The notes beneath the pieces were generated by a model. It saw nothing but the letters and a program-made list of their open reading frames with translations, searched no databases and was not told the DNA's origin. From Ruania zhangjianzhongii (GTDB lineage Bacteria; Actinomycetota; Actinomycetes; Actinomycetales; Beutenbergiaceae): a stretch of 64,000 nucleotides of DNA. Within the stretch, counting starts at the first letter, position 1. Each line of letters starts with the position of its first letter. Made by a program: the position numbers and the translations under genes. Shown here in pieces: positions 1 to 64,000 of the stretch. The stretch is taken from the NCBI RefSeq assembly GCF_008000995.1, contig NZ_CP042828.1:4268882-4332881 (forward strand). The letters run 5' to 3'.

Positions 1-1
1 T

Positions 2-673
2 CCGGGTGGAGTGAACTCGGCTGCTCCCCTGCTGGCCTACGAGCTCGGCGGGACGATCCTGCTCGGGGTGATCTCCGCCGTCGCGTTCGCCACCATCCTG
101 GCGGTGGTGGCGGGACTGACGATCACCGCCTCGGCCTCCTTCGCCCACGATCTGTATACCAACGTCTTCAAGAAGGGTAAGGAGGACCCGCAGAAGGAGG
201 TGAAGGTCGCCCGCCGGGCCGCCGTGGTGATCGGCGCTGTCGCGATCGTCGGCGGTGTGGTCGCCAACGGGCAGAACATCGCGTTCCTGGTGGCCCTGGC
301 CTTCGCAGTGGCGGCCAGCGCGAACCTGCCGGTGATCCTGTACTCGCTGTTCTGGAAGCGGTTCAACACCTCCGGCGCTCTCTGGGCGATCTACGGCGGA
401 CTGGTCACCGCGGTCACGCTGATCGTCTTCTCCCCCGCGGTCTCCGGCAAGCCGGTGGACCCGAGCACCGGGCGCAGCCCGTCGATGATCCAAGGGGTGG
501 ACTTCCACTGGTTCCCATTGGACAACCCGGGCCTGGTCTCCATTCCGGCTGGCTTCTTCTTCGGTTGGCTCGGCACGATGATCTCCAAGGAGTTCAACAA
601 GGCCAAGTACGCCGAGATGGAGGTGCGCTCCCTCACCGGTACCGGCGCGGAGAAGGCCACAGTGGCGCACTGA
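2..673 (+). CDS. actP: Cation/acetate symporter ActP-like, C-terminal part
   Basis: This is the 3' end of a sodium:solute symporter (SSS family), most like ActP, which imports acetate and similar monocarboxylates across the plasma membrane. The frame is open at the left window edge, so the start lies outside and only about 223 residues remain. Seen: four or more hydrophobic segments, the cytoplasmic loop FAHDLYTNVFKKGKEDPQKE, and the segment QNIAFLVALAFAVAASANLP, both typical of the ActP tail. A large hairpin follows the stop codon and separates it from the convergent nuo unit. Other SSS substrates cannot be excluded from the tail alone. Confidence 0.85.
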   Translation, partial: PGGVNSAAPLLAYELGGTILLGVISAVAFATILAVVAGLTITASASFAHDLYTNVFKKGKEDPQKEVKVARRAAVVIGAVAIVGGVVANGQNIAFLVALAFAVAASANLPVILYSLFWKRFNTSGALWAIYGGLVTAVTLIVFSPAVSGKPVDPSTGRSPSMIQGVDFHWFPLDNPGLVSIPAGFFFGWLGTMISKEFNKAKYAEMEVRSLTGTGAEKATVAH

Positions 674-704
674 GCCGGTGGCACCGTTCCGGCATTGCAC
701 GGGC

Positions 705-772
705 GTCTGAGGACCACGTGGACATCGGAGTACCGAAGTTTCGGTACTCCGATGTCCATCCGGTCCTCAGAC
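705..772. terminator. Long near-perfect hairpin between convergent genes
   Basis: An 11-bp outer arm (705-715) pairs with 762-772, and an 18-bp inner arm (719-736) pairs with 741-758 around a 4-base loop; only the 3-base bulges at 716-718 and 759-761 do not pair. It lies between the stop of the actP-like gene and the stop of the minus-strand polyprenyl synthase gene, so a bidirectional transcription terminator is the simplest reading. No clear T-tract is present on either side. Confidence 0.7.
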
Positions 773-791
773 ACTTGTCTGGCCGAGAGAC

Positions 792-1796
792 TCAGGCGAG
801 CCGGTCCACCAGCAGGTGCGCGAACTCGTCGAGAGCGGTGCGGGTCTCGCTCGCCGGCAGCAGGTCGAGCTCGGCCACCGCACCGGCGGCCCAGTCGCGC
901 GCCATCTCCCGCGCTTCGGCCAGCACGGGGTGCGCGGTCAGCCGGCTCAGCACGTCGGCGAGCATCTCGTCCGAGGACAGGTCGCCATCCAGATCGGCCA
1001 GCAGCTGCCGCCCGGCGTCGTCCAGCTCTCCGGCGCTGGCCTGACGGCGCAGCAGCAGCACCGGCATCGTCGGCACGCCCTCGCGCAGGTCGGTACCCGG
1101 CGTCTTCCCAGTGGTCTCAGCGTCGGAGACCAGGTCGATCACGTCGTCGGCGAGCTGGAAGGCGATACCGACCTTCTCCGCGTACGCCACTGTGGCGGTC
1201 TCGATCTCCGGCGCAGCACCGGACAGGATGGTGCCGTAGTGCGCGGCCGCGGCGATCAAGGAACCGGTCTTGTCCGCGAGCACCTGCAGGTAGTGCGCGG
1301 TCGGGTCCTCACCCTCGGCCGGGCCGAGGGTCTCGTGCAGCTGACCGAGCACGAGCCGTTCGAAGGCTTCGGCCTGGATCCGCACCGCCTGCGGCCCGAG
1401 GTCGGCCACGATCCGGGACGCCTTGGCGAACAGCAGGTCGCCGGTGAGGATCGCCACCGAGTTGCCCCACACCTCGTGCGCGGAGGGCGCTCCGCGCCGC
1501 AGCGGCGCGGAGTCCATCACGTCATCGTGGTACAGCGTGGCCAGATGGGTGAGCTCGGTGGCCACCGCGGCGGCCCGCACCTGATCGTTCACCCCGCTAC
1601 CGAACTGGCTGGTGAGCAGTACCAGCATCGGTCGGATCCGTTTCCCACCGGCGTCCAGCAGGTGGTGGGCGGAGGGGTCCACCAGCGGGTCGGCGCTGCG
1701 GGCAGCCGCCTGCAACCGCTGCTCGATGTCCTCGAGCTCGGTGGCGAGCTGTGCCTGGAGGTCGCCGTCGCCCAGCGGCAGGCCGGGCTGGGTCAC
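792..1796 (-). CDS. Polyprenyl diphosphate synthase (menaquinone side chain)
   Basis: Trans-isoprenyl diphosphate synthase that condenses isopentenyl diphosphate units into the long chain attached to menaquinone. Both aspartate-rich motifs are visible: HDDVMDSAPLRRG (first, DDxxD) and QLADDVIDL (second), as is GGKRIRPML near the N-terminus. The chosen GTG at 1796 gives 334 residues, the usual family length, and overlaps the nuoN stop as GTGA; the frame stays open further upstream, but that part lies inside nuoN and is not conserved-looking. As last gene of the nuo unit it links quinone supply with the quinone-reducing enzyme. It resembles the GrcC/HepT/IspB group; chain length cannot be read from the sequence. 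Confidence 0.93.
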   Translation of the reverse strand: MTQPGLPLGDGDLQAQLATELEDIEQRLQAAARSADPLVDPSAHHLLDAGGKRIRPMLVLLTSQFGSGVNDQVRAAAVATELTHLATLYHDDVMDSAPLRRGAPSAHEVWGNSVAILTGDLLFAKASRIVADLGPQAVRIQAEAFERLVLGQLHETLGPAEGEDPTAHYLQVLADKTGSLIAAAAHYGTILSGAAPEIETATVAYAEKVGIAFQLADDVIDLVSDAETTGKTPGTDLREGVPTMPVLLLRRQASAGELDDAGRQLLADLDGDLSSDEMLADVLSRLTAHPVLAEAREMARDWAAGAVAELDLLPASETRTALDEFAHLLVDRLA

Positions 1797-3367
1797 AGCA
1801 GGAACTGCGTGGCGTTCGCAGCCAGGTCGAGCAGCGGACCGGGGAACAGGCCGAGCGCCAGAGTGCCGAGGGCGCAGACCGCCACCGCCACCACGCTCAG
1901 TCCTTCGGTGCGCACCACAGTGGCCCGGGCGCCCTGAGCCTCCTCGTTCGGCTGGGTGAAGAACATCAGCACGATCACCCGCACGTAGAAGAACGCCGCA
2001 GCGGCCGAGGCAGCCACGGCGAGCAGCACCAGGGGCCACGCCCCACCCTCCACGGCGGCGGCGAAGACCACGTACTTGCCGATGAACCCAGCAGTCAGCG
2101 GGATACCGGCGAAGGAGAGCAGGAACAGGGTGAAGCAGAGCGCCACCACCGGGTGCCGGCGGCCGAGCCCGGCCCACTGGCTCAGGTGCCCAGCCTCAGC
2201 GGTCACGTTGCCCTCGGCGTCCCGCTCCCGCACCAGCGACACCAGGCCGAAGGCGCCCACGGTCGCGAGGCCGTAGACCAGCAGGTAGACCCACACCGAG
2301 CTGATCCCCGAGGTGGTCCAGGCCACGACACCGAGCAGGACGAAGCCGGCGTGCGCCACCGAGGAGTAGGCGAGCATCCGCTTGATGTCGGTCTGCACGA
2401 TGCCCAGCACGGTCCCCACCAGCATGGTGAGGATCGCAATGATCCACAGCGCCGGGCTCAGGTCCCAGCTCAGCCCCGGGGCCACCACGTAGAGGAACCG
2501 CACCAGGGCGGCGAACGCGGCGATCTTGGTGCAGGCGGCCATGAACCCGGTGATCGGGGTCGGGGCGCCCTGGTACACGTCCGGCACCCAGGAGTGGAAC
2601 GGCACGGCGCCGACCTTGAACAGCAGGCCGATGACCACCAGGATCACGCCGGCCAGCAACACCCCGTCCAGACCGACCATCTGCGGCACGGCGGTGGCGA
2701 CGTCGGTCAGGTGCACCGATCCGGAGTAGCCGTACAGCAGCGCCACACCCATCAGGAAGAACGCCGAGGAGAACGCGCCGAGGAGGAAGTACTTCAGTGA
2801 GGCTTCCTGAGAGAGCAGGCGACGGCGGCGGGCCAGTCCGGAGAGCAGGTACAGCGGGAGGGAGAGCACCTCGAGCGCGATGAACAGCGTCAACAGGTCC
2901 GTGGCCGCGGGGAAGATCAGCATCCCGCCCACGGAGAACAGCACCAGCGGGTAGGCCTCGGTCTGCACCAGGCCGAGGCGGCGCGCCTGGGTCTCATAGG
3001 CGGACCCGGGTACTGCCGAGGCGGTCGGTGCGAACGCGTCCTCGCCACCGGAGCGCTCGGCGATCACCAGTACTCCGACGAACGCGCAGATGAGGATGAT
3101 CCCCTGCGCGAGCAGCGCCGGGGCGTCCTCCACCACGGCACCGGCCACCAGTGAGGCCGGGCCCTGGGCCTGCACCACGGTCCATCGCCAGGCGACGGTC
3201 ACCAGTGAGGCACCGAGGGCGAGCACGGCGAGCAGCACCTGCACGGCGCGGCGGGCCTTCCCGGTCACGAAGGCCTCGATCAGCACACCCACGACGGCCG
3301 CACCCAGCACGATGAGGACCGGGCTGAGCGCCGCCCAGGCGATCTCCGGCGGGACGAAGGAATTCAT
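1793..3367 (-). CDS. nuoN: NADH-quinone oxidoreductase subunit N
   Basis: Antiporter-like membrane subunit of respiratory complex I, one of three (L, M, N) that move protons while NADH is oxidised. The 524-residue product is almost entirely hydrophobic, with about 14 membrane segments. Conserved stretches include KVGAVPFHSWVPDVYQGAPT and the lysine-bearing segment MLAYSSVAHAGF. The ATG at 3367 overlaps the nuoM stop as ATGA, which fixes the start and suggests coupled translation. It is followed by the polyprenyl synthase gene, again with a 4-base overlap. Confidence 0.97.
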   Translation of the reverse strand: MNSFVPPEIAWAALSPVLIVLGAAVVGVLIEAFVTGKARRAVQVLLAVLALGASLVTVAWRWTVVQAQGPASLVAGAVVEDAPALLAQGIILICAFVGVLVIAERSGGEDAFAPTASAVPGSAYETQARRLGLVQTEAYPLVLFSVGGMLIFPAATDLLTLFIALEVLSLPLYLLSGLARRRRLLSQEASLKYFLLGAFSSAFFLMGVALLYGYSGSVHLTDVATAVPQMVGLDGVLLAGVILVVIGLLFKVGAVPFHSWVPDVYQGAPTPITGFMAACTKIAAFAALVRFLYVVAPGLSWDLSPALWIIAILTMLVGTVLGIVQTDIKRMLAYSSVAHAGFVLLGVVAWTTSGISSVWVYLLVYGLATVGAFGLVSLVRERDAEGNVTAEAGHLSQWAGLGRRHPVVALCFTLFLLSFAGIPLTAGFIGKYVVFAAAVEGGAWPLVLLAVAASAAAAFFYVRVIVLMFFTQPNEEAQGARATVVRTEGLSVVAVAVCALGTLALGLFPGPLLDLAANATQFLL

Positions 3368-4905
3368 GAGGCGCTCCCGAGGATCGCGACGAACTGGTCA
3401 GCCGTGCCGGTGATCAGGTCGAGCACCGGGGCCGGGAAGAAGCCGAGGAACAGCACCAGGACGGCGAGCGGAACGATCGCCCACCGTTCCCGTCCGCCGG
3501 CATCGGTCAGCGCTGCCCGGGCCGGCTCCACCGGGCCGGTGAAGACCCGCTTGTAGGCCAGCAGGATGTACAGCGCGGAGAGCACCACACCGATCACGGC
3601 GAACACACCGTAGGCCCAGTGCGCCTCGAAGCTCCCGAGGAACACCAGGTACTCCGGCACGAACCCGCTCAGCCCGGGCAGTGCCAGCGAGGCGAGCCCG
3701 GCAAACAGCCAGGTACCGGCGATCACCCGGGTCACCCGCTGCATCCCGCCATAGGTGCGCATGTCCTGGCTGCCCCCACGCTGGGTGAGGAACCCGGAGA
3801 TGAAGAACAGGGCGGCGATCGTGACCCCGTGGGCAACCATGTACAGCATCGCGCCGACCATCGCGGTCTGCGTGCCCACGTAGATGCCCATCACGATGAA
3901 GCCGAAGTGGGACACCGAGGAGAAGGCGATCATCCGCATCAGGTCGTGCTGGCCGATGGCCAGGATGCCGCCGTAGATGATCGAGATGATTGCCAGCACG
4001 ATGATCGCCGGTGCGGCGGCCGAGGAAGCGGCCGGGAACAGCGGCAGGCAGATCGCGATCATGCCGAACGTGCCGACCTTGTCCAGCACACCCACCAGCA
4101 GCGCGGAGGTCCCTGGTGGCGCCTGCCCGGCCGAGTCCGGCAGCCAGGTGTGCACCGGAACCATCGGGGCCTTGATCGCGAACGCCACGAAGAAGGCCAG
4201 GAACAGCCACATCTGTGCTGCCGGGGTGTCCCCGCCAGCGACGTCCGCCAGGTTGTCCAGGAGCAGCGCACCTTCGCCGCCGCCGGACCGCACCGCCACC
4301 ATCACCACACCGGCCAGCATCACCAGACCGCCGGCCAGGCCGTAGAGCAGGAACTTCACTGCGGCAGCGCGGCGCCCTGCCCCGCCGTAGGCACCGATCA
4401 TGAAGTAGATCGGCACCAGCATGGCCTCGAACAGGATGTAGAAGAGGAACAGGTCGCGGGCGGCGAACACGCCGATCATCATCGCGAGCAGCAGCAGCAG
4501 CAGCGCCACGTACCCGGCGCGCCGGTAGGCGAGCGCCTTCTCGGCGGCCTCGGCCTTGATCCCCTCGGGCAGCTTCACCTCGTTCCAGGAGGCGAGCATC
4601 ACGATCGGCACCAGCACCACGGCGAGCAGCACGAGCACCAGGCCCATGCCGTTCAGACCCACTGCCCAGGATGCGCCGAGCTGGCCGATCCAGGTGTAGG
4701 TCTCGGTAAACTGGTAGCCACCAGCCGCGGTGTCGAACCCAGCGGCCATCACCACGGCCCCGATCAGCACCAGCAGGCTGACCGCGAGGCCGAGCGGGCG
4801 GGCGATCGTGCGCAGCGCTGGCACCAGCCAGATCAGGGCAGCGGCCAGCGCCGGCAGCGCGATCAGGATCGTGAGCCAGGGAAGGTCAGCGAGTTGTGCA
4901 GGCAT
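3364..4905 (-). CDS. nuoM: NADH-quinone oxidoreductase subunit M
   Basis: Second antiporter-like proton-pumping subunit of complex I (513 residues, about 14 membrane segments). Diagnostic segments include AFAIKAPMVPVHTWLPD with the conserved lysine, and DLMRMIAFSSVSHFGF. The start at 4905 has a GGAG ribosome-binding site six bases upstream and lies 13 bases after the nuoL stop; the end overlaps nuoN. Length and order match other actinobacterial nuo operons. Confidence 0.97.
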   Translation of the reverse strand: MPAQLADLPWLTILIALPALAAALIWLVPALRTIARPLGLAVSLLVLIGAVVMAAGFDTAAGGYQFTETYTWIGQLGASWAVGLNGMGLVLVLLAVVLVPIVMLASWNEVKLPEGIKAEAAEKALAYRRAGYVALLLLLLAMMIGVFAARDLFLFYILFEAMLVPIYFMIGAYGGAGRRAAAVKFLLYGLAGGLVMLAGVVMVAVRSGGGEGALLLDNLADVAGGDTPAAQMWLFLAFFVAFAIKAPMVPVHTWLPDSAGQAPPGTSALLVGVLDKVGTFGMIAICLPLFPAASSAAAPAIIVLAIISIIYGGILAIGQHDLMRMIAFSSVSHFGFIVMGIYVGTQTAMVGAMLYMVAHGVTIAALFFISGFLTQRGGSQDMRTYGGMQRVTRVIAGTWLFAGLASLALPGLSGFVPEYLVFLGSFEAHWAYGVFAVIGVVLSALYILLAYKRVFTGPVEPARAALTDAGGRERWAIVPLAVLVLFLGFFPAPVLDLITGTADQFVAILGSAS

Positions 4906-4918
4906 TCGTTTCTCCGAC

Positions 4919-6829
4919 TCAGACTCGCGTAGCGAGGACGACGACTAGGGCGAGCACCACACCGACGAGCATGAGTGCGGCGTAGGACCGGACGAACCCG
5001 CTCTGCAGGCGGCGCCAACGCGTCCCCCAGCCCACGGCTCCGGACCCGAGCCCGTTCACGGCGCCGTCGACCACGGCAGTATCGGCGTAGGTGAGCACCC
5101 GGGTGAGGTGCTCGCCCGGCCGGCCGACCATGGTCTCGTTCGTGGCGTCCTGGTACAGGTCCGCGCGGGCGGCGCGGGTCAGCCAGCTGCCGGCCGGTGG
5201 GCTGATCGGCACCTGGCTGGCGGCGTACTGACGCCAGGCGAGGAACGCACCGAGGAGGACCAGCACCAGAGTGGCAGCCATGATCACCGGCACCGGCAGC
5301 ACGGGGGCATGGTGCTCGACGTGCCCGGTGACCGGCTCCAGCCAGGTGGTGAACGCGTCACCGATCATCAGCAGGCCACCGAGGGCCACCGAGCCGACAG
5401 CGAGCAGGATCATCGGGATGGTCATCAGCGCCGGGGACTCGTGCGGGTGCTGCTCCGGTCCGGGCAGGTCGTTCTTCCCGTCGTTCCAGCGGGCCTTGCC
5501 GTGGAAGGTCATGAAGAACAGCCGGGACATGTAGAACGCGGTGATCCCGGCGCCGAGCAGCGCAACGCTACCGAACACCCAGGGCTGCCAGCCGTCGCCG
5601 ACGAACGCGGTCTCGATGATCTTGTCCTTGGACCAGAAACCGGAGAACGGCGGGATACCGAGGATGGCCAACCAGCCGGCGGCGAAGGTGATCCAGGTGA
5701 TCTTCATGTACTTGGACAGGTTGCCGAAGCCGCGCATGTTGATCGTGTCGTTCATGCCGTGCATCACCGAACCGGCACCGAGGAACATCCCGGCCTTGAA
5801 GAAGCCGTGGGTGATCAGGTGGAAGATCGCGAACGCGTAACCGATCGGGCCGAGCCCGGCGGCGAGCATCATGTACCCGATCTGGGACATCGTGGAGGCT
5901 GCCAGCGCCTTCTTCAGGTCGTCCTTGGCACAACCCACGATCGCCCCGAACAACAGCGTCACCGCACCCACGATGACCACCACGAGCTGCGCCGTCGCCG
6001 ATCCCTCGAAGATCGGTCCGGAACGGACCACCAGATAGACCCCGGCGGTCACCATCGTGGCGGCGTGGATGAGCGCGGAGACCGGGGTCGGGCCGGCCAT
6101 CGCATCACCCAGCCAGGCCTGCAGGGGGAACTGGGCGGACTTACCGCAAGCGCCGAGGAGCAGCATCAGCCCGGTGGCGGTGAGCACGCCCTCGTTGGTG
6201 CCGTCGGCCGCGTTGAAGACCGTCTCGTAGTCCACCGCCCCGAAGGTGGCGAACATCAGCATCATCGCCACCAGCAGGCCCATGTCACCGACACGGTTCA
6301 TGAAGAAGGCCTTGTTCGCGGCCACGGCGTACTCGGTGCGCTGGTTCCAGAACCCGATCAGCAGGTAGGACGCCAGTCCCACCCCTTCCCAGCCGAGGAA
6401 CAGCAGGGCGTAGGAGTCGGCGAGCACCAGCACCAGCATCGAGGCGATGAACAGGTTCAGGTAGGCGAAGAACCGACGCCGGTCGGGATCGTCGGCCATA
6501 TAGGCCACCGCATAGATGTGGATCAGCGTGCCGACGAAGGTGATCAGCAGCGCGAATGTCACCGAGAGCGGGTCGATCAGCAGACCGACGTCCACGTTCA
6601 GATCCCCGGCAGGGATCCAGGAGTACAGCGTGATCTGGCTGACTCGGTCGTCGGCGGATCGGCCGAGCAGCTCGACCAGGATGCCGATCGCCAGCACGGC
6701 CGAGACGGCTGAGGCGAGCACACCGAGCCAGTGCCCCCAGGGGTTCGAGCGCCGGCCGGCGAGCAGCAGCACTGCCGCGCCGAGCATCGGTGCCGCGATC
6801 AGCACCCAGGCAAGGTTGGTCAGGTTCAT
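4919..6829 (-). CDS. nuoL: NADH-quinone oxidoreductase subunit L
   Basis: Largest antiporter-like subunit of complex I (636 residues), placed at the far end of the membrane arm and carrying the long lateral helix at its C-terminus. Visible signatures are [36 protein letters not shown] and [15 protein letters not shown], all strongly conserved in NuoL. The final ~25 residues form a last hydrophobic helix. It starts 18 bases after the nuoK stop. Confidence 0.98.
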
Positions 6830-6847
6830 CTGGAGACCGGCTCCCTG

Positions 6848-7147
6848 TCAGTTCTTCAGCAGGTTGACGTCATCCAGCGACGCCGAACCGCGAGTTCGGA
6901 AGATGGACACGATGATCGCCAGACCGATCACGACCTCTGCGGCCGCCACCACCATGACGAAGAACGCGAGCACCTGCCCGTGCAGGTCACCGTGCATCCG
7001 GGCGAAGGTCACCAGGGTCAGGTTGGCGGCGTTCAGCATCAGCTCCACACCCATGAACGCCACCAGGGCGTTGCGCCGCACCAGGACCGCCACGGTGCCG
7101 ATGCTGAACAGGATGCCGGAGAGCACCAGGTAGTTGATCAGGCTCAC
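6848..7147 (-). CDS. nuoK: NADH-quinone oxidoreductase subunit K
   Basis: Small three-helix membrane subunit of complex I (99 residues). It carries the two conserved acidic residues needed for proton transfer: one in [11 protein letters not shown] and one in [11 protein letters not shown]. The ATG at 7147 overlaps the nuoJ stop as ATGA. Confidence 0.97.
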
Positions 7148-8187
7148 TGCTCGTCTCCTTCGCGGGTCTCGGCCGCGTCACCGGGCGGTGGACTCTCCGC
7201 AGAGCGGTCGACGGCGGAGCTCGCCTCGGTCGGTTCGCTCGCCTCGGGCGAGTCGCTCCCCTCAGGCGCGTCGCTCCCCTGGGCGGGTTCGCTCCGCTGG
7301 GCGGGTTCGCTCCCCTGGGCGGGTTCGCTCCGCTCGGTCACCTGGTCCGAGGCATCGGCGTCGATCGGCACGTCCTGCTCCTCGGCATCGATGACCGGTA
7401 CCCCGCTGGCGATCTCAGCTGCCCGGGCGGTCTGCACCGTGGCTTCCGACTGCCGCAGCACCTGGCCGCGCACTCGCAGCACCGTGGTGATCGAGGCGTC
7501 CAGTGCGCCGCCGCCGGCGTCGATCGCGGGCATATCGGCCGAGTTCGTCCGCGCGTACACACCCGGTCCGGGTGCGGAGATCACGCTGGTGGCACCCGCA
7601 CCGGACTTGAACGCGGCCAGCTTCGCCTCAACCACCTCGCGCTGCCCGCGCTTCGGGCCGAGGCGGCGGCGGTGGCTCAGCACCAGGGCGCCGAGCGCCG
7701 CAGTGATCAGCAGGGCGGCGGTCAGCTCGAACGGGAAGATGTAGTCGCCGAAGATGATCCGGGCCACCCCGGCCGGGTTGGACTCGGCGTTCGCGGCACT
7801 CAGGCCGACCGGCGCACCGAACCCTGCGCGGGTGACCACGGCGATCAGCAGGGCCACCAGACCCACTCCCCCGACCACGGCGACCCACCGCTGCCCGCTG
7901 AGCGTCTCGGTGAGGGACTCGGTGGAGTCCACCCCCACGAGCATGATCACGAACAGGAACAGCATCATCACCGCACCGGTGTAGACCACGATCTGGGCCA
8001 CCCCCAGGAACGGTGCCTCCAGCGCGATGTACAGGATCGCCAGGGCCACCATCACCCCAGCGATGCTCACCGCGATGTGCACCGGGCGCCGGGCGAACAG
8101 CAGCGAGAGCGCTCCGAGCACAGCCAGCGGGGCCAGTACCCAGAACAGCACGGCTTCACCGGTGGAGATCACCAGCTGCTCGGTCAT
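7144..8187 (-). CDS. nuoJ: NADH-quinone oxidoreductase subunit J with acidic repeat tail
   Basis: Membrane subunit J of complex I. The first ~180 residues hold five hydrophobic segments (for example [20 protein letters not shown]) as in other NuoJ proteins. The ATG at 8187 overlaps the nuoI stop as ATGA; the frame is open further upstream, but that part lies in nuoI. The 347-residue length is unusual: about 130 residues of hydrophilic tail follow the last helix and include six acidic SEPAQG-type hexapeptide repeats. The tail most likely lies outside the conserved complex I core; its role is unknown. Confidence 0.95.
7222..7329 (-). repeat. Six in-frame 18-bp repeats in the nuoJ tail
   Basis: Six consecutive 18-bp units encode [30 protein letters not shown] and SEPTEA. 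The three copies nearest the membrane domain (7276-7329) are almost identical in DNA, the others have diverged, which points to stepwise slippage or unequal exchange. The unit length keeps the reading frame. Confidence 0.9.
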
Positions 8188-8921
8188 CGGGCTCCTCCCT
8201 GGTCGCCGCGGGCGCGGGCCGCCGCGTCGGCTGCCTCCAGGGTGGGGTCCTCCGGGCGGCGTTCGCGTACCCACTCCACCTGGCTCGGAGTGGGACCGTC
8301 CACCTCATTGCGGTAGTAGTCGTCGTCATTGCTGCCTTCGACCATCGGGTGTGGTGCGGCGAGCATCCCCGAGCGTAGCGGAGCCAGCAGCTCGTCCTTC
8401 TCGAAGATCATTCCGGCGCGGGTCTGCCCGGCCAGCTCGTACTCGTTGGTCATCGTCAGCGCCCGGGTGGGGCAGGCCTCGATGCACAGTCCGCAGAAGA
8501 TGCAGCGCAGATAGTTGATCTGGTACACCATGCCGTACCGCTCACCCGGGGAGTACTGGGCGCCGGCGGTGTTGTTCCCGGCCTCCACGTAGATGGCGTC
8601 CGCCGGGCAGGCCCAGGCGCACAGCTCGCAGCCGATGCACTTCTCCAGGCCGTCGGCGTACCGGTTCAGCTGGTGCCGGCCGTGGTAGCGCGGCGCCGTG
8701 GGCTTCTTCTCGAACGGGTACTGCTCGGTGACCACCGGGGAGAACAACGACGCCATCGTGACGCCGAACCCGGCGACCGGGGCGAAGAACTCCTGGACGG
8801 CGTTCTTGTCCAGGTCACCGTCGACGTCGAAGTCACCGGCGGCGCTGACCTCCTGGGACGAACCCTTGCTCGGCGCCGGTGACGACGAGCGACCGGGCTT
8901 GCGGCCCTTCTTCTCAGCCAT
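8184..8921 (-). CDS. nuoI: NADH-quinone oxidoreductase subunit I (two 4Fe-4S clusters)
   Basis: Ferredoxin-like subunit that carries clusters N6a and N6b and passes electrons from the peripheral arm to NuoB. Both motifs are intact: [12 protein letters not shown] and [12 protein letters not shown], around residues 100-160. The product has 245 residues, longer than most, because of an N-terminal, lysine- and serine-rich extension ([17 protein letters not shown]) and a charged C-terminal tail. The start at 8921 overlaps the end of nuoH by 8 bases. Confidence 0.97.
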
Positions 8922-10437
8922 CGCTCTTCTCCTCCTCGCTCGCGGGTGCTCCTGCGGGAGCGGTCACCTTCGCACGCCGTGTGGACGGCGGCAGCGACTG
9001 CCCCGGCAACGGGGGCACCGGGTAGCCGTCGGCGAAGGCGTCAAAGGTCTCGGTCTTCTCGGCGGTCTTCGCAGTTGCGGCTGCGCCCTTGCCACTGGTC
9101 GTGGTTCCAGCCTGACCGCCGGATGTGGCTCTCGGCTTGGTACCGGTCGTGGCCGGCCGGGCTCCGGCCTTGCTGCCGGCTTTCGCGCCCGCCGGCTTGC
9201 CGCCGGGTTTCGCGCCCGCCTTGGCACCCCGGCCGGCACTGCCGGAACCGTCCGCACCGTCAGCTGCGGCGTCCTTCTTCTCCGGCAGCAGCATCAGGAC
9301 CACCGCGAACACGATCAGCACCCCGGCCAGAGCGAACAACAAGGCCTGCAGGCTGATGTCGGAGAACTGGCGCACACCCTGGATCACGCCGACACCCACC
9401 ACCCAGGCCAGCGCCACCGGGATGAGGATCTTCCAGCCCAGGTGCATGAACTGGTCGTAGCGGAACCGGAGCAGAGTGGCCCGGACCCAGACGAAGAAGA
9501 ACATCACCAGCCAGAGCTTGATGATGAACCACAGCACGGGCCACCAGCCCTCGTTGAACATGCCGTCGTTGATCGCCGAGATCGGCCACGGTGCGCGCCA
9601 GCCGCCGAGGAACAAGGTGGTGGCGATCGCCGAGGCGTTCAGCATGTTGATGTACTCGGCGAGGTAGAACCAGGCGAACTTCATCGAGGAGTACTCGGTG
9701 GAGTACCCGCCGACCAGCTCCCCCTCGGCCTCGGGCAGGTCGAACGGCAGTCGGTTGGTCTCGCCGAGCATCGAGATCACGTAGATCACGAACGCCGGCA
9801 ACAGCGCCACCGACCACCACATCTGGGTCTGGGCGTCCACGATCTCCGAGGTGGACATCGATCCGGAGACCAGCAGGACCGAGACCAGCGCCAGGCTCAT
9901 CGACAGTTCGTAGGAGATCACCTGCGCTGTGGAGCGCACTGCGCCGAGCAGCGGGTACACGGACCCGGAGGACCAGCCGCCGAGCACGATGCCGTACACG
10001 CCGAGGCCGGTGATGGCCAGGATGTAGAGCACAGCCACCGGCAGGTCGGTCAGCTGCAGCGGGGTGATGATGTCCGTCCCCGGGATCTGCACTGCGGGTC
10101 CGAACGGGATGATCGCGAAGATCATGAAGGCGCAGAACACCGAGATCAGCGGTGCCAGCTTGTAGATCAGCTTGTCCGCAGCCTTGACGGTGATGTCTTC
10201 CTTCAGCAGCAGCTTCAGGGCGTCCGGGATGGACTGCACCAGACCGAACGGGCCGCGCACGTTCGGGCCCAGCCGCTCCTGGAATCGTCCGATGACCCGG
10301 CGCTCGAACCAGAGCGCGAGCAGCACCGAGAGCAGCAGGAAGATCAGGATGGCGGCAGCCTTGATCACCACCAGGCCGAGGGAGTCGCCGGAGAAGTCCG
10401 CTCCTCCCCCCTCAGTGGCCAGCACGGGCGGATTCAT
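8914..10437 (-). CDS. nuoH: NADH-quinone oxidoreductase subunit H with basic tail
   Basis: Membrane subunit H, which together with D and B forms the quinone-binding chamber. The first ~390 residues contain eight or more hydrophobic segments and conserved loops such as [20 protein letters not shown] and [19 protein letters not shown] ~115-residue tail follows, rich in Lys, Ala, Gly and Pro with repeats of the kind [17 protein letters not shown]. The ATG at 10437 shares its A with the nuoG stop codon (TGATG). At 507 residues it is about 70-180 residues longer than NuoH proteins without such a tail. Confidence 0.96.
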
Positions 10438-13052
10438 CAGTGCACCTCCGAAGCGGCCCGGGCCAGCGCCACCACAGCACCAGCACCGACGCCTAGCGTG
10501 CGATAGACCGAGCTACCGACCGAATGCTGCGGCACCCACACCACGCCGTCGGGCATGGCGGTGACGATCACCGGCAGCTCGAGGCCGCCGGACTCGCTGC
10601 TGACCACGACGGCGCCGCCGGCCTGCAGACCGGCGGCCTGCGCAGTGCCGGCGGAGACCATCGCCACCGGGCGGTGCGCGGTACCAGCCAGGTGCGGCTC
10701 GCCGTCCTGCCCGCGGCCGGAGTCCAGCATCAGCCGCCAGGTGGCCAGCACTGCCTGCCCATCGCTGAGCGAGTGCGCCGGCGCGGCGGTCACGGCCGGG
10801 GCGTCGTGCCGCGGCCCGTCCCAGCCACTGAACTCGGCCAGCTCGGTGTGGACCTCGGCCACCGCGGACGTACCCAACTCGATCCCGGTGGCCTGGGCGA
10901 TCATGTCCAGCACCTTGGCGTCGGACAGCTGCGCGCTCTCGAACACGGTCTCGAACGGGCGGGGCCGGCTCTCCCAGTTCAGGAAGGTGCCGGACTTGTG
11001 GGTCGGTGGGGCCACCGGCAGCACCACGTCGGCATGCTCGGTCACCGCAGAACGGCGCACCTCGAGCTGCACCACGGCACCAGCAGCGGCGAGCGCCCGC
11101 TCGGCCAGCTCGGGCTCCGGCAGGTCCTCGAGGTCGATCCCACCGACCAGGAGGGCACCGAGCGTGCCGTCGGCGGCAGCGGTGAGGATCTCGGTGAGGT
11201 CGCGCCCCGGTGTGGCCGGGAGCTCCTCCACACCCCACGCAGCGGCGACGTCTACCCGCGCCTGAGCCTGCGCCGTCGGCCGTCCCCCGGGCAGCAGCCC
11301 GGGCAGCAGGCCGACCTCGACGGCGCCACGGTCACCGGCACGGCGCGGCACCCAGGCCAGCCGCGCACCAGTGGCCTCGGCCAGCTTCAGCAGCGCGGTG
11401 TACCCGCCCGGAACGCCGGCGAGGCGCTCCCCGGCCAGGATCACGGCGCCCTCGGTGCGCAGCGATTCGGCGAGCTCGGTGTGCTCTCCGCCGCCGGTGG
11501 CCAGCGCGGAGAGCACGTCCGCCTCTGCACCGGGCGCCGTGGGCACCACCGTGGCGCGCATCTTGGTGCTGCCGCGGGTGGTCAGCGGGGCCAGGGTGGT
11601 CACGTTCACCCGGCCGGCCAGCACCCCCTTGCGCAGCCGCAGGAAGATGGAGCCGGCCTCCTCCTCGGGCTCCAGGCCCACCAGCAGCACCTGCGGGCTG
11701 CGCTCCAGGTCGGCGAAGGTGACGTCCATCCGGGAGCCCGCCACCCGGTGGGCGAGGAAGTCCGCCTCCTCGGCAGTGTGCGCACGGGCGCGGAAGTCCA
11801 CATCGTTGGTGCCGAGCACCACCCGGGCGAACTTGGACCAGGCGTAGGCATCCTCCACCGGGAGCCGGCCGCCGGGCAGCACGCCCACGCCAGCGGCGCC
11901 GGTGAGGTGCTGGGCGGCCAGGTGGATCGCCTCGGACCAGCTGGTCGGCACCAGCTCGCCGGTCTCCTCGTCCCGCACCAACGGGCTGGTGAGCACATCC
12001 GGAGCGCTCTGCCACGCGAAGGCGAACCGGTCCTTGTCGGTGATCCACTCCTCGTTCACGGCCGGGTCCTCGCCGGCGAGCCGGCGCACCACCTGGCCGC
12101 GCCGGTAGTCGATCCGGATCGCGGACCCGCATGCGTCGTGCTCGGCGATCGAGGGCACCGAGACCAGGTCGAACGGGCGTGAGCGGAACCGGTAGGCGGC
12201 CGAGGTGAGCGCACCGACCGGGCAGATCTGGATGGTGTTCCCGGAGAAGTAGGACGCGAACGGGCGCCCGGAGACGTCCACAGCGGCCGGACCGACCGTC
12301 CCGGCGTTGCTCCCAGTAGCCGAGACCACGGAGGGGGTCCCCTCCGGTCCGACGACGTCGTCGTCAGTGACTTCTGTGCCGCCGACGTAATCCAGGATCG
12401 CCTCGTCGAAACGGCCGATCTGCTGGGCGTGCAGCCCGTGCACCTCGTAGCCCGGGGTGCCGCCGCCACGGCCCTGCAGATCGATGAACGGGTCGCCGGC
12501 GATCTCGTCCTGGAAACGCGTGCAGCGTTGGCACAGGATGCACCGGTCGCGGTCGAGCAGGACCTGCGAGGAGATCTTGATCGGCTTGGGGAAGGTGCGC
12601 TTGACGCCGGTGAACCGGGAAGTGTTCGAGCCGTGGTCGAGCGCCTGGTTCTGCAGTGGGCACTCGCCGCCCTTGTCACAGACCGGGCAGTCCAGCGGGT
12701 GGTTGACCAGCAGGAACTCGATCTGGCCGCGCTGCGCCTTCTCCGCCACCGGGGAGGTGTCCTGCGTGCTCACCTGCATCCCCGGGGTGACCTCCAACGT
12801 GCAGGCGGTCTGCGGCTTGGGGAACGGGGTGAGCTCGCCGTTGCGTGGGGCAGAGACCTCGACCAGACACTGGCGGCAGGCACCGGCGGGCTTGAGCAGC
12901 GGGTGGTCGCAGAACCGGGGAATCTCGATCCCGGCGCGCTCGGCGGCGCGGATCACCAGGGTCCCCTTCGGCACGCTCACCTCGACCCCATCGATGGTCA
13001 GCGTCACCTCCTCCACCGGGGCGGGGGCCTGCTGGTTGGACGTGGCGGTCAT
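10437..13052 (-). CDS. nuoG: NADH-quinone oxidoreductase subunit G
   Basis: Large iron-sulfur subunit of the peripheral arm (871 residues). The N-terminal ferredoxin-like domain has [16 protein letters not shown] and a fourth cysteine in TACTLEV for the 2Fe-2S cluster. Then come [19 protein letters not shown] and [19 protein letters not shown] with a late cysteine in [10 protein letters not shown] for the 4Fe-4S clusters. The remaining ~550 residues form a molybdopterin-oxidoreductase-like domain that has lost its cofactor role in complex I. The start overlaps nuoF as ATGA. Confidence 0.97.
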
Positions 13053-14350
13053 GACGCGACTCCGAAGACGGTGTTGGCCTCATAGGGGAACAGCTCCCAG
13101 GCGGGAGTGTGCACCCCCTGCTCGAACTCTTCCCGGAAGTGCGCGATCCCGCTCTTCACCGGGGTAGCAGCGGCATCGCCCAGGGCGCAGAACGACCGGC
13201 CCTCGATGTTGCCGGCCACGTCGAGCAGCAGGTCGATGTCGGACTCCGAGCCCTGCCCGGCCTCCAGCCGGTGCAGGATCTCCTTCATCCAGTAGGTGCC
13301 CTCGCGGCACGGGGTGCACTTGCCGCAGGATTCGTGCTGGTAGAAGTCGTTCCACCGGGACACGCAGCGGACCACCGAGGTGGTCTCGTCGAAGACCTGC
13401 AGCGCCCGGGTGGCGAGCATCGACCCGGCTGCACCCACGGCCTCGTAGTCGAGCACGACGTCGATGTGCTCGTCGGTGAGGATCGGGGTGGAGGACCCAC
13501 CCGGGGTCCAGAACTTCAGCCGGTGTCCGTCGCGGATACCGCCAGCCATGTCCAGCAGCTCACGGAAGGTGATCCCGAGCGGAGCCTCGTACTGTCCCGG
13601 CTTGGCCACATGTCCGGACAGCGAGAACAGGCCGTGCCCCTTGGAGCGTTCGGTCCCCATGCCGGCGAACCATTCCGGGCCGTTACGCACGATCTGTGGC
13701 ACCGAGGCGATCGACTCCACGTTGTTCACCACGGTGGGGCGCGCGTACAGTCCGGCCACCGCCGGGAACGGCGGCTTCAGCCGCGGTTGGCCGCGCCGGC
13801 CTTCGAGCGAGTCCAGCAGCGCCGTCTCCTCACCACAGATGTAGGCGCCGGCACCGGCGTGCACGGTGATCTCCAGGTCGAAGCCGGAACCGAGGATGTC
13901 CGTGCCGACCAGACCGGCGGCGCGCGCCTCGGCGACGGCGGCGATCAGCCGGCGGTAGACGTGCACCACCTCCCCGCGCACGTAGATGAAGGCGTGGTGG
14001 CAACCGATCGCCAACGAGGTGATGATCACGCCCTCGAGCAGCACGTGTGGGTTCGCCAGCATCAGCGGGATGTCCTTGCAGGTGCCCGGCTCGGACTCGT
14101 CCGCGTTCACCACCAGGTACCGGGGGCCGCCGTCGGACGGCGGCAGGAAGCTCCACTTCAGACCGGTGGGGAACCCGGCACCGCCGCGCCCGCGCAGACC
14201 GGAGTCCTTGACCATGGTGACCAGGTCACCGGGATCGGTCTTCAGCGCCGTGCGCAACCCTTGATAGCCCTTGGCGTCCTCGTAGGCGGACAGCGTCCAG
14301 GACCGCGGGGTGTCCCACAGGTCGCTGAGGATGGGGGTCAGCGTGGTCAT
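13049..14350 (-). CDS. nuoF: NADH-quinone oxidoreductase subunit F (NADH/FMN site)
   Basis: Subunit that binds NADH and FMN and starts electron flow (433 residues). Visible are the NADH-binding glycine loop [15 protein letters not shown], the FMN-site segment [14 protein letters not shown], and the 4Fe-4S motif [15 protein letters not shown] with the fourth cysteine in SFCALGDAA. Start and end overlap nuoE and nuoG by four bases. Confidence 0.98.
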
Positions 14351-15207
14351 GCCCTTCCCTCCCCGTCGGAGTCGTTGCCGGCGGTCGGGCCCGACGGCGA
14401 GGTGTCGGCTGGAGCGTGCGGCTGACGTTCCGCACTGGATCCGGTGTCCCCGACCGGTTCGGTCCCGGCTTCTGGTTCGGGTGCGGGCTCATCGTCGGAC
14501 ACGGGGGCGTGCCAGTCGTTCTTCCGCGCCAGCTCCAGGCCGACCAGCGTGGCTGGACCTGCGCCCATGCCCTCGTCCGCGCGGCCGTCGTCGAACCCGG
14601 CGAGCACCCGGGAGACCTCCTTGAAGGTCGCCACGCTCTCCGCGCCGCGGGTGGGTCGCACCGGTTCGCCGGCGAGGAGCTTCTCCACAGTGGCCACGGC
14701 CGAGGCAGGGGTCTGGTTGTCGAAGAACTCCCAGTTGATCATCATCACTGGGGCGTAGTCGCAGGCGGCGTTGCACTCCAGCCGCTCCAGCGTGATCGTG
14801 CCGTCCTCGGTGGTCTCGTCGTGGCCGACGCCGAGCCGGTCGGCGAGCCGGTCGAAGATCGCGTCACCACCCATCACGGCACAGAGCGTGTTCGTGCACA
14901 CGCCGACGGTGTAGGTGCCGTTGGGGTGGCGCTTGTACTGGCTGTAGAAGGTGGCCACCGCGGACACGGAGGCGCGGGACAGGTCCAGCACGTCGGCGCA
15001 GAACGCGATCCCGGCGGGGCTGACGTACCCGTCCTCGGACTGGACCAGGTGCAGCAGCGGCAGCAGTGCGGAGCGAGCCTCCGGGTACTTCGCGAGGATC
15101 AGCGCGGCGTCGGCGTGCAACCTGGTGGCCACGTCGCCGGAGTAGGCGTGCCGGGCGGCGCGGGCGTCATGCACCGGATTACCGGGTCTGCTCTCGGTGT
15201 TGACCAT
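14347..15207 (-). CDS. nuoE: NADH-quinone oxidoreductase subunit E
   Basis: Thioredoxin-like 2Fe-2S subunit (286 residues) that sits beside NuoF and holds cluster N1a. Ligands are visible in VCTNTLCAVMGG and ECNAACDYAP. The ATG at 15207 shares its A with the nuoD stop (TGATG); an upstream extension of the frame lies inside nuoD. The last ~60 residues form an acidic, Pro/Ser-rich tail without recognisable domain. Confidence 0.96.
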   Translation of the reverse strand: MVNTESRPGNPVHDARAARHAYSGDVATRLHADAALILAKYPEARSALLPLLHLVQSEDGYVSPAGIAFCADVLDLSRASVSAVATFYSQYKRHPNGTYTVGVCTNTLCAVMGGDAIFDRLADRLGVGHDETTEDGTITLERLECNAACDYAPVMMINWEFFDNQTPASAVATVEKLLAGEPVRPTRGAESVATFKEVSRVLAGFDDGRADEGMGAGPATLVGLELARKNDWHAPVSDDEPAPEPEAGTEPVGDTGSSAERQPHAPADTSPSGPTAGNDSDGEGRA

Positions 15208-16565
15208 CAGCGGTCCACCCCTCCCATCACGGGGTCGATCGAGGCCACAGCGACCACCACATCTGCGATGGTGCCGCCCTCGCACATCATGCCCAGGGCC
15301 TGCAGGTTGTTGAACGACGGGTCGCGGAAGTGCGCCCGGTAGGGTCGGGTGCCTCCGGCGGAGACCAGGTGCACACCCAGCGGGCCCTTCGGGTGCTCCA
15401 CCTGCTGGAACACCTGCCCGGCGGGCACCTTGAAGCCTTCGGTGACCAGCTTGAAGTGGTGGATCAGCGCCTCCATCGAGGTGCCCATGATCTTGCGGAT
15501 GTGCTCCAGGGAGTTGCCCTGCCCATCGCTGCCGACGGACAGCTGCGCCGGCCAGGCGATGCGCTTGTCCTCGACCATCACCGGCTGCTTGCCCTTGCGG
15601 TCCTGCGCCTCCAGCCGGTCGAGCACCTGCTGGACGATCTTCAGCGACTCGCGCATCTCCTTGAACCGGATCACGATCCGGCCGTAGGCGTCGGCACTGG
15701 TCTCGGTAGGGACCTCGAAGTCGTAGTTCTCGTAACCGCAGTACGGCTGCGCCCGGCGCAGGTCGAACGGCAGTCCCGCCGAGCGCAGGATCGGTCCGGC
15801 GGCACCGAGGGCCATCGCCCCGGCCAGCGGCAGGTAGCCGATGCCCTGGAGCCGGCCGAGGAAGATCGGGTTCTTCAGCAGGATCTGCTCGAGCTGGGCG
15901 ATCCGGCGCCGAATCTCCGGAATCTTCTCCCGGACCATCTGGGTGCCGCCGGCCGGCAGGTCCTGGGCGACGCCGCCGGGGCGGATATAGGCGTGGTTCA
16001 TCCGCAGCCCGGTGACCGCCTCGAAGATCCGCAGGATCTCCTCGCGACCGTTGAAACCGATCGTCATCACCGTGGTGGCACCGAGCTCGTTACCACCGGT
16101 CCCGATACAGATCAGGTGCGAGGCGATCCGGTTCAGCTCCATCATCAGCACCCGGATCAGGGTGGCCCGCTCCGGCACGTCCTCGGTGATGCCGAGCAGC
16201 TTCTCCGTGGCCAGGCAGTACGCGGTCTCCTGGAACAGCGGGGCGACGTAGTCCATCCGGGTGCAGAACGTCACGCCCTGGGTCCAGGTGCGGTACTCCA
16301 TGTTCTTCTCGATGCCGGTGTGCAGGAAGCCGATCCCGCCCCGCGCCTCGGTGACGGTCTCGCCGTCGATCTCCAGGACCAGGCGCAGCACCCCGTGCGT
16401 GGAGGGGTGCTGGGGGCCCATGTTGATGACGATGCGTTCGTCAGCGTGCGCCTGCGCATCGCTGCTGATCTCGTCCCAGTCGCCGCCGGTGGCCACGTAC
16501 TCCCGGGCGCCGCCGGTATCGCCGACCGGTGCGGTGGCGCTGGGTCCAGTGGTGGGTGCAGCCAT
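15207..16565 (-). CDS. nuoD: NADH-quinone oxidoreductase subunit D
   Basis: 49-kDa-type subunit that lines the quinone pocket with NuoB. The protein has 452 residues; [20 protein letters not shown] is the conserved N-terminal segment with the quinone-contacting histidine, and [20 protein letters not shown] follows. Relationship to the large subunit of [NiFe] hydrogenases is known for the family. The ATG at 16565 overlaps the nuoC stop as TGATG. Confidence 0.98.
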
Positions 16566-17302
16566 CAGTTGTAGGCCCTCCGCTCATCGGGCGCGGGGAT
16601 GGTTGCGCCCTTGTACTCCACCGGGATCCCGCCCAGCGGGTAGTCCTTGCGCTGGGGGTGTCCCGGCCAGTCGTCAGGCATCTCGATCCGGGCCAGCGAG
16701 GGGTGGCCGTCGAAGATGATGCCGAAGAAGTCCCAGGTCTCTCGCTCGTGCCAGTCGTTGGCGGGGTAGATGTCGATCACGCTCGGGATGTGCGGGTCCG
16801 CGTCCGGCGCTGTGACCTCCAGGCGCAGGTTGCGGTTATGCGTCACCGAGTACAGCGGGTAGACGGCGTGCAGCTCACGGCCGACGTCCTCCAGGTAGTG
16901 CACGCCGTTCACCCCCAGGCACAGCTCGAACCGCAGATCCTGGTCGTCTCGGACCGAGCGGGCCACCAGCTGCAGGTGCTCGCGGAGCACGTACAGGGTC
17001 AGCTCGCCGCGGTCGACGACCACCTTCTCCACGGCGTCGTCGAAGTCCACCCCGGCCTCGCCGAGGACCTCGGTGAGCACATCGACGATCTCGTCGAAGT
17101 AGCTGCCGTACGGGCGTGGGCTCGCCCCCGGCATGGACACGATCCGTTCCAGACCACCGTAGCCGGAGGTGTCACCGCTGCCCTCCACGCCGAACATGCC
17201 CGAGCGCACGGAGACCACATCCAGCGGTGCGCGCCCGGCGGGGGCGACCTCCTGGGAGGCCTCGGACTGCTCCGCCGGCAGGTTCTCGTCGTTCGACGTC
17301 AC
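16565..17302 (-). CDS. nuoC: NADH-quinone oxidoreductase subunit C
   Basis: 30-kDa-type peripheral subunit (245 residues). The signature [20 protein letters not shown] followed by [20 protein letters not shown] is diagnostic. The first ~60 residues are less conserved. Its start overlaps the nuoB stop as ATGA. Confidence 0.97.
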
Positions 17303-17856
17303 GCCAGCAGTCCCTTCATCTGGTGCGTCGGAGTGGCTTCCAGGGCAGCGGCCTCCACCTTGCGGCGCACCTCGTCCCGGTTGCTGGCCAGCGGTGTCTG
17401 CTTCACCACCTGCTCATGCAGCTCGAGGATGGCGTTGATCAGCATCTCCGGGCGGGGCGGGCAGCCGGGCAGGTAGATGTCCACCGGCAGCACGTGGTCC
17501 ACCCCCTGCACGATCGCGTAGTTGTTGAACATGCCGCCGGAGGAGGCGCACACACCCATCGAGATGACCCACTTCGGGTCCGACATCTGGTCGTAGACGG
17601 TGCGGATCACCGGTGCCATCTTGTGGCTGAGCCGCCCAGAGACGATCATCAGGTCGGCTTGGCGCGGGGAGGCGCGGAACACCTCCATCCCGAACCGGGA
17701 GATGTCGAACCGGGAGGTGCCGGCCGCCATCATCTCGATCGCGCAGCAGGCCAGTCCCATGGTGACCGGCCACATCGAGGAGGACCGGACCCATCCGACC
17801 AGGTCCTCCAGCTTGCCCAGCATGTAGCCGGCGGGCATCTTGTCCTCGAGTCCCAT
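17299..17856 (-). CDS. nuoB: NADH-quinone oxidoreductase subunit B (cluster N2)
   Basis: Carries cluster N2, the last iron-sulfur centre before quinone. The 185-residue product shows the paired cysteines in [11 protein letters not shown] and further ligands in [12 protein letters not shown] and [10 protein letters not shown]. The ATG at 17856 is preceded by an AAGGGAGA ribosome-binding site and lies 14 bases after the nuoA stop; an in-frame extension upstream lies inside nuoA and was rejected. Confidence 0.98.
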
Positions 17857-17870
17857 CTCGGTCTCCCTTC

Positions 17871-18233
17871 TCAGTTCCAGTCCAGGCCGCCGCGGCGCCA
17901 TTCGTAAACGAATGGCACCGTGATCAGCACGAGGAAGGTGATCATCGCGATCAGCCCGAACACGGCGAGCTCGGAGAACGCCACCGCCCAGGGGTAGAGG
18001 AACACCACTTCGATATCGAAGATGATGAACGTCATCGCCACCAGGTAGTACTTCACCGGGAACTTGCCGGAGCCACTCGCGTGCGGTGAGGGCTGGATCC
18101 CGCACTCGTAGGCGTCCACCTTGATCTTGTTGTAGCGCTGCGGACCGATCGCGGTGCTCGCCACCAGCCCGCCCAGGCCCAGCAGCAGAGCGAACCCACC
18201 CATGATCAGCAGTGGCACATACGGGTTGGTCAT
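17871..18233 (-). CDS. nuoA: NADH-quinone oxidoreductase subunit A
   Basis: Three-helix membrane subunit (120 residues), first gene of the nuo set. The loop [20 protein letters not shown] with the conserved cysteine and the segment [15 protein letters not shown] are diagnostic. A GGAGG ribosome-binding site stands before the ATG. A 76-bp gap separates it from the menJ-like gene upstream; no obvious promoter was seen in it, so read-through from menJ is plausible. Confidence 0.97.
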
Positions 18234-18309
18234 CGGTCGTTCCTCCGAACACTGCGGGTGCTGTCGGTGCTGGATTCGCCTGCGGCGCTGAGCCGGACGT
18301 CAGTGGGCC

Positions 18310-19623
18310 TCATGCGGCGGGCGCGATTCGGGTCAGGGTGGTGATCACCCGGTCGGTCAGGTCGCCGCCGCGGGTGTCGTAGGAGTCGGAGAGCAGCTTG
18401 AGCACGAACTTCATCAGCTGCGGCCGGGGTAGCCCGTACTTGGTGCACAGCCGCATCACCTCGGGATTCTCGATCAGCTTCACGAAGTGGCGACCGAGGG
18501 TGAAGTAGCCACCGAGATCGGCGCGCATCCGCTCCGGGTAGGTCGTCAGGGTCCGCTCCCGGGCCACAGCGGAGGTCCGGGCGAACGCCTGGGCGATCAC
18601 ATCCGCGGCGATCCGGCCGGCCTGCAGGCCGTACGCGATGCCCTCACCGTTGAACGGGGAGACCATTCCCCCCGAGTCGCCCACCAGCAGCAGACCGCGG
18701 GTGTACATCGGGCCACGGTTGAACGCCATCGGCAGCGCCGCGCCGCGCACCGGACCCTCCTGGTTCTCCGGAGTGAACTCCCACTCGGCGGGCGCATTGC
18801 GCATCCAGGCGGCGAACAGGCGCTTGTAGTCCAGCTGCGTGGCCTTGGCCGTGGAGCTGACCGAGCCGAGGCCCACGTTGGCGCGGCCGTCGCCGAGGGC
18901 GAAGATCCAGCCGTAACCGGGCAGCAGCTCGGACTTCCCGGGCTCACCGGACCAGAGCTCGAGGTGGGACTCCATCCACTCGTCGGCGTGCCGCGGGGTG
19001 CGGAAGTAGGTGCGCACCGCCACGCCCATCGGCCGGTCATCCCGCTTGGCCAAGCCGAGCGAGGTGGCCATCCGGGCGACGACGCCACCGGCGTCGATCA
19101 CCACGGGGGCGTGGAAGGTCATCGGCTCGGCGTCGATGCGCCGCCCGCTCGCGCTGACCGCGCGGGCGTTGACGCCGATCACCCGGCCGGTGCGCTCGTG
19201 CAGCACCGGAGAAGTCACCGAGACGCCTTCGCGCAGTTTCGCCCCGGAGCTCCGTGCGTGGTGGGCGAGCAGCTCGTCCAGCTCGCCGCGGGCGCGGGCC
19301 AGCCCGTAGTCGGGGTAGCGCTCGATCTGCGGCCAGGGCAGATGGAAGGTGTTTCCGCCACCGACCACCCGCAGGCCGCGGTTGCGGATCCAGCCGTCCT
19401 CGGTGCGGGTGGGCACCCCCATCCGGACCAGCTCGGCCACTGCCCGTGGGGTGAGCCCGTCACCGCAGATCTTGTCCCGCGGGAAGGTCGCCTTCTCCAG
19501 CAGCAGCACATCCAGGCCGGCAGTGGCCAGATAGTGCGCGGCAGCGGAACCCGCGGGGCCTGCGCCGACGACGATGACATCTGCGTCATCGTGGCTGCTG
19601 CGCACGCTTCCCACCCGTTCCAC
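18310..19623 (-). CDS. menJ: Geranylgeranyl reductase-family FAD enzyme, probable menaquinone reductase
   Basis: FAD-dependent reductase of the geranylgeranyl reductase family (437 residues). In actinobacteria such enzymes (MenJ) saturate one isoprene unit of the menaquinone side chain. Visible: the dinucleotide-binding motif VIVVGAGPAGSAAA near residue 16, LEKATFPRDKICGDGLTPRA with the conserved cysteine, and LLLVGDSGGMVSPFNGEGIA near residue 310, the second FAD-contact motif. It stands directly before nuoA in the same direction, which supports a menaquinone role over chlorophyll- or archaeal-lipid-type reduction. The exact quinone product is inferred. Confidence 0.85.
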   Translation of the reverse strand: MERVGSVRSSHDDADVIVVGAGPAGSAAAHYLATAGLDVLLLEKATFPRDKICGDGLTPRAVAELVRMGVPTRTEDGWIRNRGLRVVGGGNTFHLPWPQIERYPDYGLARARGELDELLAHHARSSGAKLREGVSVTSPVLHERTGRVIGVNARAVSASGRRIDAEPMTFHAPVVIDAGGVVARMATSLGLAKRDDRPMGVAVRTYFRTPRHADEWMESHLELWSGEPGKSELLPGYGWIFALGDGRANVGLGSVSSTAKATQLDYKRLFAAWMRNAPAEWEFTPENQEGPVRGAALPMAFNRGPMYTRGLLLVGDSGGMVSPFNGEGIAYGLQAGRIAADVIAQAFARTSAVARERTLTTYPERMRADLGGYFTLGRHFVKLIENPEVMRLCTKYGLPRPQLMKFVLKLLSDSYDTRGGDLTDRVITTLTRIAPAA

Positions 19624-19833
19624 GTCTCGTCCTCAGTCTCTCTCCGACCGCCCACACCAAGGGGCGGCAGTGCTCGCGCCGAAGCGTCGAACCTGCCGTC
19701 GCGGGTCGGTCCTCGGTGCCTAGGCTACCTGTAGATCGCAGCAGAGAAGACCAGAGGCGGGCCGGGTATCCCGCGCGATTCCGCCGCTTTTTTGCGACTC
19801 CCGCGTACCCTAATTGACCTGCACGGGTCGTCC

Positions 19834-19865
19834 TGTCAGCCGTGCGCTATGGCGCACCCCTGACA
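19834..19865. promoter_or_regulatory. 32-bp inverted repeat in the menJ/menF divergent region
   Basis: TGTCAG (19834-19839) pairs with CTGACA (19860-19865) and GTGCGC (19842-19847) with GCGCAC (19852-19857); only two CC/CC positions and a 4-base loop do not pair. It lies about 85 bp before the menF start. A TACCCT box at 19806-19811 would place a transcription start just before it, so an operator is possible; an RNA hairpin is the alternative. Apart from candidate promoter boxes I see no gene in 19624-19948. Confidence 0.5.
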
Positions 19866-19937
19866 TGACGACCTGGGGGGTGGGGTGGACGTGTGCGGCA
19901 TCACGTCCGTTGGAGCGTGCAGTGGGCGCCGGCGTCA

Positions 19938-19943
19938 TATCCT
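19938..19943 (+). promoter_or_regulatory. -10 box TATCCT for a possibly leaderless menF transcript
   Basis: TATCCT fits the actinobacterial TANNNT -10 pattern. It ends 5 bases before an in-frame GTG (19949) and 8 bases before the ATG (19952), and no ribosome-binding site is visible, so transcription probably starts at or next to the start codon. No convincing -35 box was found. Confidence 0.4.
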
Positions 19944-19951
19944 TACCGGTG

Positions 19952-21250
19952 ATGACTGACGCTGCCACCGCGCCGATCCCGCCGACCTTGCTCGCGCGGA
20001 CAGTAGCCGTCCCCGCGCACGCGCTCGGCGATCTGCTCGACCTGCTACCGGAACCCGACCCGCATGCGGCGATGGCGTGGGTGCGCCGTGGCGAAGGGAT
20101 CATCGGCTGGGGCGAAGCCGCCAGGATCGACACCTCGGGCGCGGAGCGGTTCGCCGAGGCCGACGCGCGCTGGCGTGAACTTGCCGGCCGGATGGTGGTC
20201 CGGGACGAGGTGCGGGCGCCGGGGACCGGACCGGTGGCGTTCGGCTCGTTCGCGTTCGCGGCCGACTCCCCTGCTGGTGGGTCTCTGGTGGTGCCCGAAG
20301 TGGTGGTCGGCCGCCGCGGTGAGCACACCTGGGTGACCACGATCTCCTCAGTTGCTGAGCTGGCGCCGATGCCCGCACCCAAGTCGCTGCGCACCGGGCA
20401 GCGGCCCGTGCTGCCGCCGACCACGGTGGAGTACATGGCGGGGGCCCGCGATGGTGACGACTGGCGGGACGCCGTCGCCAGCGTGGTGGACCTGATCCGC
20501 ACCGGGGCGGTGGCCAAAGTGGTGATGGCCCGGGACGTGCACGCCCGGACCGCGGCCCCGGTCGATGTCCGGCGCCTGCTGAAGAACCTCGCGGGCGACT
20601 ACCCCTCCTGCTGGACCTTCGCCGTCGACGCTCTGGTGGGGGCGACCCCGGAGCTGCTGGTGCGCCGCGAGCGCGGTCTGATCTCTTCTCGAGTCCTGGC
20701 CGGCACAATCCAGCGCACCGGCGACGATGAGGCCGATCTGGCACGCGCCGCCTCGCTGGCCCGGTCCTCGAAGGACCTGGAAGAGCACGAGTTCGCGGTG
20801 GACTCCCTGACCGCATCCCTCTCGCCGTACGCCGCGAGCACGAACGCCCCGGATGCCCCGTTCGTGCTGCACCTGCCGAACGTGATGCACCTGGCCACCG
20901 ACGTCACTGCCGTGCTGGCCACCGAGCACGCGGACATGTCCTCGCTCCAGGTGGCCGCCGAGCTACACCCCACCGCTGCCGTGTGCGGTACGCCGACACT
21001 GGTGGCGGCCGAGGTGATCGCCGAGCGCGAAGGTATGGACCGGGGCCGCTATGCCGGCCCGGTGGGCTGGCTCGGCGCGGACGGCGACGGCGAGTGGGGC
21101 ATCGCGCTGCGCTCGGCGCAGGTGGACGAGGCGAACACCGGACTGCGGCTGTTCGCCGGCTGCGGGATCGTGGCCGCCTCCGACCCGGCGGACGAGCTGG
21201 CCGAGTCCGAGGCCAAGCTCGCCCCGATGCACGCCGCCCTGGACCGCTAG
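19952..21250 (+). CDS. menF: Isochorismate synthase
   Basis: Chorismate-utilising enzyme that converts chorismate to isochorismate, the first step of menaquinone head-group synthesis. About 432 residues. The C-terminal half has the conserved chorismate-binding segments: ATPELLVRRE, RVLAGTIQRTGDDEADLARA, AVCGTPTLVA, and MDRGRYAGPVGWLGADGDGE. The ATG at 19952 (or GTG at 19949) follows the -10 box directly; the frame stays open 46 codons further upstream, but that part has no conserved look. An isochorismate synthase for siderophores is the alternative; menD, menC and menB close by favour menaquinone. Confidence 0.92.
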   Translation: MTDAATAPIPPTLLARTVAVPAHALGDLLDLLPEPDPHAAMAWVRRGEGIIGWGEAARIDTSGAERFAEADARWRELAGRMVVRDEVRAPGTGPVAFGSFAFAADSPAGGSLVVPEVVVGRRGEHTWVTTISSVAELAPMPAPKSLRTGQRPVLPPTTVEYMAGARDGDDWRDAVASVVDLIRTGAVAKVVMARDVHARTAAPVDVRRLLKNLAGDYPSCWTFAVDALVGATPELLVRRERGLISSRVLAGTIQRTGDDEADLARAASLARSSKDLEEHEFAVDSLTASLSPYAASTNAPDAPFVLHLPNVMHLATDVTAVLATEHADMSSLQVAAELHPTAAVCGTPTLVAAEVIAEREGMDRGRYAGPVGWLGADGDGEWGIALRSAQVDEANTGLRLFAGCGIVAASDPADELAESEAKLAPMHAALDR

Positions 21251-21322
21251 ACGCGGGCTCTGCTTCGCGTTCGAACCCGCGTGGCGCATCGGATCCCGGG
21301 TACAAGCGGGTTCCGATGCGCC
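21251..21322. terminator. Two consecutive hairpins between menF and the htrA-like gene
   Basis: ACGCGGG (21251-21257) pairs with CCCGCGT (21276-21282), and an 11-bp arm at 21283-21293 pairs perfectly with 21312-21322. They lie right after the menF stop codon and before the stop of the convergent protease gene, as expected for a terminator region. No T-tract is visible. Confidence 0.55.
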
Positions 21323-21368
21323 AAGCGGGTTCCGACGAACGCCAGGTCGGGCGGACGACGCGAGTGCG

Positions 21369-22931
21369 TCAGGAGGCGACGTCCTCGCGGGTGGCGAGCG
21401 TCGCGGTGATCTCCTGCTCGGCACCTTCCCGCACCACGGTCAGGGTGACCTCGTCACCGGAGGAGTAGGTGCGCACATACCCGGTGAGGGACTCCGCACC
21501 ACCGACGGTGTCGTCGTCGATCTTGACGATCACGTCACCGGGCTGCAGTCCGGCCTGAGCAGCCGGGGTGCCGTCCACCACCTCGTGCACTTCGGCACCG
21601 GCGCGGGTGGCGCCGTCCGCCTTCGCGGTGCCGTTGGTCAGCGAGACGCCCAGGTAGGCATGCTCGGCGGAGCCGTTCTCGATCAGCTGGTCGGCGATCG
21701 TGGTGACCAGGTCGACCGGGATCGCGAAGCCGAGCCCGATGCTGCCGTTGGACTGGCCGTCGGTGGCGATCGAGGAGGTGATGCCGATGACGTGCCCGGC
21801 GCTGTCGAAGAGCGGGCCGCCGGAGTTGCCCGGGTTGATCGCGGCATCGATCTGGATCGCGTTCGTGACCACCTGCTCCCGGCTGAACTGGTCAGTGGCA
21901 CCCACCGGCCGGTCCAGAGCGGAGATGATGCCGGTGGTCACCGTGGAGTCCAGGCCGAGCGGGTTCCCCACAGCCATCACCGACTGGCCGACCTCGAGGC
22001 TGTCCGAGGTGCCCAGGGTGGCGGCGGTCAGATCGTCCGGCGGGTCGGTCAGTTGCAGCACCGCCAGGTCCGTGGCCGGGTCGGTACCGACCGACTGTGC
22101 CTGGAACATCCGGCCGTCGGCGAGCGTGACGGCGATCTGCTCTGCGCCGTCGACCACGTGGTTGTTGGTGAGGACGTACCCGTTCTCGGCGTCGATGATC
22201 ACCCCAGAGCCGGCGCCCTCGCCCTGCTGGGTGGCCACACTGATGGCCACCACGGACGGCCGCACCGCCGTGGCGACGGACTGCCAGTCCGGGCTGCCGT
22301 CGGAGTTGCTGGCCACATTGGTGCTGGTCGAGGGCACCTGGACCAGGGCCTCGCTGGAGCCGGGCTGATCCTGCAGCACCAGCGCGGTACCGCCGCTGGC
22401 CAGCGCCGCGGCGAGGACAGCCGCCGTGCCGACCAGGAGCCACTGCTTACCGCCGCCCTTGCGCTGCTTGCCGTTGCCAGCGCCGGGGGCCGGATGCTGC
22501 GGCGGGGTCTGACCGGGGCCGGAAGGGGGCGGGGTCTGACCGGGGCCGGAAGGGCCGGCGACGCCAGTGGTCGTCGCGCTGGCTGCCCCGTAGCTCGGTA
22601 TCTGCTCGGCGGCGCCATAGTGGGGGGCGCCGTGGCTGGCTGCGCCGTAGTGAGGGGCGCCGTAGCCGGAGGTGGGCTGCACGGGCACGCTCGGGCTCGG
22701 GCCGCTCTGCTCGGCACCGGAGTAGCCGGAGCCGCTCGGGCCGTAGCCCACCGGGGCCTGGCCCGTGGCGCCGGGCTGGCCAGTCACGGGGGCGTCGGCC
22801 GGGGCTCCGCTGGTGTCCGCGTCCGCACCGGCGTGCGGGCCGGCGATCGGTGCAGTGGAGAAGGACCCGGGAGACGTCCAGGAGTAGGTGGGCGCTTGCC
22901 CGGGCTGTTGCTGTGGGTCGTTGCTGGTCAT
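21369..22931 (-). CDS. HtrA/DegP-type membrane-anchored serine protease
   Basis: Trypsin-like protease with a C-terminal PDZ domain, likely acting outside the membrane in protein quality control. Layout: a cytoplasmic Gly/Pro/Tyr/Gln-rich segment (residues 1-160), one membrane helix (about 166-190, LVGTAAVLAAALASGGTALV), the protease domain (about 215-400) with triad H258 (TNNHVVDGA), D288 (ATDLAVL) and S370 (GNSGGPLFD), then the PDZ domain (about 415-515, AQAGLQPGDVIVKID). The ATG at 22931 has GGAGG seven bases upstream. The 520-residue size and layout fit actinobacterial PepD/HtrA proteins. A CTGAG/CTCAG inverted repeat lies in the gap to menD. Confidence 0.93.
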   Translation of the reverse strand: MTSNDPQQQPGQAPTYSWTSPGSFSTAPIAGPHAGADADTSGAPADAPVTGQPGATGQAPVGYGPSGSGYSGAEQSGPSPSVPVQPTSGYGAPHYGAASHGAPHYGAAEQIPSYGAASATTTGVAGPSGPGQTPPPSGPGQTPPQHPAPGAGNGKQRKGGGKQWLLVGTAAVLAAALASGGTALVLQDQPGSSEALVQVPSTSTNVASNSDGSPDWQSVATAVRPSVVAISVATQQGEGAGSGVIIDAENGYVLTNNHVVDGAEQIAVTLADGRMFQAQSVGTDPATDLAVLQLTDPPDDLTAATLGTSDSLEVGQSVMAVGNPLGLDSTVTTGIISALDRPVGATDQFSREQVVTNAIQIDAAINPGNSGGPLFDSAGHVIGITSSIATDGQSNGSIGLGFAIPVDLVTTIADQLIENGSAEHAYLGVSLTNGTAKADGATRAGAEVHEVVDGTPAAQAGLQPGDVIVKIDDDTVGGAESLTGYVRTYSSGDEVTLTVVREGAEQEITATLATREDVAS

Positions 22932-23051
22932 CGGATCCTCCAAGTAGTGATGGATCTATAGAACAGCGCCGACCTGCCCGCAGGCTTGGCTCCGGCTGAG
23001 AAGTTCCTGAGAATGCTCAGCGATCAACAGAACGTTTGACCAGCACAATGC

Positions 23052-24758
23052 TCAGCCGACGAGTGCAGCGCGTGCTGCGACTTCGACCTGCCCACTGAGG
23101 TCCACGGCCCGCGCGCGCTCGGCCTGCGGGTCCAGTTGCACCTGCAGCACGGAGCGCCCCCGCACCGGTGCGGCGAGCTCCCGGGCCAGATCGCTCAGCC
23201 CTTGGGTACCGCGGATCAGCGCGTGCCGGGCACCGAACCCGGCGGCCAGGGCGGCGATGTCCAGGTACTGCGGAGTGGCGAAGTAGCGCTCGAACACCGC
23301 CTGGTGCTCCTGGCGGCCGTGCTCCAACGTGGCGAAGATGGTGCCACCGCCGTCGTCCAGCACGATCACCTGCAGATCCACCTCGGGCTCCAACCGGCCC
23401 CGGGCCAGCCCACCCACATCGTGGGCGAAGGTCAGGTCACCGACCAGCGCCCGCACCTGCCGTCCGGCCAGCGCGAGCCCGGTGGCCGTGGACAGGGTGC
23501 CGTCGATCCCGGCGAGCCCGCGATTGGCCACCACCAGCTCGGGCGCGAGGTCCGCACCGGCGGCACCCGTCAGGTCCGCGTGCCGCACCGCCATCGAGGA
23601 GCCGAGCACCACAGTGGACTCCGCAGTGCCGAGGAGCAGGTTCGCCACCGCAGCCCCGTCCAACCCCCGCGCGGAGTTCAGCACGGTGTCCGCGCCGGAG
23701 GCAGCCTTCGCCCAGCGCAGCCACCAGAGCTGCTCCTGCGCCGAGGGCTCGCCGGGCACCGAGATCTGGTCGCAGACCACAGCGGCGGTGCCGGCGACGT
23801 CCGCCCAGTCCGCATGGCCGGACACGACCACGACCTGCACATCGGTACGGGCGAGCAGCCGGGTCACGCTGCGGCTGAGCGTCGGCCGGCCGAGCACCAC
23901 GACTCGCTCGATCGGTGCGCTGAGCTCCTCGATACCGAGCAGCACTCGCCCGGCGGGCAGGGCGAACGAGCTGGTGCGCACCCCCGAGCTCGGCTCGGCC
24001 AGCACCGGCCAGCCCCAGCGCTCGGTGAGTGCACTGATCCCGGAGGGTGCGCCGTCGCCGGCCACCACCACGGTGCGCGGCCCGCGGGGCAGCTCTACCG
24101 CGTCGGCCGGCCGGGACGGCCGGACCTGCAGCCCGGGTGCCGGCCGAACGCCGGGCGACCACTCGCCGTCGGGAACGAGCGGATCGGCGAAGGCGATGTT
24201 CAGCTGCACCGGTCCAGCGTTCCGGGTGCGCACCCCCGTGGCCGCGGTCACGGCCCGCACGACGGCGGAGCTCACCAGGGCGCCCACCTCACCGCGGTCC
24301 GCGGGCAGCTCCCAGTAGCCGCGGACGGCGGAGCCGAAGATCTTCACCTGATCGGTCGTCTGGTTGGCGCCGACGCCGCGCAGCTCGTGCGGGCGGTCCG
24401 CGCTCACCACGATCAGGGGCAGGTGCGCATGCGCAGCCTCCAGGACGGCGGGGTGCAGGTTGGCCACAGCGGTGCCGGAGGTGGTGACCACGGCCGTGGG
24501 TCCTTCGTGGGCCAGACCGAGGGCCACGAAACCGGCGCTGCGTTCGTCCACCCGCACGTGCACACGGAGCCAGTCGGCACCGGCTGCAGCGGCGAGGGCG
24601 TAGGCCAGCGGGGCGCTGCGCGAGCCTGGGGCGAGGACCACGTCCCGCACCCCGGCGGCGACCAGCGCGGTGACCACGGCGCGGGCGCTGCGGGTGGAGG
24701 GGTTCTCCTCGGTCCGGGACGGGTCCTCGGATGACGGGTTCACGTGCTGCTGGCTCAC
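23052..24758 (-). CDS. menD: SEPHCHC synthase
   Basis: 2-succinyl-5-enolpyruvyl-6-hydroxy-3-cyclohexene-1-carboxylate synthase: a thiamine-diphosphate enzyme that joins isochorismate and 2-oxoglutarate. The 568-residue product shows the N-terminal motif VLAPGSRSAPLAYAL, the nearby conserved VTTSGTAVANLHPAVLEA, and the diphosphate-binding region GDLTFAHDVGGL followed by DDGGGTIFATLEHG. Its start overlaps the menC stop as ATGA, so the two are translated together. Confidence 0.97.
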   Translation of the reverse strand: MSQQHVNPSSEDPSRTEENPSTRSARAVVTALVAAGVRDVVLAPGSRSAPLAYALAAAAGADWLRVHVRVDERSAGFVALGLAHEGPTAVVTTSGTAVANLHPAVLEAAHAHLPLIVVSADRPHELRGVGANQTTDQVKIFGSAVRGYWELPADRGEVGALVSSAVVRAVTAATGVRTRNAGPVQLNIAFADPLVPDGEWSPGVRPAPGLQVRPSRPADAVELPRGPRTVVVAGDGAPSGISALTERWGWPVLAEPSSGVRTSSFALPAGRVLLGIEELSAPIERVVVLGRPTLSRSVTRLLARTDVQVVVVSGHADWADVAGTAAVVCDQISVPGEPSAQEQLWWLRWAKAASGADTVLNSARGLDGAAVANLLLGTAESTVVLGSSMAVRHADLTGAAGADLAPELVVANRGLAGIDGTLSTATGLALAGRQVRALVGDLTFAHDVGGLARGRLEPEVDLQVIVLDDGGGTIFATLEHGRQEHQAVFERYFATPQYLDIAALAAGFGARHALIRGTQGLSDLARELAAPVRGRSVLQVQLDPQAERARAVDLSGQVEVAARAALVG

Positions 24759-25702
24759 GGCAGTGATCCTGCCACGGTGCGCAGCCGATTCGCCCAGCGG
24801 GTGGTCAGCTCGGGGCCGGCAGCGGTGGCGGCGAGGCGTTCCGGGGTGGGCTCGACGGACCGCACGTCGATGGCGCCATCGACCGGGAGCAGCGGGTGAT
24901 CGGTGACGTCGTCGGTGAACAGGTTGACGGTGGCCAGGCCGCAGGCATGCTCCAGCGTGGGCAGCGCGGCCGCGAGCGCGAGGCCGGCGGCGATACCCAC
25001 TGAGGTCTCCAGCGCGGAGGAGACCACTACAGGCAGTCCGATGTCTTCGGCGATCCGCAGCGCGGCGCGCACCCCGCCGAGCGGCTGGACCTTGACCACC
25101 ACCACATCAGCAGCCTCCGCGCGGGCCACCTCGTACGGGTCGGCGGCGCGGCGGATGGACTCGTCCGCGGCGATCGGCACCTCGGTACTGCGGCGCAGGG
25201 CAGCCAGGTCGGCGACCTCGCGGCAGGGCTGCTCGGCGTACTCCAGCCCGCCGGCAGCGCGGTCCAGGATCGGCAGGCGGCGGCGGGCCTCGTCGTAGTC
25301 CCAGGCAGCGTTGGCGTCGATGCGGATCTTCCCGCCGGGGCCGAGCGCGTCCCGAACCGCCTCCAGACGGGCCTGCTCGGCGCCGAGGTCCTGGCCCGGT
25401 TCGGCAACTTTGACCTTGGCGGTGGTGCAGCCGCCGGAGCCGGCGACGATCTCGTGGGCACGCTCGCTGGTAGTGGCCGGAACGGTGACGTTGACCGGGA
25501 TCCGGGTGCGCAGCGGTGCAGGAAACCCTTGGTCGGCGGCCTCCCGGGCGGCGTTCCACCAGGGCCGGGAGGTGGGCGCGTCGTAGTCCCAGAACGGGGA
25601 GAACTCGCCCCAGCCGGCATCGCCCCGGATCAGCAGGCCGTCTCGGAGGGTCAGGCCGCGGAACCGGGTGTGCAGCGGTATCGAGTAGCAGTGGGTGTGC
25701 AC
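24755..25702 (-). CDS. menC: o-Succinylbenzoate synthase
   Basis: Enolase-superfamily dehydratase that turns SHCHC into o-succinylbenzoate (315 residues). Expected active-site residues are seen: the KxK pair in TAKVKVAE, metal ligands in RIDANAAW, EYAEQPC and AADES, and the second lysine in VVVKVQPLGG. It is the promoter-proximal gene of a menC-menD pair. Confidence 0.95.
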   Translation of the reverse strand: MHTHCYSIPLHTRFRGLTLRDGLLIRGDAGWGEFSPFWDYDAPTSRPWWNAAREAADQGFPAPLRTRIPVNVTVPATTSERAHEIVAGSGGCTTAKVKVAEPGQDLGAEQARLEAVRDALGPGGKIRIDANAAWDYDEARRRLPILDRAAGGLEYAEQPCREVADLAALRRSTEVPIAADESIRRAADPYEVARAEAADVVVVKVQPLGGVRAALRIAEDIGLPVVVSSALETSVGIAAGLALAAALPTLEHACGLATVNLFTDDVTDHPLLPVDGAIDVRSVEPTPERLAATAAGPELTTRWANRLRTVAGSLP

Positions 25703-25771
25703 CGCCTCAGGATAGAACTGACGGATAGACGGCAGCGTGTGCCTTATCTGGCACGGCCTGCCGTATATCCG

Positions 25772-26734
25772 TCACTGGGCACCATCCACCGTCCGGGCCA
25801 AGCGCGCCGACAGCTGCCGGCACCGGTCGATGAACTCCGGTGGGCCGAGCAGCTCGAAATCCACATCGAGGGAGAACAGCCAGCCGAGGAACTCGTCCGC
25901 GTTGTCCCAGCCCGCCCGGAGCAGGCTGTGCTGATCGCCGTCGGGGAACAGCTGCCCGGCGCTGAGGCCCACCCGGGACGCGAAGTCGGAGACCGGTCCG
26001 TGCAGCCGGACGCTCACGTCATAGCGGTACGGCGACCGGCTGATCGCTTCCTGCACATAGGCGGCCACGTCACCGGCGGGCAGGTCGCGTGGTGTGAACC
26101 GGGCCCGCTGGGACGGGTGGGTACGGATTCGATCTGCCCGGAACGTCCGCCAATCTCCGCGCCGGGTGTCCCAGGCGACCAGATACCACCGTTGACCGGA
26201 GTCGACGAGATGGTAGGGCTCCACCACCCGGCGGATCCGCTGGCCGTCGGCCCGCGCGTACTCGAAGGAGAGTTGGCGCCGGGACGCGATCGCGGCAGAG
26301 ATCTCAGTGAGGTGCTGTGGGTCGACGGCGTCCGAGGGCCTGCCGATCCTGGTGACGGCGGCTTTCAGCGTGGCGAACCGGTTGCGCAGCCGGGCGGGCA
26401 GCACCTGTTCCAGCTTGGTCAGGGCTCGCACCGAGGCCTCGGCCACTCCGGCCACCGGACTGGCGGCGACGGCGGCGAGACCGAGGGCAACCGCAAGCGC
26501 TTCGTCGTTCTCCAGCAGCAACGGCGGGAGTTGGGCGCCGGCACCCAACCGGTAGCCGCCGGCCATCCCGGCGCTGGCCTGGATCGGGTAGCCGAGCTCG
26601 CGGAGCTTGTCGATGTCACGGCGCACGGTCCGGTCGGTGACACCCATCCGCTCGGCGAGTCCGGCGCCGGTCCACTCGCGTCGCAGCTGCAGCAGCGAGA
26701 GCAGTTGCAGCAGGCGGGCCGTGGAGGACATCAC
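25772..26734 (-). CDS. WYL-domain transcriptional regulator
   Basis: DeoR/YafY-like DNA-binding protein (320 residues): an N-terminal winged helix-turn-helix (residues 5-60, AERMGVTDRTVRRDIDKLRE) and a WYL domain (about 140-225, RVVEPYHLVDSGQRWYLVAW) that in other members binds small ligands or nucleic acid. ATG codons at 26734 and 26731 are both possible. A perfect 7-bp inverted repeat lies 21 bp upstream, between it and a small divergent ORF, which suggests autoregulation and control of that ORF. Confidence 0.88.
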   Translation of the reverse strand: MMSSTARLLQLLSLLQLRREWTGAGLAERMGVTDRTVRRDIDKLRELGYPIQASAGMAGGYRLGAGAQLPPLLLENDEALAVALGLAAVAASPVAGVAEASVRALTKLEQVLPARLRNRFATLKAAVTRIGRPSDAVDPQHLTEISAAIASRRQLSFEYARADGQRIRRVVEPYHLVDSGQRWYLVAWDTRRGDWRTFRADRIRTHPSQRARFTPRDLPAGDVAAYVQEAISRSPYRYDVSVRLHGPVSDFASRVGLSAGQLFPDGDQHSLLRAGWDNADEFLGWLFSLDVDFELLGPPEFIDRCRQLSARLARTVDGAQ

Positions 26735-26754
26735 CTGGTCAGCGTAGCGAACGT

Positions 26755-26775
26755 CTAGGACGGGAACTGTCCTAG
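26755..26775. promoter_or_regulatory. Inverted repeat, candidate operator of the WYL regulator
   Basis: CTAGGAC (26755-26761) and GTCCTAG (26769-26775) form a perfect inverted repeat with a 7-base spacer. It sits in the short divergent region between the WYL regulator and the 79-residue ORF, the expected place for a shared operator. This is a placement argument only. Confidence 0.5.
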
Positions 26776-26828
26776 TTCAGCGAGATCCTGGAGTACAGGC
26801 AACAGAGGACGAAAGAGGCGAAGCGACC

Positions 26829-27068
26829 ATGACGCAGCTCACCGGTGCACCACACCACGTGTTCTGGCCGTCCCGGGTGGAGCTGAACCGGGCGGGCGCC
26901 GGTCCCCGGGCACCCCGGAGCCGGTTGCTGGTCCGGCTCGGCCGCGCGCTCGTGGCCAGCGGCGGACGGTCCAGCAGCCAGGGCATGCGGGCGCTCCATC
27001 TGCAGGCGCAGGAAGAGCGCACCCGGACCTGCGCCGCGATGCTCCGCGAAGGAATGCCGCTCTGCTGA
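26829..27068 (+). CDS. Hypothetical small basic protein, divergent from WYL regulator
   Basis: A 79-residue ORF that I do not recognise. It begins with ATG after a GAGG-containing leader (about ten bases upstream), is Arg/Ala-rich and has no membrane segment or signal peptide. Three cysteines are absent from the core and only two occur near the C-terminus (RTCAAMLREGMPLC). The divergent position opposite a WYL regulator with a palindrome between them argues that it is a real, regulated gene. Confidence 0.5.
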   Translation: MTQLTGAPHHVFWPSRVELNRAGAGPRAPRSRLLVRLGRALVASGGRSSSQGMRALHLQAQEERTRTCAAMLREGMPLC

Positions 27069-27104
27069 GTGGCGCGGGAGCCTGAAGCTCTGGGCCCGCC
27101 CCCT

Positions 27105-27177
27105 GACCACCCGCAGTTCCGGATGCGCTGAGCAGTCCGCGGACCACCCGCAGTTCCGGATGCGCTGAGCAGTCCGC
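27105..27177. repeat. Tandem 36-bp direct repeat before menB
   Basis: Two identical 36-bp copies (27105-27140 and 27142-27177) are separated by a single base. The junction creates the palindrome GTCCGCGGAC. The repeat lies between the small ORF and the menB promoter, with no coding role visible. Confidence 0.9.
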
Positions 27178-27207
27178 CGTCGACCACGCACCCCGGCGAC
27201 GGCGACT

Positions 27208-27213
27208 TAGAGT
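27208..27213 (+). promoter_or_regulatory. -10 box TAGAGT for a leaderless menB transcript
   Basis: TAGAGT fits the TANNNT -10 pattern and ends 7 bases before the menB GTG start at 27221, so the transcript probably begins at the start codon. No -35 box is convincing. Confidence 0.45.
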
Positions 27214-27220
27214 AGGGCGG

Positions 27221-28162
27221 GTGAGCCACGATCTTCCCGCCCAGGTGTCCGAGCTGTTCGATCCGAGCCGCTGGCGGGAGGTGCCGGGCTTCGACTTCAC
27301 CGACCTCACCTACCACCGCGGCGTGGACCGGTCCGGCGACCAGATGCGCGACCTGCCGGTGGTGCGGATCGCCTTCGACCGGCCCGAGGTCCGCAACGCA
27401 TTCCGCCCGCACACGGTGGACGAGCTCTACCGGGCCCTGGACCACGCACGGATGAGTTCGGACGTCGCCGCCGTGCTACTCACCGGCAATGGCCCCAGCG
27501 CCAAGGACGGCGGCTGGGCGTTCTGCTCTGGTGGCGACCAGCGCATCCGCGGCCGGGACGGCTACCAGTACGAAGGCTCGACGGCTGGTGAGGTGGACCC
27601 GGCCCGCGCGGGGCGGCTGCACATCCTGGAGGTGCAGCGACTGATGCGGACCATGCCCAAGCCGGTGATCGCCGTCGTGCCCGGGTGGGCGGCCGGGGGC
27701 GGGCACAGCCTGCACGTAGTGGCCGATCTGACGCTGGCCTCGGCCGAACACGGGAAGTTCAAGCAGACCGATGCCGACGTGGGCTCGTTCGACGCCGGCT
27801 ACGGGTCGGCGTTGCTGGCGAAGCAGGTCGGCGACAAGCGTGCCCGGGAGATCTTCTTCCTCGCCCGCACCTACTCCGCCGAGCAGGCCGAGGCGTGGGG
27901 GGCGATCAACGAGGCGGTGCCGCACGCGGACCTGGAAGAGCGTGCCCTGGAGTATGCGGCGATCATCGCCACCAAGTCCCCGCAGGCGATCCGGATGCTG
28001 AAGTTCGCGTTCAACCTCGCCGACGACGGTCTGGCCGGGCAGCAGGTGTTCGCCGGGGAAGCGACCCGGCTGGCGTACATGACCGACGAGGCGGTGGAGG
28101 GCCGGGACGCTTTCCTGCAGCGGCGCGAGCCGGACTGGGCAGACTTCCCGTACTACTACTGA
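27221..28162 (+). CDS. menB: 1,4-Dihydroxy-2-naphthoyl-CoA synthase
   Basis: Crotonase-family enzyme that closes the second ring of the menaquinone head group from o-succinylbenzoyl-CoA. The 313-residue product contains the MenB signatures WAFCSGGDQRIRGRDGYQYE, VPGWAAGGGHSLHVVADLTL and DADVGSFDAGYGSALLAKQV, and ends in the typical FPYYY. The GTG at 27221 is chosen because the TAGAGT box lies directly before it. The CoA ligase MenE that makes its substrate is not in this window. Confidence 0.97.
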   Translation: MSHDLPAQVSELFDPSRWREVPGFDFTDLTYHRGVDRSGDQMRDLPVVRIAFDRPEVRNAFRPHTVDELYRALDHARMSSDVAAVLLTGNGPSAKDGGWAFCSGGDQRIRGRDGYQYEGSTAGEVDPARAGRLHILEVQRLMRTMPKPVIAVVPGWAAGGGHSLHVVADLTLASAEHGKFKQTDADVGSFDAGYGSALLAKQVGDKRAREIFFLARTYSAEQAEAWGAINEAVPHADLEERALEYAAIIATKSPQAIRMLKFAFNLADDGLAGQQVFAGEATRLAYMTDEAVEGRDAFLQRREPDWADFPYYY

Positions 28163-28249
28163 GCGGTTTAGTCGGCGACCCGACGGCGCGCCCGCGCCTT
28201 GGCGACGACCGCGTGCGGCGCCCGGCTGCGGGTGCTCACCCCTCGCTCT

Positions 28250-28324
28250 CCGTCGGAGGCACCCGGCACGACCGGAGGCTTTCCGCCGCTGACCTCCGAC
28301 CGCCGCACTTCCCTCCGGTCGACC
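28250..28324. repeat. Left copy of a ~75-bp direct repeat flanking the AbiE module
   Basis: This stretch aligns with 29500-29573 with about 85 % identity by eye, one single-base gap and a 21-bp identical core (GCTGACCTCCGACCGCCGCAC without its last base shown in full at both sites). It also contains a 9-bp hairpin arm pair (28270-28278 with 28312-28320). Together the copies bracket the toxin-antitoxin genes. The rest of 28163-28358 shows nothing else. Confidence 0.75.
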
Positions 28325-28358
28325 GATCCGCTCCGAGACCCACAACCCTTTCCGAATC

Positions 28359-28394
28359 TGTCACAACACTACCGCTTTCGGTATGGTTGTGACA
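28359..28394 (+). promoter_or_regulatory. 36-bp imperfect palindrome over the AbiEi promoter
   Basis: The 16-bp arm TGTCACAACACTACCG (28359-28374) pairs with CGGTATGGTTGTGACA (28379-28394) with two mismatches and a 4-base loop. The right arm contains the -10 box TATGGT (28382-28387) and ends on the A of the ATG, so the site overlaps the core promoter of a leaderless transcript. AbiEi-type antitoxins are known to repress their own promoter through inverted repeats, which fits. Confidence 0.7.
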
Positions 28395-28936
28395 TGGCCC
28401 TCGCACCGAAGTATCGAAACATCGTGCGTGAGATTGCGCTCGACCACTACGGGTACGTCACGACGAAGGAGGCGGTCGCGGCCGGGATTCCAGCAGTCGA
28501 ACTCCCCAAACTCGCCGCACGAGGGGGCTTGGATAACGTCGCCTATGGCTTGTACCGGGTGCCGGATATTCCGCCGACTGACTTCGACCAGTTTGCCGAG
28601 GCACTCCTTCGTGTGGGCGAGGGAGCATACCTCCATGGCGAGTCGGTACTCGCGTTGTTCAGACTGTCCGACGTCAACCCTCGTCGGGTCCGCGTGGCAA
28701 TCCGCCGACGCGCCCGACCTCAACTCCCGGCGTTCGTCGAGTTGACCCAGGCGAAGGAGGACGTGCCAACGACGCTCTACGCGGGCCTGGAGGCTCAACC
28801 GGTAGCCGACGCGATCCTGGAGTGCCGGGGACGCATCGAGACTGAGCGCCTGCGGGCTGCCGCCGAGCAGGCGCGCGCTGAAGGGTTGTTGACCACGACC
28901 GAGTGGCAGCGGGTAAGGAAGGGGCTGCGGCCATGA
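28394..28936 (+). CDS. AbiEi-type antitoxin of a type IV toxin-antitoxin system
   Basis: Protein of 180 residues with the AbiEi layout: an N-terminal winged-helix region (about 1-70, LDHYGYVTTKEAVAAGIPAV) and a C-terminal domain. In characterised AbiE systems this protein represses the operon and counters the toxin. The ATG at 28394 stands seven bases after a TATGGT box; a longer in-frame version upstream was rejected because it would run through the promoter palindrome. The stop overlaps the next start as ATGA. Codon choice looks less GC-biased than in the nuo genes, which hints at transfer. Confidence 0.8.
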   Translation: MALAPKYRNIVREIALDHYGYVTTKEAVAAGIPAVELPKLAARGGLDNVAYGLYRVPDIPPTDFDQFAEALLRVGEGAYLHGESVLALFRLSDVNPRRVRVAIRRRARPQLPAFVELTQAKEDVPTTLYAGLEAQPVADAILECRGRIETERLRAAAEQARAEGLLTTTEWQRVRKGLRP

Positions 28937-29364
28937 GCTACATCGGCGATGCCGACGAGCCTGAGGTGCAGCTTGCAGCCGATCTCGCTGGGCTATTGAC
29001 CGAGGTTGGGCTCGAAGAACCCAGGCCCGTGCGCGCGATCCGGGTCGACCACCAGATCGCGCAGAAACTCCACGCGATTTCCGAGGCCGGAAGCGAACGG
29101 GCCCATGACCTCGTCGACCTCCAGCTTCTGGATCGAGGGGAGGACCTTGACCTTCCTCAGGTCCGGGCGACCTGCGTACGACTCTTCGAGTACCGGCAGC
29201 AGCACACCTGGCCACCGGTCATCGTGGTGGGCAATGGTTGGGACACTCTCTATGCCGCCGCAGTCGATGACATCGACGTCGTGCCCGAGATCGCGGAGGC
29301 CGTCCGCTGGGCCAACGCCTTCATCGAGCGGATCGAGGCGGCCGGGCCATGTCTGCCTGTGTGA
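28933..29364 (+). CDS. AbiEii-like toxin, C-terminal half only (probably truncated)
   Basis: Product of 143 residues that resembles the C-terminal part of AbiEii/AbiGii nucleotidyltransferase toxins: VRAIRVDHQIAQKLHA followed by GSERAHDLVDLQLL matches the conserved late motifs of the family. The expected N-terminal nucleotide-binding portion (a GG/GS loop followed by acidic residues) is not found, neither in this frame nor in the overlapping antitoxin, and full-length members are roughly 200-300 residues. The ATGA overlap with the antitoxin gene is intact. It could be an inactivated toxin or a shortened variant. Confidence 0.55.
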   Translation: MSYIGDADEPEVQLAADLAGLLTEVGLEEPRPVRAIRVDHQIAQKLHAISEAGSERAHDLVDLQLLDRGEDLDLPQVRATCVRLFEYRQQHTWPPVIVVGNGWDTLYAAAVDDIDVVPEIAEAVRWANAFIERIEAAGPCLPV

Positions 29365-29499
29365 CAGATGTGCGGCAAGACGATCAGGCACCAGCGGTCA
29401 CGTTCACGTGCCCGTCACGTTTGCACAGGTCAACCGCACAGCACCAACTGGTGCCGACGACCGCCACTGACTGTGTCGCGCCCTCCGCTATCACCGATT

Positions 29500-29573
29500 C
29501 CGTCGGAGGCACCTGGTGCGATCGGAGGCTGTCCGCGCTGACCTCCGACCGCCGCACCTCCCTCAGACCGACC
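29500..29573. repeat. Right copy of the direct repeat flanking the AbiE module
   Basis: Partner of 28250-28324 in the same orientation. Its last 11 bases overlap the final codons and stop of the minus-strand SRPBCC gene. The stretch 29365-29499 between toxin and repeat shows no gene. Confidence 0.75.
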
Positions 29574-30447
29574 CGTCACCGCTCGCCCAGGCGAGTCCGG
29601 CCTCCGCCAGCCCACCGATGGCACCCGCGCCCCACTCGCCCTCCGCCGGACTGCGTTGGCCGGAGTCAGCGCCCGTCACGGTGAGCGCGACCCGGGCACC
29701 ATGCCCGGTACCCTCGCCGAACTCGAGGGTCAGGTGGTCGCCGGGCACGTCCGGCGCCAAGTCGAGGGCGAGGCGATGCGGCTCCTCGGCGTGGGTCACG
29801 TAGCCGAGCACCACCTCGGGTGCCTGTGCCGGCGTCATCGGTTCGCCGACGGCGGGAGCTCGCCGCTGCTGCAGTGTCACCAGATCTGTGCCGAACCAGG
29901 CGTTCCAGGCCACCTGGGCCGGGCAGACGAGCTGGCGCTCGTAACGCAGCGTCCAGCCGCACTCGTCCTCTGTCACGTCGGGTCGGTCCAGACCGAACCG
30001 GCTGACCAGCTCTTCGTGCCGAGCAAAGCCGGGCTCCGCCGTCGGCATCTCTGTCCCGGCGATCAGCGCGGCCAGGCCGCCGATACAGGTCTCCCAGCCG
30101 GTGGCGAAGCTGGCAGCGCCGGCGCGGTCGTCGAAGACGTGCGCCAATGTGAACTGCGTGCCGTCTCCTTCGGCGGTCAGGGTGAAGGTGAACTGGTCGC
30201 TGCCCCAGGTAAAGACGAGCAGCCCCGGCGCCTGCACCGTGTCGACGACGCCGACCGCCTCCGCCCCGTCAAAACCCGGGAACCGCATCGCACCGCCGGG
30301 GGTCAGCTCGAGCTCCACCGGCGCCGGGAACCACTGGGACAGGTGCACCGGCTCAGTGACGGCCCGCCACACCTTCTCGATGGGGTGTGGGAAGTGCCGC
30401 TCGACCACTACTCGGAATCCCCCGTCCCGCTCCTCGAACGTGGTCAT
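29563..30447 (-). CDS. SRPBCC (AHSA1-type) protein
   Basis: Protein of 294 residues from the START/Bet v1-like superfamily. The first ~145 residues are a typical AHSA1-like domain (HFPHPIEKVWRAVTEPVHLS and AEGDGTQFTLAHVFDDRA); the second half looks like another, less conserved domain of the same kind (YERQLVCPAQVAWNAWFGTD). Its start overlaps the stop of an ArsR-type regulator gene as ATGA, a very common pairing in actinobacteria. Ligand and role are unknown. Confidence 0.85.
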   Translation of the reverse strand: MTTFEERDGGFRVVVERHFPHPIEKVWRAVTEPVHLSQWFPAPVELELTPGGAMRFPGFDGAEAVGVVDTVQAPGLLVFTWGSDQFTFTLTAEGDGTQFTLAHVFDDRAGAASFATGWETCIGGLAALIAGTEMPTAEPGFARHEELVSRFGLDRPDVTEDECGWTLRYERQLVCPAQVAWNAWFGTDLVTLQQRRAPAVGEPMTPAQAPEVVLGYVTHAEEPHRLALDLAPDVPGDHLTLEFGEGTGHGARVALTVTGADSGQRSPAEGEWGAGAIGGLAEAGLAWASGDGSV

Positions 30448-30785
30448 GATCCCGCTCCTGGTTCATCGCTGTGGGTAAGATCCGGCATCGCGTCGAGGTG
30501 GGCACCGAGGTCGTCCAACCGGGACTCCCACATCCACCGGTAGGGCGCGAGCCACTCGTCAAGCTCGACCAGCGGCTGGCTGCGCAGGGTGTACCAGCGC
30601 CGGGGGCCGTCGATCCTGGCCTGCACCAACCCGGCCTCCCGCAGTACGCGCAGATGCTTGGACACCGAGGCCTGGGCCAGGCCCAGAGCCTCAGCGAGAT
30701 CGCCGACCAGTTGCTCACCCGCCCGCAGCCGGTCCAGGATCGCGCGCCGCGCGGGCTGCGCGACTACCTCGAACGTGGATGCCAT
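30444..30785 (-). CDS. ArsR-family winged-helix repressor
   Basis: Regulator of 113 residues with the ArsR helix-turn-helix (about residues 9-75, RRAILDRLRAGEQLVGDLAE and QASVSKHLRVLREAGLV). No metal-binding cysteine motif is present, so it belongs to the group paired with SRPBCC proteins rather than to metal sensors. The ATG at 30785 is chosen because a TTGACA/CATATT promoter would start transcription there; an in-frame ATG at 30803 would lie inside that promoter. It probably represses itself and the SRPBCC gene. Confidence 0.88.
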   Translation of the reverse strand: MASTFEVVAQPARRAILDRLRAGEQLVGDLAEALGLAQASVSKHLRVLREAGLVQARIDGPRRWYTLRSQPLVELDEWLAPYRWMWESRLDDLGAHLDAMPDLTHSDEPGAGS

Positions 30786-30791
30786 AGCCTC

Positions 30792-30821
30792 AATATGCTG
30801 CATACGGCACATTCCTGTCAA
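30792..30821 (-). promoter_or_regulatory. Promoter of the arsR-SRPBCC pair
   Basis: On the minus strand a perfect -35 box TTGACA (30821-30816) is followed after 18 bases by CATATT (30797-30792), and the ATG at 30785 lies 6 bases further, predicting a leaderless mRNA. ATGCAGCAT, a short palindrome, sits between the boxes and could be the repressor site. A second symmetrical sequence, CTCAATGCGCACTTGAG, lies upstream at 30843-30859. Confidence 0.6.
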
Positions 30822-30970
30822 GGCATACAGGAGGTGGCTCGGCTCAATGCGCACTTGAGGCATTCGGCACGGCGCCCGGGTGCCCACCACGCATTCGGCA
30901 GTGCGCCCGGTGCGTCGATACCCGGGAGCACTACTGAGTGCAGGAAGTAACGACTGATTCGATTCAACCT

Positions 30971-31008
30971 GGATCGGATGGGATGGGATGGGGCGGGGTG
31001 GGGTGGGA
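30971..31008 (+). repeat. G-tract cluster, possible G-quadruplex
   Basis: Six runs of three or more G follow one another with one- or two-base spacers on the plus strand. The tract lies downstream of the small membrane-protein gene and upstream of arsR, in a 253-bp gap (30786-31038) that also holds two ~22-bp similar copies at 30861-30883 and 30892-30913. Confidence 0.5.
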
Positions 31009-31038
31009 CGGCGCCGGGTGGGTTGCGGGTGCGGTCGC

Positions 31039-31224
31039 TCAGCCGACGAAGTAGGTGAGGGTGGCGTGGATGGCGAAGCCGATCAGTGCCGCGGCGCCGG
31101 CGAAGATGCCGAGCACGGCGAGCAGGGACAGGCCGGCGGTGAGCACGCTGGCACCCGCGGACTGCTGCGGGGCATCGGCACCGGTGGGGATATCGACGGG
31201 GCGGGAAGGGTGGATCGTTGTCAT
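31039..31224 (-). CDS. Small membrane protein, unknown function
   Basis: Predicted 61-residue protein: a polar N-terminus (MTTIHPSRPVDIPTGADAPQ) and a hydrophobic stretch from about residue 26 to the end (LTAGLSLLAVLGIFAGAAAL), enough for one long or two short membrane helices. I do not recognise the family. The frame extends upstream but without conserved look. It is divergent from the antiporter gene. Confidence 0.5.
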   Translation of the reverse strand: MTTIHPSRPVDIPTGADAPQQSAGASVLTAGLSLLAVLGIFAGAAALIGFAIHATLTYFVG

Positions 31225-31349
31225 GTATCGATCCTGCGCCGGGGCAAGGGTCCGGCGCATCGGCCCGTCGGCCCGTCCTGAGCACTCGGGTATCCCCCTG
31301 ATGGCGCACCTGGGCATCAGCCTGTAGGTGGACCTGGCAAAATAATGCT

Positions 31350-33050
31350 GTGGACTTCGCCTGGGGTGGTGCTATCGCCCTGGTGACGATCGTCCTGGTG
31401 GCCCGGTTCTCCACGAAGCTCGGTCTGGCGGCGCCACTGGTCCTGGTGGTGGTCGGGGTGGTGTTCAGCCTGATCCCCGGGACCCCGCCGATCGAGGTGG
31501 AGCCGGAGTGGATCCTGGTCGGCGTGCTGCCGCCGCTACTGTATTCGGCGGCCGTCACCGTGCCGATCATGGACATGCGCCGCAACCTCAAGGCGATCAC
31601 CAGCCTGTCCGTGGTGTTGGTGATGGTGAGCACCGCCATCTCCGGATTCGTGCTCTACCTGGTGTTCCCAGACCTGGAGCTCGCCCCCGCTTTCGCCCTC
31701 GGTGCGGTGATCAGCCCTCCCGACGCTGTGGCGGCCACCTCGGTGGGAAAGCGCCTCGGTCTCCCACCCCGGCTGGTGGCGGTGCTCGAGGGTGAAGGGC
31801 TGGTCAACGACGCGACCGCCCTGGTGCTGTTGCGCACCGCGATCGCCGCCGCGGCCACGACGGTGACGTTCTGGGGTGTGCTCGGCGATTTCCTGCTCGC
31901 AGTAGCCGTCGCGATCGGGGTCGGGCTGGTGATCGGCTACCTGGCGGTGACGGTCCGGTCTCGGCTGCACAACCCGGTGCTGACCACTGTGGTCTCGTTC
32001 GCGGTGCCATTCCTGGCCTATCTGCCGGCCGAGCACTTCCGCGCCTCCGGGGTGCTGTCGGTGGTGATCGCCGGTCTGGTCACCGGGCACCGCGGTGCCA
32101 AGCTGCTCAGCGCGCAGGACCGGATCAGTGAACGGCTGAACTGGCGCACGATCCAGTTCGTGCTGGAGAACGGCGTGTTCCTGCTCCTCGGCGTGGAGCT
32201 GAAGCCGTTGGTGGAGGCGGTCCAGGAGGATCAGCTGGGCGTCGGGTCAGCAGTGTTGATCGGCTTGCTCGCCACGGTGGTGCTGATCGTGGTGCGGGTG
32301 CTGTTCATGATCCCGCTGATCGCCATGCTGCGCCGCGACACCCGCCGGGCGGAGCGGCAGGGGTCGAGGCTGGAGTCGATGGCCGACCGGATGAATCAGA
32401 TGGAGGCCAGCGACGAACGGATCCGCGCCCGGCTCGCGCACGGGCGGCGGTTCATCGCCCGGCGGCAGGCGGATCTCGATTTCGCCACCTCCCAGGGGCT
32501 GGCCTGGCGCGGCGGGGCGGTGCTTGCCTGGGCTGGGATGCGCGGCGTGATCACCCTGGCTGCCGCGCAAACTCTGCCTCGGGACCTGCCGTATCGGCCC
32601 CAGCTGATCCTGGTGGCGTTCACCGTCGCTGTCGTCACCCTGCTGCTGCACGGGAGCACATTGCCAGCGGTGATCAAACGCCTCCGGCTGCGCGGTACCG
32701 ATGCCGATGCGCACCGCGAGGAGCTCGCCAGTCTGCTGGACGAGATCACCGAAGCCGGGCTGGCGGCGATCAGCGACGAGGCGCTGTCCGCGGCTGACGA
32801 GGAGGTGGATGCCAAGGTGCTCAAACGCGTCCGGGGCGAAGCCCAGCTGCGGGTGGCTGCTGCCCGCCAGGCCGAGACCGACGAGACGTATACGCAGTAC
32901 CGGGCGCTGCGCCGTCGTGCTCTGGACGCTGAACGCGGTGTCCTGCTCGAGGCACGCTCGATCGGTGCCCGCAGCTCCGAAGTGCTCGCCGAGGCGCAGA
33001 CCCTGCTGGACCAGGAGGAGTCCCGCCTCTGGCAGAACCCCGGGCACTGA
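31350..33050 (+). CDS. CPA1-family Na+/H+ antiporter
   Basis: Sodium/proton antiporter of the CPA1 (NhaP-like) family, plasma membrane, for pH and sodium balance. The 566-residue product has 11-13 hydrophobic segments in its first ~430 residues, with the ion-binding segment GAVISPPDAVAATSVGKRLG, the following EGEGLVNDATALVLLRTA and, late, GMRGVITLAAAQTLP. The last ~130 residues are a charged cytoplasmic tail rich in Glu, Arg and Ala that looks helical or coiled. The start is a GTG; AATAAT at 31341-31346 lies just before it. Confidence 0.9.
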   Translation: MDFAWGGAIALVTIVLVARFSTKLGLAAPLVLVVVGVVFSLIPGTPPIEVEPEWILVGVLPPLLYSAAVTVPIMDMRRNLKAITSLSVVLVMVSTAISGFVLYLVFPDLELAPAFALGAVISPPDAVAATSVGKRLGLPPRLVAVLEGEGLVNDATALVLLRTAIAAAATTVTFWGVLGDFLLAVAVAIGVGLVIGYLAVTVRSRLHNPVLTTVVSFAVPFLAYLPAEHFRASGVLSVVIAGLVTGHRGAKLLSAQDRISERLNWRTIQFVLENGVFLLLGVELKPLVEAVQEDQLGVGSAVLIGLLATVVLIVVRVLFMIPLIAMLRRDTRRAERQGSRLESMADRMNQMEASDERIRARLAHGRRFIARRQADLDFATSQGLAWRGGAVLAWAGMRGVITLAAAQTLPRDLPYRPQLILVAFTVAVVTLLLHGSTLPAVIKRLRLRGTDADAHREELASLLDEITEAGLAAISDEALSAADEEVDAKVLKRVRGEAQLRVAAARQAETDETYTQYRALRRRALDAERGVLLEARSIGARSSEVLAEAQTLLDQEESRLWQNPGH

Positions 33051-33170
33051 TCGCTCCGGGCTGGCACCGAAGCCCCAGCCTCGAACCCGGGTCACCGGCC
33101 CGAGCAGGCCCGGGACACCGACCCACCAGCCCGAACGGGCCCGCGTCACCGGCCCGAACCGGGCCCGCGC

Positions 33171-34811
33171 TCAGCTGCGGCGCCGCCGCCGAACAAGCAC
33201 CACTGCACCAGCAATCAGCCCGGCGCCGACCAGTCCGCCGGCCACCACGGCACCCGCGCCCAACCCACCGGAGCCGGCCCCACCACCTGCCGCACCACCA
33301 CCGGCGACCTCGACCAGCGAGCAGTCATCGCCGTTCACCCACCGGTCGCCGCCCTCGAAGCTGGTGGCGATGTACACCTCGAGGTTCTCCGCATCGCCGG
33401 AGTCCACAGTGCCAGTGAGCTGCTGCCACCCGTCCAGATCGGTGAACTCCACGGCCAGCTCGCCCCCGGAGCCGGAGGGCGGGCGAGCGCCGAGCTCCCC
33501 GGGGCCGCTCGCTCCCCCGGTCCGCAACCAGCAGGTCAGCCGGTACTCGGTGTCCGGGCGCACGGCCACGGTCTGCGCCACCTCCGCCGATCCCTGAGTG
33601 TCCCGGAGCCAGAACTGGTGCGCGCCGAGCTTGGCCTGGTCGATCGCCACATCGATACCGCCGGTTCCGGTCAGCTGCCAGGGGCCCTGCCCCAGCTCGG
33701 TGGATCGTTCGAAGCTGGGATCGGCGAGCAGGTTCGGCCGGATGAGCCTGCCGTCGGCGTCGTACTCGGCGTGCATCAGCGTCACGTTGTACCCACCCCA
33801 CACGGTCATCGCCAGGTAGAGCTCGCCGCTGGCGGACCAGGGGTGGACGTAGCCGCCGTAGAGGCCGGGATAGTCGGCCGAGCTGGCCAGCACCTGAGGC
33901 TCGGTCCAGGGCCCGGTCGGGGTGGTGGCGGTGCGTAGCACGAGGTCAATGTCCTCGTTCAGGTAGACCATCAGCCAGAGTCCGGTCTCGGCGTCCCGGT
34001 GCACGGAGAGCTCGGCCACGCTCGGCCCGAGGAGCGGCTCCAGGTCCGCCAGATCAGCGGACCAGCCATCACCGGTGTAGTACTCGTACGCGCCCTGGTC
34101 GCCCACGGCATCGGTGGCCACCCGGGCCAGGTGCGCGGGGCCGAACCTCCCGTTCGGGGTGCCGAACACGTACAGCGAGTCGCCGTCGCGGGCGAAGGCG
34201 TGCATCTGAAACGGGTGGCTGCCCTCGGCGTCGTTCTCCCACCGGGGCATCCCGTCGCTGCTCCAGGTCTGCCCGCCGTCGTCGGAGTAGTGCAGCTGAG
34301 CGAAGTTCGTCCACCACTGCCCCGGATCGCCCCACTCCCGCACGGACATCGCGGACAGGTACTGCCGCCCATCGATCGCGATTCCCGCGGTCGGGATGAC
34401 GGTGTGCTCCTCGCCCGGGATCTTCGCCGAGCCGACGATCTCACCGGCGTGGCCGGGTGCGTCCTCGAGCGCCCAGTCGAAGGACATCCCATCGGACAGC
34501 TCGGCGTCGGTGGAGCGCAGCAGCACGTTGGAGCGCCAGTCCTGGCCACCGCCACCATCGCCGGACCAGTCACCGAAGGTGTCGCCGAACGCGGTGAGCA
34601 CACCACCGTCGCCGTCGTCCCACATGATGCCCAGGTCGGTGCCCTCGATCTGCCACTGCGCGGCAGTGTCGGTCACGGCGCCGGTACCGGTCATCTCCTC
34701 CACCAGCACCGCACTCGATCCGGACTCCGAGGCGGAGGCCCCTCCGGCGGCGGCCAGGCTCATCGCGACCACTCCTCCCATGATCAGTGTGGCCGGTCGG
34801 GTCCTGCTCAC
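33171..34811 (-). CDS. Surface-anchored DUF4185 protein, likely GH183 endo-D-arabinanase
   Basis: Protein of 546 residues: signal peptide (about 1-30, ending in GASASES), a DUF4185 domain (about 40-320), a carbohydrate-binding-type beta domain (about 350-495, DPSFERSTELGQGPWQLTG), a Gly/Ala linker, one membrane helix and a final RRRRRS stop-transfer tail. DUF4185 contains the endo-D-arabinanases of CAZy family GH183, which cut arabinan of mycobacterial arabinogalactan and lipoarabinomannan. The conserved acidic region is seen in TDLGIMWDDGDGG and AFGDTFGDW. The GTG start overlaps the GH116 stop as GTGA; a longer in-frame version lies inside the GH116 gene and lacks a signal peptide. The exact substrate is inferred from family and context. 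Confidence 0.8.
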   Translation of the reverse strand: MSRTRPATLIMGGVVAMSLAAAGGASASESGSSAVLVEEMTGTGAVTDTAAQWQIEGTDLGIMWDDGDGGVLTAFGDTFGDWSGDGGGGQDWRSNVLLRSTDAELSDGMSFDWALEDAPGHAGEIVGSAKIPGEEHTVIPTAGIAIDGRQYLSAMSVREWGDPGQWWTNFAQLHYSDDGGQTWSSDGMPRWENDAEGSHPFQMHAFARDGDSLYVFGTPNGRFGPAHLARVATDAVGDQGAYEYYTGDGWSADLADLEPLLGPSVAELSVHRDAETGLWLMVYLNEDIDLVLRTATTPTGPWTEPQVLASSADYPGLYGGYVHPWSASGELYLAMTVWGGYNVTLMHAEYDADGRLIRPNLLADPSFERSTELGQGPWQLTGTGGIDVAIDQAKLGAHQFWLRDTQGSAEVAQTVAVRPDTEYRLTCWLRTGGASGPGELGARPPSGSGGELAVEFTDLDGWQQLTGTVDSGDAENLEVYIATSFEGGDRWVNGDDCSLVEVAGGGAAGGGAGSGGLGAGAVVAGGLVGAGLIAGAVVLVRRRRRS

Positions 34812-37387
34812 CGGACCGCTCCCGGAACTCTCACCGTCTCCCCCGGGCCGATCCGGAGGTCGACGGCGGAGCTCGGGTGGCCGTCCACGCTCAGCTGGTC
34901 GATGGCGAGCTCTCCGTACCTGCCGGTCAGGCTCAGGCCGTCGGCGCTGGCCTCGGCGGTGCCCCAGCCGGTATGGGTGAGCACCGGGAACGCGCCGCCG
35001 GCCGGGGGCCGGCGCAGCGCCAGCGCTGCGGTGGTGGCATCCCAGCTGTGCTCGGTCAGCGCTTCCAGCACGCTCCAGCCGGCGAGGGCGCGCACGTAGT
35101 GGTCGCCGCACTCCACCTGGTTGTAGGGGTTGCGCCGGCGGCCGTCGTAGCGGGACCAGAGACCGTCGAGGATCGCGTGCCCCTCCTCCGCCAGCCCTTC
35201 GGCCAGGCAGTGCGCGGCCACCTGGTTCTCGGTGCCGGTCCACACCTCGTCGCAGTACCGGGTGGGGATCTCGGGGCGGCCGCCGTCCGGCCAGGTGCAC
35301 ATCAGCAGCCCGGTCTCACGGCCGTCGGCGAACACCCGGTAGCCATTGTCGAAGTCGGTGAAATCGGTGCGCAGGTTGTGCCGGACCACGGCCCGCAGCG
35401 CGGTGCGCACATGCTCGGCGGGCAGCAGGTAGCCGAGGCCGAGCTGGTGCGCCCACCACTGCCCGATCAGCTGGTCGGACAGGCAGCCGCGGCCCCACTG
35501 GAACTGTTCCGGGTCGCCATCCTCGAGCACCTGGACATAGAAGTCGCCGGTGAACAGCTGCTCGTCGTAGCGCCGGGACCCGGCCTCGAAGCGCTCCCGC
35601 CAGCCGGCAGCAGCCTCCTGCTCGCCGAGCAGCAGAGCCATCTCCTCCGCGGCGCGCAGCGCGGCCAGCCAGAGGGTGCCCATGAACGAGTTCACCCCGG
35701 CCAGGTCGATGTCGTGGGTGGAGGGCTGGATGCCGTGCAGCACCCCGGTCTGCTCCGGGTCCCACCGCTCGGCCACGTAGCCGAGCAGCCGCTGCGGCTG
35801 GGGCCAGTACCGGGCCAGCCAGTCCTGCCCGGCGCCGGTACGTACCTCCCGGTAGGTCTTCAGCACGGTGCCGAGCATCCCGTCCAGGGCCGGTTCCCCC
35901 GGTCCGCCGATCTCCCGGTCCCACAGCTGCGGGGTGTGCAGCGGGAGCAGCAGCCGGTGCGGGATGAAGCCGGCCGGTGCCTGCAGCACGTCGAGCTCGA
36001 GCTCGCGCATGTCCCGCTCCAGCTCGGGGAACAGCTTGGCCACCCCTTGGGCGTAGTTGAACACGTGGGTGCAGTTCAGCGGGCAGGAACCGCCCACGTC
36101 CCCGGACCACATCCGGGTGGAGGCTCCGTGCACCCCCTCGAAACCATAGAAGTGACCGTCCGCGGTGCGGAAGAACGTCGGGCTGCGCACGATCGCCGCC
36201 TGCGCGGCCAGATGTTCCACCGCGCCCGCGCGCAGAGCCCCGGTACTGAGGACGTCGGTCCAGTCCCGGGAGAGCTGCTCCAGCTCGTCCCACTCGGTCT
36301 GCACCCGTTCGGCCACGGCCAGAGCGTCGGGATACCGGGTGCTGTAATGGTTGCCGAGCCAGGACCGGCTCGGCCCCCACTCCGGGCGGATACCGCCGAA
36401 CTGGGTGAAGTTCACATACCGGTTCGGGAAGTGCCAGGCCAAGGCGAACCGTACGGTCGTGGTCTCGCCGGGGGCCAGGGAGAACTGGCTGACCAGCCCG
36501 CCGTTCCAGGTGGACCCTGCTGGGCTGGGCCCGGCCTGGACCCAGGTGCCGGTGGGTTGCGGATCGGCCACCTCACCCGGCAGGTGCGTCCAGTCGTCGG
36601 GGCCGAACGGTTGCCGGGAGCCGAGGAAGTCGAGCAGCTGCCGCGGGCTGGTCCAGGCCGGGAGTGCACTGGCGGGCGCGCCGCTGGTGCTGAGCACCAT
36701 CTGCCCGGCACCGGGGTGCAGCTCGGGCAGCGTGTGGTTCTCCAGCACCAGGGACGTCCAGCCGCCGGCCCGGTGGATCCGGTTGGTGTTGCCGCCGTAC
36801 CCGGGGTGACCCACACCATCGGGTGGCACGACCCCGTCACCACCGACCGCGTTCTGCAGCCCGGCCCCGAACCAGCCGTGCACGTGTATGCTGTCGGTGT
36901 TCGTGACCGTGAAGGTGAACAGCGCCGCCGGCAGCGAGCTGCGGTCCACATCGAGCGGCACCAACGGAGTGAACGCCTCGAGCGAGATCTGCACCGGCAG
37001 GGTGTCGTCGTGGTACTCCACCCGACCGAACGGATAGGTGCCGGAGAACGTGGTGGAGGAAACGCCGTCGGCCTGGTGCAGCAGCTCGCGCTGCCAAGCC
37101 GGCACCTCATCATCGGTGACCAGCGGTGTGCTCGTGCTGCCCGCCGGCGCCGGTGGAGCCTGCAGCACGCGGACGGCATCGAACGGTGGCTCCCACTGGG
37201 AGACGCGGACGGCGAAGAACGAGCCAGGCAGCTCGCCGCGGTGGTTGCCGACGTTCTGCAGCTGCCACTGCCGCAGACCTCCGTCCGCCGTCAAGGCCAG
37301 ATTGCCGGTGCCGATCCCGCCGAGCGGTAGCGCCACGTGCCGCCCCTCGGTGTGCGGGATCCGCCGTGCCTGGTATCCGTGGTTCAT
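34808..37387 (-). CDS. GH116 glycoside hydrolase, candidate exo-beta-D-arabinofuranosidase
   Basis: Protein of 859 residues with the two-domain GH116 layout: an N-terminal beta-sandwich (about 10-340) and an (alpha/alpha)6 barrel (about 370-830). Family-typical segments are NCTHVFNYAQG (near residue 440) and IQPSTHDIDLAG (near 555), the latter matching the region that carries the acid/base aspartate. GH116 includes bile-acid/glucosylceramide beta-glucosidases and also an exo-beta-D-arabinofuranosidase acting on mycobacterial arabinan. No signal peptide is visible, so it probably acts on imported oligosaccharides. It follows the importer genes by 19 bases and overlaps the DUF4185 gene, which favours the arabinan role over a glucosidase. 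Confidence 0.85.
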   Translation of the reverse strand: MNHGYQARRIPHTEGRHVALPLGGIGTGNLALTADGGLRQWQLQNVGNHRGELPGSFFAVRVSQWEPPFDAVRVLQAPPAPAGSTSTPLVTDDEVPAWQRELLHQADGVSSTTFSGTYPFGRVEYHDDTLPVQISLEAFTPLVPLDVDRSSLPAALFTFTVTNTDSIHVHGWFGAGLQNAVGGDGVVPPDGVGHPGYGGNTNRIHRAGGWTSLVLENHTLPELHPGAGQMVLSTSGAPASALPAWTSPRQLLDFLGSRQPFGPDDWTHLPGEVADPQPTGTWVQAGPSPAGSTWNGGLVSQFSLAPGETTTVRFALAWHFPNRYVNFTQFGGIRPEWGPSRSWLGNHYSTRYPDALAVAERVQTEWDELEQLSRDWTDVLSTGALRAGAVEHLAAQAAIVRSPTFFRTADGHFYGFEGVHGASTRMWSGDVGGSCPLNCTHVFNYAQGVAKLFPELERDMRELELDVLQAPAGFIPHRLLLPLHTPQLWDREIGGPGEPALDGMLGTVLKTYREVRTGAGQDWLARYWPQPQRLLGYVAERWDPEQTGVLHGIQPSTHDIDLAGVNSFMGTLWLAALRAAEEMALLLGEQEAAAGWRERFEAGSRRYDEQLFTGDFYVQVLEDGDPEQFQWGRGCLSDQLIGQWWAHQLGLGYLLPAEHVRTALRAVVRHNLRTDFTDFDNGYRVFADGRETGLLMCTWPDGGRPEIPTRYCDEVWTGTENQVAAHCLAEGLAEEGHAILDGLWSRYDGRRRNPYNQVECGDHYVRALAGWSVLEALTEHSWDATTAALALRRPPAGGAFPVLTHTGWGTAEASADGLSLTGRYGELAIDQLSVDGHPSSAVDLRIGPGETVRVPGAVR

Positions 37388-37406
37388 CGGTCCCCTTCCC
37401 GGCGCC

Positions 37407-38300
37407 TCATTTCAGGCCGGCCATCTTGATGTTGGCGATGATCTGCCGCTGGAACACCAGGAACACCAGCACCACCGGGGCAGCTGCGAGCGCGGAGCCG
37501 GCCATCAGCATGCCCAGCTCGGAGGAGCGCTCGGAGCGGAACGCCGCCAGGTACTGCTGGATCTGGTAGAGCTCCGGGGAGGTGATCGTCATGATCGGCC
37601 ACACGTAGGAGTTCCAGAAGGTCAGGAACGAGGTCACCCCGACCACCACGAACGGGGCCTTGGACATCGGCAAGAAGATCCGCAGATAGACCCCCCAGCG
37701 GCCGCAGCCGTCGATCAGTGCGGCCTCCTCCAGGCTCCGCGGCACGTTCAGGTAGAACTGCCGGATGAAGAACACGTGGATGGCGGCAGCGGCCCCGGGC
37801 AGCACCAGCACGGCGAGGGTGTCCAGCATCTGCAGCTTGGTGACCATGATGAACGAGGTGAGCAGGATGGTCATCCCGGGGATGAACATCGTGGTGATGA
37901 CCACCACCCACAGCGTGCGTTTGAGCTGGAACTCCAACCGGGCGAAGGCGTAGGCCGCCATCGAGTTCACCGTCAGGGACAGCAGCGTGAACAGCACCGC
38001 GCCCAGTGCGGTGACCCCCAGAGAGCGCAGGAACACCGGATCGGCAAGGATCTGGGTGTAGTTCTCGGTGTTCCAGACCTCGGGGAAGAACTGGAACGGA
38101 GTCCGCACTACCTCGGTCTTGGTCTTGAACCCGGCGATCACCATCCACGCCAACGGGAACAGCGCGAGCACCACGAAGAACATCCCGGCGATCGCCTTCA
38201 GCGTGCCGGCCAGCCAGCGGCGGGGCCGGCGCCGGGGGGTGTCGGTGTCCGGTGCCAGACCCCCCGAGGTCGGCGGGGTGAGGGTGGCGTTCTGGGTCAT
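37407..38300 (-). CDS. Sugar ABC transporter permease, MalG type
   Basis: Inner-membrane permease of a CUT1-type carbohydrate importer (297 residues, six hydrophobic segments after a polar N-terminus). The ATPase-contact (EAA) loop is EEAALIDGCGRWGVYLRIFL. The ATG at 38300 shares a base with the stop of the other permease gene (TGATG). No ATPase gene accompanies the set; actinobacteria often use one shared MsiK-type ATPase. Confidence 0.93.
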   Translation of the reverse strand: MTQNATLTPPTSGGLAPDTDTPRRRPRRWLAGTLKAIAGMFFVVLALFPLAWMVIAGFKTKTEVVRTPFQFFPEVWNTENYTQILADPVFLRSLGVTALGAVLFTLLSLTVNSMAAYAFARLEFQLKRTLWVVVITTMFIPGMTILLTSFIMVTKLQMLDTLAVLVLPGAAAAIHVFFIRQFYLNVPRSLEEAALIDGCGRWGVYLRIFLPMSKAPFVVVGVTSFLTFWNSYVWPIMTITSPELYQIQQYLAAFRSERSSELGMLMAGSALAAAPVVLVFLVFQRQIIANIKMAGLK

Positions 38301-39220
38301 CAGTCCACCAACTTCTCGGAGTTGAGCACACGGAAGATCAGCGCCGAGACGGATCCGAGCACCACGAACAGCAGCAGCGCGGCGGCGATCGAGTAGCCGA
38401 CGTACGGGTCACCGCGGAAGTGGTTGAAGATGAACAGGTTCGGCAGCTCGGTGGAGGACATCGGACCGCCGCTGGTCATGATCAGCGGCAGCTCGAACTG
38501 CTGGATCGAGGCGACGAACCCGGTGATGATCAGGTACAACAGCACGTTCTTCAGCTGCGGGATGGTGATGTAGATCGTCTTCTGCCACCAGTTCGCACCC
38601 TCGACGTCCGCGGATTCGTAGAAGCTCGCCGGGATGTCGAGCATGCCGGCGATCATGATCAGGCAGGTGAGGCCCATCCCGAGCCAGACGGCGGGGGCTG
38701 CGATCGCCGCCAGCGCCAGCTTCGGATCGCCCAACCAGGCCTGCCCGGGCAGGTCGAGCGAGCCGAGCACGGCGTTCAGGATGCCGCCGGAGTAGTCGTA
38801 GATGATGGTGAAGATCACCGAAGTGATCACCCCGGAGATGATCGTCGGGATGTAGATGCTCACCTTGAGCACATCGGCGAACCTGCGGTTCACCGCGGTG
38901 GCCAGCGAGGCGAACAGGAACGCACCGATCAGCTGGATCGGCAGCGTCATCGCCACGAACTGCAGCCCGAGGAGGATGGAGGCGCGGAACTTCGGGTCGG
39001 TGAGCACATCGGTGAAGTTCTTCACCCCGACGAACTCCGACTCCTCGTAGAAGCTCCAGTCGTAGAAGCTCAGCACCGTCGCCTGGATGGCCGGGTAGAT
39101 CACGAAGATGCCGAGCATGATGACGATCGGGGCGATCATCACGTACGCCATCACGTTGTCCGGGTAGCGCTTCTTGTTCGAGTTCGCCACCTGGTAGGTG
39201 GGCGTTCGTCCTCTGGCCAT
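38300..39220 (-). CDS. Sugar ABC transporter permease, MalF type
   Basis: Second permease of the importer (306 residues, six hydrophobic segments). The coupling loop is seen in ESADVEGANWWQKTIYITIP. It lies between the binding-protein gene (71-bp gap) and the MalG-type gene in the common order binding protein, F, G. Confidence 0.93.
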   Translation of the reverse strand: MARGRTPTYQVANSNKKRYPDNVMAYVMIAPIVIMLGIFVIYPAIQATVLSFYDWSFYEESEFVGVKNFTDVLTDPKFRASILLGLQFVAMTLPIQLIGAFLFASLATAVNRRFADVLKVSIYIPTIISGVITSVIFTIIYDYSGGILNAVLGSLDLPGQAWLGDPKLALAAIAAPAVWLGMGLTCLIMIAGMLDIPASFYESADVEGANWWQKTIYITIPQLKNVLLYLIITGFVASIQQFELPLIMTSGGPMSSTELPNLFIFNHFRGDPYVGYSIAAALLLFVVLGSVSALIFRVLNSEKLVD

Positions 39221-39291
39221 CCCTCACCTCTCCTTGGTCCCGGGCCGGGGCAGCGGTGCCGCGCCCCCCGGCCCGGGGTCAGTACCGGTGG

Positions 39292-40662
39292 TCAGTCACC
39301 GAGCTCTTCACGGTTGGTGGGCAGGTCCTCGCGTTCGATGATCTGCTCGATGGTGGCGTTCGCTTCGGCGAGGGCATCGGCCGGAGCCACATCGCCCATC
39401 ATCGACTGCTGGATCGCCAGCCCCATCGCCACGTTGACGTCCCACGGGTAGAGCGGTTCGCCGATCGTGTACGGCACCACGTCCTCGGTGATCACCTGGG
39501 CCCACGGCGCCTCGGCCGCGCCCGGGTCGGCGTTCACCGCCTCGGCCACATCCTCCCGGGCGGGTGCCTTGGTGAACTGCGTGTTCACGAAGAACGGCAG
39601 CAGCACGTCGGTGTCCCCGGCGAGGGCGAACTCGATGAAGGCAGCAGTGGCCTCGGCGTTCTCGGTGTTCGCATCGATGACCCACTTGAAGTTACCGACG
39701 GTGGTCAGCGTCTCGGTCTGGTTGCCGTCGCTGGTGACGGTGGGCGCGACCCCGGTGCTCTCCACCACCTCCGGGTAGTCGGCGACCAGCTCGCTCATCC
39801 CCCAGGAGCCCTGGGTGATCATCGCGACCTCGCCCTCACCGAACGGCGCGGCGGAGTTCCCGGCGGCCAGCGACTGGCGCGGGATGTAGCCCTCGTCGTA
39901 CAGCGTGGTGTAGTGCTCGATCAGCTCTTCGTAGGCCGGGTCGGTGGCCTCCGCGGTGGTCCAGTCCTCGGAGATCGGCAGGTGCCCGGCCACGTGCATC
40001 TGCTCGGCCACCGTGCTCCAGGCCAACGTGTCCTGGTCGCTGAACGTCTCGATGCAGAACTGGCCGTCGGAGAGCACCGGCTGGATCTGCTCACACGCCT
40101 CGTAGAGCTCGTCCCAGGAGGTCGGTGGGGTCTCTGGGTCGAGCCCGGCTTCGGCGAAGATGTCCTTGTTCCAGTAGAGCACCCGTTGCGGTTCCAGCAG
40201 CAGCGGGTAGCCGTACCAGGTGCCGTCCACCTGGGAGATCTCCGCAGCGGAGTCGGTGACCTGCTCGAATGCCTCCGCGGGCATCAGGTCGTCCAAGGCC
40301 AGGTAGCTGCCCAGCCGGACGCCGTCGTTGAGACGGCCCGGCACCGGGTACACGTCCGGTGCGGTACCGGCGGCCTGCGCGGCGGTCATCTTCTCGTCCC
40401 AGGCGTCCCCGGGGACCACCGTGGAGTTGACGAAGATCTCGTCCTGGGAGGCGTTGAAGTCCTCCACTACCTGCTCGTACCACTCGTTCTCGGGGGTGGT
40501 GAATGTGTGGTGCCAGAACTCCACCACCTCACGGTCGCCGGCTTCGGCGTCCTCGTCTGCGGACTGCCCCGGGGTGCCACTGCCGCAGGCGGCGAGCAGG
40601 GCCACGGAGGCCAGGAGTGCGGTGCCGGCGCCCAGTCGACGCCGTGTGGTTGTGGTCATCAT
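39292..40662 (-). CDS. Sugar ABC transporter substrate-binding lipoprotein
   Basis: Extracytoplasmic solute-binding lipoprotein of 456 residues (family 1 type). The lipobox is LLAACGSG at about residue 26, preceded by RRR and a hydrophobic segment. Two start codons (40662, 40659) are equivalent. Likely ligand is an arabino-oligosaccharide or D-arabinose-containing sugar released by the neighbouring enzymes; this is inference from context. Confidence 0.93.
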   Translation of the reverse strand: MMTTTTRRRLGAGTALLASVALLAACGSGTPGQSADEDAEAGDREVVEFWHHTFTTPENEWYEQVVEDFNASQDEIFVNSTVVPGDAWDEKMTAAQAAGTAPDVYPVPGRLNDGVRLGSYLALDDLMPAEAFEQVTDSAAEISQVDGTWYGYPLLLEPQRVLYWNKDIFAEAGLDPETPPTSWDELYEACEQIQPVLSDGQFCIETFSDQDTLAWSTVAEQMHVAGHLPISEDWTTAEATDPAYEELIEHYTTLYDEGYIPRQSLAAGNSAAPFGEGEVAMITQGSWGMSELVADYPEVVESTGVAPTVTSDGNQTETLTTVGNFKWVIDANTENAEATAAFIEFALAGDTDVLLPFFVNTQFTKAPAREDVAEAVNADPGAAEAPWAQVITEDVVPYTIGEPLYPWDVNVAMGLAIQQSMMGDVAPADALAEANATIEQIIEREDLPTNREELGD

Positions 40663-40726
40663 TGCTTCTCCTCGTTGAGATCCGTTCGTTCTCGTCGGTA
40701 GGTGGACACCTCGCCCGGTGGCTGGG

Positions 40727-41818
40727 TCAGCCCAGCCGTGGCAGGCGTTGTTCGACCGGGGGCAGCACCAGGCCGGTTGCCGGGTGCTCCTGGTACCAGT
40801 ACGCAGTCGAGGACAGGTCGTCGCTGCGCTTGTTCGCGTGGCCGTGCTCGATGCTCACCCGGATCGAGGTGGTGAAGGGGACGGGGTCCTCCACGTGAAA
40901 GCGGTAGGTGGAGATCTGCCCGGACCAGTTCTCCCCGCCCGGGAGGGTGAGCCCGTGATAGGGCGCGGAGAACGGCTGGGTGGGACACCAGGCCGTGTTG
41001 AAGTAGTCCTCCGTCCCGGTACCGTGCAACGTCGGTGGCCACGCCTCGCCGTCGACGAAGATCATGTCGTCCCCTTCGCCGTACCAGTTCCACTGCTCGG
41101 TATGGCGCAGGTTGGTCACGTTCAGCACGCAGCCCACGTAGTGGCCGCGGCCGGTGGTCGACAGAATGGTGTAGTTGCCGTCGCCATCGAGGTTGCTGCC
41201 CTCGAACAGGTACTCGGAGTTGCTCTGCCCCTGCGGCGGCACCCCATCGGTAGGGCACTGCCGGTTCCAGCTGGCGTGGAACCGGCCGAGGCCGTCCTCG
41301 AGCTCGTCGAAAGCGTCGTAGTCGATGTAGAAGTAGAACCACAGCACCTCCGAGGAGCACTCGCTGGTGAGCTCGAACCGGGCGCCGTCGGCAAACGGCA
41401 TGTGGAAGAAGGAGTTGAACGACTTCCCGTCCTCCGGGCTCATCTGCAGCGGCAGCGAGGCGAAGTTCACCGTGCGGGCGTGCCCGACGCCGAAGAAGTC
41501 GCCGAGCGGCACGAGCACGCTCGGTGTGTCGGCACCGTCCCAGTAGATCCGCAGCACCAGCTTGCGCAGGTAGTCCCGGTCGGCCGTCTCCGGCGTATCG
41601 GGTTCCCGCGGCGCCACGGTCATCCAGAGGTGGTTCACCGATCCGGCGCCGGCGATGTCCGCGAGCGTGACGGTCTGGCCCGGGTGGATGGTGACCCGGT
41701 CCTCGTTGCCACCGCTGCGGTCCCAGCTGGACTCCCGCCGCCGGCGGTGCGAGCGCAGCCGCGGGAGATCTCGCAGGCTGCTGCCGAAGTCGCCGTAGCG
41801 GCTGACCGTCATCGTCAT
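40727..41818 (-). CDS. GH172 (DUF2961) glycoside hydrolase, copy 1
   Basis: Protein of 363 residues of the DUF2961 family, now CAZy GH172. Characterised members include exo-alpha-D-arabinofuranosidases acting on mycobacterial arabinan and difructose-dianhydride enzymes; they form trimers. The family signature GTGTEDYF lies at about residues 265-272, and the sandwich segments LVLRIYWDG and VPLGDFFGVG are clear. No signal peptide is present. An AGGAAGGA ribosome-binding site precedes the ATG. First gene of an operon with importer, GH116 and DUF4185 genes; tandem LacI-type sites lie 130 bp upstream. Confidence 0.88.
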   Translation of the reverse strand: MTMTVSRYGDFGSSLRDLPRLRSHRRRRESSWDRSGGNEDRVTIHPGQTVTLADIAGAGSVNHLWMTVAPREPDTPETADRDYLRKLVLRIYWDGADTPSVLVPLGDFFGVGHARTVNFASLPLQMSPEDGKSFNSFFHMPFADGARFELTSECSSEVLWFYFYIDYDAFDELEDGLGRFHASWNRQCPTDGVPPQGQSNSEYLFEGSNLDGDGNYTILSTTGRGHYVGCVLNVTNLRHTEQWNWYGEGDDMIFVDGEAWPPTLHGTGTEDYFNTAWCPTQPFSAPYHGLTLPGGENWSGQISTYRFHVEDPVPFTTSIRVSIEHGHANKRSDDLSSTAYWYQEHPATGLVLPPVEQRLPRLG

Positions 41819-41946
41819 CGACGTCCTTCCTCGAACGCGTGCGGCCCGATCGGCCGCCGCGCAGGGTGGAGCGGTTCTGCTCCCTCCCGCCAGGCACCCT
41901 CACGTCACCGGGGTCCATCAGGCGACGGCGTTCTGCACCATCGCGA

Positions 41947-41972
41947 GAAATCGTTTACAAGTAATCGATTTC
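41947..41972. promoter_or_regulatory. Tandem LacI-type operators before GH172 copy 1
   Basis: Two 12-bp sites lie 14 bp apart: GAAATCGTTTAC (41947-41958) and GTAATCGATTTC (41961-41972). Each matches 10-11 of 12 positions of the palindrome GTAATCGATTAC found before the lacI operon. A minus-strand TACCAT (41982-41977) could be the -10 box, which would put the sites at the start of transcription. Otherwise 41819-42169 contains only this and a 7-bp tandem repeat. Confidence 0.65.
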
Positions 41973-42080
41973 AGATATGGTAGGTGGACCTGGCGGGCCT
42001 GTCAACAGGTCGACGGCGATCCGCCGCCGGTGCAGTGGCCACCGACCAACGGGCTACCCGGGGCCCCTTACGGCCCGGCC

Positions 42081-42118
42081 ACCCAGCACCCAGCACCCAG
42101 CACCCAGCACCCAGCACC
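42081..42118. repeat. Heptanucleotide tandem repeat (ACCCAGC, 5.4 copies)
   Basis: Five exact 7-bp units ACCCAGC plus ACC lie in the gap after the stop of GH172 copy 2. No coding role; a repeat of this kind is prone to change in copy number. Confidence 0.9.
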
Positions 42119-42169
42119 GCGAGGGTGCAAACCCATCAGATCCCAGCCACCCGCGCGGGCGGAAACGCC

Positions 42170-43225
42170 TCAGCAGATCTCGAGCTGATCCGCCGTCGGC
42201 GCCTCGGGTCGAGCAGCGGTGGGATGGTCGAGGTAGAAGAAGGCGGTCGAGGCGATGTCGTCCTGAAGCGGCAGGTACCGGCCGCCCTGGCGCCAGCCGA
42301 GCGCCTGCACGTCCACCCGCAGATCGGTCTCGAAGTGGATCGGGTCGAGCACGTGCCAGCGGTACATGCCGAAGCGCTGCTGGGAGTCGTACAACCCATC
42401 GGGGCGGATCACCTGGTGCATCCCGAGGTAGGGCGTGGTGAAGGCGGTGTACCCCTGGCCCGGGACGTCGAAGTTCCACGCCCCGCCGAAGTAGTCCTCG
42501 GTCCCGGTACCGCAGATCGTCGGGTGGTCCAGATCGCCGTCGAGGTAGTGCTTGACCTCCCCTTCCCCCCACCAGCCCCTGCTGTTCACACCCCAGGCCA
42601 GGTAGGTACCGACGTACTGCCCACGCCCGCGCACCCCGTCCAGCAGGACGTGCGTGCTGCCGGCGGCCAACGGGTTGCTCCGCCGCCACTGAGCGTGCAA
42701 CCGGCCAGCACCGGAGACCTCGGCGCCGACCTCGTAACTGAGCTGGTAGTAGACGATCACCTCCTGATCGCTGAGATTCTCCACGGTCAGATGAGCGCCG
42801 TCAGCGAAGGGCATCGGCCAGTAGGAGTTGAACCCGCCGTGCGGGTTCACCGCGACCATCGAGGAGGAGAGCTGGGCGAAGGAGCCCCAGCCCTGGCCGA
42901 AGAAGTCTCCGACCGGCACCTCGATCGCCGGTTCGGCCGCGCCGTCCCAGTACGCGCGCAGGACGAGGTGGCGCCAGTGGTCGGTATGGGTGGTCAGCCA
43001 GAGGTGGGTGATCCGGCCCGGACCGTCGATCCGGGCCAGGTCGAAGGTCTCCCCCGGTCCGATCGGTACCGACGGCGAGACCTTCCAGCCCGGACCGAGG
43101 TCACGGGCAGCGGCCGCACCGGTGCCGTCGGTCGCCCGGGCGCCGCCGCCTTTGGCGCCGGTGAAGTTCTCCGGGCTGATCGATCGGGTCTGGACGTGCC
43201 GCAGCTCGGCGATGTCGCGGTACAC
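42170..43225 (-). CDS. GH172 (DUF2961) glycoside hydrolase, copy 2
   Basis: Protein of 351 residues with GTGTEDYFGGAW at about residues 236-247 and VPVGDFFGQGWG near 110. It starts with MYRDIAELRHVQTRSISPEN; the RSIS(P/A)EN segment is shared with copy 3 (RSISAEN), to which it is much closer than to copy 1. No signal peptide. It lies 57 bp after the lacI stop in the same direction, so it probably belongs to the operator-controlled unit that begins at 46083. Likely exo-acting on D-arabinofuranosyl linkages; specificity is not readable. Confidence 0.87.
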   Translation of the reverse strand: MYRDIAELRHVQTRSISPENFTGAKGGGARATDGTGAAAARDLGPGWKVSPSVPIGPGETFDLARIDGPGRITHLWLTTHTDHWRHLVLRAYWDGAAEPAIEVPVGDFFGQGWGSFAQLSSSMVAVNPHGGFNSYWPMPFADGAHLTVENLSDQEVIVYYQLSYEVGAEVSGAGRLHAQWRRSNPLAAGSTHVLLDGVRGRGQYVGTYLAWGVNSRGWWGEGEVKHYLDGDLDHPTICGTGTEDYFGGAWNFDVPGQGYTAFTTPYLGMHQVIRPDGLYDSQQRFGMYRWHVLDPIHFETDLRVDVQALGWRQGGRYLPLQDDIASTAFFYLDHPTAARPEAPTADQLEIC

Positions 43226-43282
43226 AAGGGCTCCTTCTCGTCGGTGCTGGGTCGGGCGCCCCGCCGGCGTGGCAGGGTCGGG

Positions 43283-44299
43283 TCAGTTGTTCGGGGCGGT
43301 GCTGCCGCGCACCTCGAGCCGGGGTGGCAGCAGGACGTGCACCGGCTCGATCTCTGGGTCAGCGGCGCGGGCGACGATCCGTTCTGCGGCACGGATACCC
43401 ATCTCGTCGACCGGCTGAGCGATCAGCGTCACGGCGGGGGTAACCATCCGGGTCCAGCGATCGTCGTCGAATCCGACCAGGGAGATCTCGTCCGGGATGC
43501 GCAGCCCCGAGGTCTGCACCGCCCGGTAGGCCCCGGTGGTCAGCGGTCCGTTCAGCGCGAAGATGGCGTCCGGGCGCGGTCCGGAGGTCAGCGCCGCGGC
43601 AACGATCCCCTCGGCGTCGGCCGCACGCAGGTCGGTCCGCATCATCCGGCTCTGATCGAAGGCGATGCCCGCGTCGGCGAAGGCGTCTCGCACCCCTTGC
43701 AGCCGGTCCTCGGTGGTACTCACCCCGGACGGCCCGGCCAGGCAGAGCACATCCCGGTGCCCCAGCTCGAGCAGGTGCTCGGCGGCGAGCCGGCCGGCGC
43801 GCACGTTGTCCAGCAGGACGGAGTCCCCGGTGAAGTCGTGCACCCGCCGGTCCACCACCACCGTGGGCACCTGGGCGCGGACCAGCCGGGCGAGATCGGA
43901 CTCCTCCTCCGAGGTCACCGAGACCACCACCCCGACCATCCGCTGGGCGATCGCGGCATCGAGGTAGGCGTTCTCCCGCTCGAGCTGTTCGTCGGTGTTG
44001 CACAGCATCACCGAGTACCCGGCACCGACCGCGACCCGCTCCACGGCCGCCACCAGCGAGGTGAAGAACGGGTTCTGCAGGTCGGAGACGATCACCGCCC
44101 ACATATCCGACCGTTGCCGGCGCAGCGCCCGCCCGTTCGGGTTGCGGATGTAGCGCGTGGCCAGGGCCGCCTGTCGCACGCGTTCGGCCAGCTCCGGGCT
44201 CACGCTGGTGGACCCGTTCAGCACGCGGGACACGGTCGCCGTGGAGACGCCGGCCGCCTCGGCCACATCGGTGATCCGCGCGGTGCGGTGTTCGTTCAT
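43283..44299 (-). CDS. LacI-family repressor, proposed master regulator of the arabinan locus
   Basis: Regulator of 338 residues: LacI helix-turn-helix at 8-30 (RITDVAEAAGVSTATVSRVL), hinge, and a periplasmic-binding-protein-like sugar-sensing domain (from about residue 65; GIVAAALTSG, DEISLVGFDDDRW). The ATG at 44299 overlaps the stop of the preceding gene as ATGA; an in-frame extension upstream lies inside that gene. The palindrome GTAATCGATTAC, of LacI-operator type, stands before its operon and before two other operons in the window. The inducer is probably a sugar from the pathway. Confidence 0.93.
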   Translation of the reverse strand: MNEHRTARITDVAEAAGVSTATVSRVLNGSTSVSPELAERVRQAALATRYIRNPNGRALRRQRSDMWAVIVSDLQNPFFTSLVAAVERVAVGAGYSVMLCNTDEQLERENAYLDAAIAQRMVGVVVSVTSEEESDLARLVRAQVPTVVVDRRVHDFTGDSVLLDNVRAGRLAAEHLLELGHRDVLCLAGPSGVSTTEDRLQGVRDAFADAGIAFDQSRMMRTDLRAADAEGIVAAALTSGPRPDAIFALNGPLTTGAYRAVQTSGLRIPDEISLVGFDDDRWTRMVTPAVTLIAQPVDEMGIRAAERIVARAADPEIEPVHVLLPPRLEVRGSTAPNN

Positions 44300-46083
44300 T
44301 CGGTGTCTCCGTCGTCGTGGACCGCCAGCTCGCTGATCGAGGTGTAGCAGCCCCAGCCGCCCGGTGGGCCGGATAGCCGGATGCCGGTACTGCACACCGG
44401 GCCGAAGGTGAAGGTGAAGGTCACCGTGCCGGTCGCGGTCCAGTCCGGCCGATACGGCGGGGTGACGGTGACGCCGTCCAGGCTCCGCCAGCTGCCATCG
44501 TGATCGCGGACCTGCACCTGCGGCGCCCGGGCGAACCATCCGGATCCGTAGTCGTGCGGGCCGGAGGTGAACACCAGCCGGGTGCACTGCACCGGGTACG
44601 GCCAGGTGTAGCCCCAGTAGTCGTCGTCCTTGTGCAGCCCGTTCCAGGAGTCCTCGGCCCGGTCGGTTCGAGCGTCGTTGAGCACCTCCAGGTGGCCGCT
44701 CCGGGCGGCCCGCGCAATGGCGGCGACGCCGGGCAGCCGGGCCAGGTTCGCACCCGACGGCTGCGGCGGCGCGTCGGTACCGGGCGCTGGCATCGGCTCC
44801 AGCCGGAGGGGGCGCAGCGAGAAGTGGTAGGAGGAGCCGGAGTAGGTGCCAGCGGTGACGAACCAGTTCGACTGCAGCCACATCCGCCGCCCGTCGGCAC
44901 TGATGAACTTGCTCGGCACCGTGGTGGCGTAGCCGCCGTGGTGGGCCTCGGCCGAGCGCGGCCCGGTCCAGGGGAAGGGACCGAAGTCATGGTCGAGGAA
45001 GCGCCGCCACGGGCCCCACGGCGTCGGTGCTTCATAGAACTGGAAGGTGTGCTCGGTCCAGGACGTGTACAGGAACCGGCGGAGTCCTGGGTTGTAGACC
45101 ACCCCGCCCTGGGCGAGGAGCGTACCGGGCACCGGGGCCGGCGCCATCGGCGCAGCAGGCGCTCTGCCCACCCGGCGGGTATCGGTCAGGACCGGCACCG
45201 CCTCAGCCAGCTGCGAGCTCCACCGGGGCACGCCGTGGGGGTACTCTCCGGCGGCGTCGATTCCGGCGCAGAACTCCCAGGCCGCGCGGTCACCGATGTG
45301 GCTGCGGTGCACCCGGGCCAGGTAGAGGTCGGTGGGATCGGGGACCACACCGGAGTAGGAGGTGCGCCAGTTCTGGTCCAGTCCGTAGGCGTAGACGTAG
45401 TCGGCCGGATCGGTGGCCGAGGCGGGTAGGAGCGCACGCAGCACGCTCGCACGGGCGTTGCTCTGGCCGAAGTCCGCGAACATCACCGTGGTGAACCGTT
45501 CGGTGAACATCGGCTCGGCGGGCCGGGACCAGGTGCGGCCGTAGTCGGTGGAGCTGACGATCCCCGCGGCCGGGGCGATGTTGAAGGTGTCTGGACCGCT
45601 ACCGCAGCGCAGGTCCTGCACGGCGAGGTAGAGCTCGTCGCGACCATCGTCGTTACCGTCGACGGCGATCATCCCGGTGGGTTTGCAGTTGTACCGTTCC
45701 GGATCGGTCCAGACTCCGGCCACCTCCCGGCCGGCGGCGAGCCGGATCCCGACCAGACCCTGCTCCGGTGTGCCGTCGATCCGGTTGACCACGATGTCCG
45801 ACCACTGCCCGAGCTCAGGCTGGAAGCCGAGGCCGTCTCCACACGCGCTGTACAGCCCGCCGTCGTCGGCCCAGGTGCTCGGCCACAGGTCCCCGTCGCT
45901 GGCAGTGCTGACGGTGGCGCCCGGGGCGAGGGTGGCCACAGCGAAGAAGTTCGACTCCGGCGGGCCCTGCTCCCGTTCCCCGCTCGATCGCCCACCCGCT
46001 GGCGCGCGGGCATCGCCGACCGGCTCCGCACCCGACTCCTGGCCCAGTCCGGGCACACCGCCGAACTGCTCCGCCGGGTCCAT
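44296..46083 (-). CDS. DUF4185-like protein with C-terminal discoidin-like domain
   Basis: Protein of 595 residues without signal peptide or membrane segment. The first ~420 residues resemble DUF4185/five-bladed-propeller glycosidases: STASDGDLWPSTWADDGGLY, SSTDYGRTWSRPAEPMF and HGGYATTVPSKFISADGRRM. The last ~140 residues resemble an F5/8 type C (carbohydrate-binding) domain (VQVRDHDGSWRSLDGVTVT). It is the first gene of the lacI operon, 16 bp after the operator GTAATCGATTAC. A second endo-acting arabinanase or a related hydrolase is plausible, but the lack of an export signal is at odds with attack on a polymer outside the cell. Confidence 0.65.
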   Translation of the reverse strand: MDPAEQFGGVPGLGQESGAEPVGDARAPAGGRSSGEREQGPPESNFFAVATLAPGATVSTASDGDLWPSTWADDGGLYSACGDGLGFQPELGQWSDIVVNRIDGTPEQGLVGIRLAAGREVAGVWTDPERYNCKPTGMIAVDGNDDGRDELYLAVQDLRCGSGPDTFNIAPAAGIVSSTDYGRTWSRPAEPMFTERFTTVMFADFGQSNARASVLRALLPASATDPADYVYAYGLDQNWRTSYSGVVPDPTDLYLARVHRSHIGDRAAWEFCAGIDAAGEYPHGVPRWSSQLAEAVPVLTDTRRVGRAPAAPMAPAPVPGTLLAQGGVVYNPGLRRFLYTSWTEHTFQFYEAPTPWGPWRRFLDHDFGPFPWTGPRSAEAHHGGYATTVPSKFISADGRRMWLQSNWFVTAGTYSGSSYHFSLRPLRLEPMPAPGTDAPPQPSGANLARLPGVAAIARAARSGHLEVLNDARTDRAEDSWNGLHKDDDYWGYTWPYPVQCTRLVFTSGPHDYGSGWFARAPQVQVRDHDGSWRSLDGVTVTPPYRPDWTATGTVTFTFTFGPVCSTGIRLSGPPGGWGCYTSISELAVHDDGDTE

Positions 46084-46098
46084 CGCACACCTTCGTCC

Positions 46099-46110
46099 GT
46101 AATCGATTAC
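46099..46110. promoter_or_regulatory. Perfect LacI-type operator GTAATCGATTAC
   Basis: A fully symmetrical 12-bp sequence with the central CG usual for LacI-family sites. On the minus strand a TACACT box (46120-46115) just upstream would start transcription inside the operator, and the ATG of the DUF4185-like gene follows at 46083. Best-conserved of the three site clusters. Confidence 0.75.
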
Positions 46111-46204
46111 CGGCAGTGTAACAAGGGTTCACACTCACCTCGGGCGTCCGGCGGCGCAGTGCCGCCGGACGCCCGAGGTGCCCGGTTCCCGGTTCCTGCT
46201 GCTG

Positions 46205-49200
46205 TCAGCGGGTGCGCAGCTGGAGGTTGTCCACGGCGAGGGTCCCGCTGTCGGCCCGGAATCCGATCGCCGGGTGGTAGTCGGCACGAACCTCGGGGTC
46301 GGTGATGTCGTCGGTACCGTTCACCGGGGCGGTGTGGATCCGGTCCCACTGCCCGTCGTGCCACCGGTAGGCGGTCAGCCAGCGGCCGGAGAGGGTGACC
46401 GCGAGCCGGTCGCCCACGCGCAGCTGGGCCGGGACGTCACCCCAGCCACCGAAGCTCTGGCCATCCACCACGATGTCGAATCCGAGCCTGGAGCCGTTCC
46501 GGTTGTACCAGGCGACCGCTCGGGTGTCCGCGTCAGCGGCGAAGCCGAGGAACAGCGAGTTCTCCGCGCCCTCGGTGTCAGCGAACTCCTCGATGTCGGC
46601 CACCACGGTCATCTCGCCCTCGCCCGGCAGCGTCTGCGGCGCGGTGAGCATGGAGTAGTAGTTCTCCCCGCTGACCTGGAGGCGGCCGTCGACCACCTCG
46701 GGGGCCAGCGCCGGCTCTGCGTCGCTCATCGTGAGCAGCTCGTACTCACCGGTGCTGTCCTGGGTGAACCGGTCCTGGAACTCGGTGCGGCTGAACTCCT
46801 CCGGTACCAGTTCGTCACCGGGGTACTGGATGGTGCCGACGATGAAGTCCCGGCCCCATTCGGAGATGGTGCCCCAGCGGGTGCCGGTCTGCAGGTCGCC
46901 GTAGCTGGTGGTGGCGGCATAGATCGGCCGGTCTTCGGCGTCGAGCGTCAGTGCCGGGGTACCCGTGGTGCTCTCCGCGAGGTGGGTCCACTGCCAGGGC
47001 GCATCGGCACTGTCCGGGTCCGGTTGCACAGCGGCGAGGAAGCCGCGGTTGTTCTGCCCCATGATCAGGGGTGCGCCATCGCTCTGCACGGTGATCGCCG
47101 GATCGTCGATGAAGTCGTACCAGGCGACCTCCGCCGACCACTCCCCGTCGCTGCGATGGGCGTACCAGACCTCATTCCCGCTGTGCAGGTAGGCGGCGTG
47201 GATCCCGCCGCTGGCATCCACGGTCGCAGTCGGGGTGCCGTGGGCGGAGTCAGCCACCTGGGTCCAGTCGTCGTCGCTGCTGAGCGAGCGGGACATGATC
47301 TGCTCTCCGCTGCGCACTACGGCCACCGGGTCCTCCCCGGCGGTGACCAGCGCGGGCTGGGCGTCGAGCGTGAGGTCCTCATCCTCAGCCTGCCACCCGT
47401 CGGGGCCGCTGTAGGCATGCACGCTGCCGTCTGCGGTGGCTGCGAGCAGGTGTACCTGCCCGTCGGCCACCGTGGCCGCTGGGTCGCCGGTGACGCCGTC
47501 GGCGACCGGTGTGGGCCGCCCGGTATCGGTGCTCACCACGAGCTGGTCACCGGAGACGGCGGCCCAGCCGACGTCCGTGCCGTCGACGAACGGCACCGGG
47601 GTGCCGGTGATCGAGTGGCCGCGGCGCTCGGTGCGGTACTCGGCCGACCCTGCTTCGTTCTGCCAGGCGTGCACCACCTGCCCGGAGCGGGTCCGCGCCA
47701 CAGCGTGTACCCGCCCCTCGGCGTCGACCACGACCTCCGGATCGGTGACCACGGTGCGGGCGATCGGCTCACTGGACCACGGGCCTGATCCTGGGTCGTG
47801 CTGTTGGCCGGCCCAGAGCTGGCCGTCGGCGCCGCGGGCGAACCAGGCGATCGACCCGTCCGGATTCTGCGCCAGGGCCGGGTCCCCGGTCAGGTCATGG
47901 CCGGAGCCGGTGAAGCCGGGCGCGGTGCCGAGCTCGTCGACCAGTGCGGAGAACTCCGTCCAGCTCAGCTGCGCCCCCTCGCCCCAGGTGTGCTGGGTCA
48001 GGGCGGCCATGTCCGGGCGCAGGTTGTTCAGCACCTCGGCGTCGCTCTCCATCGGGGTGCCGATCCAGGCGAGCCAGACGGCGATCCGGGCACCGGAGAC
48101 GTGGTCGGGATCGACCGGCTGGTCGCCGGTGAAGGTGTTCACGTCGAACTGCTCGTAGAGGTCGCGCGGGTCCAAGTTGCGCCGGGACATGTCGTAGTAG
48201 AGCAGGTCGACGTCGGTGTTGATCAGCTGGTTGCCACGGTCGGCGATCTGCTGCGGGGAGAGCAGTCCCGGCAGGGCGTCGTGGGTGATCCAGTACTCCA
48301 CGGCGATATCCTCGTCCAGGGTGACGACGTCCGAGGCGCGGATCATGTCGTTCCACACCCGCATGGTCTTGCCGTGCGCCTGGACGAGCTCGTTGGCGCG
48401 GTTCTGGAAGTCCGCGAACAGGTCGGCGAACGTGGCGTCCGGGCCGAACTTCTGCTGGGCGTACTCGGTCAGCTGCGGGTGGTTCTCCCCGGTGCCGGGC
48501 CAGCCCGGGAACTCGTCCGAGCCGAGGTGCCAGACGTCGGAGGAGAACCGGTCGATGTTCTCCTCGATCAGGCCGAGCGCCCACTCCACCGCCTCTTCGT
48601 TGGTCAGATCGAGCGCCTGGGAGTCCAGGGTGCCGTCCTGGTTCTCCAGCTGGTACTCCGGGTGCGAGGGCAGCACGGTGGCCATGTGACCGGGCATGTT
48701 CAGCTGCGGCACCAGCCGGACGTAGTAACGCTGAGCGAGCGCGTCGACCTGCTCCATCTGTTCCGGAGTCATCCCGACACCGTCGATGTACAGGTTGGTG
48801 TCGTTGAGCTTGTAGTAGCTCATCTGCTGGAAGAAGGACTCCCACCAGGTGAGCGAGAAGTGCCGCGGGGTGTTGTCCACCAGCACGCTGCGCACCTCCT
48901 TGGTGGGCCAGTCCTGGGCGGTGCCGGCCGGGATCACCTCGGCCCGGGTGAGTAGCTGCAGCACGGTCCGGGTGCCGTTGAACACCCCGTGCGCCGTGCT
49001 GCCGGTGATGGTCAGCGTGCCGTCGACGTCGAGCTGGTAGCCCTCCTCGCCGAGATCCTCTCCGCCGAGGCCGAGCTGGATGTCGCCGTCACGGGCCTGA
49101 CCGGTGTTCACCGGCACGCGGGTGCCGGTGAGATCCTCCAGGTCCGCGGCGACGGTCTCGGCGACGGTGGTGAGCTCTTCGCCGGCGTCGCCGGGCAGCA

Positions 49201-49393
49201 CGATGTGCCCGCCGAGGCTGAAGTCTTCACCGTCGGGGTCGCCGGTCCACTCCTTCAGGGTCGGGACGACCTGCATATCGGAGACGTCGCCGTCGGCGGC
49301 CGGGGGTGCTGCAGTGGCCGGCACGCTGGTGACGGCCAGCCCGGCCAGCAGCGCAGGGGCTGCCAGCAGGGTGGTCAGTCTTCTGGTGTGCAT
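46205..49393 (-). CDS. Secreted GH20 family enzyme with propeller and C-terminal beta domain
   Basis: Protein of 1062 residues: signal peptide (1-29, LLAAPALLAGLAVTSVPATA), a GH20b-type domain (about 40-145), a GH20 catalytic barrel (about 150-450) and ~400 residues of repeated beta strands that look like a propeller (motifs such as GTPTATVDASGGIHAAYLHS), then a concanavalin-like domain (about 880-1062). GH20 enzymes are beta-N-acetylhexosaminidases; the catalytic Asp-Glu pair is seen in WHLGSDEFPGW (about 293-294). The ATG at 49393 has AGGAGGAGAA upstream. It could remove amino sugars from a glycan processed by this locus; the substrate is unknown. Confidence 0.82.
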   Translation of the reverse strand: MHTRRLTTLLAAPALLAGLAVTSVPATAAPPAADGDVSDMQVVPTLKEWTGDPDGEDFSLGGHIVLPGDAGEELTTVAETVAADLEDLTGTRVPVNTGQARDGDIQLGLGGEDLGEEGYQLDVDGTLTITGSTAHGVFNGTRTVLQLLTRAEVIPAGTAQDWPTKEVRSVLVDNTPRHFSLTWWESFFQQMSYYKLNDTNLYIDGVGMTPEQMEQVDALAQRYYVRLVPQLNMPGHMATVLPSHPEYQLENQDGTLDSQALDLTNEEAVEWALGLIEENIDRFSSDVWHLGSDEFPGWPGTGENHPQLTEYAQQKFGPDATFADLFADFQNRANELVQAHGKTMRVWNDMIRASDVVTLDEDIAVEYWITHDALPGLLSPQQIADRGNQLINTDVDLLYYDMSRRNLDPRDLYEQFDVNTFTGDQPVDPDHVSGARIAVWLAWIGTPMESDAEVLNNLRPDMAALTQHTWGEGAQLSWTEFSALVDELGTAPGFTGSGHDLTGDPALAQNPDGSIAWFARGADGQLWAGQQHDPGSGPWSSEPIARTVVTDPEVVVDAEGRVHAVARTRSGQVVHAWQNEAGSAEYRTERRGHSITGTPVPFVDGTDVGWAAVSGDQLVVSTDTGRPTPVADGVTGDPAATVADGQVHLLAATADGSVHAYSGPDGWQAEDEDLTLDAQPALVTAGEDPVAVVRSGEQIMSRSLSSDDDWTQVADSAHGTPTATVDASGGIHAAYLHSGNEVWYAHRSDGEWSAEVAWYDFIDDPAITVQSDGAPLIMGQNNRGFLAAVQPDPDSADAPWQWTHLAESTTGTPALTLDAEDRPIYAATTSYGDLQTGTRWGTISEWGRDFIVGTIQYPGDELVPEEFSRTEFQDRFTQDSTGEYELLTMSDAEPALAPEVVDGRLQVSGENYYSMLTAPQTLPGEGEMTVVADIEEFADTEGAENSLFLGFAADADTRAVAWYNRNGSRLGFDIVVDGQSFGGWGDVPAQLRVGDRLAVTLSGRWLTAYRWHDGQWDRIHTAPVNGTDDITDPEVRADYHPAIGFRADSGTLAVDNLQLRTR

Positions 49394-49438
49394 CGTTCTT
49401 CTCCTCCTCGAGACGTGCAGTGGCGCGTGCTGCGCCAC

Positions 49439-50542
49439 TCAGGCGGTTTCCATCTGGTCGAAGCTGGGGGCCGGTGGGAACGGAGCGTGCGGTTCGCTCT
49501 GGTACCACCAGGCCGTCGAGGCGATGTCGTCCCGCAGCGGGCGGTAACGTTCCATTCCTTCCTGCGGGCTGGCGAAGCCGAGGGCCTGGACCGTGACCCG
49601 GAGCCTGCGGCTGAACCGGATCGGGTCGGGCAGGTGCCAGCGGTACAGGCCGAAGCGGAGCTGGCTGTCGTAGAACTCGTCCGGGGTGATCACCTGGGGC
49701 ATGCCCAGGTAGGGCGTGCTGTACGGCTCGTAACGGCCGCCGTCAGGGTGCTCGAAGGCCCAGGCGCCGCCGAAGTAGTCCTCGGTCCCGGTACCGCAGA
49801 TCGTGGGGAACTCGTCGTCGTCGTCGAGGTAGAACTTGACCTCTCCCTCGCCCCACCAGCCGGGATGGTGGGACTCCCAGGCGAGATAGGTGCCGATGTA
49901 GTGCCCCCGCCCCTGCACGCCGTCGAGAATCACGTGCGGCTCGCCGTAGGCCAACGGGTCGGACCGGCGCCACTGGGCATGCAGATAGCCGTGGCCCACG
50001 CCGATCTCGGTGAGGCTGTAGGTGATCTGGTAGAAGAATCCTTCGATCGTGTCCTTGCTGGTGTTCTCGATGGTGATCCGGGCGTGCCGGCCGAACGGCA
50101 TCTCCAGGTAGGAGTTCAGTCCGCCCGCGGGTGCGACGGCGACCGGTTGGGAGGAGACCGGGGCGTACCGCGCCCAGCCTTGGCAGAAGAAGTCGCCGAG
50201 CGGCACTTCGATCGACGGCGTCTCCTCCTCGTCCCAGTAGCACCGGAGGATCAGGGAGCGCCAGTGCCGCGGCAGCGTGGTGATCCAGATGTGCTGGATG
50301 ATGCCCGGACCATCGATCTCGGCGACGGTGAAGGTCTCCCCGCCACGGAGGTCCTTGCACGGGGACTTCTTCCAGCCGATCGGCAGGTCGCGGGAGGCGT
50401 AGGCGGTGGAGTGCGTGCCGTGTTCGGCTCTGCCGCCGCCGCCGGGCGCCCCGGTGGGGTTCTCCGCGCTGATCGATCGAGTGCGGGCGTCGGTGAGCAG
50501 CGACATTCCGCCCGGTGGCCGGTGCGGCGGTCCTGGGGTCAT
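49439..50542 (-). CDS. GH172 (DUF2961) glycoside hydrolase, copy 3
   Basis: Protein of 367 residues, near in sequence to copy 2 (both have CGTGTEDYFGGAW, here about 247-259, and GRGxYIGTYLAW/GRGQYVGTYLAW). VPLGDFFCQGWARYAP is the equivalent of the copy-2 active-site segment. The ATG at 50542 is preceded by AAGGAGG. It sits between the DUF5107 gene (36-bp gap) and the GH20 gene (45-bp gap) in the ROK-linked operon, which suggests a related but separately induced substrate. Confidence 0.87.
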   Translation of the reverse strand: MTPGPPHRPPGGMSLLTDARTRSISAENPTGAPGGGGRAEHGTHSTAYASRDLPIGWKKSPCKDLRGGETFTVAEIDGPGIIQHIWITTLPRHWRSLILRCYWDEEETPSIEVPLGDFFCQGWARYAPVSSQPVAVAPAGGLNSYLEMPFGRHARITIENTSKDTIEGFFYQITYSLTEIGVGHGYLHAQWRRSDPLAYGEPHVILDGVQGRGHYIGTYLAWESHHPGWWGEGEVKFYLDDDDEFPTICGTGTEDYFGGAWAFEHPDGGRYEPYSTPYLGMPQVITPDEFYDSQLRFGLYRWHLPDPIRFSRRLRVTVQALGFASPQEGMERYRPLRDDIASTAWWYQSEPHAPFPPAPSFDQMETA

Positions 50543-50578
50543 CGGGGGCGTCCTCCTTGGCAGCGGGTCGGGCGGTGC

Positions 50579-52525
50579 TCAGTTCATCCGGAAGTCGTAG
50601 TGGGCCGGGATCGGCCGGTCGCCGAATGTCTCCCGCCACAGGTCGCTGAGAGAACGCTCGCCCTCACGCAGGTCGGGGATCATCAGGTCGGAGGCCAGCA
50701 CTGCCTCGGCACGGTCCCGAGCGCCGGTGCGCAGCGCCGCGGTGCCCTCGAGCAGCCGGGCGCGCCCGCTGGATCTGCTCGCCTGAGGTGCGGAGTCGAA
50801 GCAGGTCAGGGCGAGGCCGGGCCTGCCGGCGGCGAGCGCGGCGGACATCGCCTCAAGGAGTAGCCCGGGCTCTTCGGGCGCGAGCTGGAGGGCCTCGGTG
50901 AGCAGCTCGAGCGCCGCCGAGGTCTCTCCCTGCTCGGTCAGGACGCGAGCCTCCCCGCGGCGGGCCCAGGCGTTCGGACGGTGGGTGTGGGAGGAGCGCA
51001 GGTAGTCCCGGGCCGTGTCCAGGTCGGCGCGGGCGTGGGCGAGGACGCCGAGGTGGTAGTCGCGCAGCCAGCTCGGTGCGAGCCGGTGCAGCCGGTTCTC
51101 CCAGAGCCCGCCGGTGACATAGGACAGCGGCGCCGCGGCCGGGTCGGCACCGGTGAACGGGTCGGTGCCGGACTCGGTGAGCAGCCGGTGCCAAGGGTCC
51201 TGCTCCGCCGCGAGCGTGGCAGCAGAGAACGGCCGGGAGGTCTCGTCGATCCACGGCTCGCCGGTCGCCCGGCGCAGCTCGCGTTCCAGCGCGCCCCAGC
51301 CTGAGCCGGCAGCCAGACCCTGCGCGGGTGCCTGGTCCGCGAGCGCCCGGGCCGAGGCCAGGGTGGTGTCCAGGTACTCGGGTGCGGCCAGCTCGGCCAC
51401 CCGGCCAGCGACGTGGGCGACGGCGGTATCCCAGTCCTCGCCGTGCGCCACTCGCGCGTCGGCGGTGACATCGCCGTAGACCTCGAGCCAGTCCCAGCTG
51501 GTGCAAGCCGGCATCAGCACGTGCTCGAACTGCGTGGCCGTCAGCCCGGCCTGCAGCTCCAGGTACTCACCACCGTCCGGAGACAGCCAGCGCTGCCAGT
51601 GCCGCCCGCCTTCACCACTGCCCCAGCAGAACAGCTTGCGACCGTGCAGCCGGGAGGTGGAGACGATGGCGAGGCCGTGCCCGGTGGAGTCCACTCCGGC
51701 GACCCACGGCTGGCCGGTCTCCTCGATGGCGTAGAAGTAGTCGGCGGAGCGCGGGCTGGCCGCCGGCCAGGTGTGGTCACCGGCCGAGGCGCTGGGCACG
51801 CTCACCTCCGCCACCGTGCCGTCATAACCGGTGGCATAGGCCCGGCGGGCGGGGGCGAGTACGCGCAGGTCGGCGTGCTGCCGGACGGCGGCATTGGACC
51901 ACCAGTACATCGGCACGTCGGCCTCGTTCGGGTTCTCGATCCGGACATAGACGTGTAGACCACGTGCACCGGCGGGGAGCCAGGCGTCGATCTGGAAGAC
52001 CACCCGACGCACCCGGTCCAGCTCCCACATCCGCAGCCGCGGCGCGCCGTCCGGGCCATCGACCACGGCGGCGTGCAGCGGGGCCATCGTGTGCGCGCTG
52101 TGTCCCTTGGTGCCGATGTTCCACTCCACCCCACCGGCCACCCAGGCGTTCCGCAGTGCCAGGTTGGCCGGTTGCACGCACGCGTTCGCGTAGACGAGGT
52201 CCTCCCCGGTGGCCAGATCCACCAAGGACCACAGCCGGCCGCCCAGCCAGGGCAGGAAGGTGGCACGCAGGATGCCGTTGTCCAGGACCACGGCCTCGAC
52301 CTCGGTCGGCTGGCGGCCGCGGCCATAGCCGTCCTGCAGCAAGTAGGGGTGCATCGACCGCGGCTGTTCGATCCGGGCGCCGGCCTGGAGCTCGGCGGGC
52401 AGGTCGTCGTCGAGAGAGAACGGCGCCTCGAGCAGCCCGTCCGGCAACGGCAGCGGGTTGTCCGCACCCAGCGGTGCGAGCGGAAGCTGCAGCGTCTGGC
52501 GGTGCAGCGTCGAATCAGCGGTCAC
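50579..52525 (-). CDS. DUF5107-TPR protein
   Basis: Protein of 648 residues. The N-terminal ~340 residues are a DUF5107 domain of the galactose-mutarotase-like fold (segments LPWLGGRLWSLVDLATGE and VAGGVEWNIGTKGHSAHT); the C-terminal third consists of helical TPR-like repeats (about 470-600, AHARADLDTARDYLRSSHTH). Such proteins occur next to sugar importers and glycosidases in actinobacteria and have no assigned reaction. The GTG start overlaps the upstream permease stop as GTGA. It is probably cytoplasmic. Binding or cleavage of a sugar is conceivable, but nothing in the sequence shows it. Confidence 0.8.
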   Translation of the reverse strand: MTADSTLHRQTLQLPLAPLGADNPLPLPDGLLEAPFSLDDDLPAELQAGARIEQPRSMHPYLLQDGYGRGRQPTEVEAVVLDNGILRATFLPWLGGRLWSLVDLATGEDLVYANACVQPANLALRNAWVAGGVEWNIGTKGHSAHTMAPLHAAVVDGPDGAPRLRMWELDRVRRVVFQIDAWLPAGARGLHVYVRIENPNEADVPMYWWSNAAVRQHADLRVLAPARRAYATGYDGTVAEVSVPSASAGDHTWPAASPRSADYFYAIEETGQPWVAGVDSTGHGLAIVSTSRLHGRKLFCWGSGEGGRHWQRWLSPDGGEYLELQAGLTATQFEHVLMPACTSWDWLEVYGDVTADARVAHGEDWDTAVAHVAGRVAELAAPEYLDTTLASARALADQAPAQGLAAGSGWGALERELRRATGEPWIDETSRPFSAATLAAEQDPWHRLLTESGTDPFTGADPAAAPLSYVTGGLWENRLHRLAPSWLRDYHLGVLAHARADLDTARDYLRSSHTHRPNAWARRGEARVLTEQGETSAALELLTEALQLAPEEPGLLLEAMSAALAAGRPGLALTCFDSAPQASRSSGRARLLEGTAALRTGARDRAEAVLASDLMIPDLREGERSLSDLWRETFGDRPIPAHYDFRMN

Positions 52526-53382
52526 TTACCGGCTCCTACGGTCATACCTTCGATGATGCGGCGACCCAACCAGATGTAGGCGGCCAGCACCGGGAGCAGG
52601 ATGATCCCGATACCGGCCAGCAGCTGGCCGTAGTCGTTGCCGCCGTACTGTTGCTGGGCCATGAAGTTCAGCAGGGCCAGTGGGAGGGTCTGCTTGTCCG
52701 TGCTCTGGATGAGGATCAGGGCGAGGAACACCTCGGCCCAGAGCCAGACCAGGTTGAGGATCAGCGCGGTGGTCATCCCGGAACGAGCCATCGGGGCGAC
52801 GATCTGGGCGAACAGGCGCACCATGCCGGCACCGTCCAGCGCGGCCGCCTCCTCGAGCTCGTCCGGCATGGACCGGAAGAAGCCGGCGAGCAGGAAGACC
52901 GTGAACGGCAGGTTGAGTGCGATGTAGACCACGATCAGCCCGAACAGCGAGTTGAGCAGGCCCAATGTCTGCACGACCGTGAACAACGGGATCACGATCA
53001 CCTGGGTGGGCACGCCGACGCCGACCGCGATATACATCAGCGCCACCTCGGAGAGCCGGCGGTTCGTCTTGGCCAGGATGTAGCCGGCCGGGGCGGAGAT
53101 GACCACGATGCCCACTGCCGCGGTGACGCAGACGAGCACGGAGTTGCCGATGGCGGCACCGAACCCGGAGGTGATCCAGGCATTCAGCCAGTTCTCCGTG
53201 TGCAGCACCCGGGGCAGGCCCCACGGGTCGTCGAAGATCTCCGCGTGGCTGCGCAGCGAGTTGACGAACAGCCAGATGAACACGGCGAGGTTGAAGGCGA
53301 TCACCAGCCACACGGCAGCCGAGGCGAGCTTGCGCCATCCGCTGCTGCGGCGCGAGGACCGGCGCATCGCTGCCAGGCTCAC
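52522..53382 (-). CDS. Sugar ABC transporter permease, MalG type (second importer)
   Basis: Permease of 286 residues with six hydrophobic segments and the coupling loop LEEAAALDGAGMVRLFAQIV. The GTG at 53382 overlaps the MalF-type stop as GTGA and is preferred to an ATG five codons further in; a long upstream extension of the frame is inside the neighbouring gene. As with the first importer there is no ATPase gene. Confidence 0.92.
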   Translation of the reverse strand: MSLAAMRRSSRRSSGWRKLASAAVWLVIAFNLAVFIWLFVNSLRSHAEIFDDPWGLPRVLHTENWLNAWITSGFGAAIGNSVLVCVTAAVGIVVISAPAGYILAKTNRRLSEVALMYIAVGVGVPTQVIVIPLFTVVQTLGLLNSLFGLIVVYIALNLPFTVFLLAGFFRSMPDELEEAAALDGAGMVRLFAQIVAPMARSGMTTALILNLVWLWAEVFLALILIQSTDKQTLPLALLNFMAQQQYGGNDYGQLLAGIGIILLPVLAAYIWLGRRIIEGMTVGAGK

Positions 53383-54350
53383 AGCTGCACCGCCTCGCGT
53401 CGGCTCAGCCGGCGCAGCAGGATGACCAGGATGATCACGGTCACCAGGGTGACCACGGCAGCGGCCGAGGCGTAGCCGAACCGGTAGAGCGGGACCCGGC
53501 CGCCGAACGTGGACCCGTAGATGAACAGGGCGGTGTTCCAGGTGCCCGACGGCGGCAGGTCGTTGGTGGTCCCGCCGAAGGCGAGGATGAAGTCGAAGAT
53601 CTTCAGCGAGCTCACCGTCCAGAGCACGGTGGTGGTGGCGATGACGTCCCAGGTGAGCGGGAACGTCACGTACCGGAACCGCTGCCAGGCGCTGGCTCCG
53701 GCCAGCTCGCACTCCTCGTACAGGTACGGCGGGATCTGGTCGACGCCGGCCATGATGATGGTCACGTACAGCCCGGTGGACATCCACACCATGCCCACGC
53801 AGATCACCAGCCACAGGTGGTCGCCGAGGAAGTTGGGCCGGTCGGCAACGCCGAGGTCGGCCAGGAAGCTGTCCAGCAGACCGCCGTGCTGGAACAGGAA
53901 GCCCCAGAAGATGGCCAGCACCAGCGGGGAGACGATCGACGGGAAGAAGATGACCGCGCGGGCGAACCGGCGCCCGGCCATGTCCCGGAGCATCATCGTC
54001 AGCGCGAAGCTGAGCGCGAAGACCGCCGCACCGACGCCGAACAGGATCACCAGAGTGTTCACCAGGGCGGTGCGGAACACCGGGTCGGCCAGCAGCAGTT
54101 GGAAGTTCGTCAGACCGCGCCAACTCATCTCGTTGATGCCGTCCCAGGAGTGCAGGGAGATCCAGAACGAGGCGACGGTCGGGCCGACCATGAACACGGT
54201 GTAGAGCACCAGCGCCGGCAGCAGGAACGGCCAGAACATCATCGCCCGCCGCCGCTGCAGCGGCGAGGTTGCCCCGCCGCCACCACCCCGGCGCCGGGCC
54301 GAGCCTGCTGGGCCGGCCCGGGTCAGCGCCCCGATCGTCGGTGCCGTCAT
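53379..54350 (-). CDS. Sugar ABC transporter permease, MalF type (second importer)
   Basis: Permease of 323 residues. A polar, glycine-rich N-terminus (ARRRGGGGGATSPLQRRRA) is followed by six hydrophobic segments; the coupling loop is ECELAGASAWQRFRYVTFPL. It starts two bases after the binding-protein stop. Confidence 0.93.
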   Translation of the reverse strand: MTAPTIGALTRAGPAGSARRRGGGGGATSPLQRRRAMMFWPFLLPALVLYTVFMVGPTVASFWISLHSWDGINEMSWRGLTNFQLLLADPVFRTALVNTLVILFGVGAAVFALSFALTMMLRDMAGRRFARAVIFFPSIVSPLVLAIFWGFLFQHGGLLDSFLADLGVADRPNFLGDHLWLVICVGMVWMSTGLYVTIIMAGVDQIPPYLYEECELAGASAWQRFRYVTFPLTWDVIATTTVLWTVSSLKIFDFILAFGGTTNDLPPSGTWNTALFIYGSTFGGRVPLYRFGYASAAAVVTLVTVIILVILLRRLSRREAVQL

Positions 54351-54352
54351 GC

Positions 54353-55630
54353 TCAGCCCTGCTTGGCCCAGTAGCTCTGCTGGGCGGTGGTGAGCGCCTC
54401 GATGGCCTGGTCGACGTCGATCTCCCCGCGCAGCAGCTGCAGGTTCACCGGCTCGAACACCTCGGCGGGGTAGCCGGGGTAGTCCCCGTCCACGCCGTCG
54501 TAGAAGCGGACAGCGGTGCGGGCCTCGATCAGCTCAGCGGTGTCGGCGAGGGTCTCCGGCGGGTCGACATCCGGCCGGGTGACCAGCTGTGCGGCGTCGT
54601 CGGCCAGCGCCTGCAGCACGTCGGTCTGGACGAAGTGGGCGAGCAGCTGCTCGGCCTGCTCTGGGTTGTCCGACCCGGCAAGAACCGCGAACCCGGAGAC
54701 GTCGCTCTGGATGAACTCCCCGTTGCCGGCCGACGGGAAGCCGAGCTGGCGGTACTGGAAGTCCTCCGTGGTGGACGTACTGGTCTCCTGCGGCGCCCAC
54801 GAGCCCATGAACAGCAGGTCCGCCTCACCGGCTGCCCACTGCTCCTGCACCTGGGGGAACCGCGAGCCGAAGCTGCCCTCGGCCCAGTACTGCCCTTCGC
54901 CGAGCTCCGCGATCCGCCCGAGTGCGGCGCGGACGCCGTCGTCGTCCCACGCCTGGCCGGACTCGTCGGCGGCGATCGCGTTGAACCCGCCGGCGCCGAG
55001 CTCCTGGATCAGTGCTGCCGAGGTCCACACGGCGCCGTAGGAGCCGATGTCGCCGTCGAGGGCGATCGGCCCGGAGCCACGCTCGGCCTTGAGGTCCTCG
55101 AGCGTGCTCATGAACTCCGACCAGTCGGCAGGCTGGGCCAGGTCGTGGGCGTTGCCGTCGTAGAACACGCTTTGCGCCATCAGGATCGTGGGCAGCATGA
55201 ACGGCCCGTCCATCGACTCGTCGGTGATCAGCTCGTCATAGTCGCCGAGCACGTCGGCGACGGTAGCGTCCTCACCGGGAACGTCGGCCGCGAACAGGCC
55301 GGAAAGCTCGCGTGCCTGGTCCGCGCGTACCAGCGTGGCGCGGATGTCATTGCTGGAGGCGTCCACCACATCGGGCACGTCTCCGGAGCGCAGCAGCGGC
55401 TGAACCTTCTGCATGATCTGGCGGCCCTGCCACTCCACCTCGACCTCGATCCCGGTCTCCTCGGTGAAGTCGTCGATGGCCGACTGCAGGATCTCCGCCT
55501 GCGGTTCGCCGGCCTCCCACTGGGACCAGTAGGTCACCGTGTCAGCGCCTTCTCCTTCGCCACCGCTGCAACCGGCGAGCGTGAGCGCTCCTATCGCCAC
55601 GGCACCGGCGATGATTCGGCTCCGAGTCAT
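54353..55630 (-). CDS. Sugar ABC transporter substrate-binding lipoprotein (second importer)
   Basis: Solute-binding lipoprotein of 425 residues with lipobox LTLAGCSG at about residue 20. The ATG at 55630 has GAGGAG nine bases upstream; the open frame beyond it crosses the ROK promoter region and was rejected. It heads the operon binding protein - F - G - DUF5107 - GH172 - GH20 and is divergent from the ROK regulator. The ligand is unknown; its sequence differs clearly from the first binding protein, so the two importers likely take different sugars. Confidence 0.93.
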   Translation of the reverse strand: MTRSRIIAGAVAIGALTLAGCSGGEGEGADTVTYWSQWEAGEPQAEILQSAIDDFTEETGIEVEVEWQGRQIMQKVQPLLRSGDVPDVVDASSNDIRATLVRADQARELSGLFAADVPGEDATVADVLGDYDELITDESMDGPFMLPTILMAQSVFYDGNAHDLAQPADWSEFMSTLEDLKAERGSGPIALDGDIGSYGAVWTSAALIQELGAGGFNAIAADESGQAWDDDGVRAALGRIAELGEGQYWAEGSFGSRFPQVQEQWAAGEADLLFMGSWAPQETSTSTTEDFQYRQLGFPSAGNGEFIQSDVSGFAVLAGSDNPEQAEQLLAHFVQTDVLQALADDAAQLVTRPDVDPPETLADTAELIEARTAVRFYDGVDGDYPGYPAEVFEPVNLQLLRGEIDVDQAIEALTTAQQSYWAKQG

Positions 55631-55722
55631 CTTCGATACTCCTCGTTCTCGTCTTGTCCTTCGCGGACGATCGTTGGTTCGCGCGGCCACGTCATCGAGG
55701 CGTGCCGACCTATTTACGATAG

Positions 55723-55739
55723 AATCTTTACTAAAGGTT
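55723..55739. promoter_or_regulatory. 17-bp imperfect palindrome, candidate ROK operator
   Basis: AATCTTTACTAAAGGTT is symmetrical apart from one position and the centre (core CTTTA-N-TAAAG). It lies in the 154-bp region between the divergent rok and binding-protein genes, close to a plus-strand TAATAT box (55745-55750) and a minus-strand TATCGT box, so one bound dimer could control both directions. The region is locally AT-rich. Confidence 0.6.
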
Positions 55740-55784
55740 CTCGCTAATATAGACCACAACGGCGATGTTGTGAAGGGTCCGGTG

Positions 55785-56990
55785 ATGGCGGTGGAGAGCT
55801 CAGGCGCGATTCGTGGTGTGAGCCCGGCCGACCTGCGCCGGATCAACGAGCGGGTGGTGCTGGAGGCGATGGCCCCCGGTGGGCACTATCGGGTGACCGA
55901 GCTGATGCGCACGACCGCACTCACTCGGGTGACCGTGACCGATGTGTTGCGCCAGCTCCAGGAGAAGGGCTGGGTCACGGCTGAGGCCTCCTCGGGCGGG
56001 CGTGGGCGCCCGGCCCAGGTGTTCGGCCGCGTGGTGGCCGCCGGCGTGGTCGGCGGCCTGGACCTGGGCGCCCACGAGGTGGCGGCCTCGCTCGCCGATC
56101 TGACCGGCACCGTGCTGGACCGCGAGCGCGCCAGCGTCGACCCCGACCTGCCACGCGCGGACCGGCTGGACTGCGCCGTGGACCTGTTGCACACGCTGCT
56201 GGCCAGGACCGGTCACACCCCGGCGGACCTCTGGTCCGCCTTGGCCGCCACCACCGGAACCGTCACCGACGAGGGTGTGGTCGGCCAGTCGGTGGCGATC
56301 GCCGACTGGGCGGGTACCGACCTCGTCCACGAGCTCCGCCAGCGGCTCGACGTCCCGGTCGAGGCGCGCAACGACATCCAGCTGTTCGGCCGGGCCGAGC
56401 ACCTCTGGGGCGCGGCTGCCGGCTATCAGCACGCCCTGCTGGTGTGGCTCGGCCGCCGCCCGTCCGTCAGCCTTATCCTGCACGGCCGCCCGCACACCGG
56501 CGCACACGGTACCGCCGGCGACCTGTCCCGGGTGGGACTGAGCCCCTCGGACACCGCGTGGAGCGGTCACGGCCGCTGGCTACCGACGCCGGCGCCGGGT
56601 GCCGATCCGGATACCGCACCGGAGGACCCGCTCCCGGGTCTGCTGGCAGCCGCTCAGACCGGCGACTCCGGCGCGCTGGCGGCCCTGCGGCACTGGCTCG
56701 AGGCGATCTCGCCGTTCATCTCGCTGTTCGCCGCCGTGATCGACCCGGAGGTGATAGTGCTCGGTGGCCCGCTGGTGCCGCTGGCGGAGGAGCTCGTCCC
56801 GGTGCTGGAACAGGATCTGGCCGTGCACCTGCAACAACGCCCGCCGATCCGGATCGCCGCCGGTGGTGGGGACGCCGTGGTGGATGCCGCAGCCCGCTAC
56901 GCCGCGGACCGGGTGCACGCCCGGCTGATCGACAACGGCGGAAACGGCATCGGCCCCCTGAACCAGGCCGCGCTGCTGCAGCTGGCCTGA
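55785..56990 (+). CDS. ROK-family transcriptional regulator without zinc motif
   Basis: Regulator of 401 residues: an N-terminal winged helix (about 10-75, RVTELMRTTALTRVTVTDVL) and a ROK domain (about 85-390) related to sugar kinases, with GGLDLGAHEVAASLADLTG and DPEVIVLGGPLVPLAEEL. The cysteine cluster CxCGxxGC that binds zinc in typical ROK proteins is missing; the corresponding region is LSPSDTAWSGHGRWL. The ATG at 55785 (GAAGGG upstream) is chosen; an in-frame GTG at 55770 is possible. It probably represses the divergent importer/GH172/GH20 operon until a sugar binds. Confidence 0.85.
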   Translation: MAVESSGAIRGVSPADLRRINERVVLEAMAPGGHYRVTELMRTTALTRVTVTDVLRQLQEKGWVTAEASSGGRGRPAQVFGRVVAAGVVGGLDLGAHEVAASLADLTGTVLDRERASVDPDLPRADRLDCAVDLLHTLLARTGHTPADLWSALAATTGTVTDEGVVGQSVAIADWAGTDLVHELRQRLDVPVEARNDIQLFGRAEHLWGAAAGYQHALLVWLGRRPSVSLILHGRPHTGAHGTAGDLSRVGLSPSDTAWSGHGRWLPTPAPGADPDTAPEDPLPGLLAAAQTGDSGALAALRHWLEAISPFISLFAAVIDPEVIVLGGPLVPLAEELVPVLEQDLAVHLQQRPPIRIAAGGGDAVVDAAARYAADRVHARLIDNGGNGIGPLNQAALLQLA

Positions 56991-57026
56991 AAGATCAGCC
57001 CGAGCCGAGGCGGAGTCGCCAGCCGC

Positions 57027-57674
57027 TCAGGCAGAACGCGTCGCACGGGCCAGGTTGGCGGCCAGCTCCTCGCGCGTCTGGCCCAGGTGCGCGTACCAGG
57101 CAGGCTGGCCAGGTGCGCTGCGCCACGACTCACGTAGGGGACTGTTGTCGACGGTATCGAAGCCGAACTGGTCGTACAGCCTCGTCACCAGCGCCACCGC
57201 TTCGGGATCATCACTGGAAACCGACAGCGCATGCCGGCCAGGAGTTCCTGGCGGACTGGCCAGCTGGAACAGCCGCGGCGCCTGGATGTGGGTGAACGCC
57301 TTCGCGACCTTTGCGGCGGGCACCTGTTCCTGGCGAAGCTCGTGGACGGTCTTCTCCCCAGAGTCGACCATGGCGAAGGTGCCGTCGCGCCACGGCATGT
57401 AGTTGTTCGTGTCCAGCACGATCTTGCCGGCCAGCTGCGCCGTCGGCAGAGTGTTGGTCAGGGTGAGCGGTATCGCGAGAATCACGAAGCCGCCGGCCAC
57501 GGCCGCATCCACCGCAGTGGCGGCGCGCGCGGCCGGGCCGAGCTCAGCGACGAGATCGCGCAACGTCTCGGGTCCACGCGAGTTGGCGATCACGACCTGG
57601 TAGCCGCTCCTGATCGCCGCCCGGGCCAGCTGTCTGCCCACCTCGCCGGCTCCGATGATGCCGATCGTGGTCAT
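57027..57674 (-). CDS. NADPH-dependent F420 reductase-like oxidoreductase
   Basis: Dinucleotide-binding protein of 215 residues. The motif IGIIGAGEVGRQLARAAI at the N-terminus and VVIANSRGPETL (a loop suited to NADPH) are visible, as is the conserved segment VAKAFTHIQAP. Proteins of this group reduce coenzyme F420 or act as general NADP-dependent reductases; the sequence does not decide. It starts 7 bases after the hydrolase stop in the same direction, under the likely control of the divergent TetR regulator. Confidence 0.75.
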   Translation of the reverse strand: MTTIGIIGAGEVGRQLARAAIRSGYQVVIANSRGPETLRDLVAELGPAARAATAVDAAVAGGFVILAIPLTLTNTLPTAQLAGKIVLDTNNYMPWRDGTFAMVDSGEKTVHELRQEQVPAAKVAKAFTHIQAPRLFQLASPPGTPGRHALSVSSDDPEAVALVTRLYDQFGFDTVDNSPLRESWRSAPGQPAWYAHLGQTREELAANLARATRSA

Positions 57675-57681
57675 GGCGCTG

Positions 57682-58548
<867 letters not shown>

Positions 58549-58570
58549 TCAAGCCAGCCTTCAGCCCGGC

Positions 58571-58586
58571 GAGAACGGTCATTCTC
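58571..58586. promoter_or_regulatory. TetR operator, copy 1
   Basis: GAGAACGGTCATTCTC, an imperfect palindrome nearly identical to the second copy at 58606-58621, 35 bp apart centre to centre. It lies close to the start of the hydrolase operon in the divergent region. Confidence 0.65.
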
Positions 58587-58605
58587 GCCAGTGGCACACA
58601 ACTTA

Positions 58606-58621
58606 GAGAACGATCATTCTC
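58606..58621. promoter_or_regulatory. TetR operator, copy 2
   Basis: GAGAACGATCATTCTC differs from copy 1 at one base. It lies just before a TAGACT -10 box (58630-58635) that ends six bases before the tetR ATG, so it would block a leaderless tetR transcript. Confidence 0.65.
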
Positions 58622-58641
58622 ATGTCAAGTAGACTGTCGTC

Positions 58642-59220
58642 ATGGATGACACTGAGGCACGGGAGAGAATCCTCGCTGCAGCAGCGGAGCTCTACTACCG
58701 CAAGGGATACGCGACAGTCGGGATGGCTGAATTGCGCGCAGCAGCCGGCGTGTCGCTACGACGGCTCTACCTCCTGTTCCCGTCCAAGAGCGACATCGTG
58801 AAGGCGGTGCTCGCCCGCAGGCACGAGGAATGGACCACCGCTCTGACCGCACGGCTGAGCGCGGCTGGGCCGAGCGCGCGCGAGCGGCTCCTCGCCGTGT
58901 ACTCCCACCTCGAGGACTGGTTCCGCACCGACAACTTCCGCGGCTGCGCCTTCATCAACGCGTTCGGCGAGCTCGGCGGGGTCGATCCCGAGATCGCCAC
59001 TATCGTGCGCGCACACAAAGCGTCGTTCCAGCAGTACATGGCCGACCTCGTCGCCGGGATCGGCGCGCCGGCGCCGCTGGCTGCCCAGCTCTCCATCCTC
59101 GCCGAGGGGGCGCAGAGCACTGCGGCCATCTCCGGGGACCCTGCAGCTGCCCGCCAGGCCCAGGATGCGGCCGAAGTACTGATCGATGCGTCAATCGGCG
59201 CTGCCAGCCCGGCGCGATGA
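58642..59220 (+). CDS. TetR-family regulator
   Basis: Regulator of 192 residues with the N-terminal TetR helix-turn-helix (about 8-52, MAELRAAAGVSLRRLYLLFP) and a helical ligand-binding part; GCAFINAFGELG in the second half is typical of a common TetR subgroup. It has twin GAGAACGNTCATTCTC sites in front of it and probably represses itself and the divergent hydrolase-reductase operon. Confidence 0.9.
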   Translation: MDDTEARERILAAAAELYYRKGYATVGMAELRAAAGVSLRRLYLLFPSKSDIVKAVLARRHEEWTTALTARLSAAGPSARERLLAVYSHLEDWFRTDNFRGCAFINAFGELGGVDPEIATIVRAHKASFQQYMADLVAGIGAPAPLAAQLSILAEGAQSTAAISGDPAAARQAQDAAEVLIDASIGAASPAR

Positions 59221-59285
59221 CATCGTGAGTGCACTCCTGCGCACTGACTGAGCGGCGATCGCGCGCGGGTCGGTAGCTACCGGCT

Positions 59286-59311
59286 CTCTGCGCAAAGCCA
59301 CCGGCGCAGAG
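59286..59311. terminator. Hairpin between convergent tetR and isomerase genes
   Basis: CTCTGCGC (59286-59293) pairs perfectly with GCGCAGAG (59304-59311) around a 10-base loop. A partly repeated AGCCACCGGCGCAG lies within it. Position between two convergent stop codons suggests a bidirectional terminator; no T-run follows. Confidence 0.45.
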
Positions 59312-59355
59312 CCACCGGCGCAGATCAAACCGCGCGCACAGCGGGTTTCAGGCGC

Positions 59356-60999
59356 TCAGCCGGGCAGCTGCACCTGCCCGCACAGGTGCACGGTGAGGCC
59401 GAGCCGGTCGAACATCGCCGCCTTGGCCACCAGCGCTTGGTCTGCCGTGCCCGCATCCGGGGTGTAGACCACCTGGATGTGGTTGGCCTTGTGCCGGCCC
59501 ATGAACTGGTCCCGGCTCACCCCGTGCAGCACCGCGTGCATCACCGGCCACTCCGGGTTGGTCATCTCCTTGCGCCGGGTGCTCTCGGACTCGGGGAGCG
59601 CTACGGCGCTGCCCCGTCCGAGATCCACGTGCAGTCCGCCGTCGGCGATGTACACGCGGGACCAGACGATCTCCCCGGGCCGGGACACACCGTTCAGCGT
59701 GGCCCCGCCGGCGGGGAAGAACACCGGCCCCTGGCGCCACCCCTCGGCGCCGGCGTAGCCGCCTTCCAGGTGCGAGGCGGGCACCGACCCGGAGATCTCC
59801 ATGGTCCACACGTAGTCGCCGCCGAACTCCTCGCCCCAGCGCACATCGTGCAGGGTGGTGGCGGGGTCCAGACCCATCGCCCGCCACACCCGGTGGGTGA
59901 CCAGCGCATCGACGGCCACCCCCTCGTCCACCTCGTTGAAGTGCGGTAGTGCGCGCCCTTCCCAGAGCACGCGGGAACCGTCCCGGCTGGTCACCGGCGG
60001 GCGGGAGTCGTTGTTCAGCAGACCCTCCACGAGATCGGAGGCCGGAGACAGGTTCTTCAGGCCCTGCTGGTACTGGATACCCACCGCGTCCAGGCCGAAG
60101 TCGTCGCTCATCCGCAGCACGGCCACGTACATCTTGTACTGCCAGCGCAGCTGGTTCTCGGTGAGCTCCGTGGCCTCGTCGGTGCCGAGCCGGAAGGTCA
60201 TCCCGGCCTCGCGCAGCCAGTCCCCGACCGCATCCGCCTCCTCGTCGGAGACCTGCTGCATCTGCGCCCACAGCTCGCTCTGGGAGAGCCGCTCCTTGTA
60301 CACACCGATCGGGTTCAGCAGCTCATCGTCGATGATCGCGTTGTACATCCCCATGCAGCCCTCGTCGAAGACGCCGATAATCGCCTTCGCGTGCAGCAGT
60401 TCGGCGGCCAGAGCTCGGCCGAGCGCCGTCTCGTCCGTCTCCGGCAGCGCCGGGAGCGGGCGCACGTGGGAGTCGTCGTGGTTCACCCGGCCGGTCGTGA
60501 GCCAGCCGGCGAGCTGGTCGGTGAACCAGTCGTCGGTGCCGTCCACGGTCCAGAGGGTGGAGTATGGCTTGCCCATCTTGGTCAGTCCGCCGTTCAGCCC
60601 GAGGAGACCGACCAGGCCTGGCCACTGGGCCACGAAGTTGGCGACGGTGAGGATCGGGCCCTGATGGCTGCGCAGGCCGGGCAGGACGTGGCTGGAGTAC
60701 TGCCAGTTGCCGATCGCCACGACCAGCGGTACCTCCCGCGGGATGCCGGCGAACACTTCGAGGCCCTTGCGCTGGCTGTTGATGAATCCGTGCCCGGTCT
60801 CTGGGTCCACGCCGTGGGCGCGCACCACCCGGTGGCCCTGTGCCTCGATGGCGGCGGTAATCATCTGCTCCAGCGCTTCCTGCACCGGCCAGCTGGCCAC
60901 GTTCGCCGACTCGCGCAGGTCGCCGCTGGAGACCAGGTAGACCGTGCCGGGCTCCGCCGGGGCCGGCGTGGAGATGGTCGGCATCGCATAGGTGGTCAT
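59356..60999 (-). CDS. Fucose isomerase-like protein, proposed D-arabinose isomerase
   Basis: Protein of 547 residues resembling the L-fucose isomerase-related group (COG2407-like). Segments typical of this group are FDEGCMGMYNAIIDDELLNP (near residue 212), GIQYQQGLKNLSPASDL (near 305) and GRHKANHIQVVYTP near the C-terminus. It is clearly distant from the E. coli FucI sequence as I remember it. L-fucose isomerases commonly also convert D-arabinose to D-ribulose, because the sugars share configuration at the relevant carbons. A LacI-type site identical in 11 of 12 positions to the one before the lacI operon lies 90 bp upstream, which ties this gene to the arabinan enzymes. AGAGGA precedes the ATG. 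No ribulokinase gene is in the window. Confidence 0.7.
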   Translation of the reverse strand: MTTYAMPTISTPAPAEPGTVYLVSSGDLRESANVASWPVQEALEQMITAAIEAQGHRVVRAHGVDPETGHGFINSQRKGLEVFAGIPREVPLVVAIGNWQYSSHVLPGLRSHQGPILTVANFVAQWPGLVGLLGLNGGLTKMGKPYSTLWTVDGTDDWFTDQLAGWLTTGRVNHDDSHVRPLPALPETDETALGRALAAELLHAKAIIGVFDEGCMGMYNAIIDDELLNPIGVYKERLSQSELWAQMQQVSDEEADAVGDWLREAGMTFRLGTDEATELTENQLRWQYKMYVAVLRMSDDFGLDAVGIQYQQGLKNLSPASDLVEGLLNNDSRPPVTSRDGSRVLWEGRALPHFNEVDEGVAVDALVTHRVWRAMGLDPATTLHDVRWGEEFGGDYVWTMEISGSVPASHLEGGYAGAEGWRQGPVFFPAGGATLNGVSRPGEIVWSRVYIADGGLHVDLGRGSAVALPESESTRRKEMTNPEWPVMHAVLHGVSRDQFMGRHKANHIQVVYTPDAGTADQALVAKAAMFDRLGLTVHLCGQVQLPG

Positions 61000-61087
61000 C
61001 AGCTGGGGTCCTCTCGACGGCGGCGCGGCGGTCGCGCTCGACCCGCACCCGGGCCGGGTGGGTGAGCACGATTCCGCCAGGCTAGCA

Positions 61088-61099
61088 GCAATCGATTAC
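61088..61099. promoter_or_regulatory. LacI-type operator before the isomerase gene
   Basis: GCAATCGATTAC matches GTAATCGATTAC at 11 of 12 positions. On the minus strand it lies 4 bases before a TAGCCT -10 box (61084-61079), between the -35 and -10 elements, a usual repression site. Confidence 0.7.
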
Positions 61100-61196
61100 A
61101 GAGCGAGCTGGCCGCCCTCCCCCGGTCTCGAGGGTGTGGGCCGGCGGACCGGGTGAGGGCGCGGCGCGGACCGGGTGAGGACGCGGCGCGGATGCC

Positions 61197-62036
61197 TCAG
61201 CATTGCCCGGCGATCGACGCCAGTACGGCAGCGGCCACCGGCTCGTACGCGGGATGCGGCGATCCGCCGAGGAAGATGTCCGTGGTCATCCGGAACAGCA
61301 GCGCGCGGGCGAGCAGGTGCGCAAAGCCCGGATCTGGGCTGATCGAATCGAGCACACTCACCGGCGCTCCCTCGAACGCGACCAGGTCCACTGCCAGCAC
61401 AGCCACCGACCACTCGATCGGACGAACGAACAGGGACAGGTCGATCACTGCGGGCGGCAGGGCCGGATGCAGAAGGGTGTTACCGGCCAGGTCCCCGTGC
61501 ACCACCTGACCCTCGGGCGCCTGACCGGTGTCGCCGGGTGCAGCGTCCGCCGCCCGGACGAGCGGATGGTCGGCGAGCGGCGCGGCGCCGCCCTCACCCC
61601 AGGCTGCCCGGTCCGCGCGCGCCCACGGGTCGTTGCGGCGCGGCAGCTGGCGGGGGTCGATCGGCGCCAAGGTACGGGCGCAGACGCGCGCGGCTTCAGC
61701 CCGCTCCGCCCACCGGGCCACCGGCTGATCCCCGGCCAGCCACGCCGTGGCCGCCCACCCGTGCACCAGCACAGCCCCAGCATCGGAGGGCACCGGGAAC
61801 GCGAGCCGGACTCCGGTATCGGTCACCGCCGGCCGGGCGACCTCGTACAGCCAGCGCAGTGTCGGTTCCTCCTCGGCTCCGGCCGGCTTGAACACCAGCC
61901 CACCGGCCCGCCACGAGCTGCCCTGCCCACCGGAAAGCGGAACCGGCGTCCCCTGGACACCGAAGGCCGCCAGTACCGATGGCGGCGGCGGAGTCAGTGC
62001 CGCAACTGGCGGCACGCCGGTCGGCGGCCAGCTCAT
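61197..62036 (-). CDS. Aminoglycoside phosphotransferase-like protein (TIGR02569 type)
   Basis: Protein of 279 residues of the protein-kinase-like phosphotransferase fold; the N-terminal PPPSVLAAFGVQGTPVPLSG and SGGQGSSWRAGGLVFKPAG with the candidate ATP-binding lysine fit an actinobacterial family of unknown role, and VVHGDLAGNTLL is the catalytic loop (Brenner-like HGD). The ATG at 62036 overlaps the GNAT gene stop as ATGA; the frame is open further upstream, inside that gene. There is no reason to assume antibiotic resistance. Confidence 0.75.
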   Translation of the reverse strand: MSWPPTGVPPVAALTPPPPSVLAAFGVQGTPVPLSGGQGSSWRAGGLVFKPAGAEEEPTLRWLYEVARPAVTDTGVRLAFPVPSDAGAVLVHGWAATAWLAGDQPVARWAERAEAARVCARTLAPIDPRQLPRRNDPWARADRAAWGEGGAAPLADHPLVRAADAAPGDTGQAPEGQVVHGDLAGNTLLHPALPPAVIDLSLFVRPIEWSVAVLAVDLVAFEGAPVSVLDSISPDPGFAHLLARALLFRMTTDIFLGGSPHPAYEPVAAAVLASIAGQC

Positions 62037-62773
62037 GCCCCGGTGCGGTGCCGGACCCAGACGTTCGGCTCGGTGTAGGTGGCCGTGCCGTGCCAGGTGT
62101 CGCAGTGCACCGGCCTCAGCGCGCCGGGCACCTCGACCTCGCCACTGGCATCGAACGGCAGCCCGGTCCAGCGCCGCCATTCGGCGAGAGTGCCGGCCAC
62201 CACCATCGATCGCGGTGCGACCTTCTCGATCCGACCGCCGGCACGCACGTGCACCCGCAGCCAGGGATCGGCCGGCAACCCGTCCTCGCGGGTCCGCCAG
62301 GCGTACCGAGACATCGGCTCGCGGAGATCGTCCTTCCCGGTCGGGCGCACCGGAACCACCAGATCGGCGTAGCCGTGCCGGGCAGCGTTCTCCCGCACCG
62401 CGGTGAGCATCTGGGCGGACAGGCCTTGGCCCTGCTTCCCGGCGAGCACGAGGATCTCCAGAGCGGCGAGTGCGTTCGGTGTGCCACCGGTGAGCCGGGC
62501 ATGCAGCCCACGGCCGATCGCCCCGTCCCATCCGTCGTCGGGCAGCTCACCCTCAGCCAGCAGCACGGGAATAGCGTGCGCCTTGGCCACCACCTCGCCG
62601 CTCTCGTCCTGACCGATGAGCACATGCTCACCGAACTGCTGCAGCACAGCCGGCGCGTAGTACAGATCACCGAACGGGTCCCGCCGGATGAACTCTGGCC
62701 ACGGATTGGCCATCGCCAGCAGGGCCTCGAGCAGATCAGGGCGCTCGGCCAGGGTGGACGTTGTCAACTGCAT
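62033..62773 (-). CDS. GNAT-family N-acetyltransferase-like protein
   Basis: Protein of 246 residues. The acetyl-CoA loop of the GNAT fold is recognisable in LVLAGKQGQGLSAQMLTAVR (about residues 113-132). The ~85 residues after it are longer than in simple GNAT enzymes. The ATG at 62773 has GAGGGTG upstream; a further 30 codons of open frame lie before it. Acceptor unknown. Coupled by overlap to the phosphotransferase-like gene. Confidence 0.75.
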   Translation of the reverse strand: MQLTTSTLAERPDLLEALLAMANPWPEFIRRDPFGDLYYAPAVLQQFGEHVLIGQDESGEVVAKAHAIPVLLAEGELPDDGWDGAIGRGLHARLTGGTPNALAALEILVLAGKQGQGLSAQMLTAVRENAARHGYADLVVPVRPTGKDDLREPMSRYAWRTREDGLPADPWLRVHVRAGGRIEKVAPRSMVVAGTLAEWRRWTGLPFDASGEVEVPGALRPVHCDTWHGTATYTEPNVWVRHRTGA

Positions 62774-62869
62774 GGGCACACCCTCGCACACGACCGCGCC
62801 GCACAGCATCGGAGATTCCGGCGCAGTCACCACCCACCGGAGGTTGGCTGCTCCCAGGCCCACGCTGCG

Positions 62870-63640
62870 TTATCCCGCGTTGTGCGCATCCCGCCAGGCG
62901 AGCGCTGTGCGCACCTCGTCCAGGTCGTACTCCGGGCCGGTCGAACCGATGGTGAACAGACCGGCTCCGGCCGCAACGAACTCCCCAGCCTGCTCCACAC
63001 CGGGCCACGCCGCCGAGCGCGCGATCTCCGCCGGGTCCCGGGCCACGTCCACGCAGTGCGCGTCGAGAATTCGGCTCTTATGGCTGAACGTGGCCAGGTC
63101 GCCGAAGGCGTGCCAGATGTTCGCGTACTGGGCCACCAGGCGCAGGGTCTTGCGCTCCCCGCCGCCACCGATCAGTAGCGGCAGCGGGCCCAGGGGCCGC
63201 GGGTTCAGCCGGGCGAGCCGGTCGGTGATCCGCGGCAGATAGTCCCCCAGCAGCGCGATCCGGGACCCCGGGGTACCGAACTCGTAGCGGTACTCGTCGT
63301 AGTCCTTCTCGTTCCAGCCGGCACCAATGCCGAGGATCAGCCGACCGCTGCTGATGTGGTCCACGGTGCGGGCCATATCCGCGAGCAGATCCGGGTTGCG
63401 GTAGCCGCCACCGGTCACCAGCGTGCCGATCCGGACCCGCTCGGTCTGCTCGGCCCAGGCCCCGAGCATCGTCCAGGCCTCGAAGTGGTATCCATCGTGG
63501 TCGCCTTGCAGCGGAAAGAAGTGGTCCCAGTTGAAGATCACGTCCACGCCGAGGTCCTCGGCGCGCAGCACCGCGCCCCTCATCCGGGAGTAGTCGGCGG
63601 CGTGTTGGGGCTGCAGTTGAACGGCAATCTCGACGGGCAT
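62870..63640 (-). CDS. LLM-class F420-dependent oxidoreductase
   Basis: Luciferase-like monooxygenase-family protein of 256 residues, of the type that uses coenzyme F420 or FMN. Characteristic segments are DVIFNWDHFFPLQGD, RIGTLVTGGGYRNPDLLADM and GRLILGIGAGWNEKDYDEY. The ATG at 63640 has AAGGAAG six bases upstream. Substrate unknown; it lies apart from the F420 reductase-like gene at 57027. Confidence 0.88.
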   Translation of the reverse strand: MPVEIAVQLQPQHAADYSRMRGAVLRAEDLGVDVIFNWDHFFPLQGDHDGYHFEAWTMLGAWAEQTERVRIGTLVTGGGYRNPDLLADMARTVDHISSGRLILGIGAGWNEKDYDEYRYEFGTPGSRIALLGDYLPRITDRLARLNPRPLGPLPLLIGGGGERKTLRLVAQYANIWHAFGDLATFSHKSRILDAHCVDVARDPAEIARSAAWPGVEQAGEFVAAGAGLFTIGSTGPEYDLDEVRTALAWRDAHNAG

Positions 63641-63708
63641 CGGCACTTCCTTCTCTCCAGGGTCACTCTGCGGTCGATCAACAGGTCTGGTCAGCTTTCG
63701 AACGGGAC

Positions 63709-64000
63709 TCACTCGATGGTGACGCCGCCGCTGGTGGGCACCAGCTCCACCCAGGTATTTCCGGGGGCGAGCGCAACCGGCTCGCCGTCGAACGTCATCT
63801 CGAGCGGGTCGGCGTCCGCGTCTTTGCTCCACTGGCAGGCGAGGCTGCGCCCTCCTGCAGCCACGATCGCGTCCCCGCTGCCGGACAGTTCGGTCTCCGG
63901 CACGCTCGCACCCGAAGGATCCACGAAGGAGGTGGTCACGATCTCGACCCGAAGCACCACCACGTTGACGGCGGTGATCCGCCCGGCATCGGTCGTCACC
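63709..64000 (-). CDS. DUF3048 protein, C-terminal part
   Basis: The 3' end (about 97 residues) of a gene that begins beyond the right window edge on the minus strand. The segments VNVVVLRVEIVTT, LSGSGDAIVAAGG and LAPGNTWVELVPTSG fit the end of DUF3048 (YerB-like) proteins, usually secreted lipoproteins of unknown function. The GTG at 63999 is more likely an internal valine than the start. Confidence 0.75.
   Translation of the reverse strand, partial: VTTDAGRITAVNVVVLRVEIVTTSFVDPSGASVPETELSGSGDAIVAAGGRSLACQWSKDADADPLEMTFDGEPVALAPGNTWVELVPTSGGVTIE

Follow-up and report, generated by a model that had tools for sequence, protein, structure and literature searches.

The window, a stretch of 64,000 nucleotides of Ruania zhangjianzhongii DNA that was analysed as a whole, carries a gene for a DUF4185-like protein that appears to lack an export signal. 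A preliminary description of the sequence offered three explanations: the protein acts on imported oligosaccharides, it leaves the cell by another route, or its function differs from that of the surface enzyme of the family. We asked where this protein is likely to act, and on what.

The leaderless protein and its operon

The gene lies where the preliminary description had put it, on the minus strand (Table 1). Its product falls just below the gathering cut-off of the Pfam DUF4185 profile (38.7 against 39.5 bits; 40 in the genome search, where it was counted with its frame neighbours), and 65 of 81 family members match the profile (E 0.01). The F5/8-like domain described at the C-terminus was recovered by structure prediction: folded alone, the last 152 residues gave a model of CBM32/F5/8 type (pLDDT 96.5) that matched CBM32 modules with a best Z of 17.0 over 140 aligned residues. 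Pfam F5_F8_type_C had no match in the 595-residue protein and matched 5 of its 81 relatives. The extreme N-terminus (46083-46040; orthologues L006-L011) carries the motif E[EQ]FxG[VI]PG[LV], and the disordered linker behind it varies strongly. This motif may serve as a docking peptide; the neighbouring GH172 has a similar string, ENFTGAKGG, close to its own start.

Table 1. Features of the DUF4185-like gene and its surroundings (positions within the window)
Feature	Position	Strand	Basis or remark
DUF4185-like gene, leaderless, 595 aa	44296..46083	-	ORF and sequence
Disordered tail, residues 1-36, opening with E[EQ]FxG[VI]PG[LV], kept in close orthologues	45976..46083	-	pLDDT <50; orthologue N-termini
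Five-bladed propeller, residues about 44-432, holding D65, D83, R240 and Q325	44788..45954	-	model and alignments
CBM32/F5/8-type beta-sandwich, residues 441-592	44308..44763	-	predicted fold
LacI-type operator GTAATCGATTAC	46099..46110	.	only perfect copy in genome; kept before gene in close orthologues
Extended -10-like element TTGTTACACT	46115..46124	-	read from sequence; three Ruania species share it as TTGNTACACT
Two imperfect operators before second GH172 operon	41947..41972	.	position kept in Ruania and Occultella
lacI-family regulator, start overlapping stop of DUF4185-like gene	43283..44299	-	sequence
GH172 (DUF2961), leaderless	42170..43225	-	sequence
GH172 (DUF2961), leaderless	40727..41818	-	sequence
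ABC sugar importer, binding protein and two permeases	37407..40662	-	M. arabinogalactanolyticum importer matches and synteny
GH116, leaderless	34808..37387	-	sequence
Canonical GH183 with signal peptide and C-terminal membrane anchor	33171..34811	-	listed ORF start 35300 too early
L-fucose/D-arabinose isomerase-like gene	59356..60999	-	weak Pfam match, 28.5 against 29.3 bits
Operator GCAATCGATTAC upstream of isomerase-like gene	61088-61099		operator search

Using a hydropathy heuristic to call signal peptides, we found neither a signal peptide nor a membrane helix in the DUF4185-like protein, in agreement with the preliminary description, nor any other hydrophobic segment. An in-frame stop lies 15 codons upstream of the ATG, and none of the codons between is ATG, GTG or TTG. 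Because a conserved promoter-like box and an operator also lie in this gap, with the same arrangement in orthologues, an upstream start or a frameshift concealing a leader was ruled out; no upstream start with a real signal peptide was found. The leader is missing across the whole clade to which the protein belongs, and in several cases the start overlaps or abuts the upstream gene. Cysteine content was dropped as a marker of cytoplasmic location since it does not distinguish leaderless from secreted members. The protein is presumably cytoplasmic.

As described, the gene is the first of the lacI operon, its stop overlapping the lacI ATG (ATGA, 44296-44299), and Ruania, Occultella and Pseudactinotalea suaedae share this gene order. 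The operator is perfect upstream of six close orthologues and has a single-base variant in one. Three Ruania species share the -10-like TACACT; the operator lies 4 nt downstream of it. Since both elements lie between the stop and the ATG, the transcription start is probably within the operator, some 25 nt upstream of the ATG. Allowing up to two mismatches, four operator matches occur in the window (0.5 expected): two precede the second GH172 operon, and the DUF4185-like gene and the isomerase-like gene are preceded by one each. LacI would be expected to bind these sites, and the operator in front of its own operon suggests the autoregulation that had been proposed. The L-fucose isomerase family is known to act on D-arabinose, and the match before the isomerase-like gene suggests that the LacI regulon reaches D-arabinose catabolism. 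A phmmer search of the isomerase-like protein against the PDB gave no match, so that its assignment depends on the weak Pfam match.

The window also encodes a canonical GH183 (370.9 bits; 429 bits to the endo-D-arabinanase EndoMA1), whose likely start is the GTG at 34811, overlapping the GH116 stop and yielding a signal peptide. A second same-strand group (46205-55846) comprises a signal-peptide GH20, a third GH172 (49439-50542), a DUF5107 and TPR protein and another ABC importer; its gene order is conserved in Ruania albidiflava (L027).

Fold and active site compared with GH183

Searches of solved structures with phmmer returned nothing of note, and a profile of 18 sequences matched only sialidase Asp-boxes; the kinship to GH183 was seen by profile-profile and fold comparison alone. 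Compared as profiles, the family and 18 GH183 sequences matched at 99.8% (E 1.7e-28). An AlphaFold2 model built from 81 aligned sequences (mean pLDDT 91.7, residues 1-36 disordered) had as its best structural match EndoMA1 (GH183, MIAR_33230; PDB 8ic1, Z 30.4, and 8hhv, Z 30.1; 283 residues, 20% identity), which Foldseek also placed first. The next entries, at Z 21.7 and below, were a Bacteroides protein, GH43 enzymes (about 19-20) and AraH2. The predicted fold is therefore GH183-like, as the preliminary description had supposed. AraH2 of M. tuberculosis (PDB 8an0, Z 19.8), an endo-D-arabinofuranase, shares the propeller fold but is more distant than EndoMA1. With GH43 arabinanases and xylosidases (Z up to about 20) the five-bladed propeller is shared as a structural relation only; the catalytic acid of GH43 differs (PMC10509167).

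In EndoMA1, D33 is the nucleophile, D51 the acid/base, and E243 positions R198; the variants D33N, D51N, E243A and E243Q are nearly inactive (PMC10509167). The D, D, R and E positions are invariant in all 18 GH183 sequences. The leaderless protein shares the five-bladed propeller, the locus type and the equivalents of nucleophile, acid/base and R198: D65, D83 and the sugar-binding R240 are each invariant in 81/81 aligned family sequences. The automatic alignment shifts D65 by one; this was corrected by motif and by the spacing of D65 and D83, which at 18 residues equals that of D33 and D51. At the position of E243, however, stands Q325, a glutamine in every one of the 81 sequences. The two proteins also differ in the signal peptide, which the leaderless protein lacks, in the subsite region, where nothing clearly corresponds to the EndoMA1 cleft aromatics W138 and Y293, and in the C-terminal domain, which is CBM32-like here and has been likened to CBM4-2 and CBM61 in EndoMA1. 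As E243 is essential in EndoMA1, the leaderless protein may use another chemistry or cleave another bond, and only an assay would justify classing it as a GH183 endo-D-arabinanase.

Distribution, phylogeny and gene company of the family

We scanned 84,980 species genomes and obtained 79 loci from the best 80 of 120 matches, in which Actinomycetota, Bacillota, Bacteroidota, Myxococcota, Acidobacteriota and others were represented. No characterised member of the family was found. Most members are secreted, as judged by hydropathy and by inspection for lipobox and twin-arginine signals, with labels reassigned by eye in some rows (e.g. L046, the long copy of L053, L063). In a tree built without the GH183 of D. 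gadei and mycobacteria, a 100/100 branch of about 6 changes per column, present in 100% of bootstrap trees, separates the family from GH183; by this tree it is a sister to GH183 and does not group within it. A further tree places 18 leaderless rows in one main clade (support 100/96) and requires, in all, four changes of the leaderless or secreted label.

Several members stand out individually. The R. zhangjianzhongii genome also holds a secreted paralogue (L021) and a further weak DUF4185 match of 35.1 bits (G000:C2:3404005-3404382; L004). The Pseudonocardiales members L037 and L073 have no clear leader, and their frames reach upstream of the propeller into an extension that may resemble a DUF397-like domain. 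In a Haloplasmataceae genome bin (L088:10001-14348), a lipoprotein copy comes immediately after a leaderless one, so that the inside/outside pair is found here independently.

The leaderless clade sits in D-arabinan loci that also encode LacI, an ABC importer, GH172, GH116 and a secreted GH183. In the 65 loci that extend over 15 kb or more, counted without regard to relatedness and representing few independent origins, GH183 was nearby in 12/16 leaderless against 6/49 other copies, GH116 in 11/16 against 4/49, and GH172 in 14/16 against 23/49. Members in Streptomyces, Kribbella and Paenibacillus mostly have no GH183 nearby. As many members lack GH183 or GH116 in their neighbourhood, some of them may have a substrate other than D-arabinan.

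In Microbacterium, a short secreted copy is followed by a leaderless full-length copy, either directly or with EndoMA1 between. Recent duplication was ruled out as the source of these tandem copies, which fall into separate supported clades. The family occurs in 17 of 34 Microbacterium genomes with EndoMA1, nine of which hold both a full-length and a short copy. Another member of the family is MIAR_33220 of Microbacterium arabinogalactanolyticum, a secreted lipoprotein of 366 aa (51 bits to DUF4185), which we identified by gene order and size in a genome with a 100% EndoMA1 match. It is about 47% identical to the leaderless protein in the propeller and sits in the same kind of locus, but has no C-terminal domain and belongs to a separate clade (100/100). 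MIAR_33220 was insoluble in E. coli and is uncharacterised, and its function was called 'elusive', as other Microbacterium loci seemed to have no homologue (PMC10509167). D-arabinose and mycobacterial wall extract induce the DUF4185 genes of this D-arabinan locus more than 10-fold (the passage on induction prints the tag of MIAR_33220 as MIAR_32220).

Proposed role and alternatives

Since the protein lacks an export signal and has an altered active site, it probably acts intracellularly, on fragments that have been imported. The published model of D-arabinan degradation comprises a secreted GH183, an importer and leaderless GH172 and GH116 enzymes; the exo-enzymes of M. arabinogalactanolyticum have no leader and are placed inside the cell (PMC10509167). 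The leaderless propeller fits into this model. The secreted, anchored GH183 would cut mycobacterial arabinogalactan and lipoarabinomannan outside the cell, and the ABC importer would take up D-arabino-oligosaccharides. The leaderless enzyme would then cleave alpha-D-arabinofuranosyl bonds in them by a retaining mechanism, in which D65 would be the nucleophile and D83 the acid/base, while GH172 (alpha) and GH116 (beta) would take off terminal residues and the fucose-isomerase-like enzyme would begin D-arabinose catabolism. LacI from the same operon would repress the genes through GTAATCGATTAC-type operators. We regard the kinship, the modelled fold, the absence of a leader and the locus as well supported, and infer the location, the substrate, the retaining chemistry, the order of these steps and the binding of LacI.

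Among the explanations offered by the preliminary description, action on imported oligosaccharides is thus the best supported: the GH172 and GH116 partners are leaderless, the importer and the isomerase-like gene share the locus or the operator, and leaderless copies are found chiefly alongside a secreted GH183. We think it somewhat probable that this glycoside hydrolase of a GH183-sister family is cytoplasmic and hydrolyses imported D-arabino-oligosaccharides; most likely it would be a D-arabinofuranosidase or short-chain arabinanase under LacI control. The carbohydrate-binding-type domain, unusual on a cytoplasmic enzyme, speaks against this reading. A different function was partly borne out by the sister-family position and by the invariant glutamine at an essential GH183 residue. 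This replacement affects the residue that supports the arginine of the -3/-2 subsites and, together with the long branch to GH183 and the members mostly without GH183 nearby, would suit a cytoplasmic furanosidase that serves the same locus without being an arabinanase, for example one that is exo-acting, cleaves a branch- or cap-specific bond or takes a D-fructofuranoside-like substrate. We consider this rather unlikely, as R240 is invariant and its EndoMA1 counterpart holds the sugars at -3 and -2, as leaderless copies cluster in D-arabinan loci, and as the regulon seems to include the isomerase-like gene.

Export without a classical signal, followed by action at the surface, would be in line with the secretion of most family members and with the CBM32-like domain. 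On sequence grounds, however, this route finds no support and is very improbable: the whole clade lacks a leader, with starts that overlap or abut upstream genes, the protein has no hydrophobic segment, and its GH172 and GH116 partners are leaderless too. We judge it similarly improbable that the protein is a weak or inactive propeller that persists to sense oligosaccharides or to act as a scaffold, for instance as an accessory to the translationally coupled LacI. The glutamine in place of the essential glutamate, the coupling to lacI and the conserved N-terminal motif on its variable linker would suit such a role, but lacI is not adjacent in many members, and the Asp pair and Arg invariant throughout the family point to catalysis.

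Returning to the hydrolase reading, we hold it to be about an even chance that this is an unrecognised GH183-sister family, spread over several phyla and often near GH172, in which an invariant glutamine stands in place of the essential GH183 glutamate and which in Actinomycetota lost its secretion signal at least once to give an intracellular D-arabino-oligosaccharide hydrolase. D-arabinan is one of the polymers that define the mycobacterial wall, and D-arabinan-degrading enzymes serve as tools in the study of lipoarabinomannan and arabinogalactan. MIAR_33220, a gene of the model D-arabinan locus that had been left unexplained, now lies within a defined, testable family, and its cytoplasmic candidates, the leaderless Ruania protein included, extend the published pathway by a possible step inside the cell.
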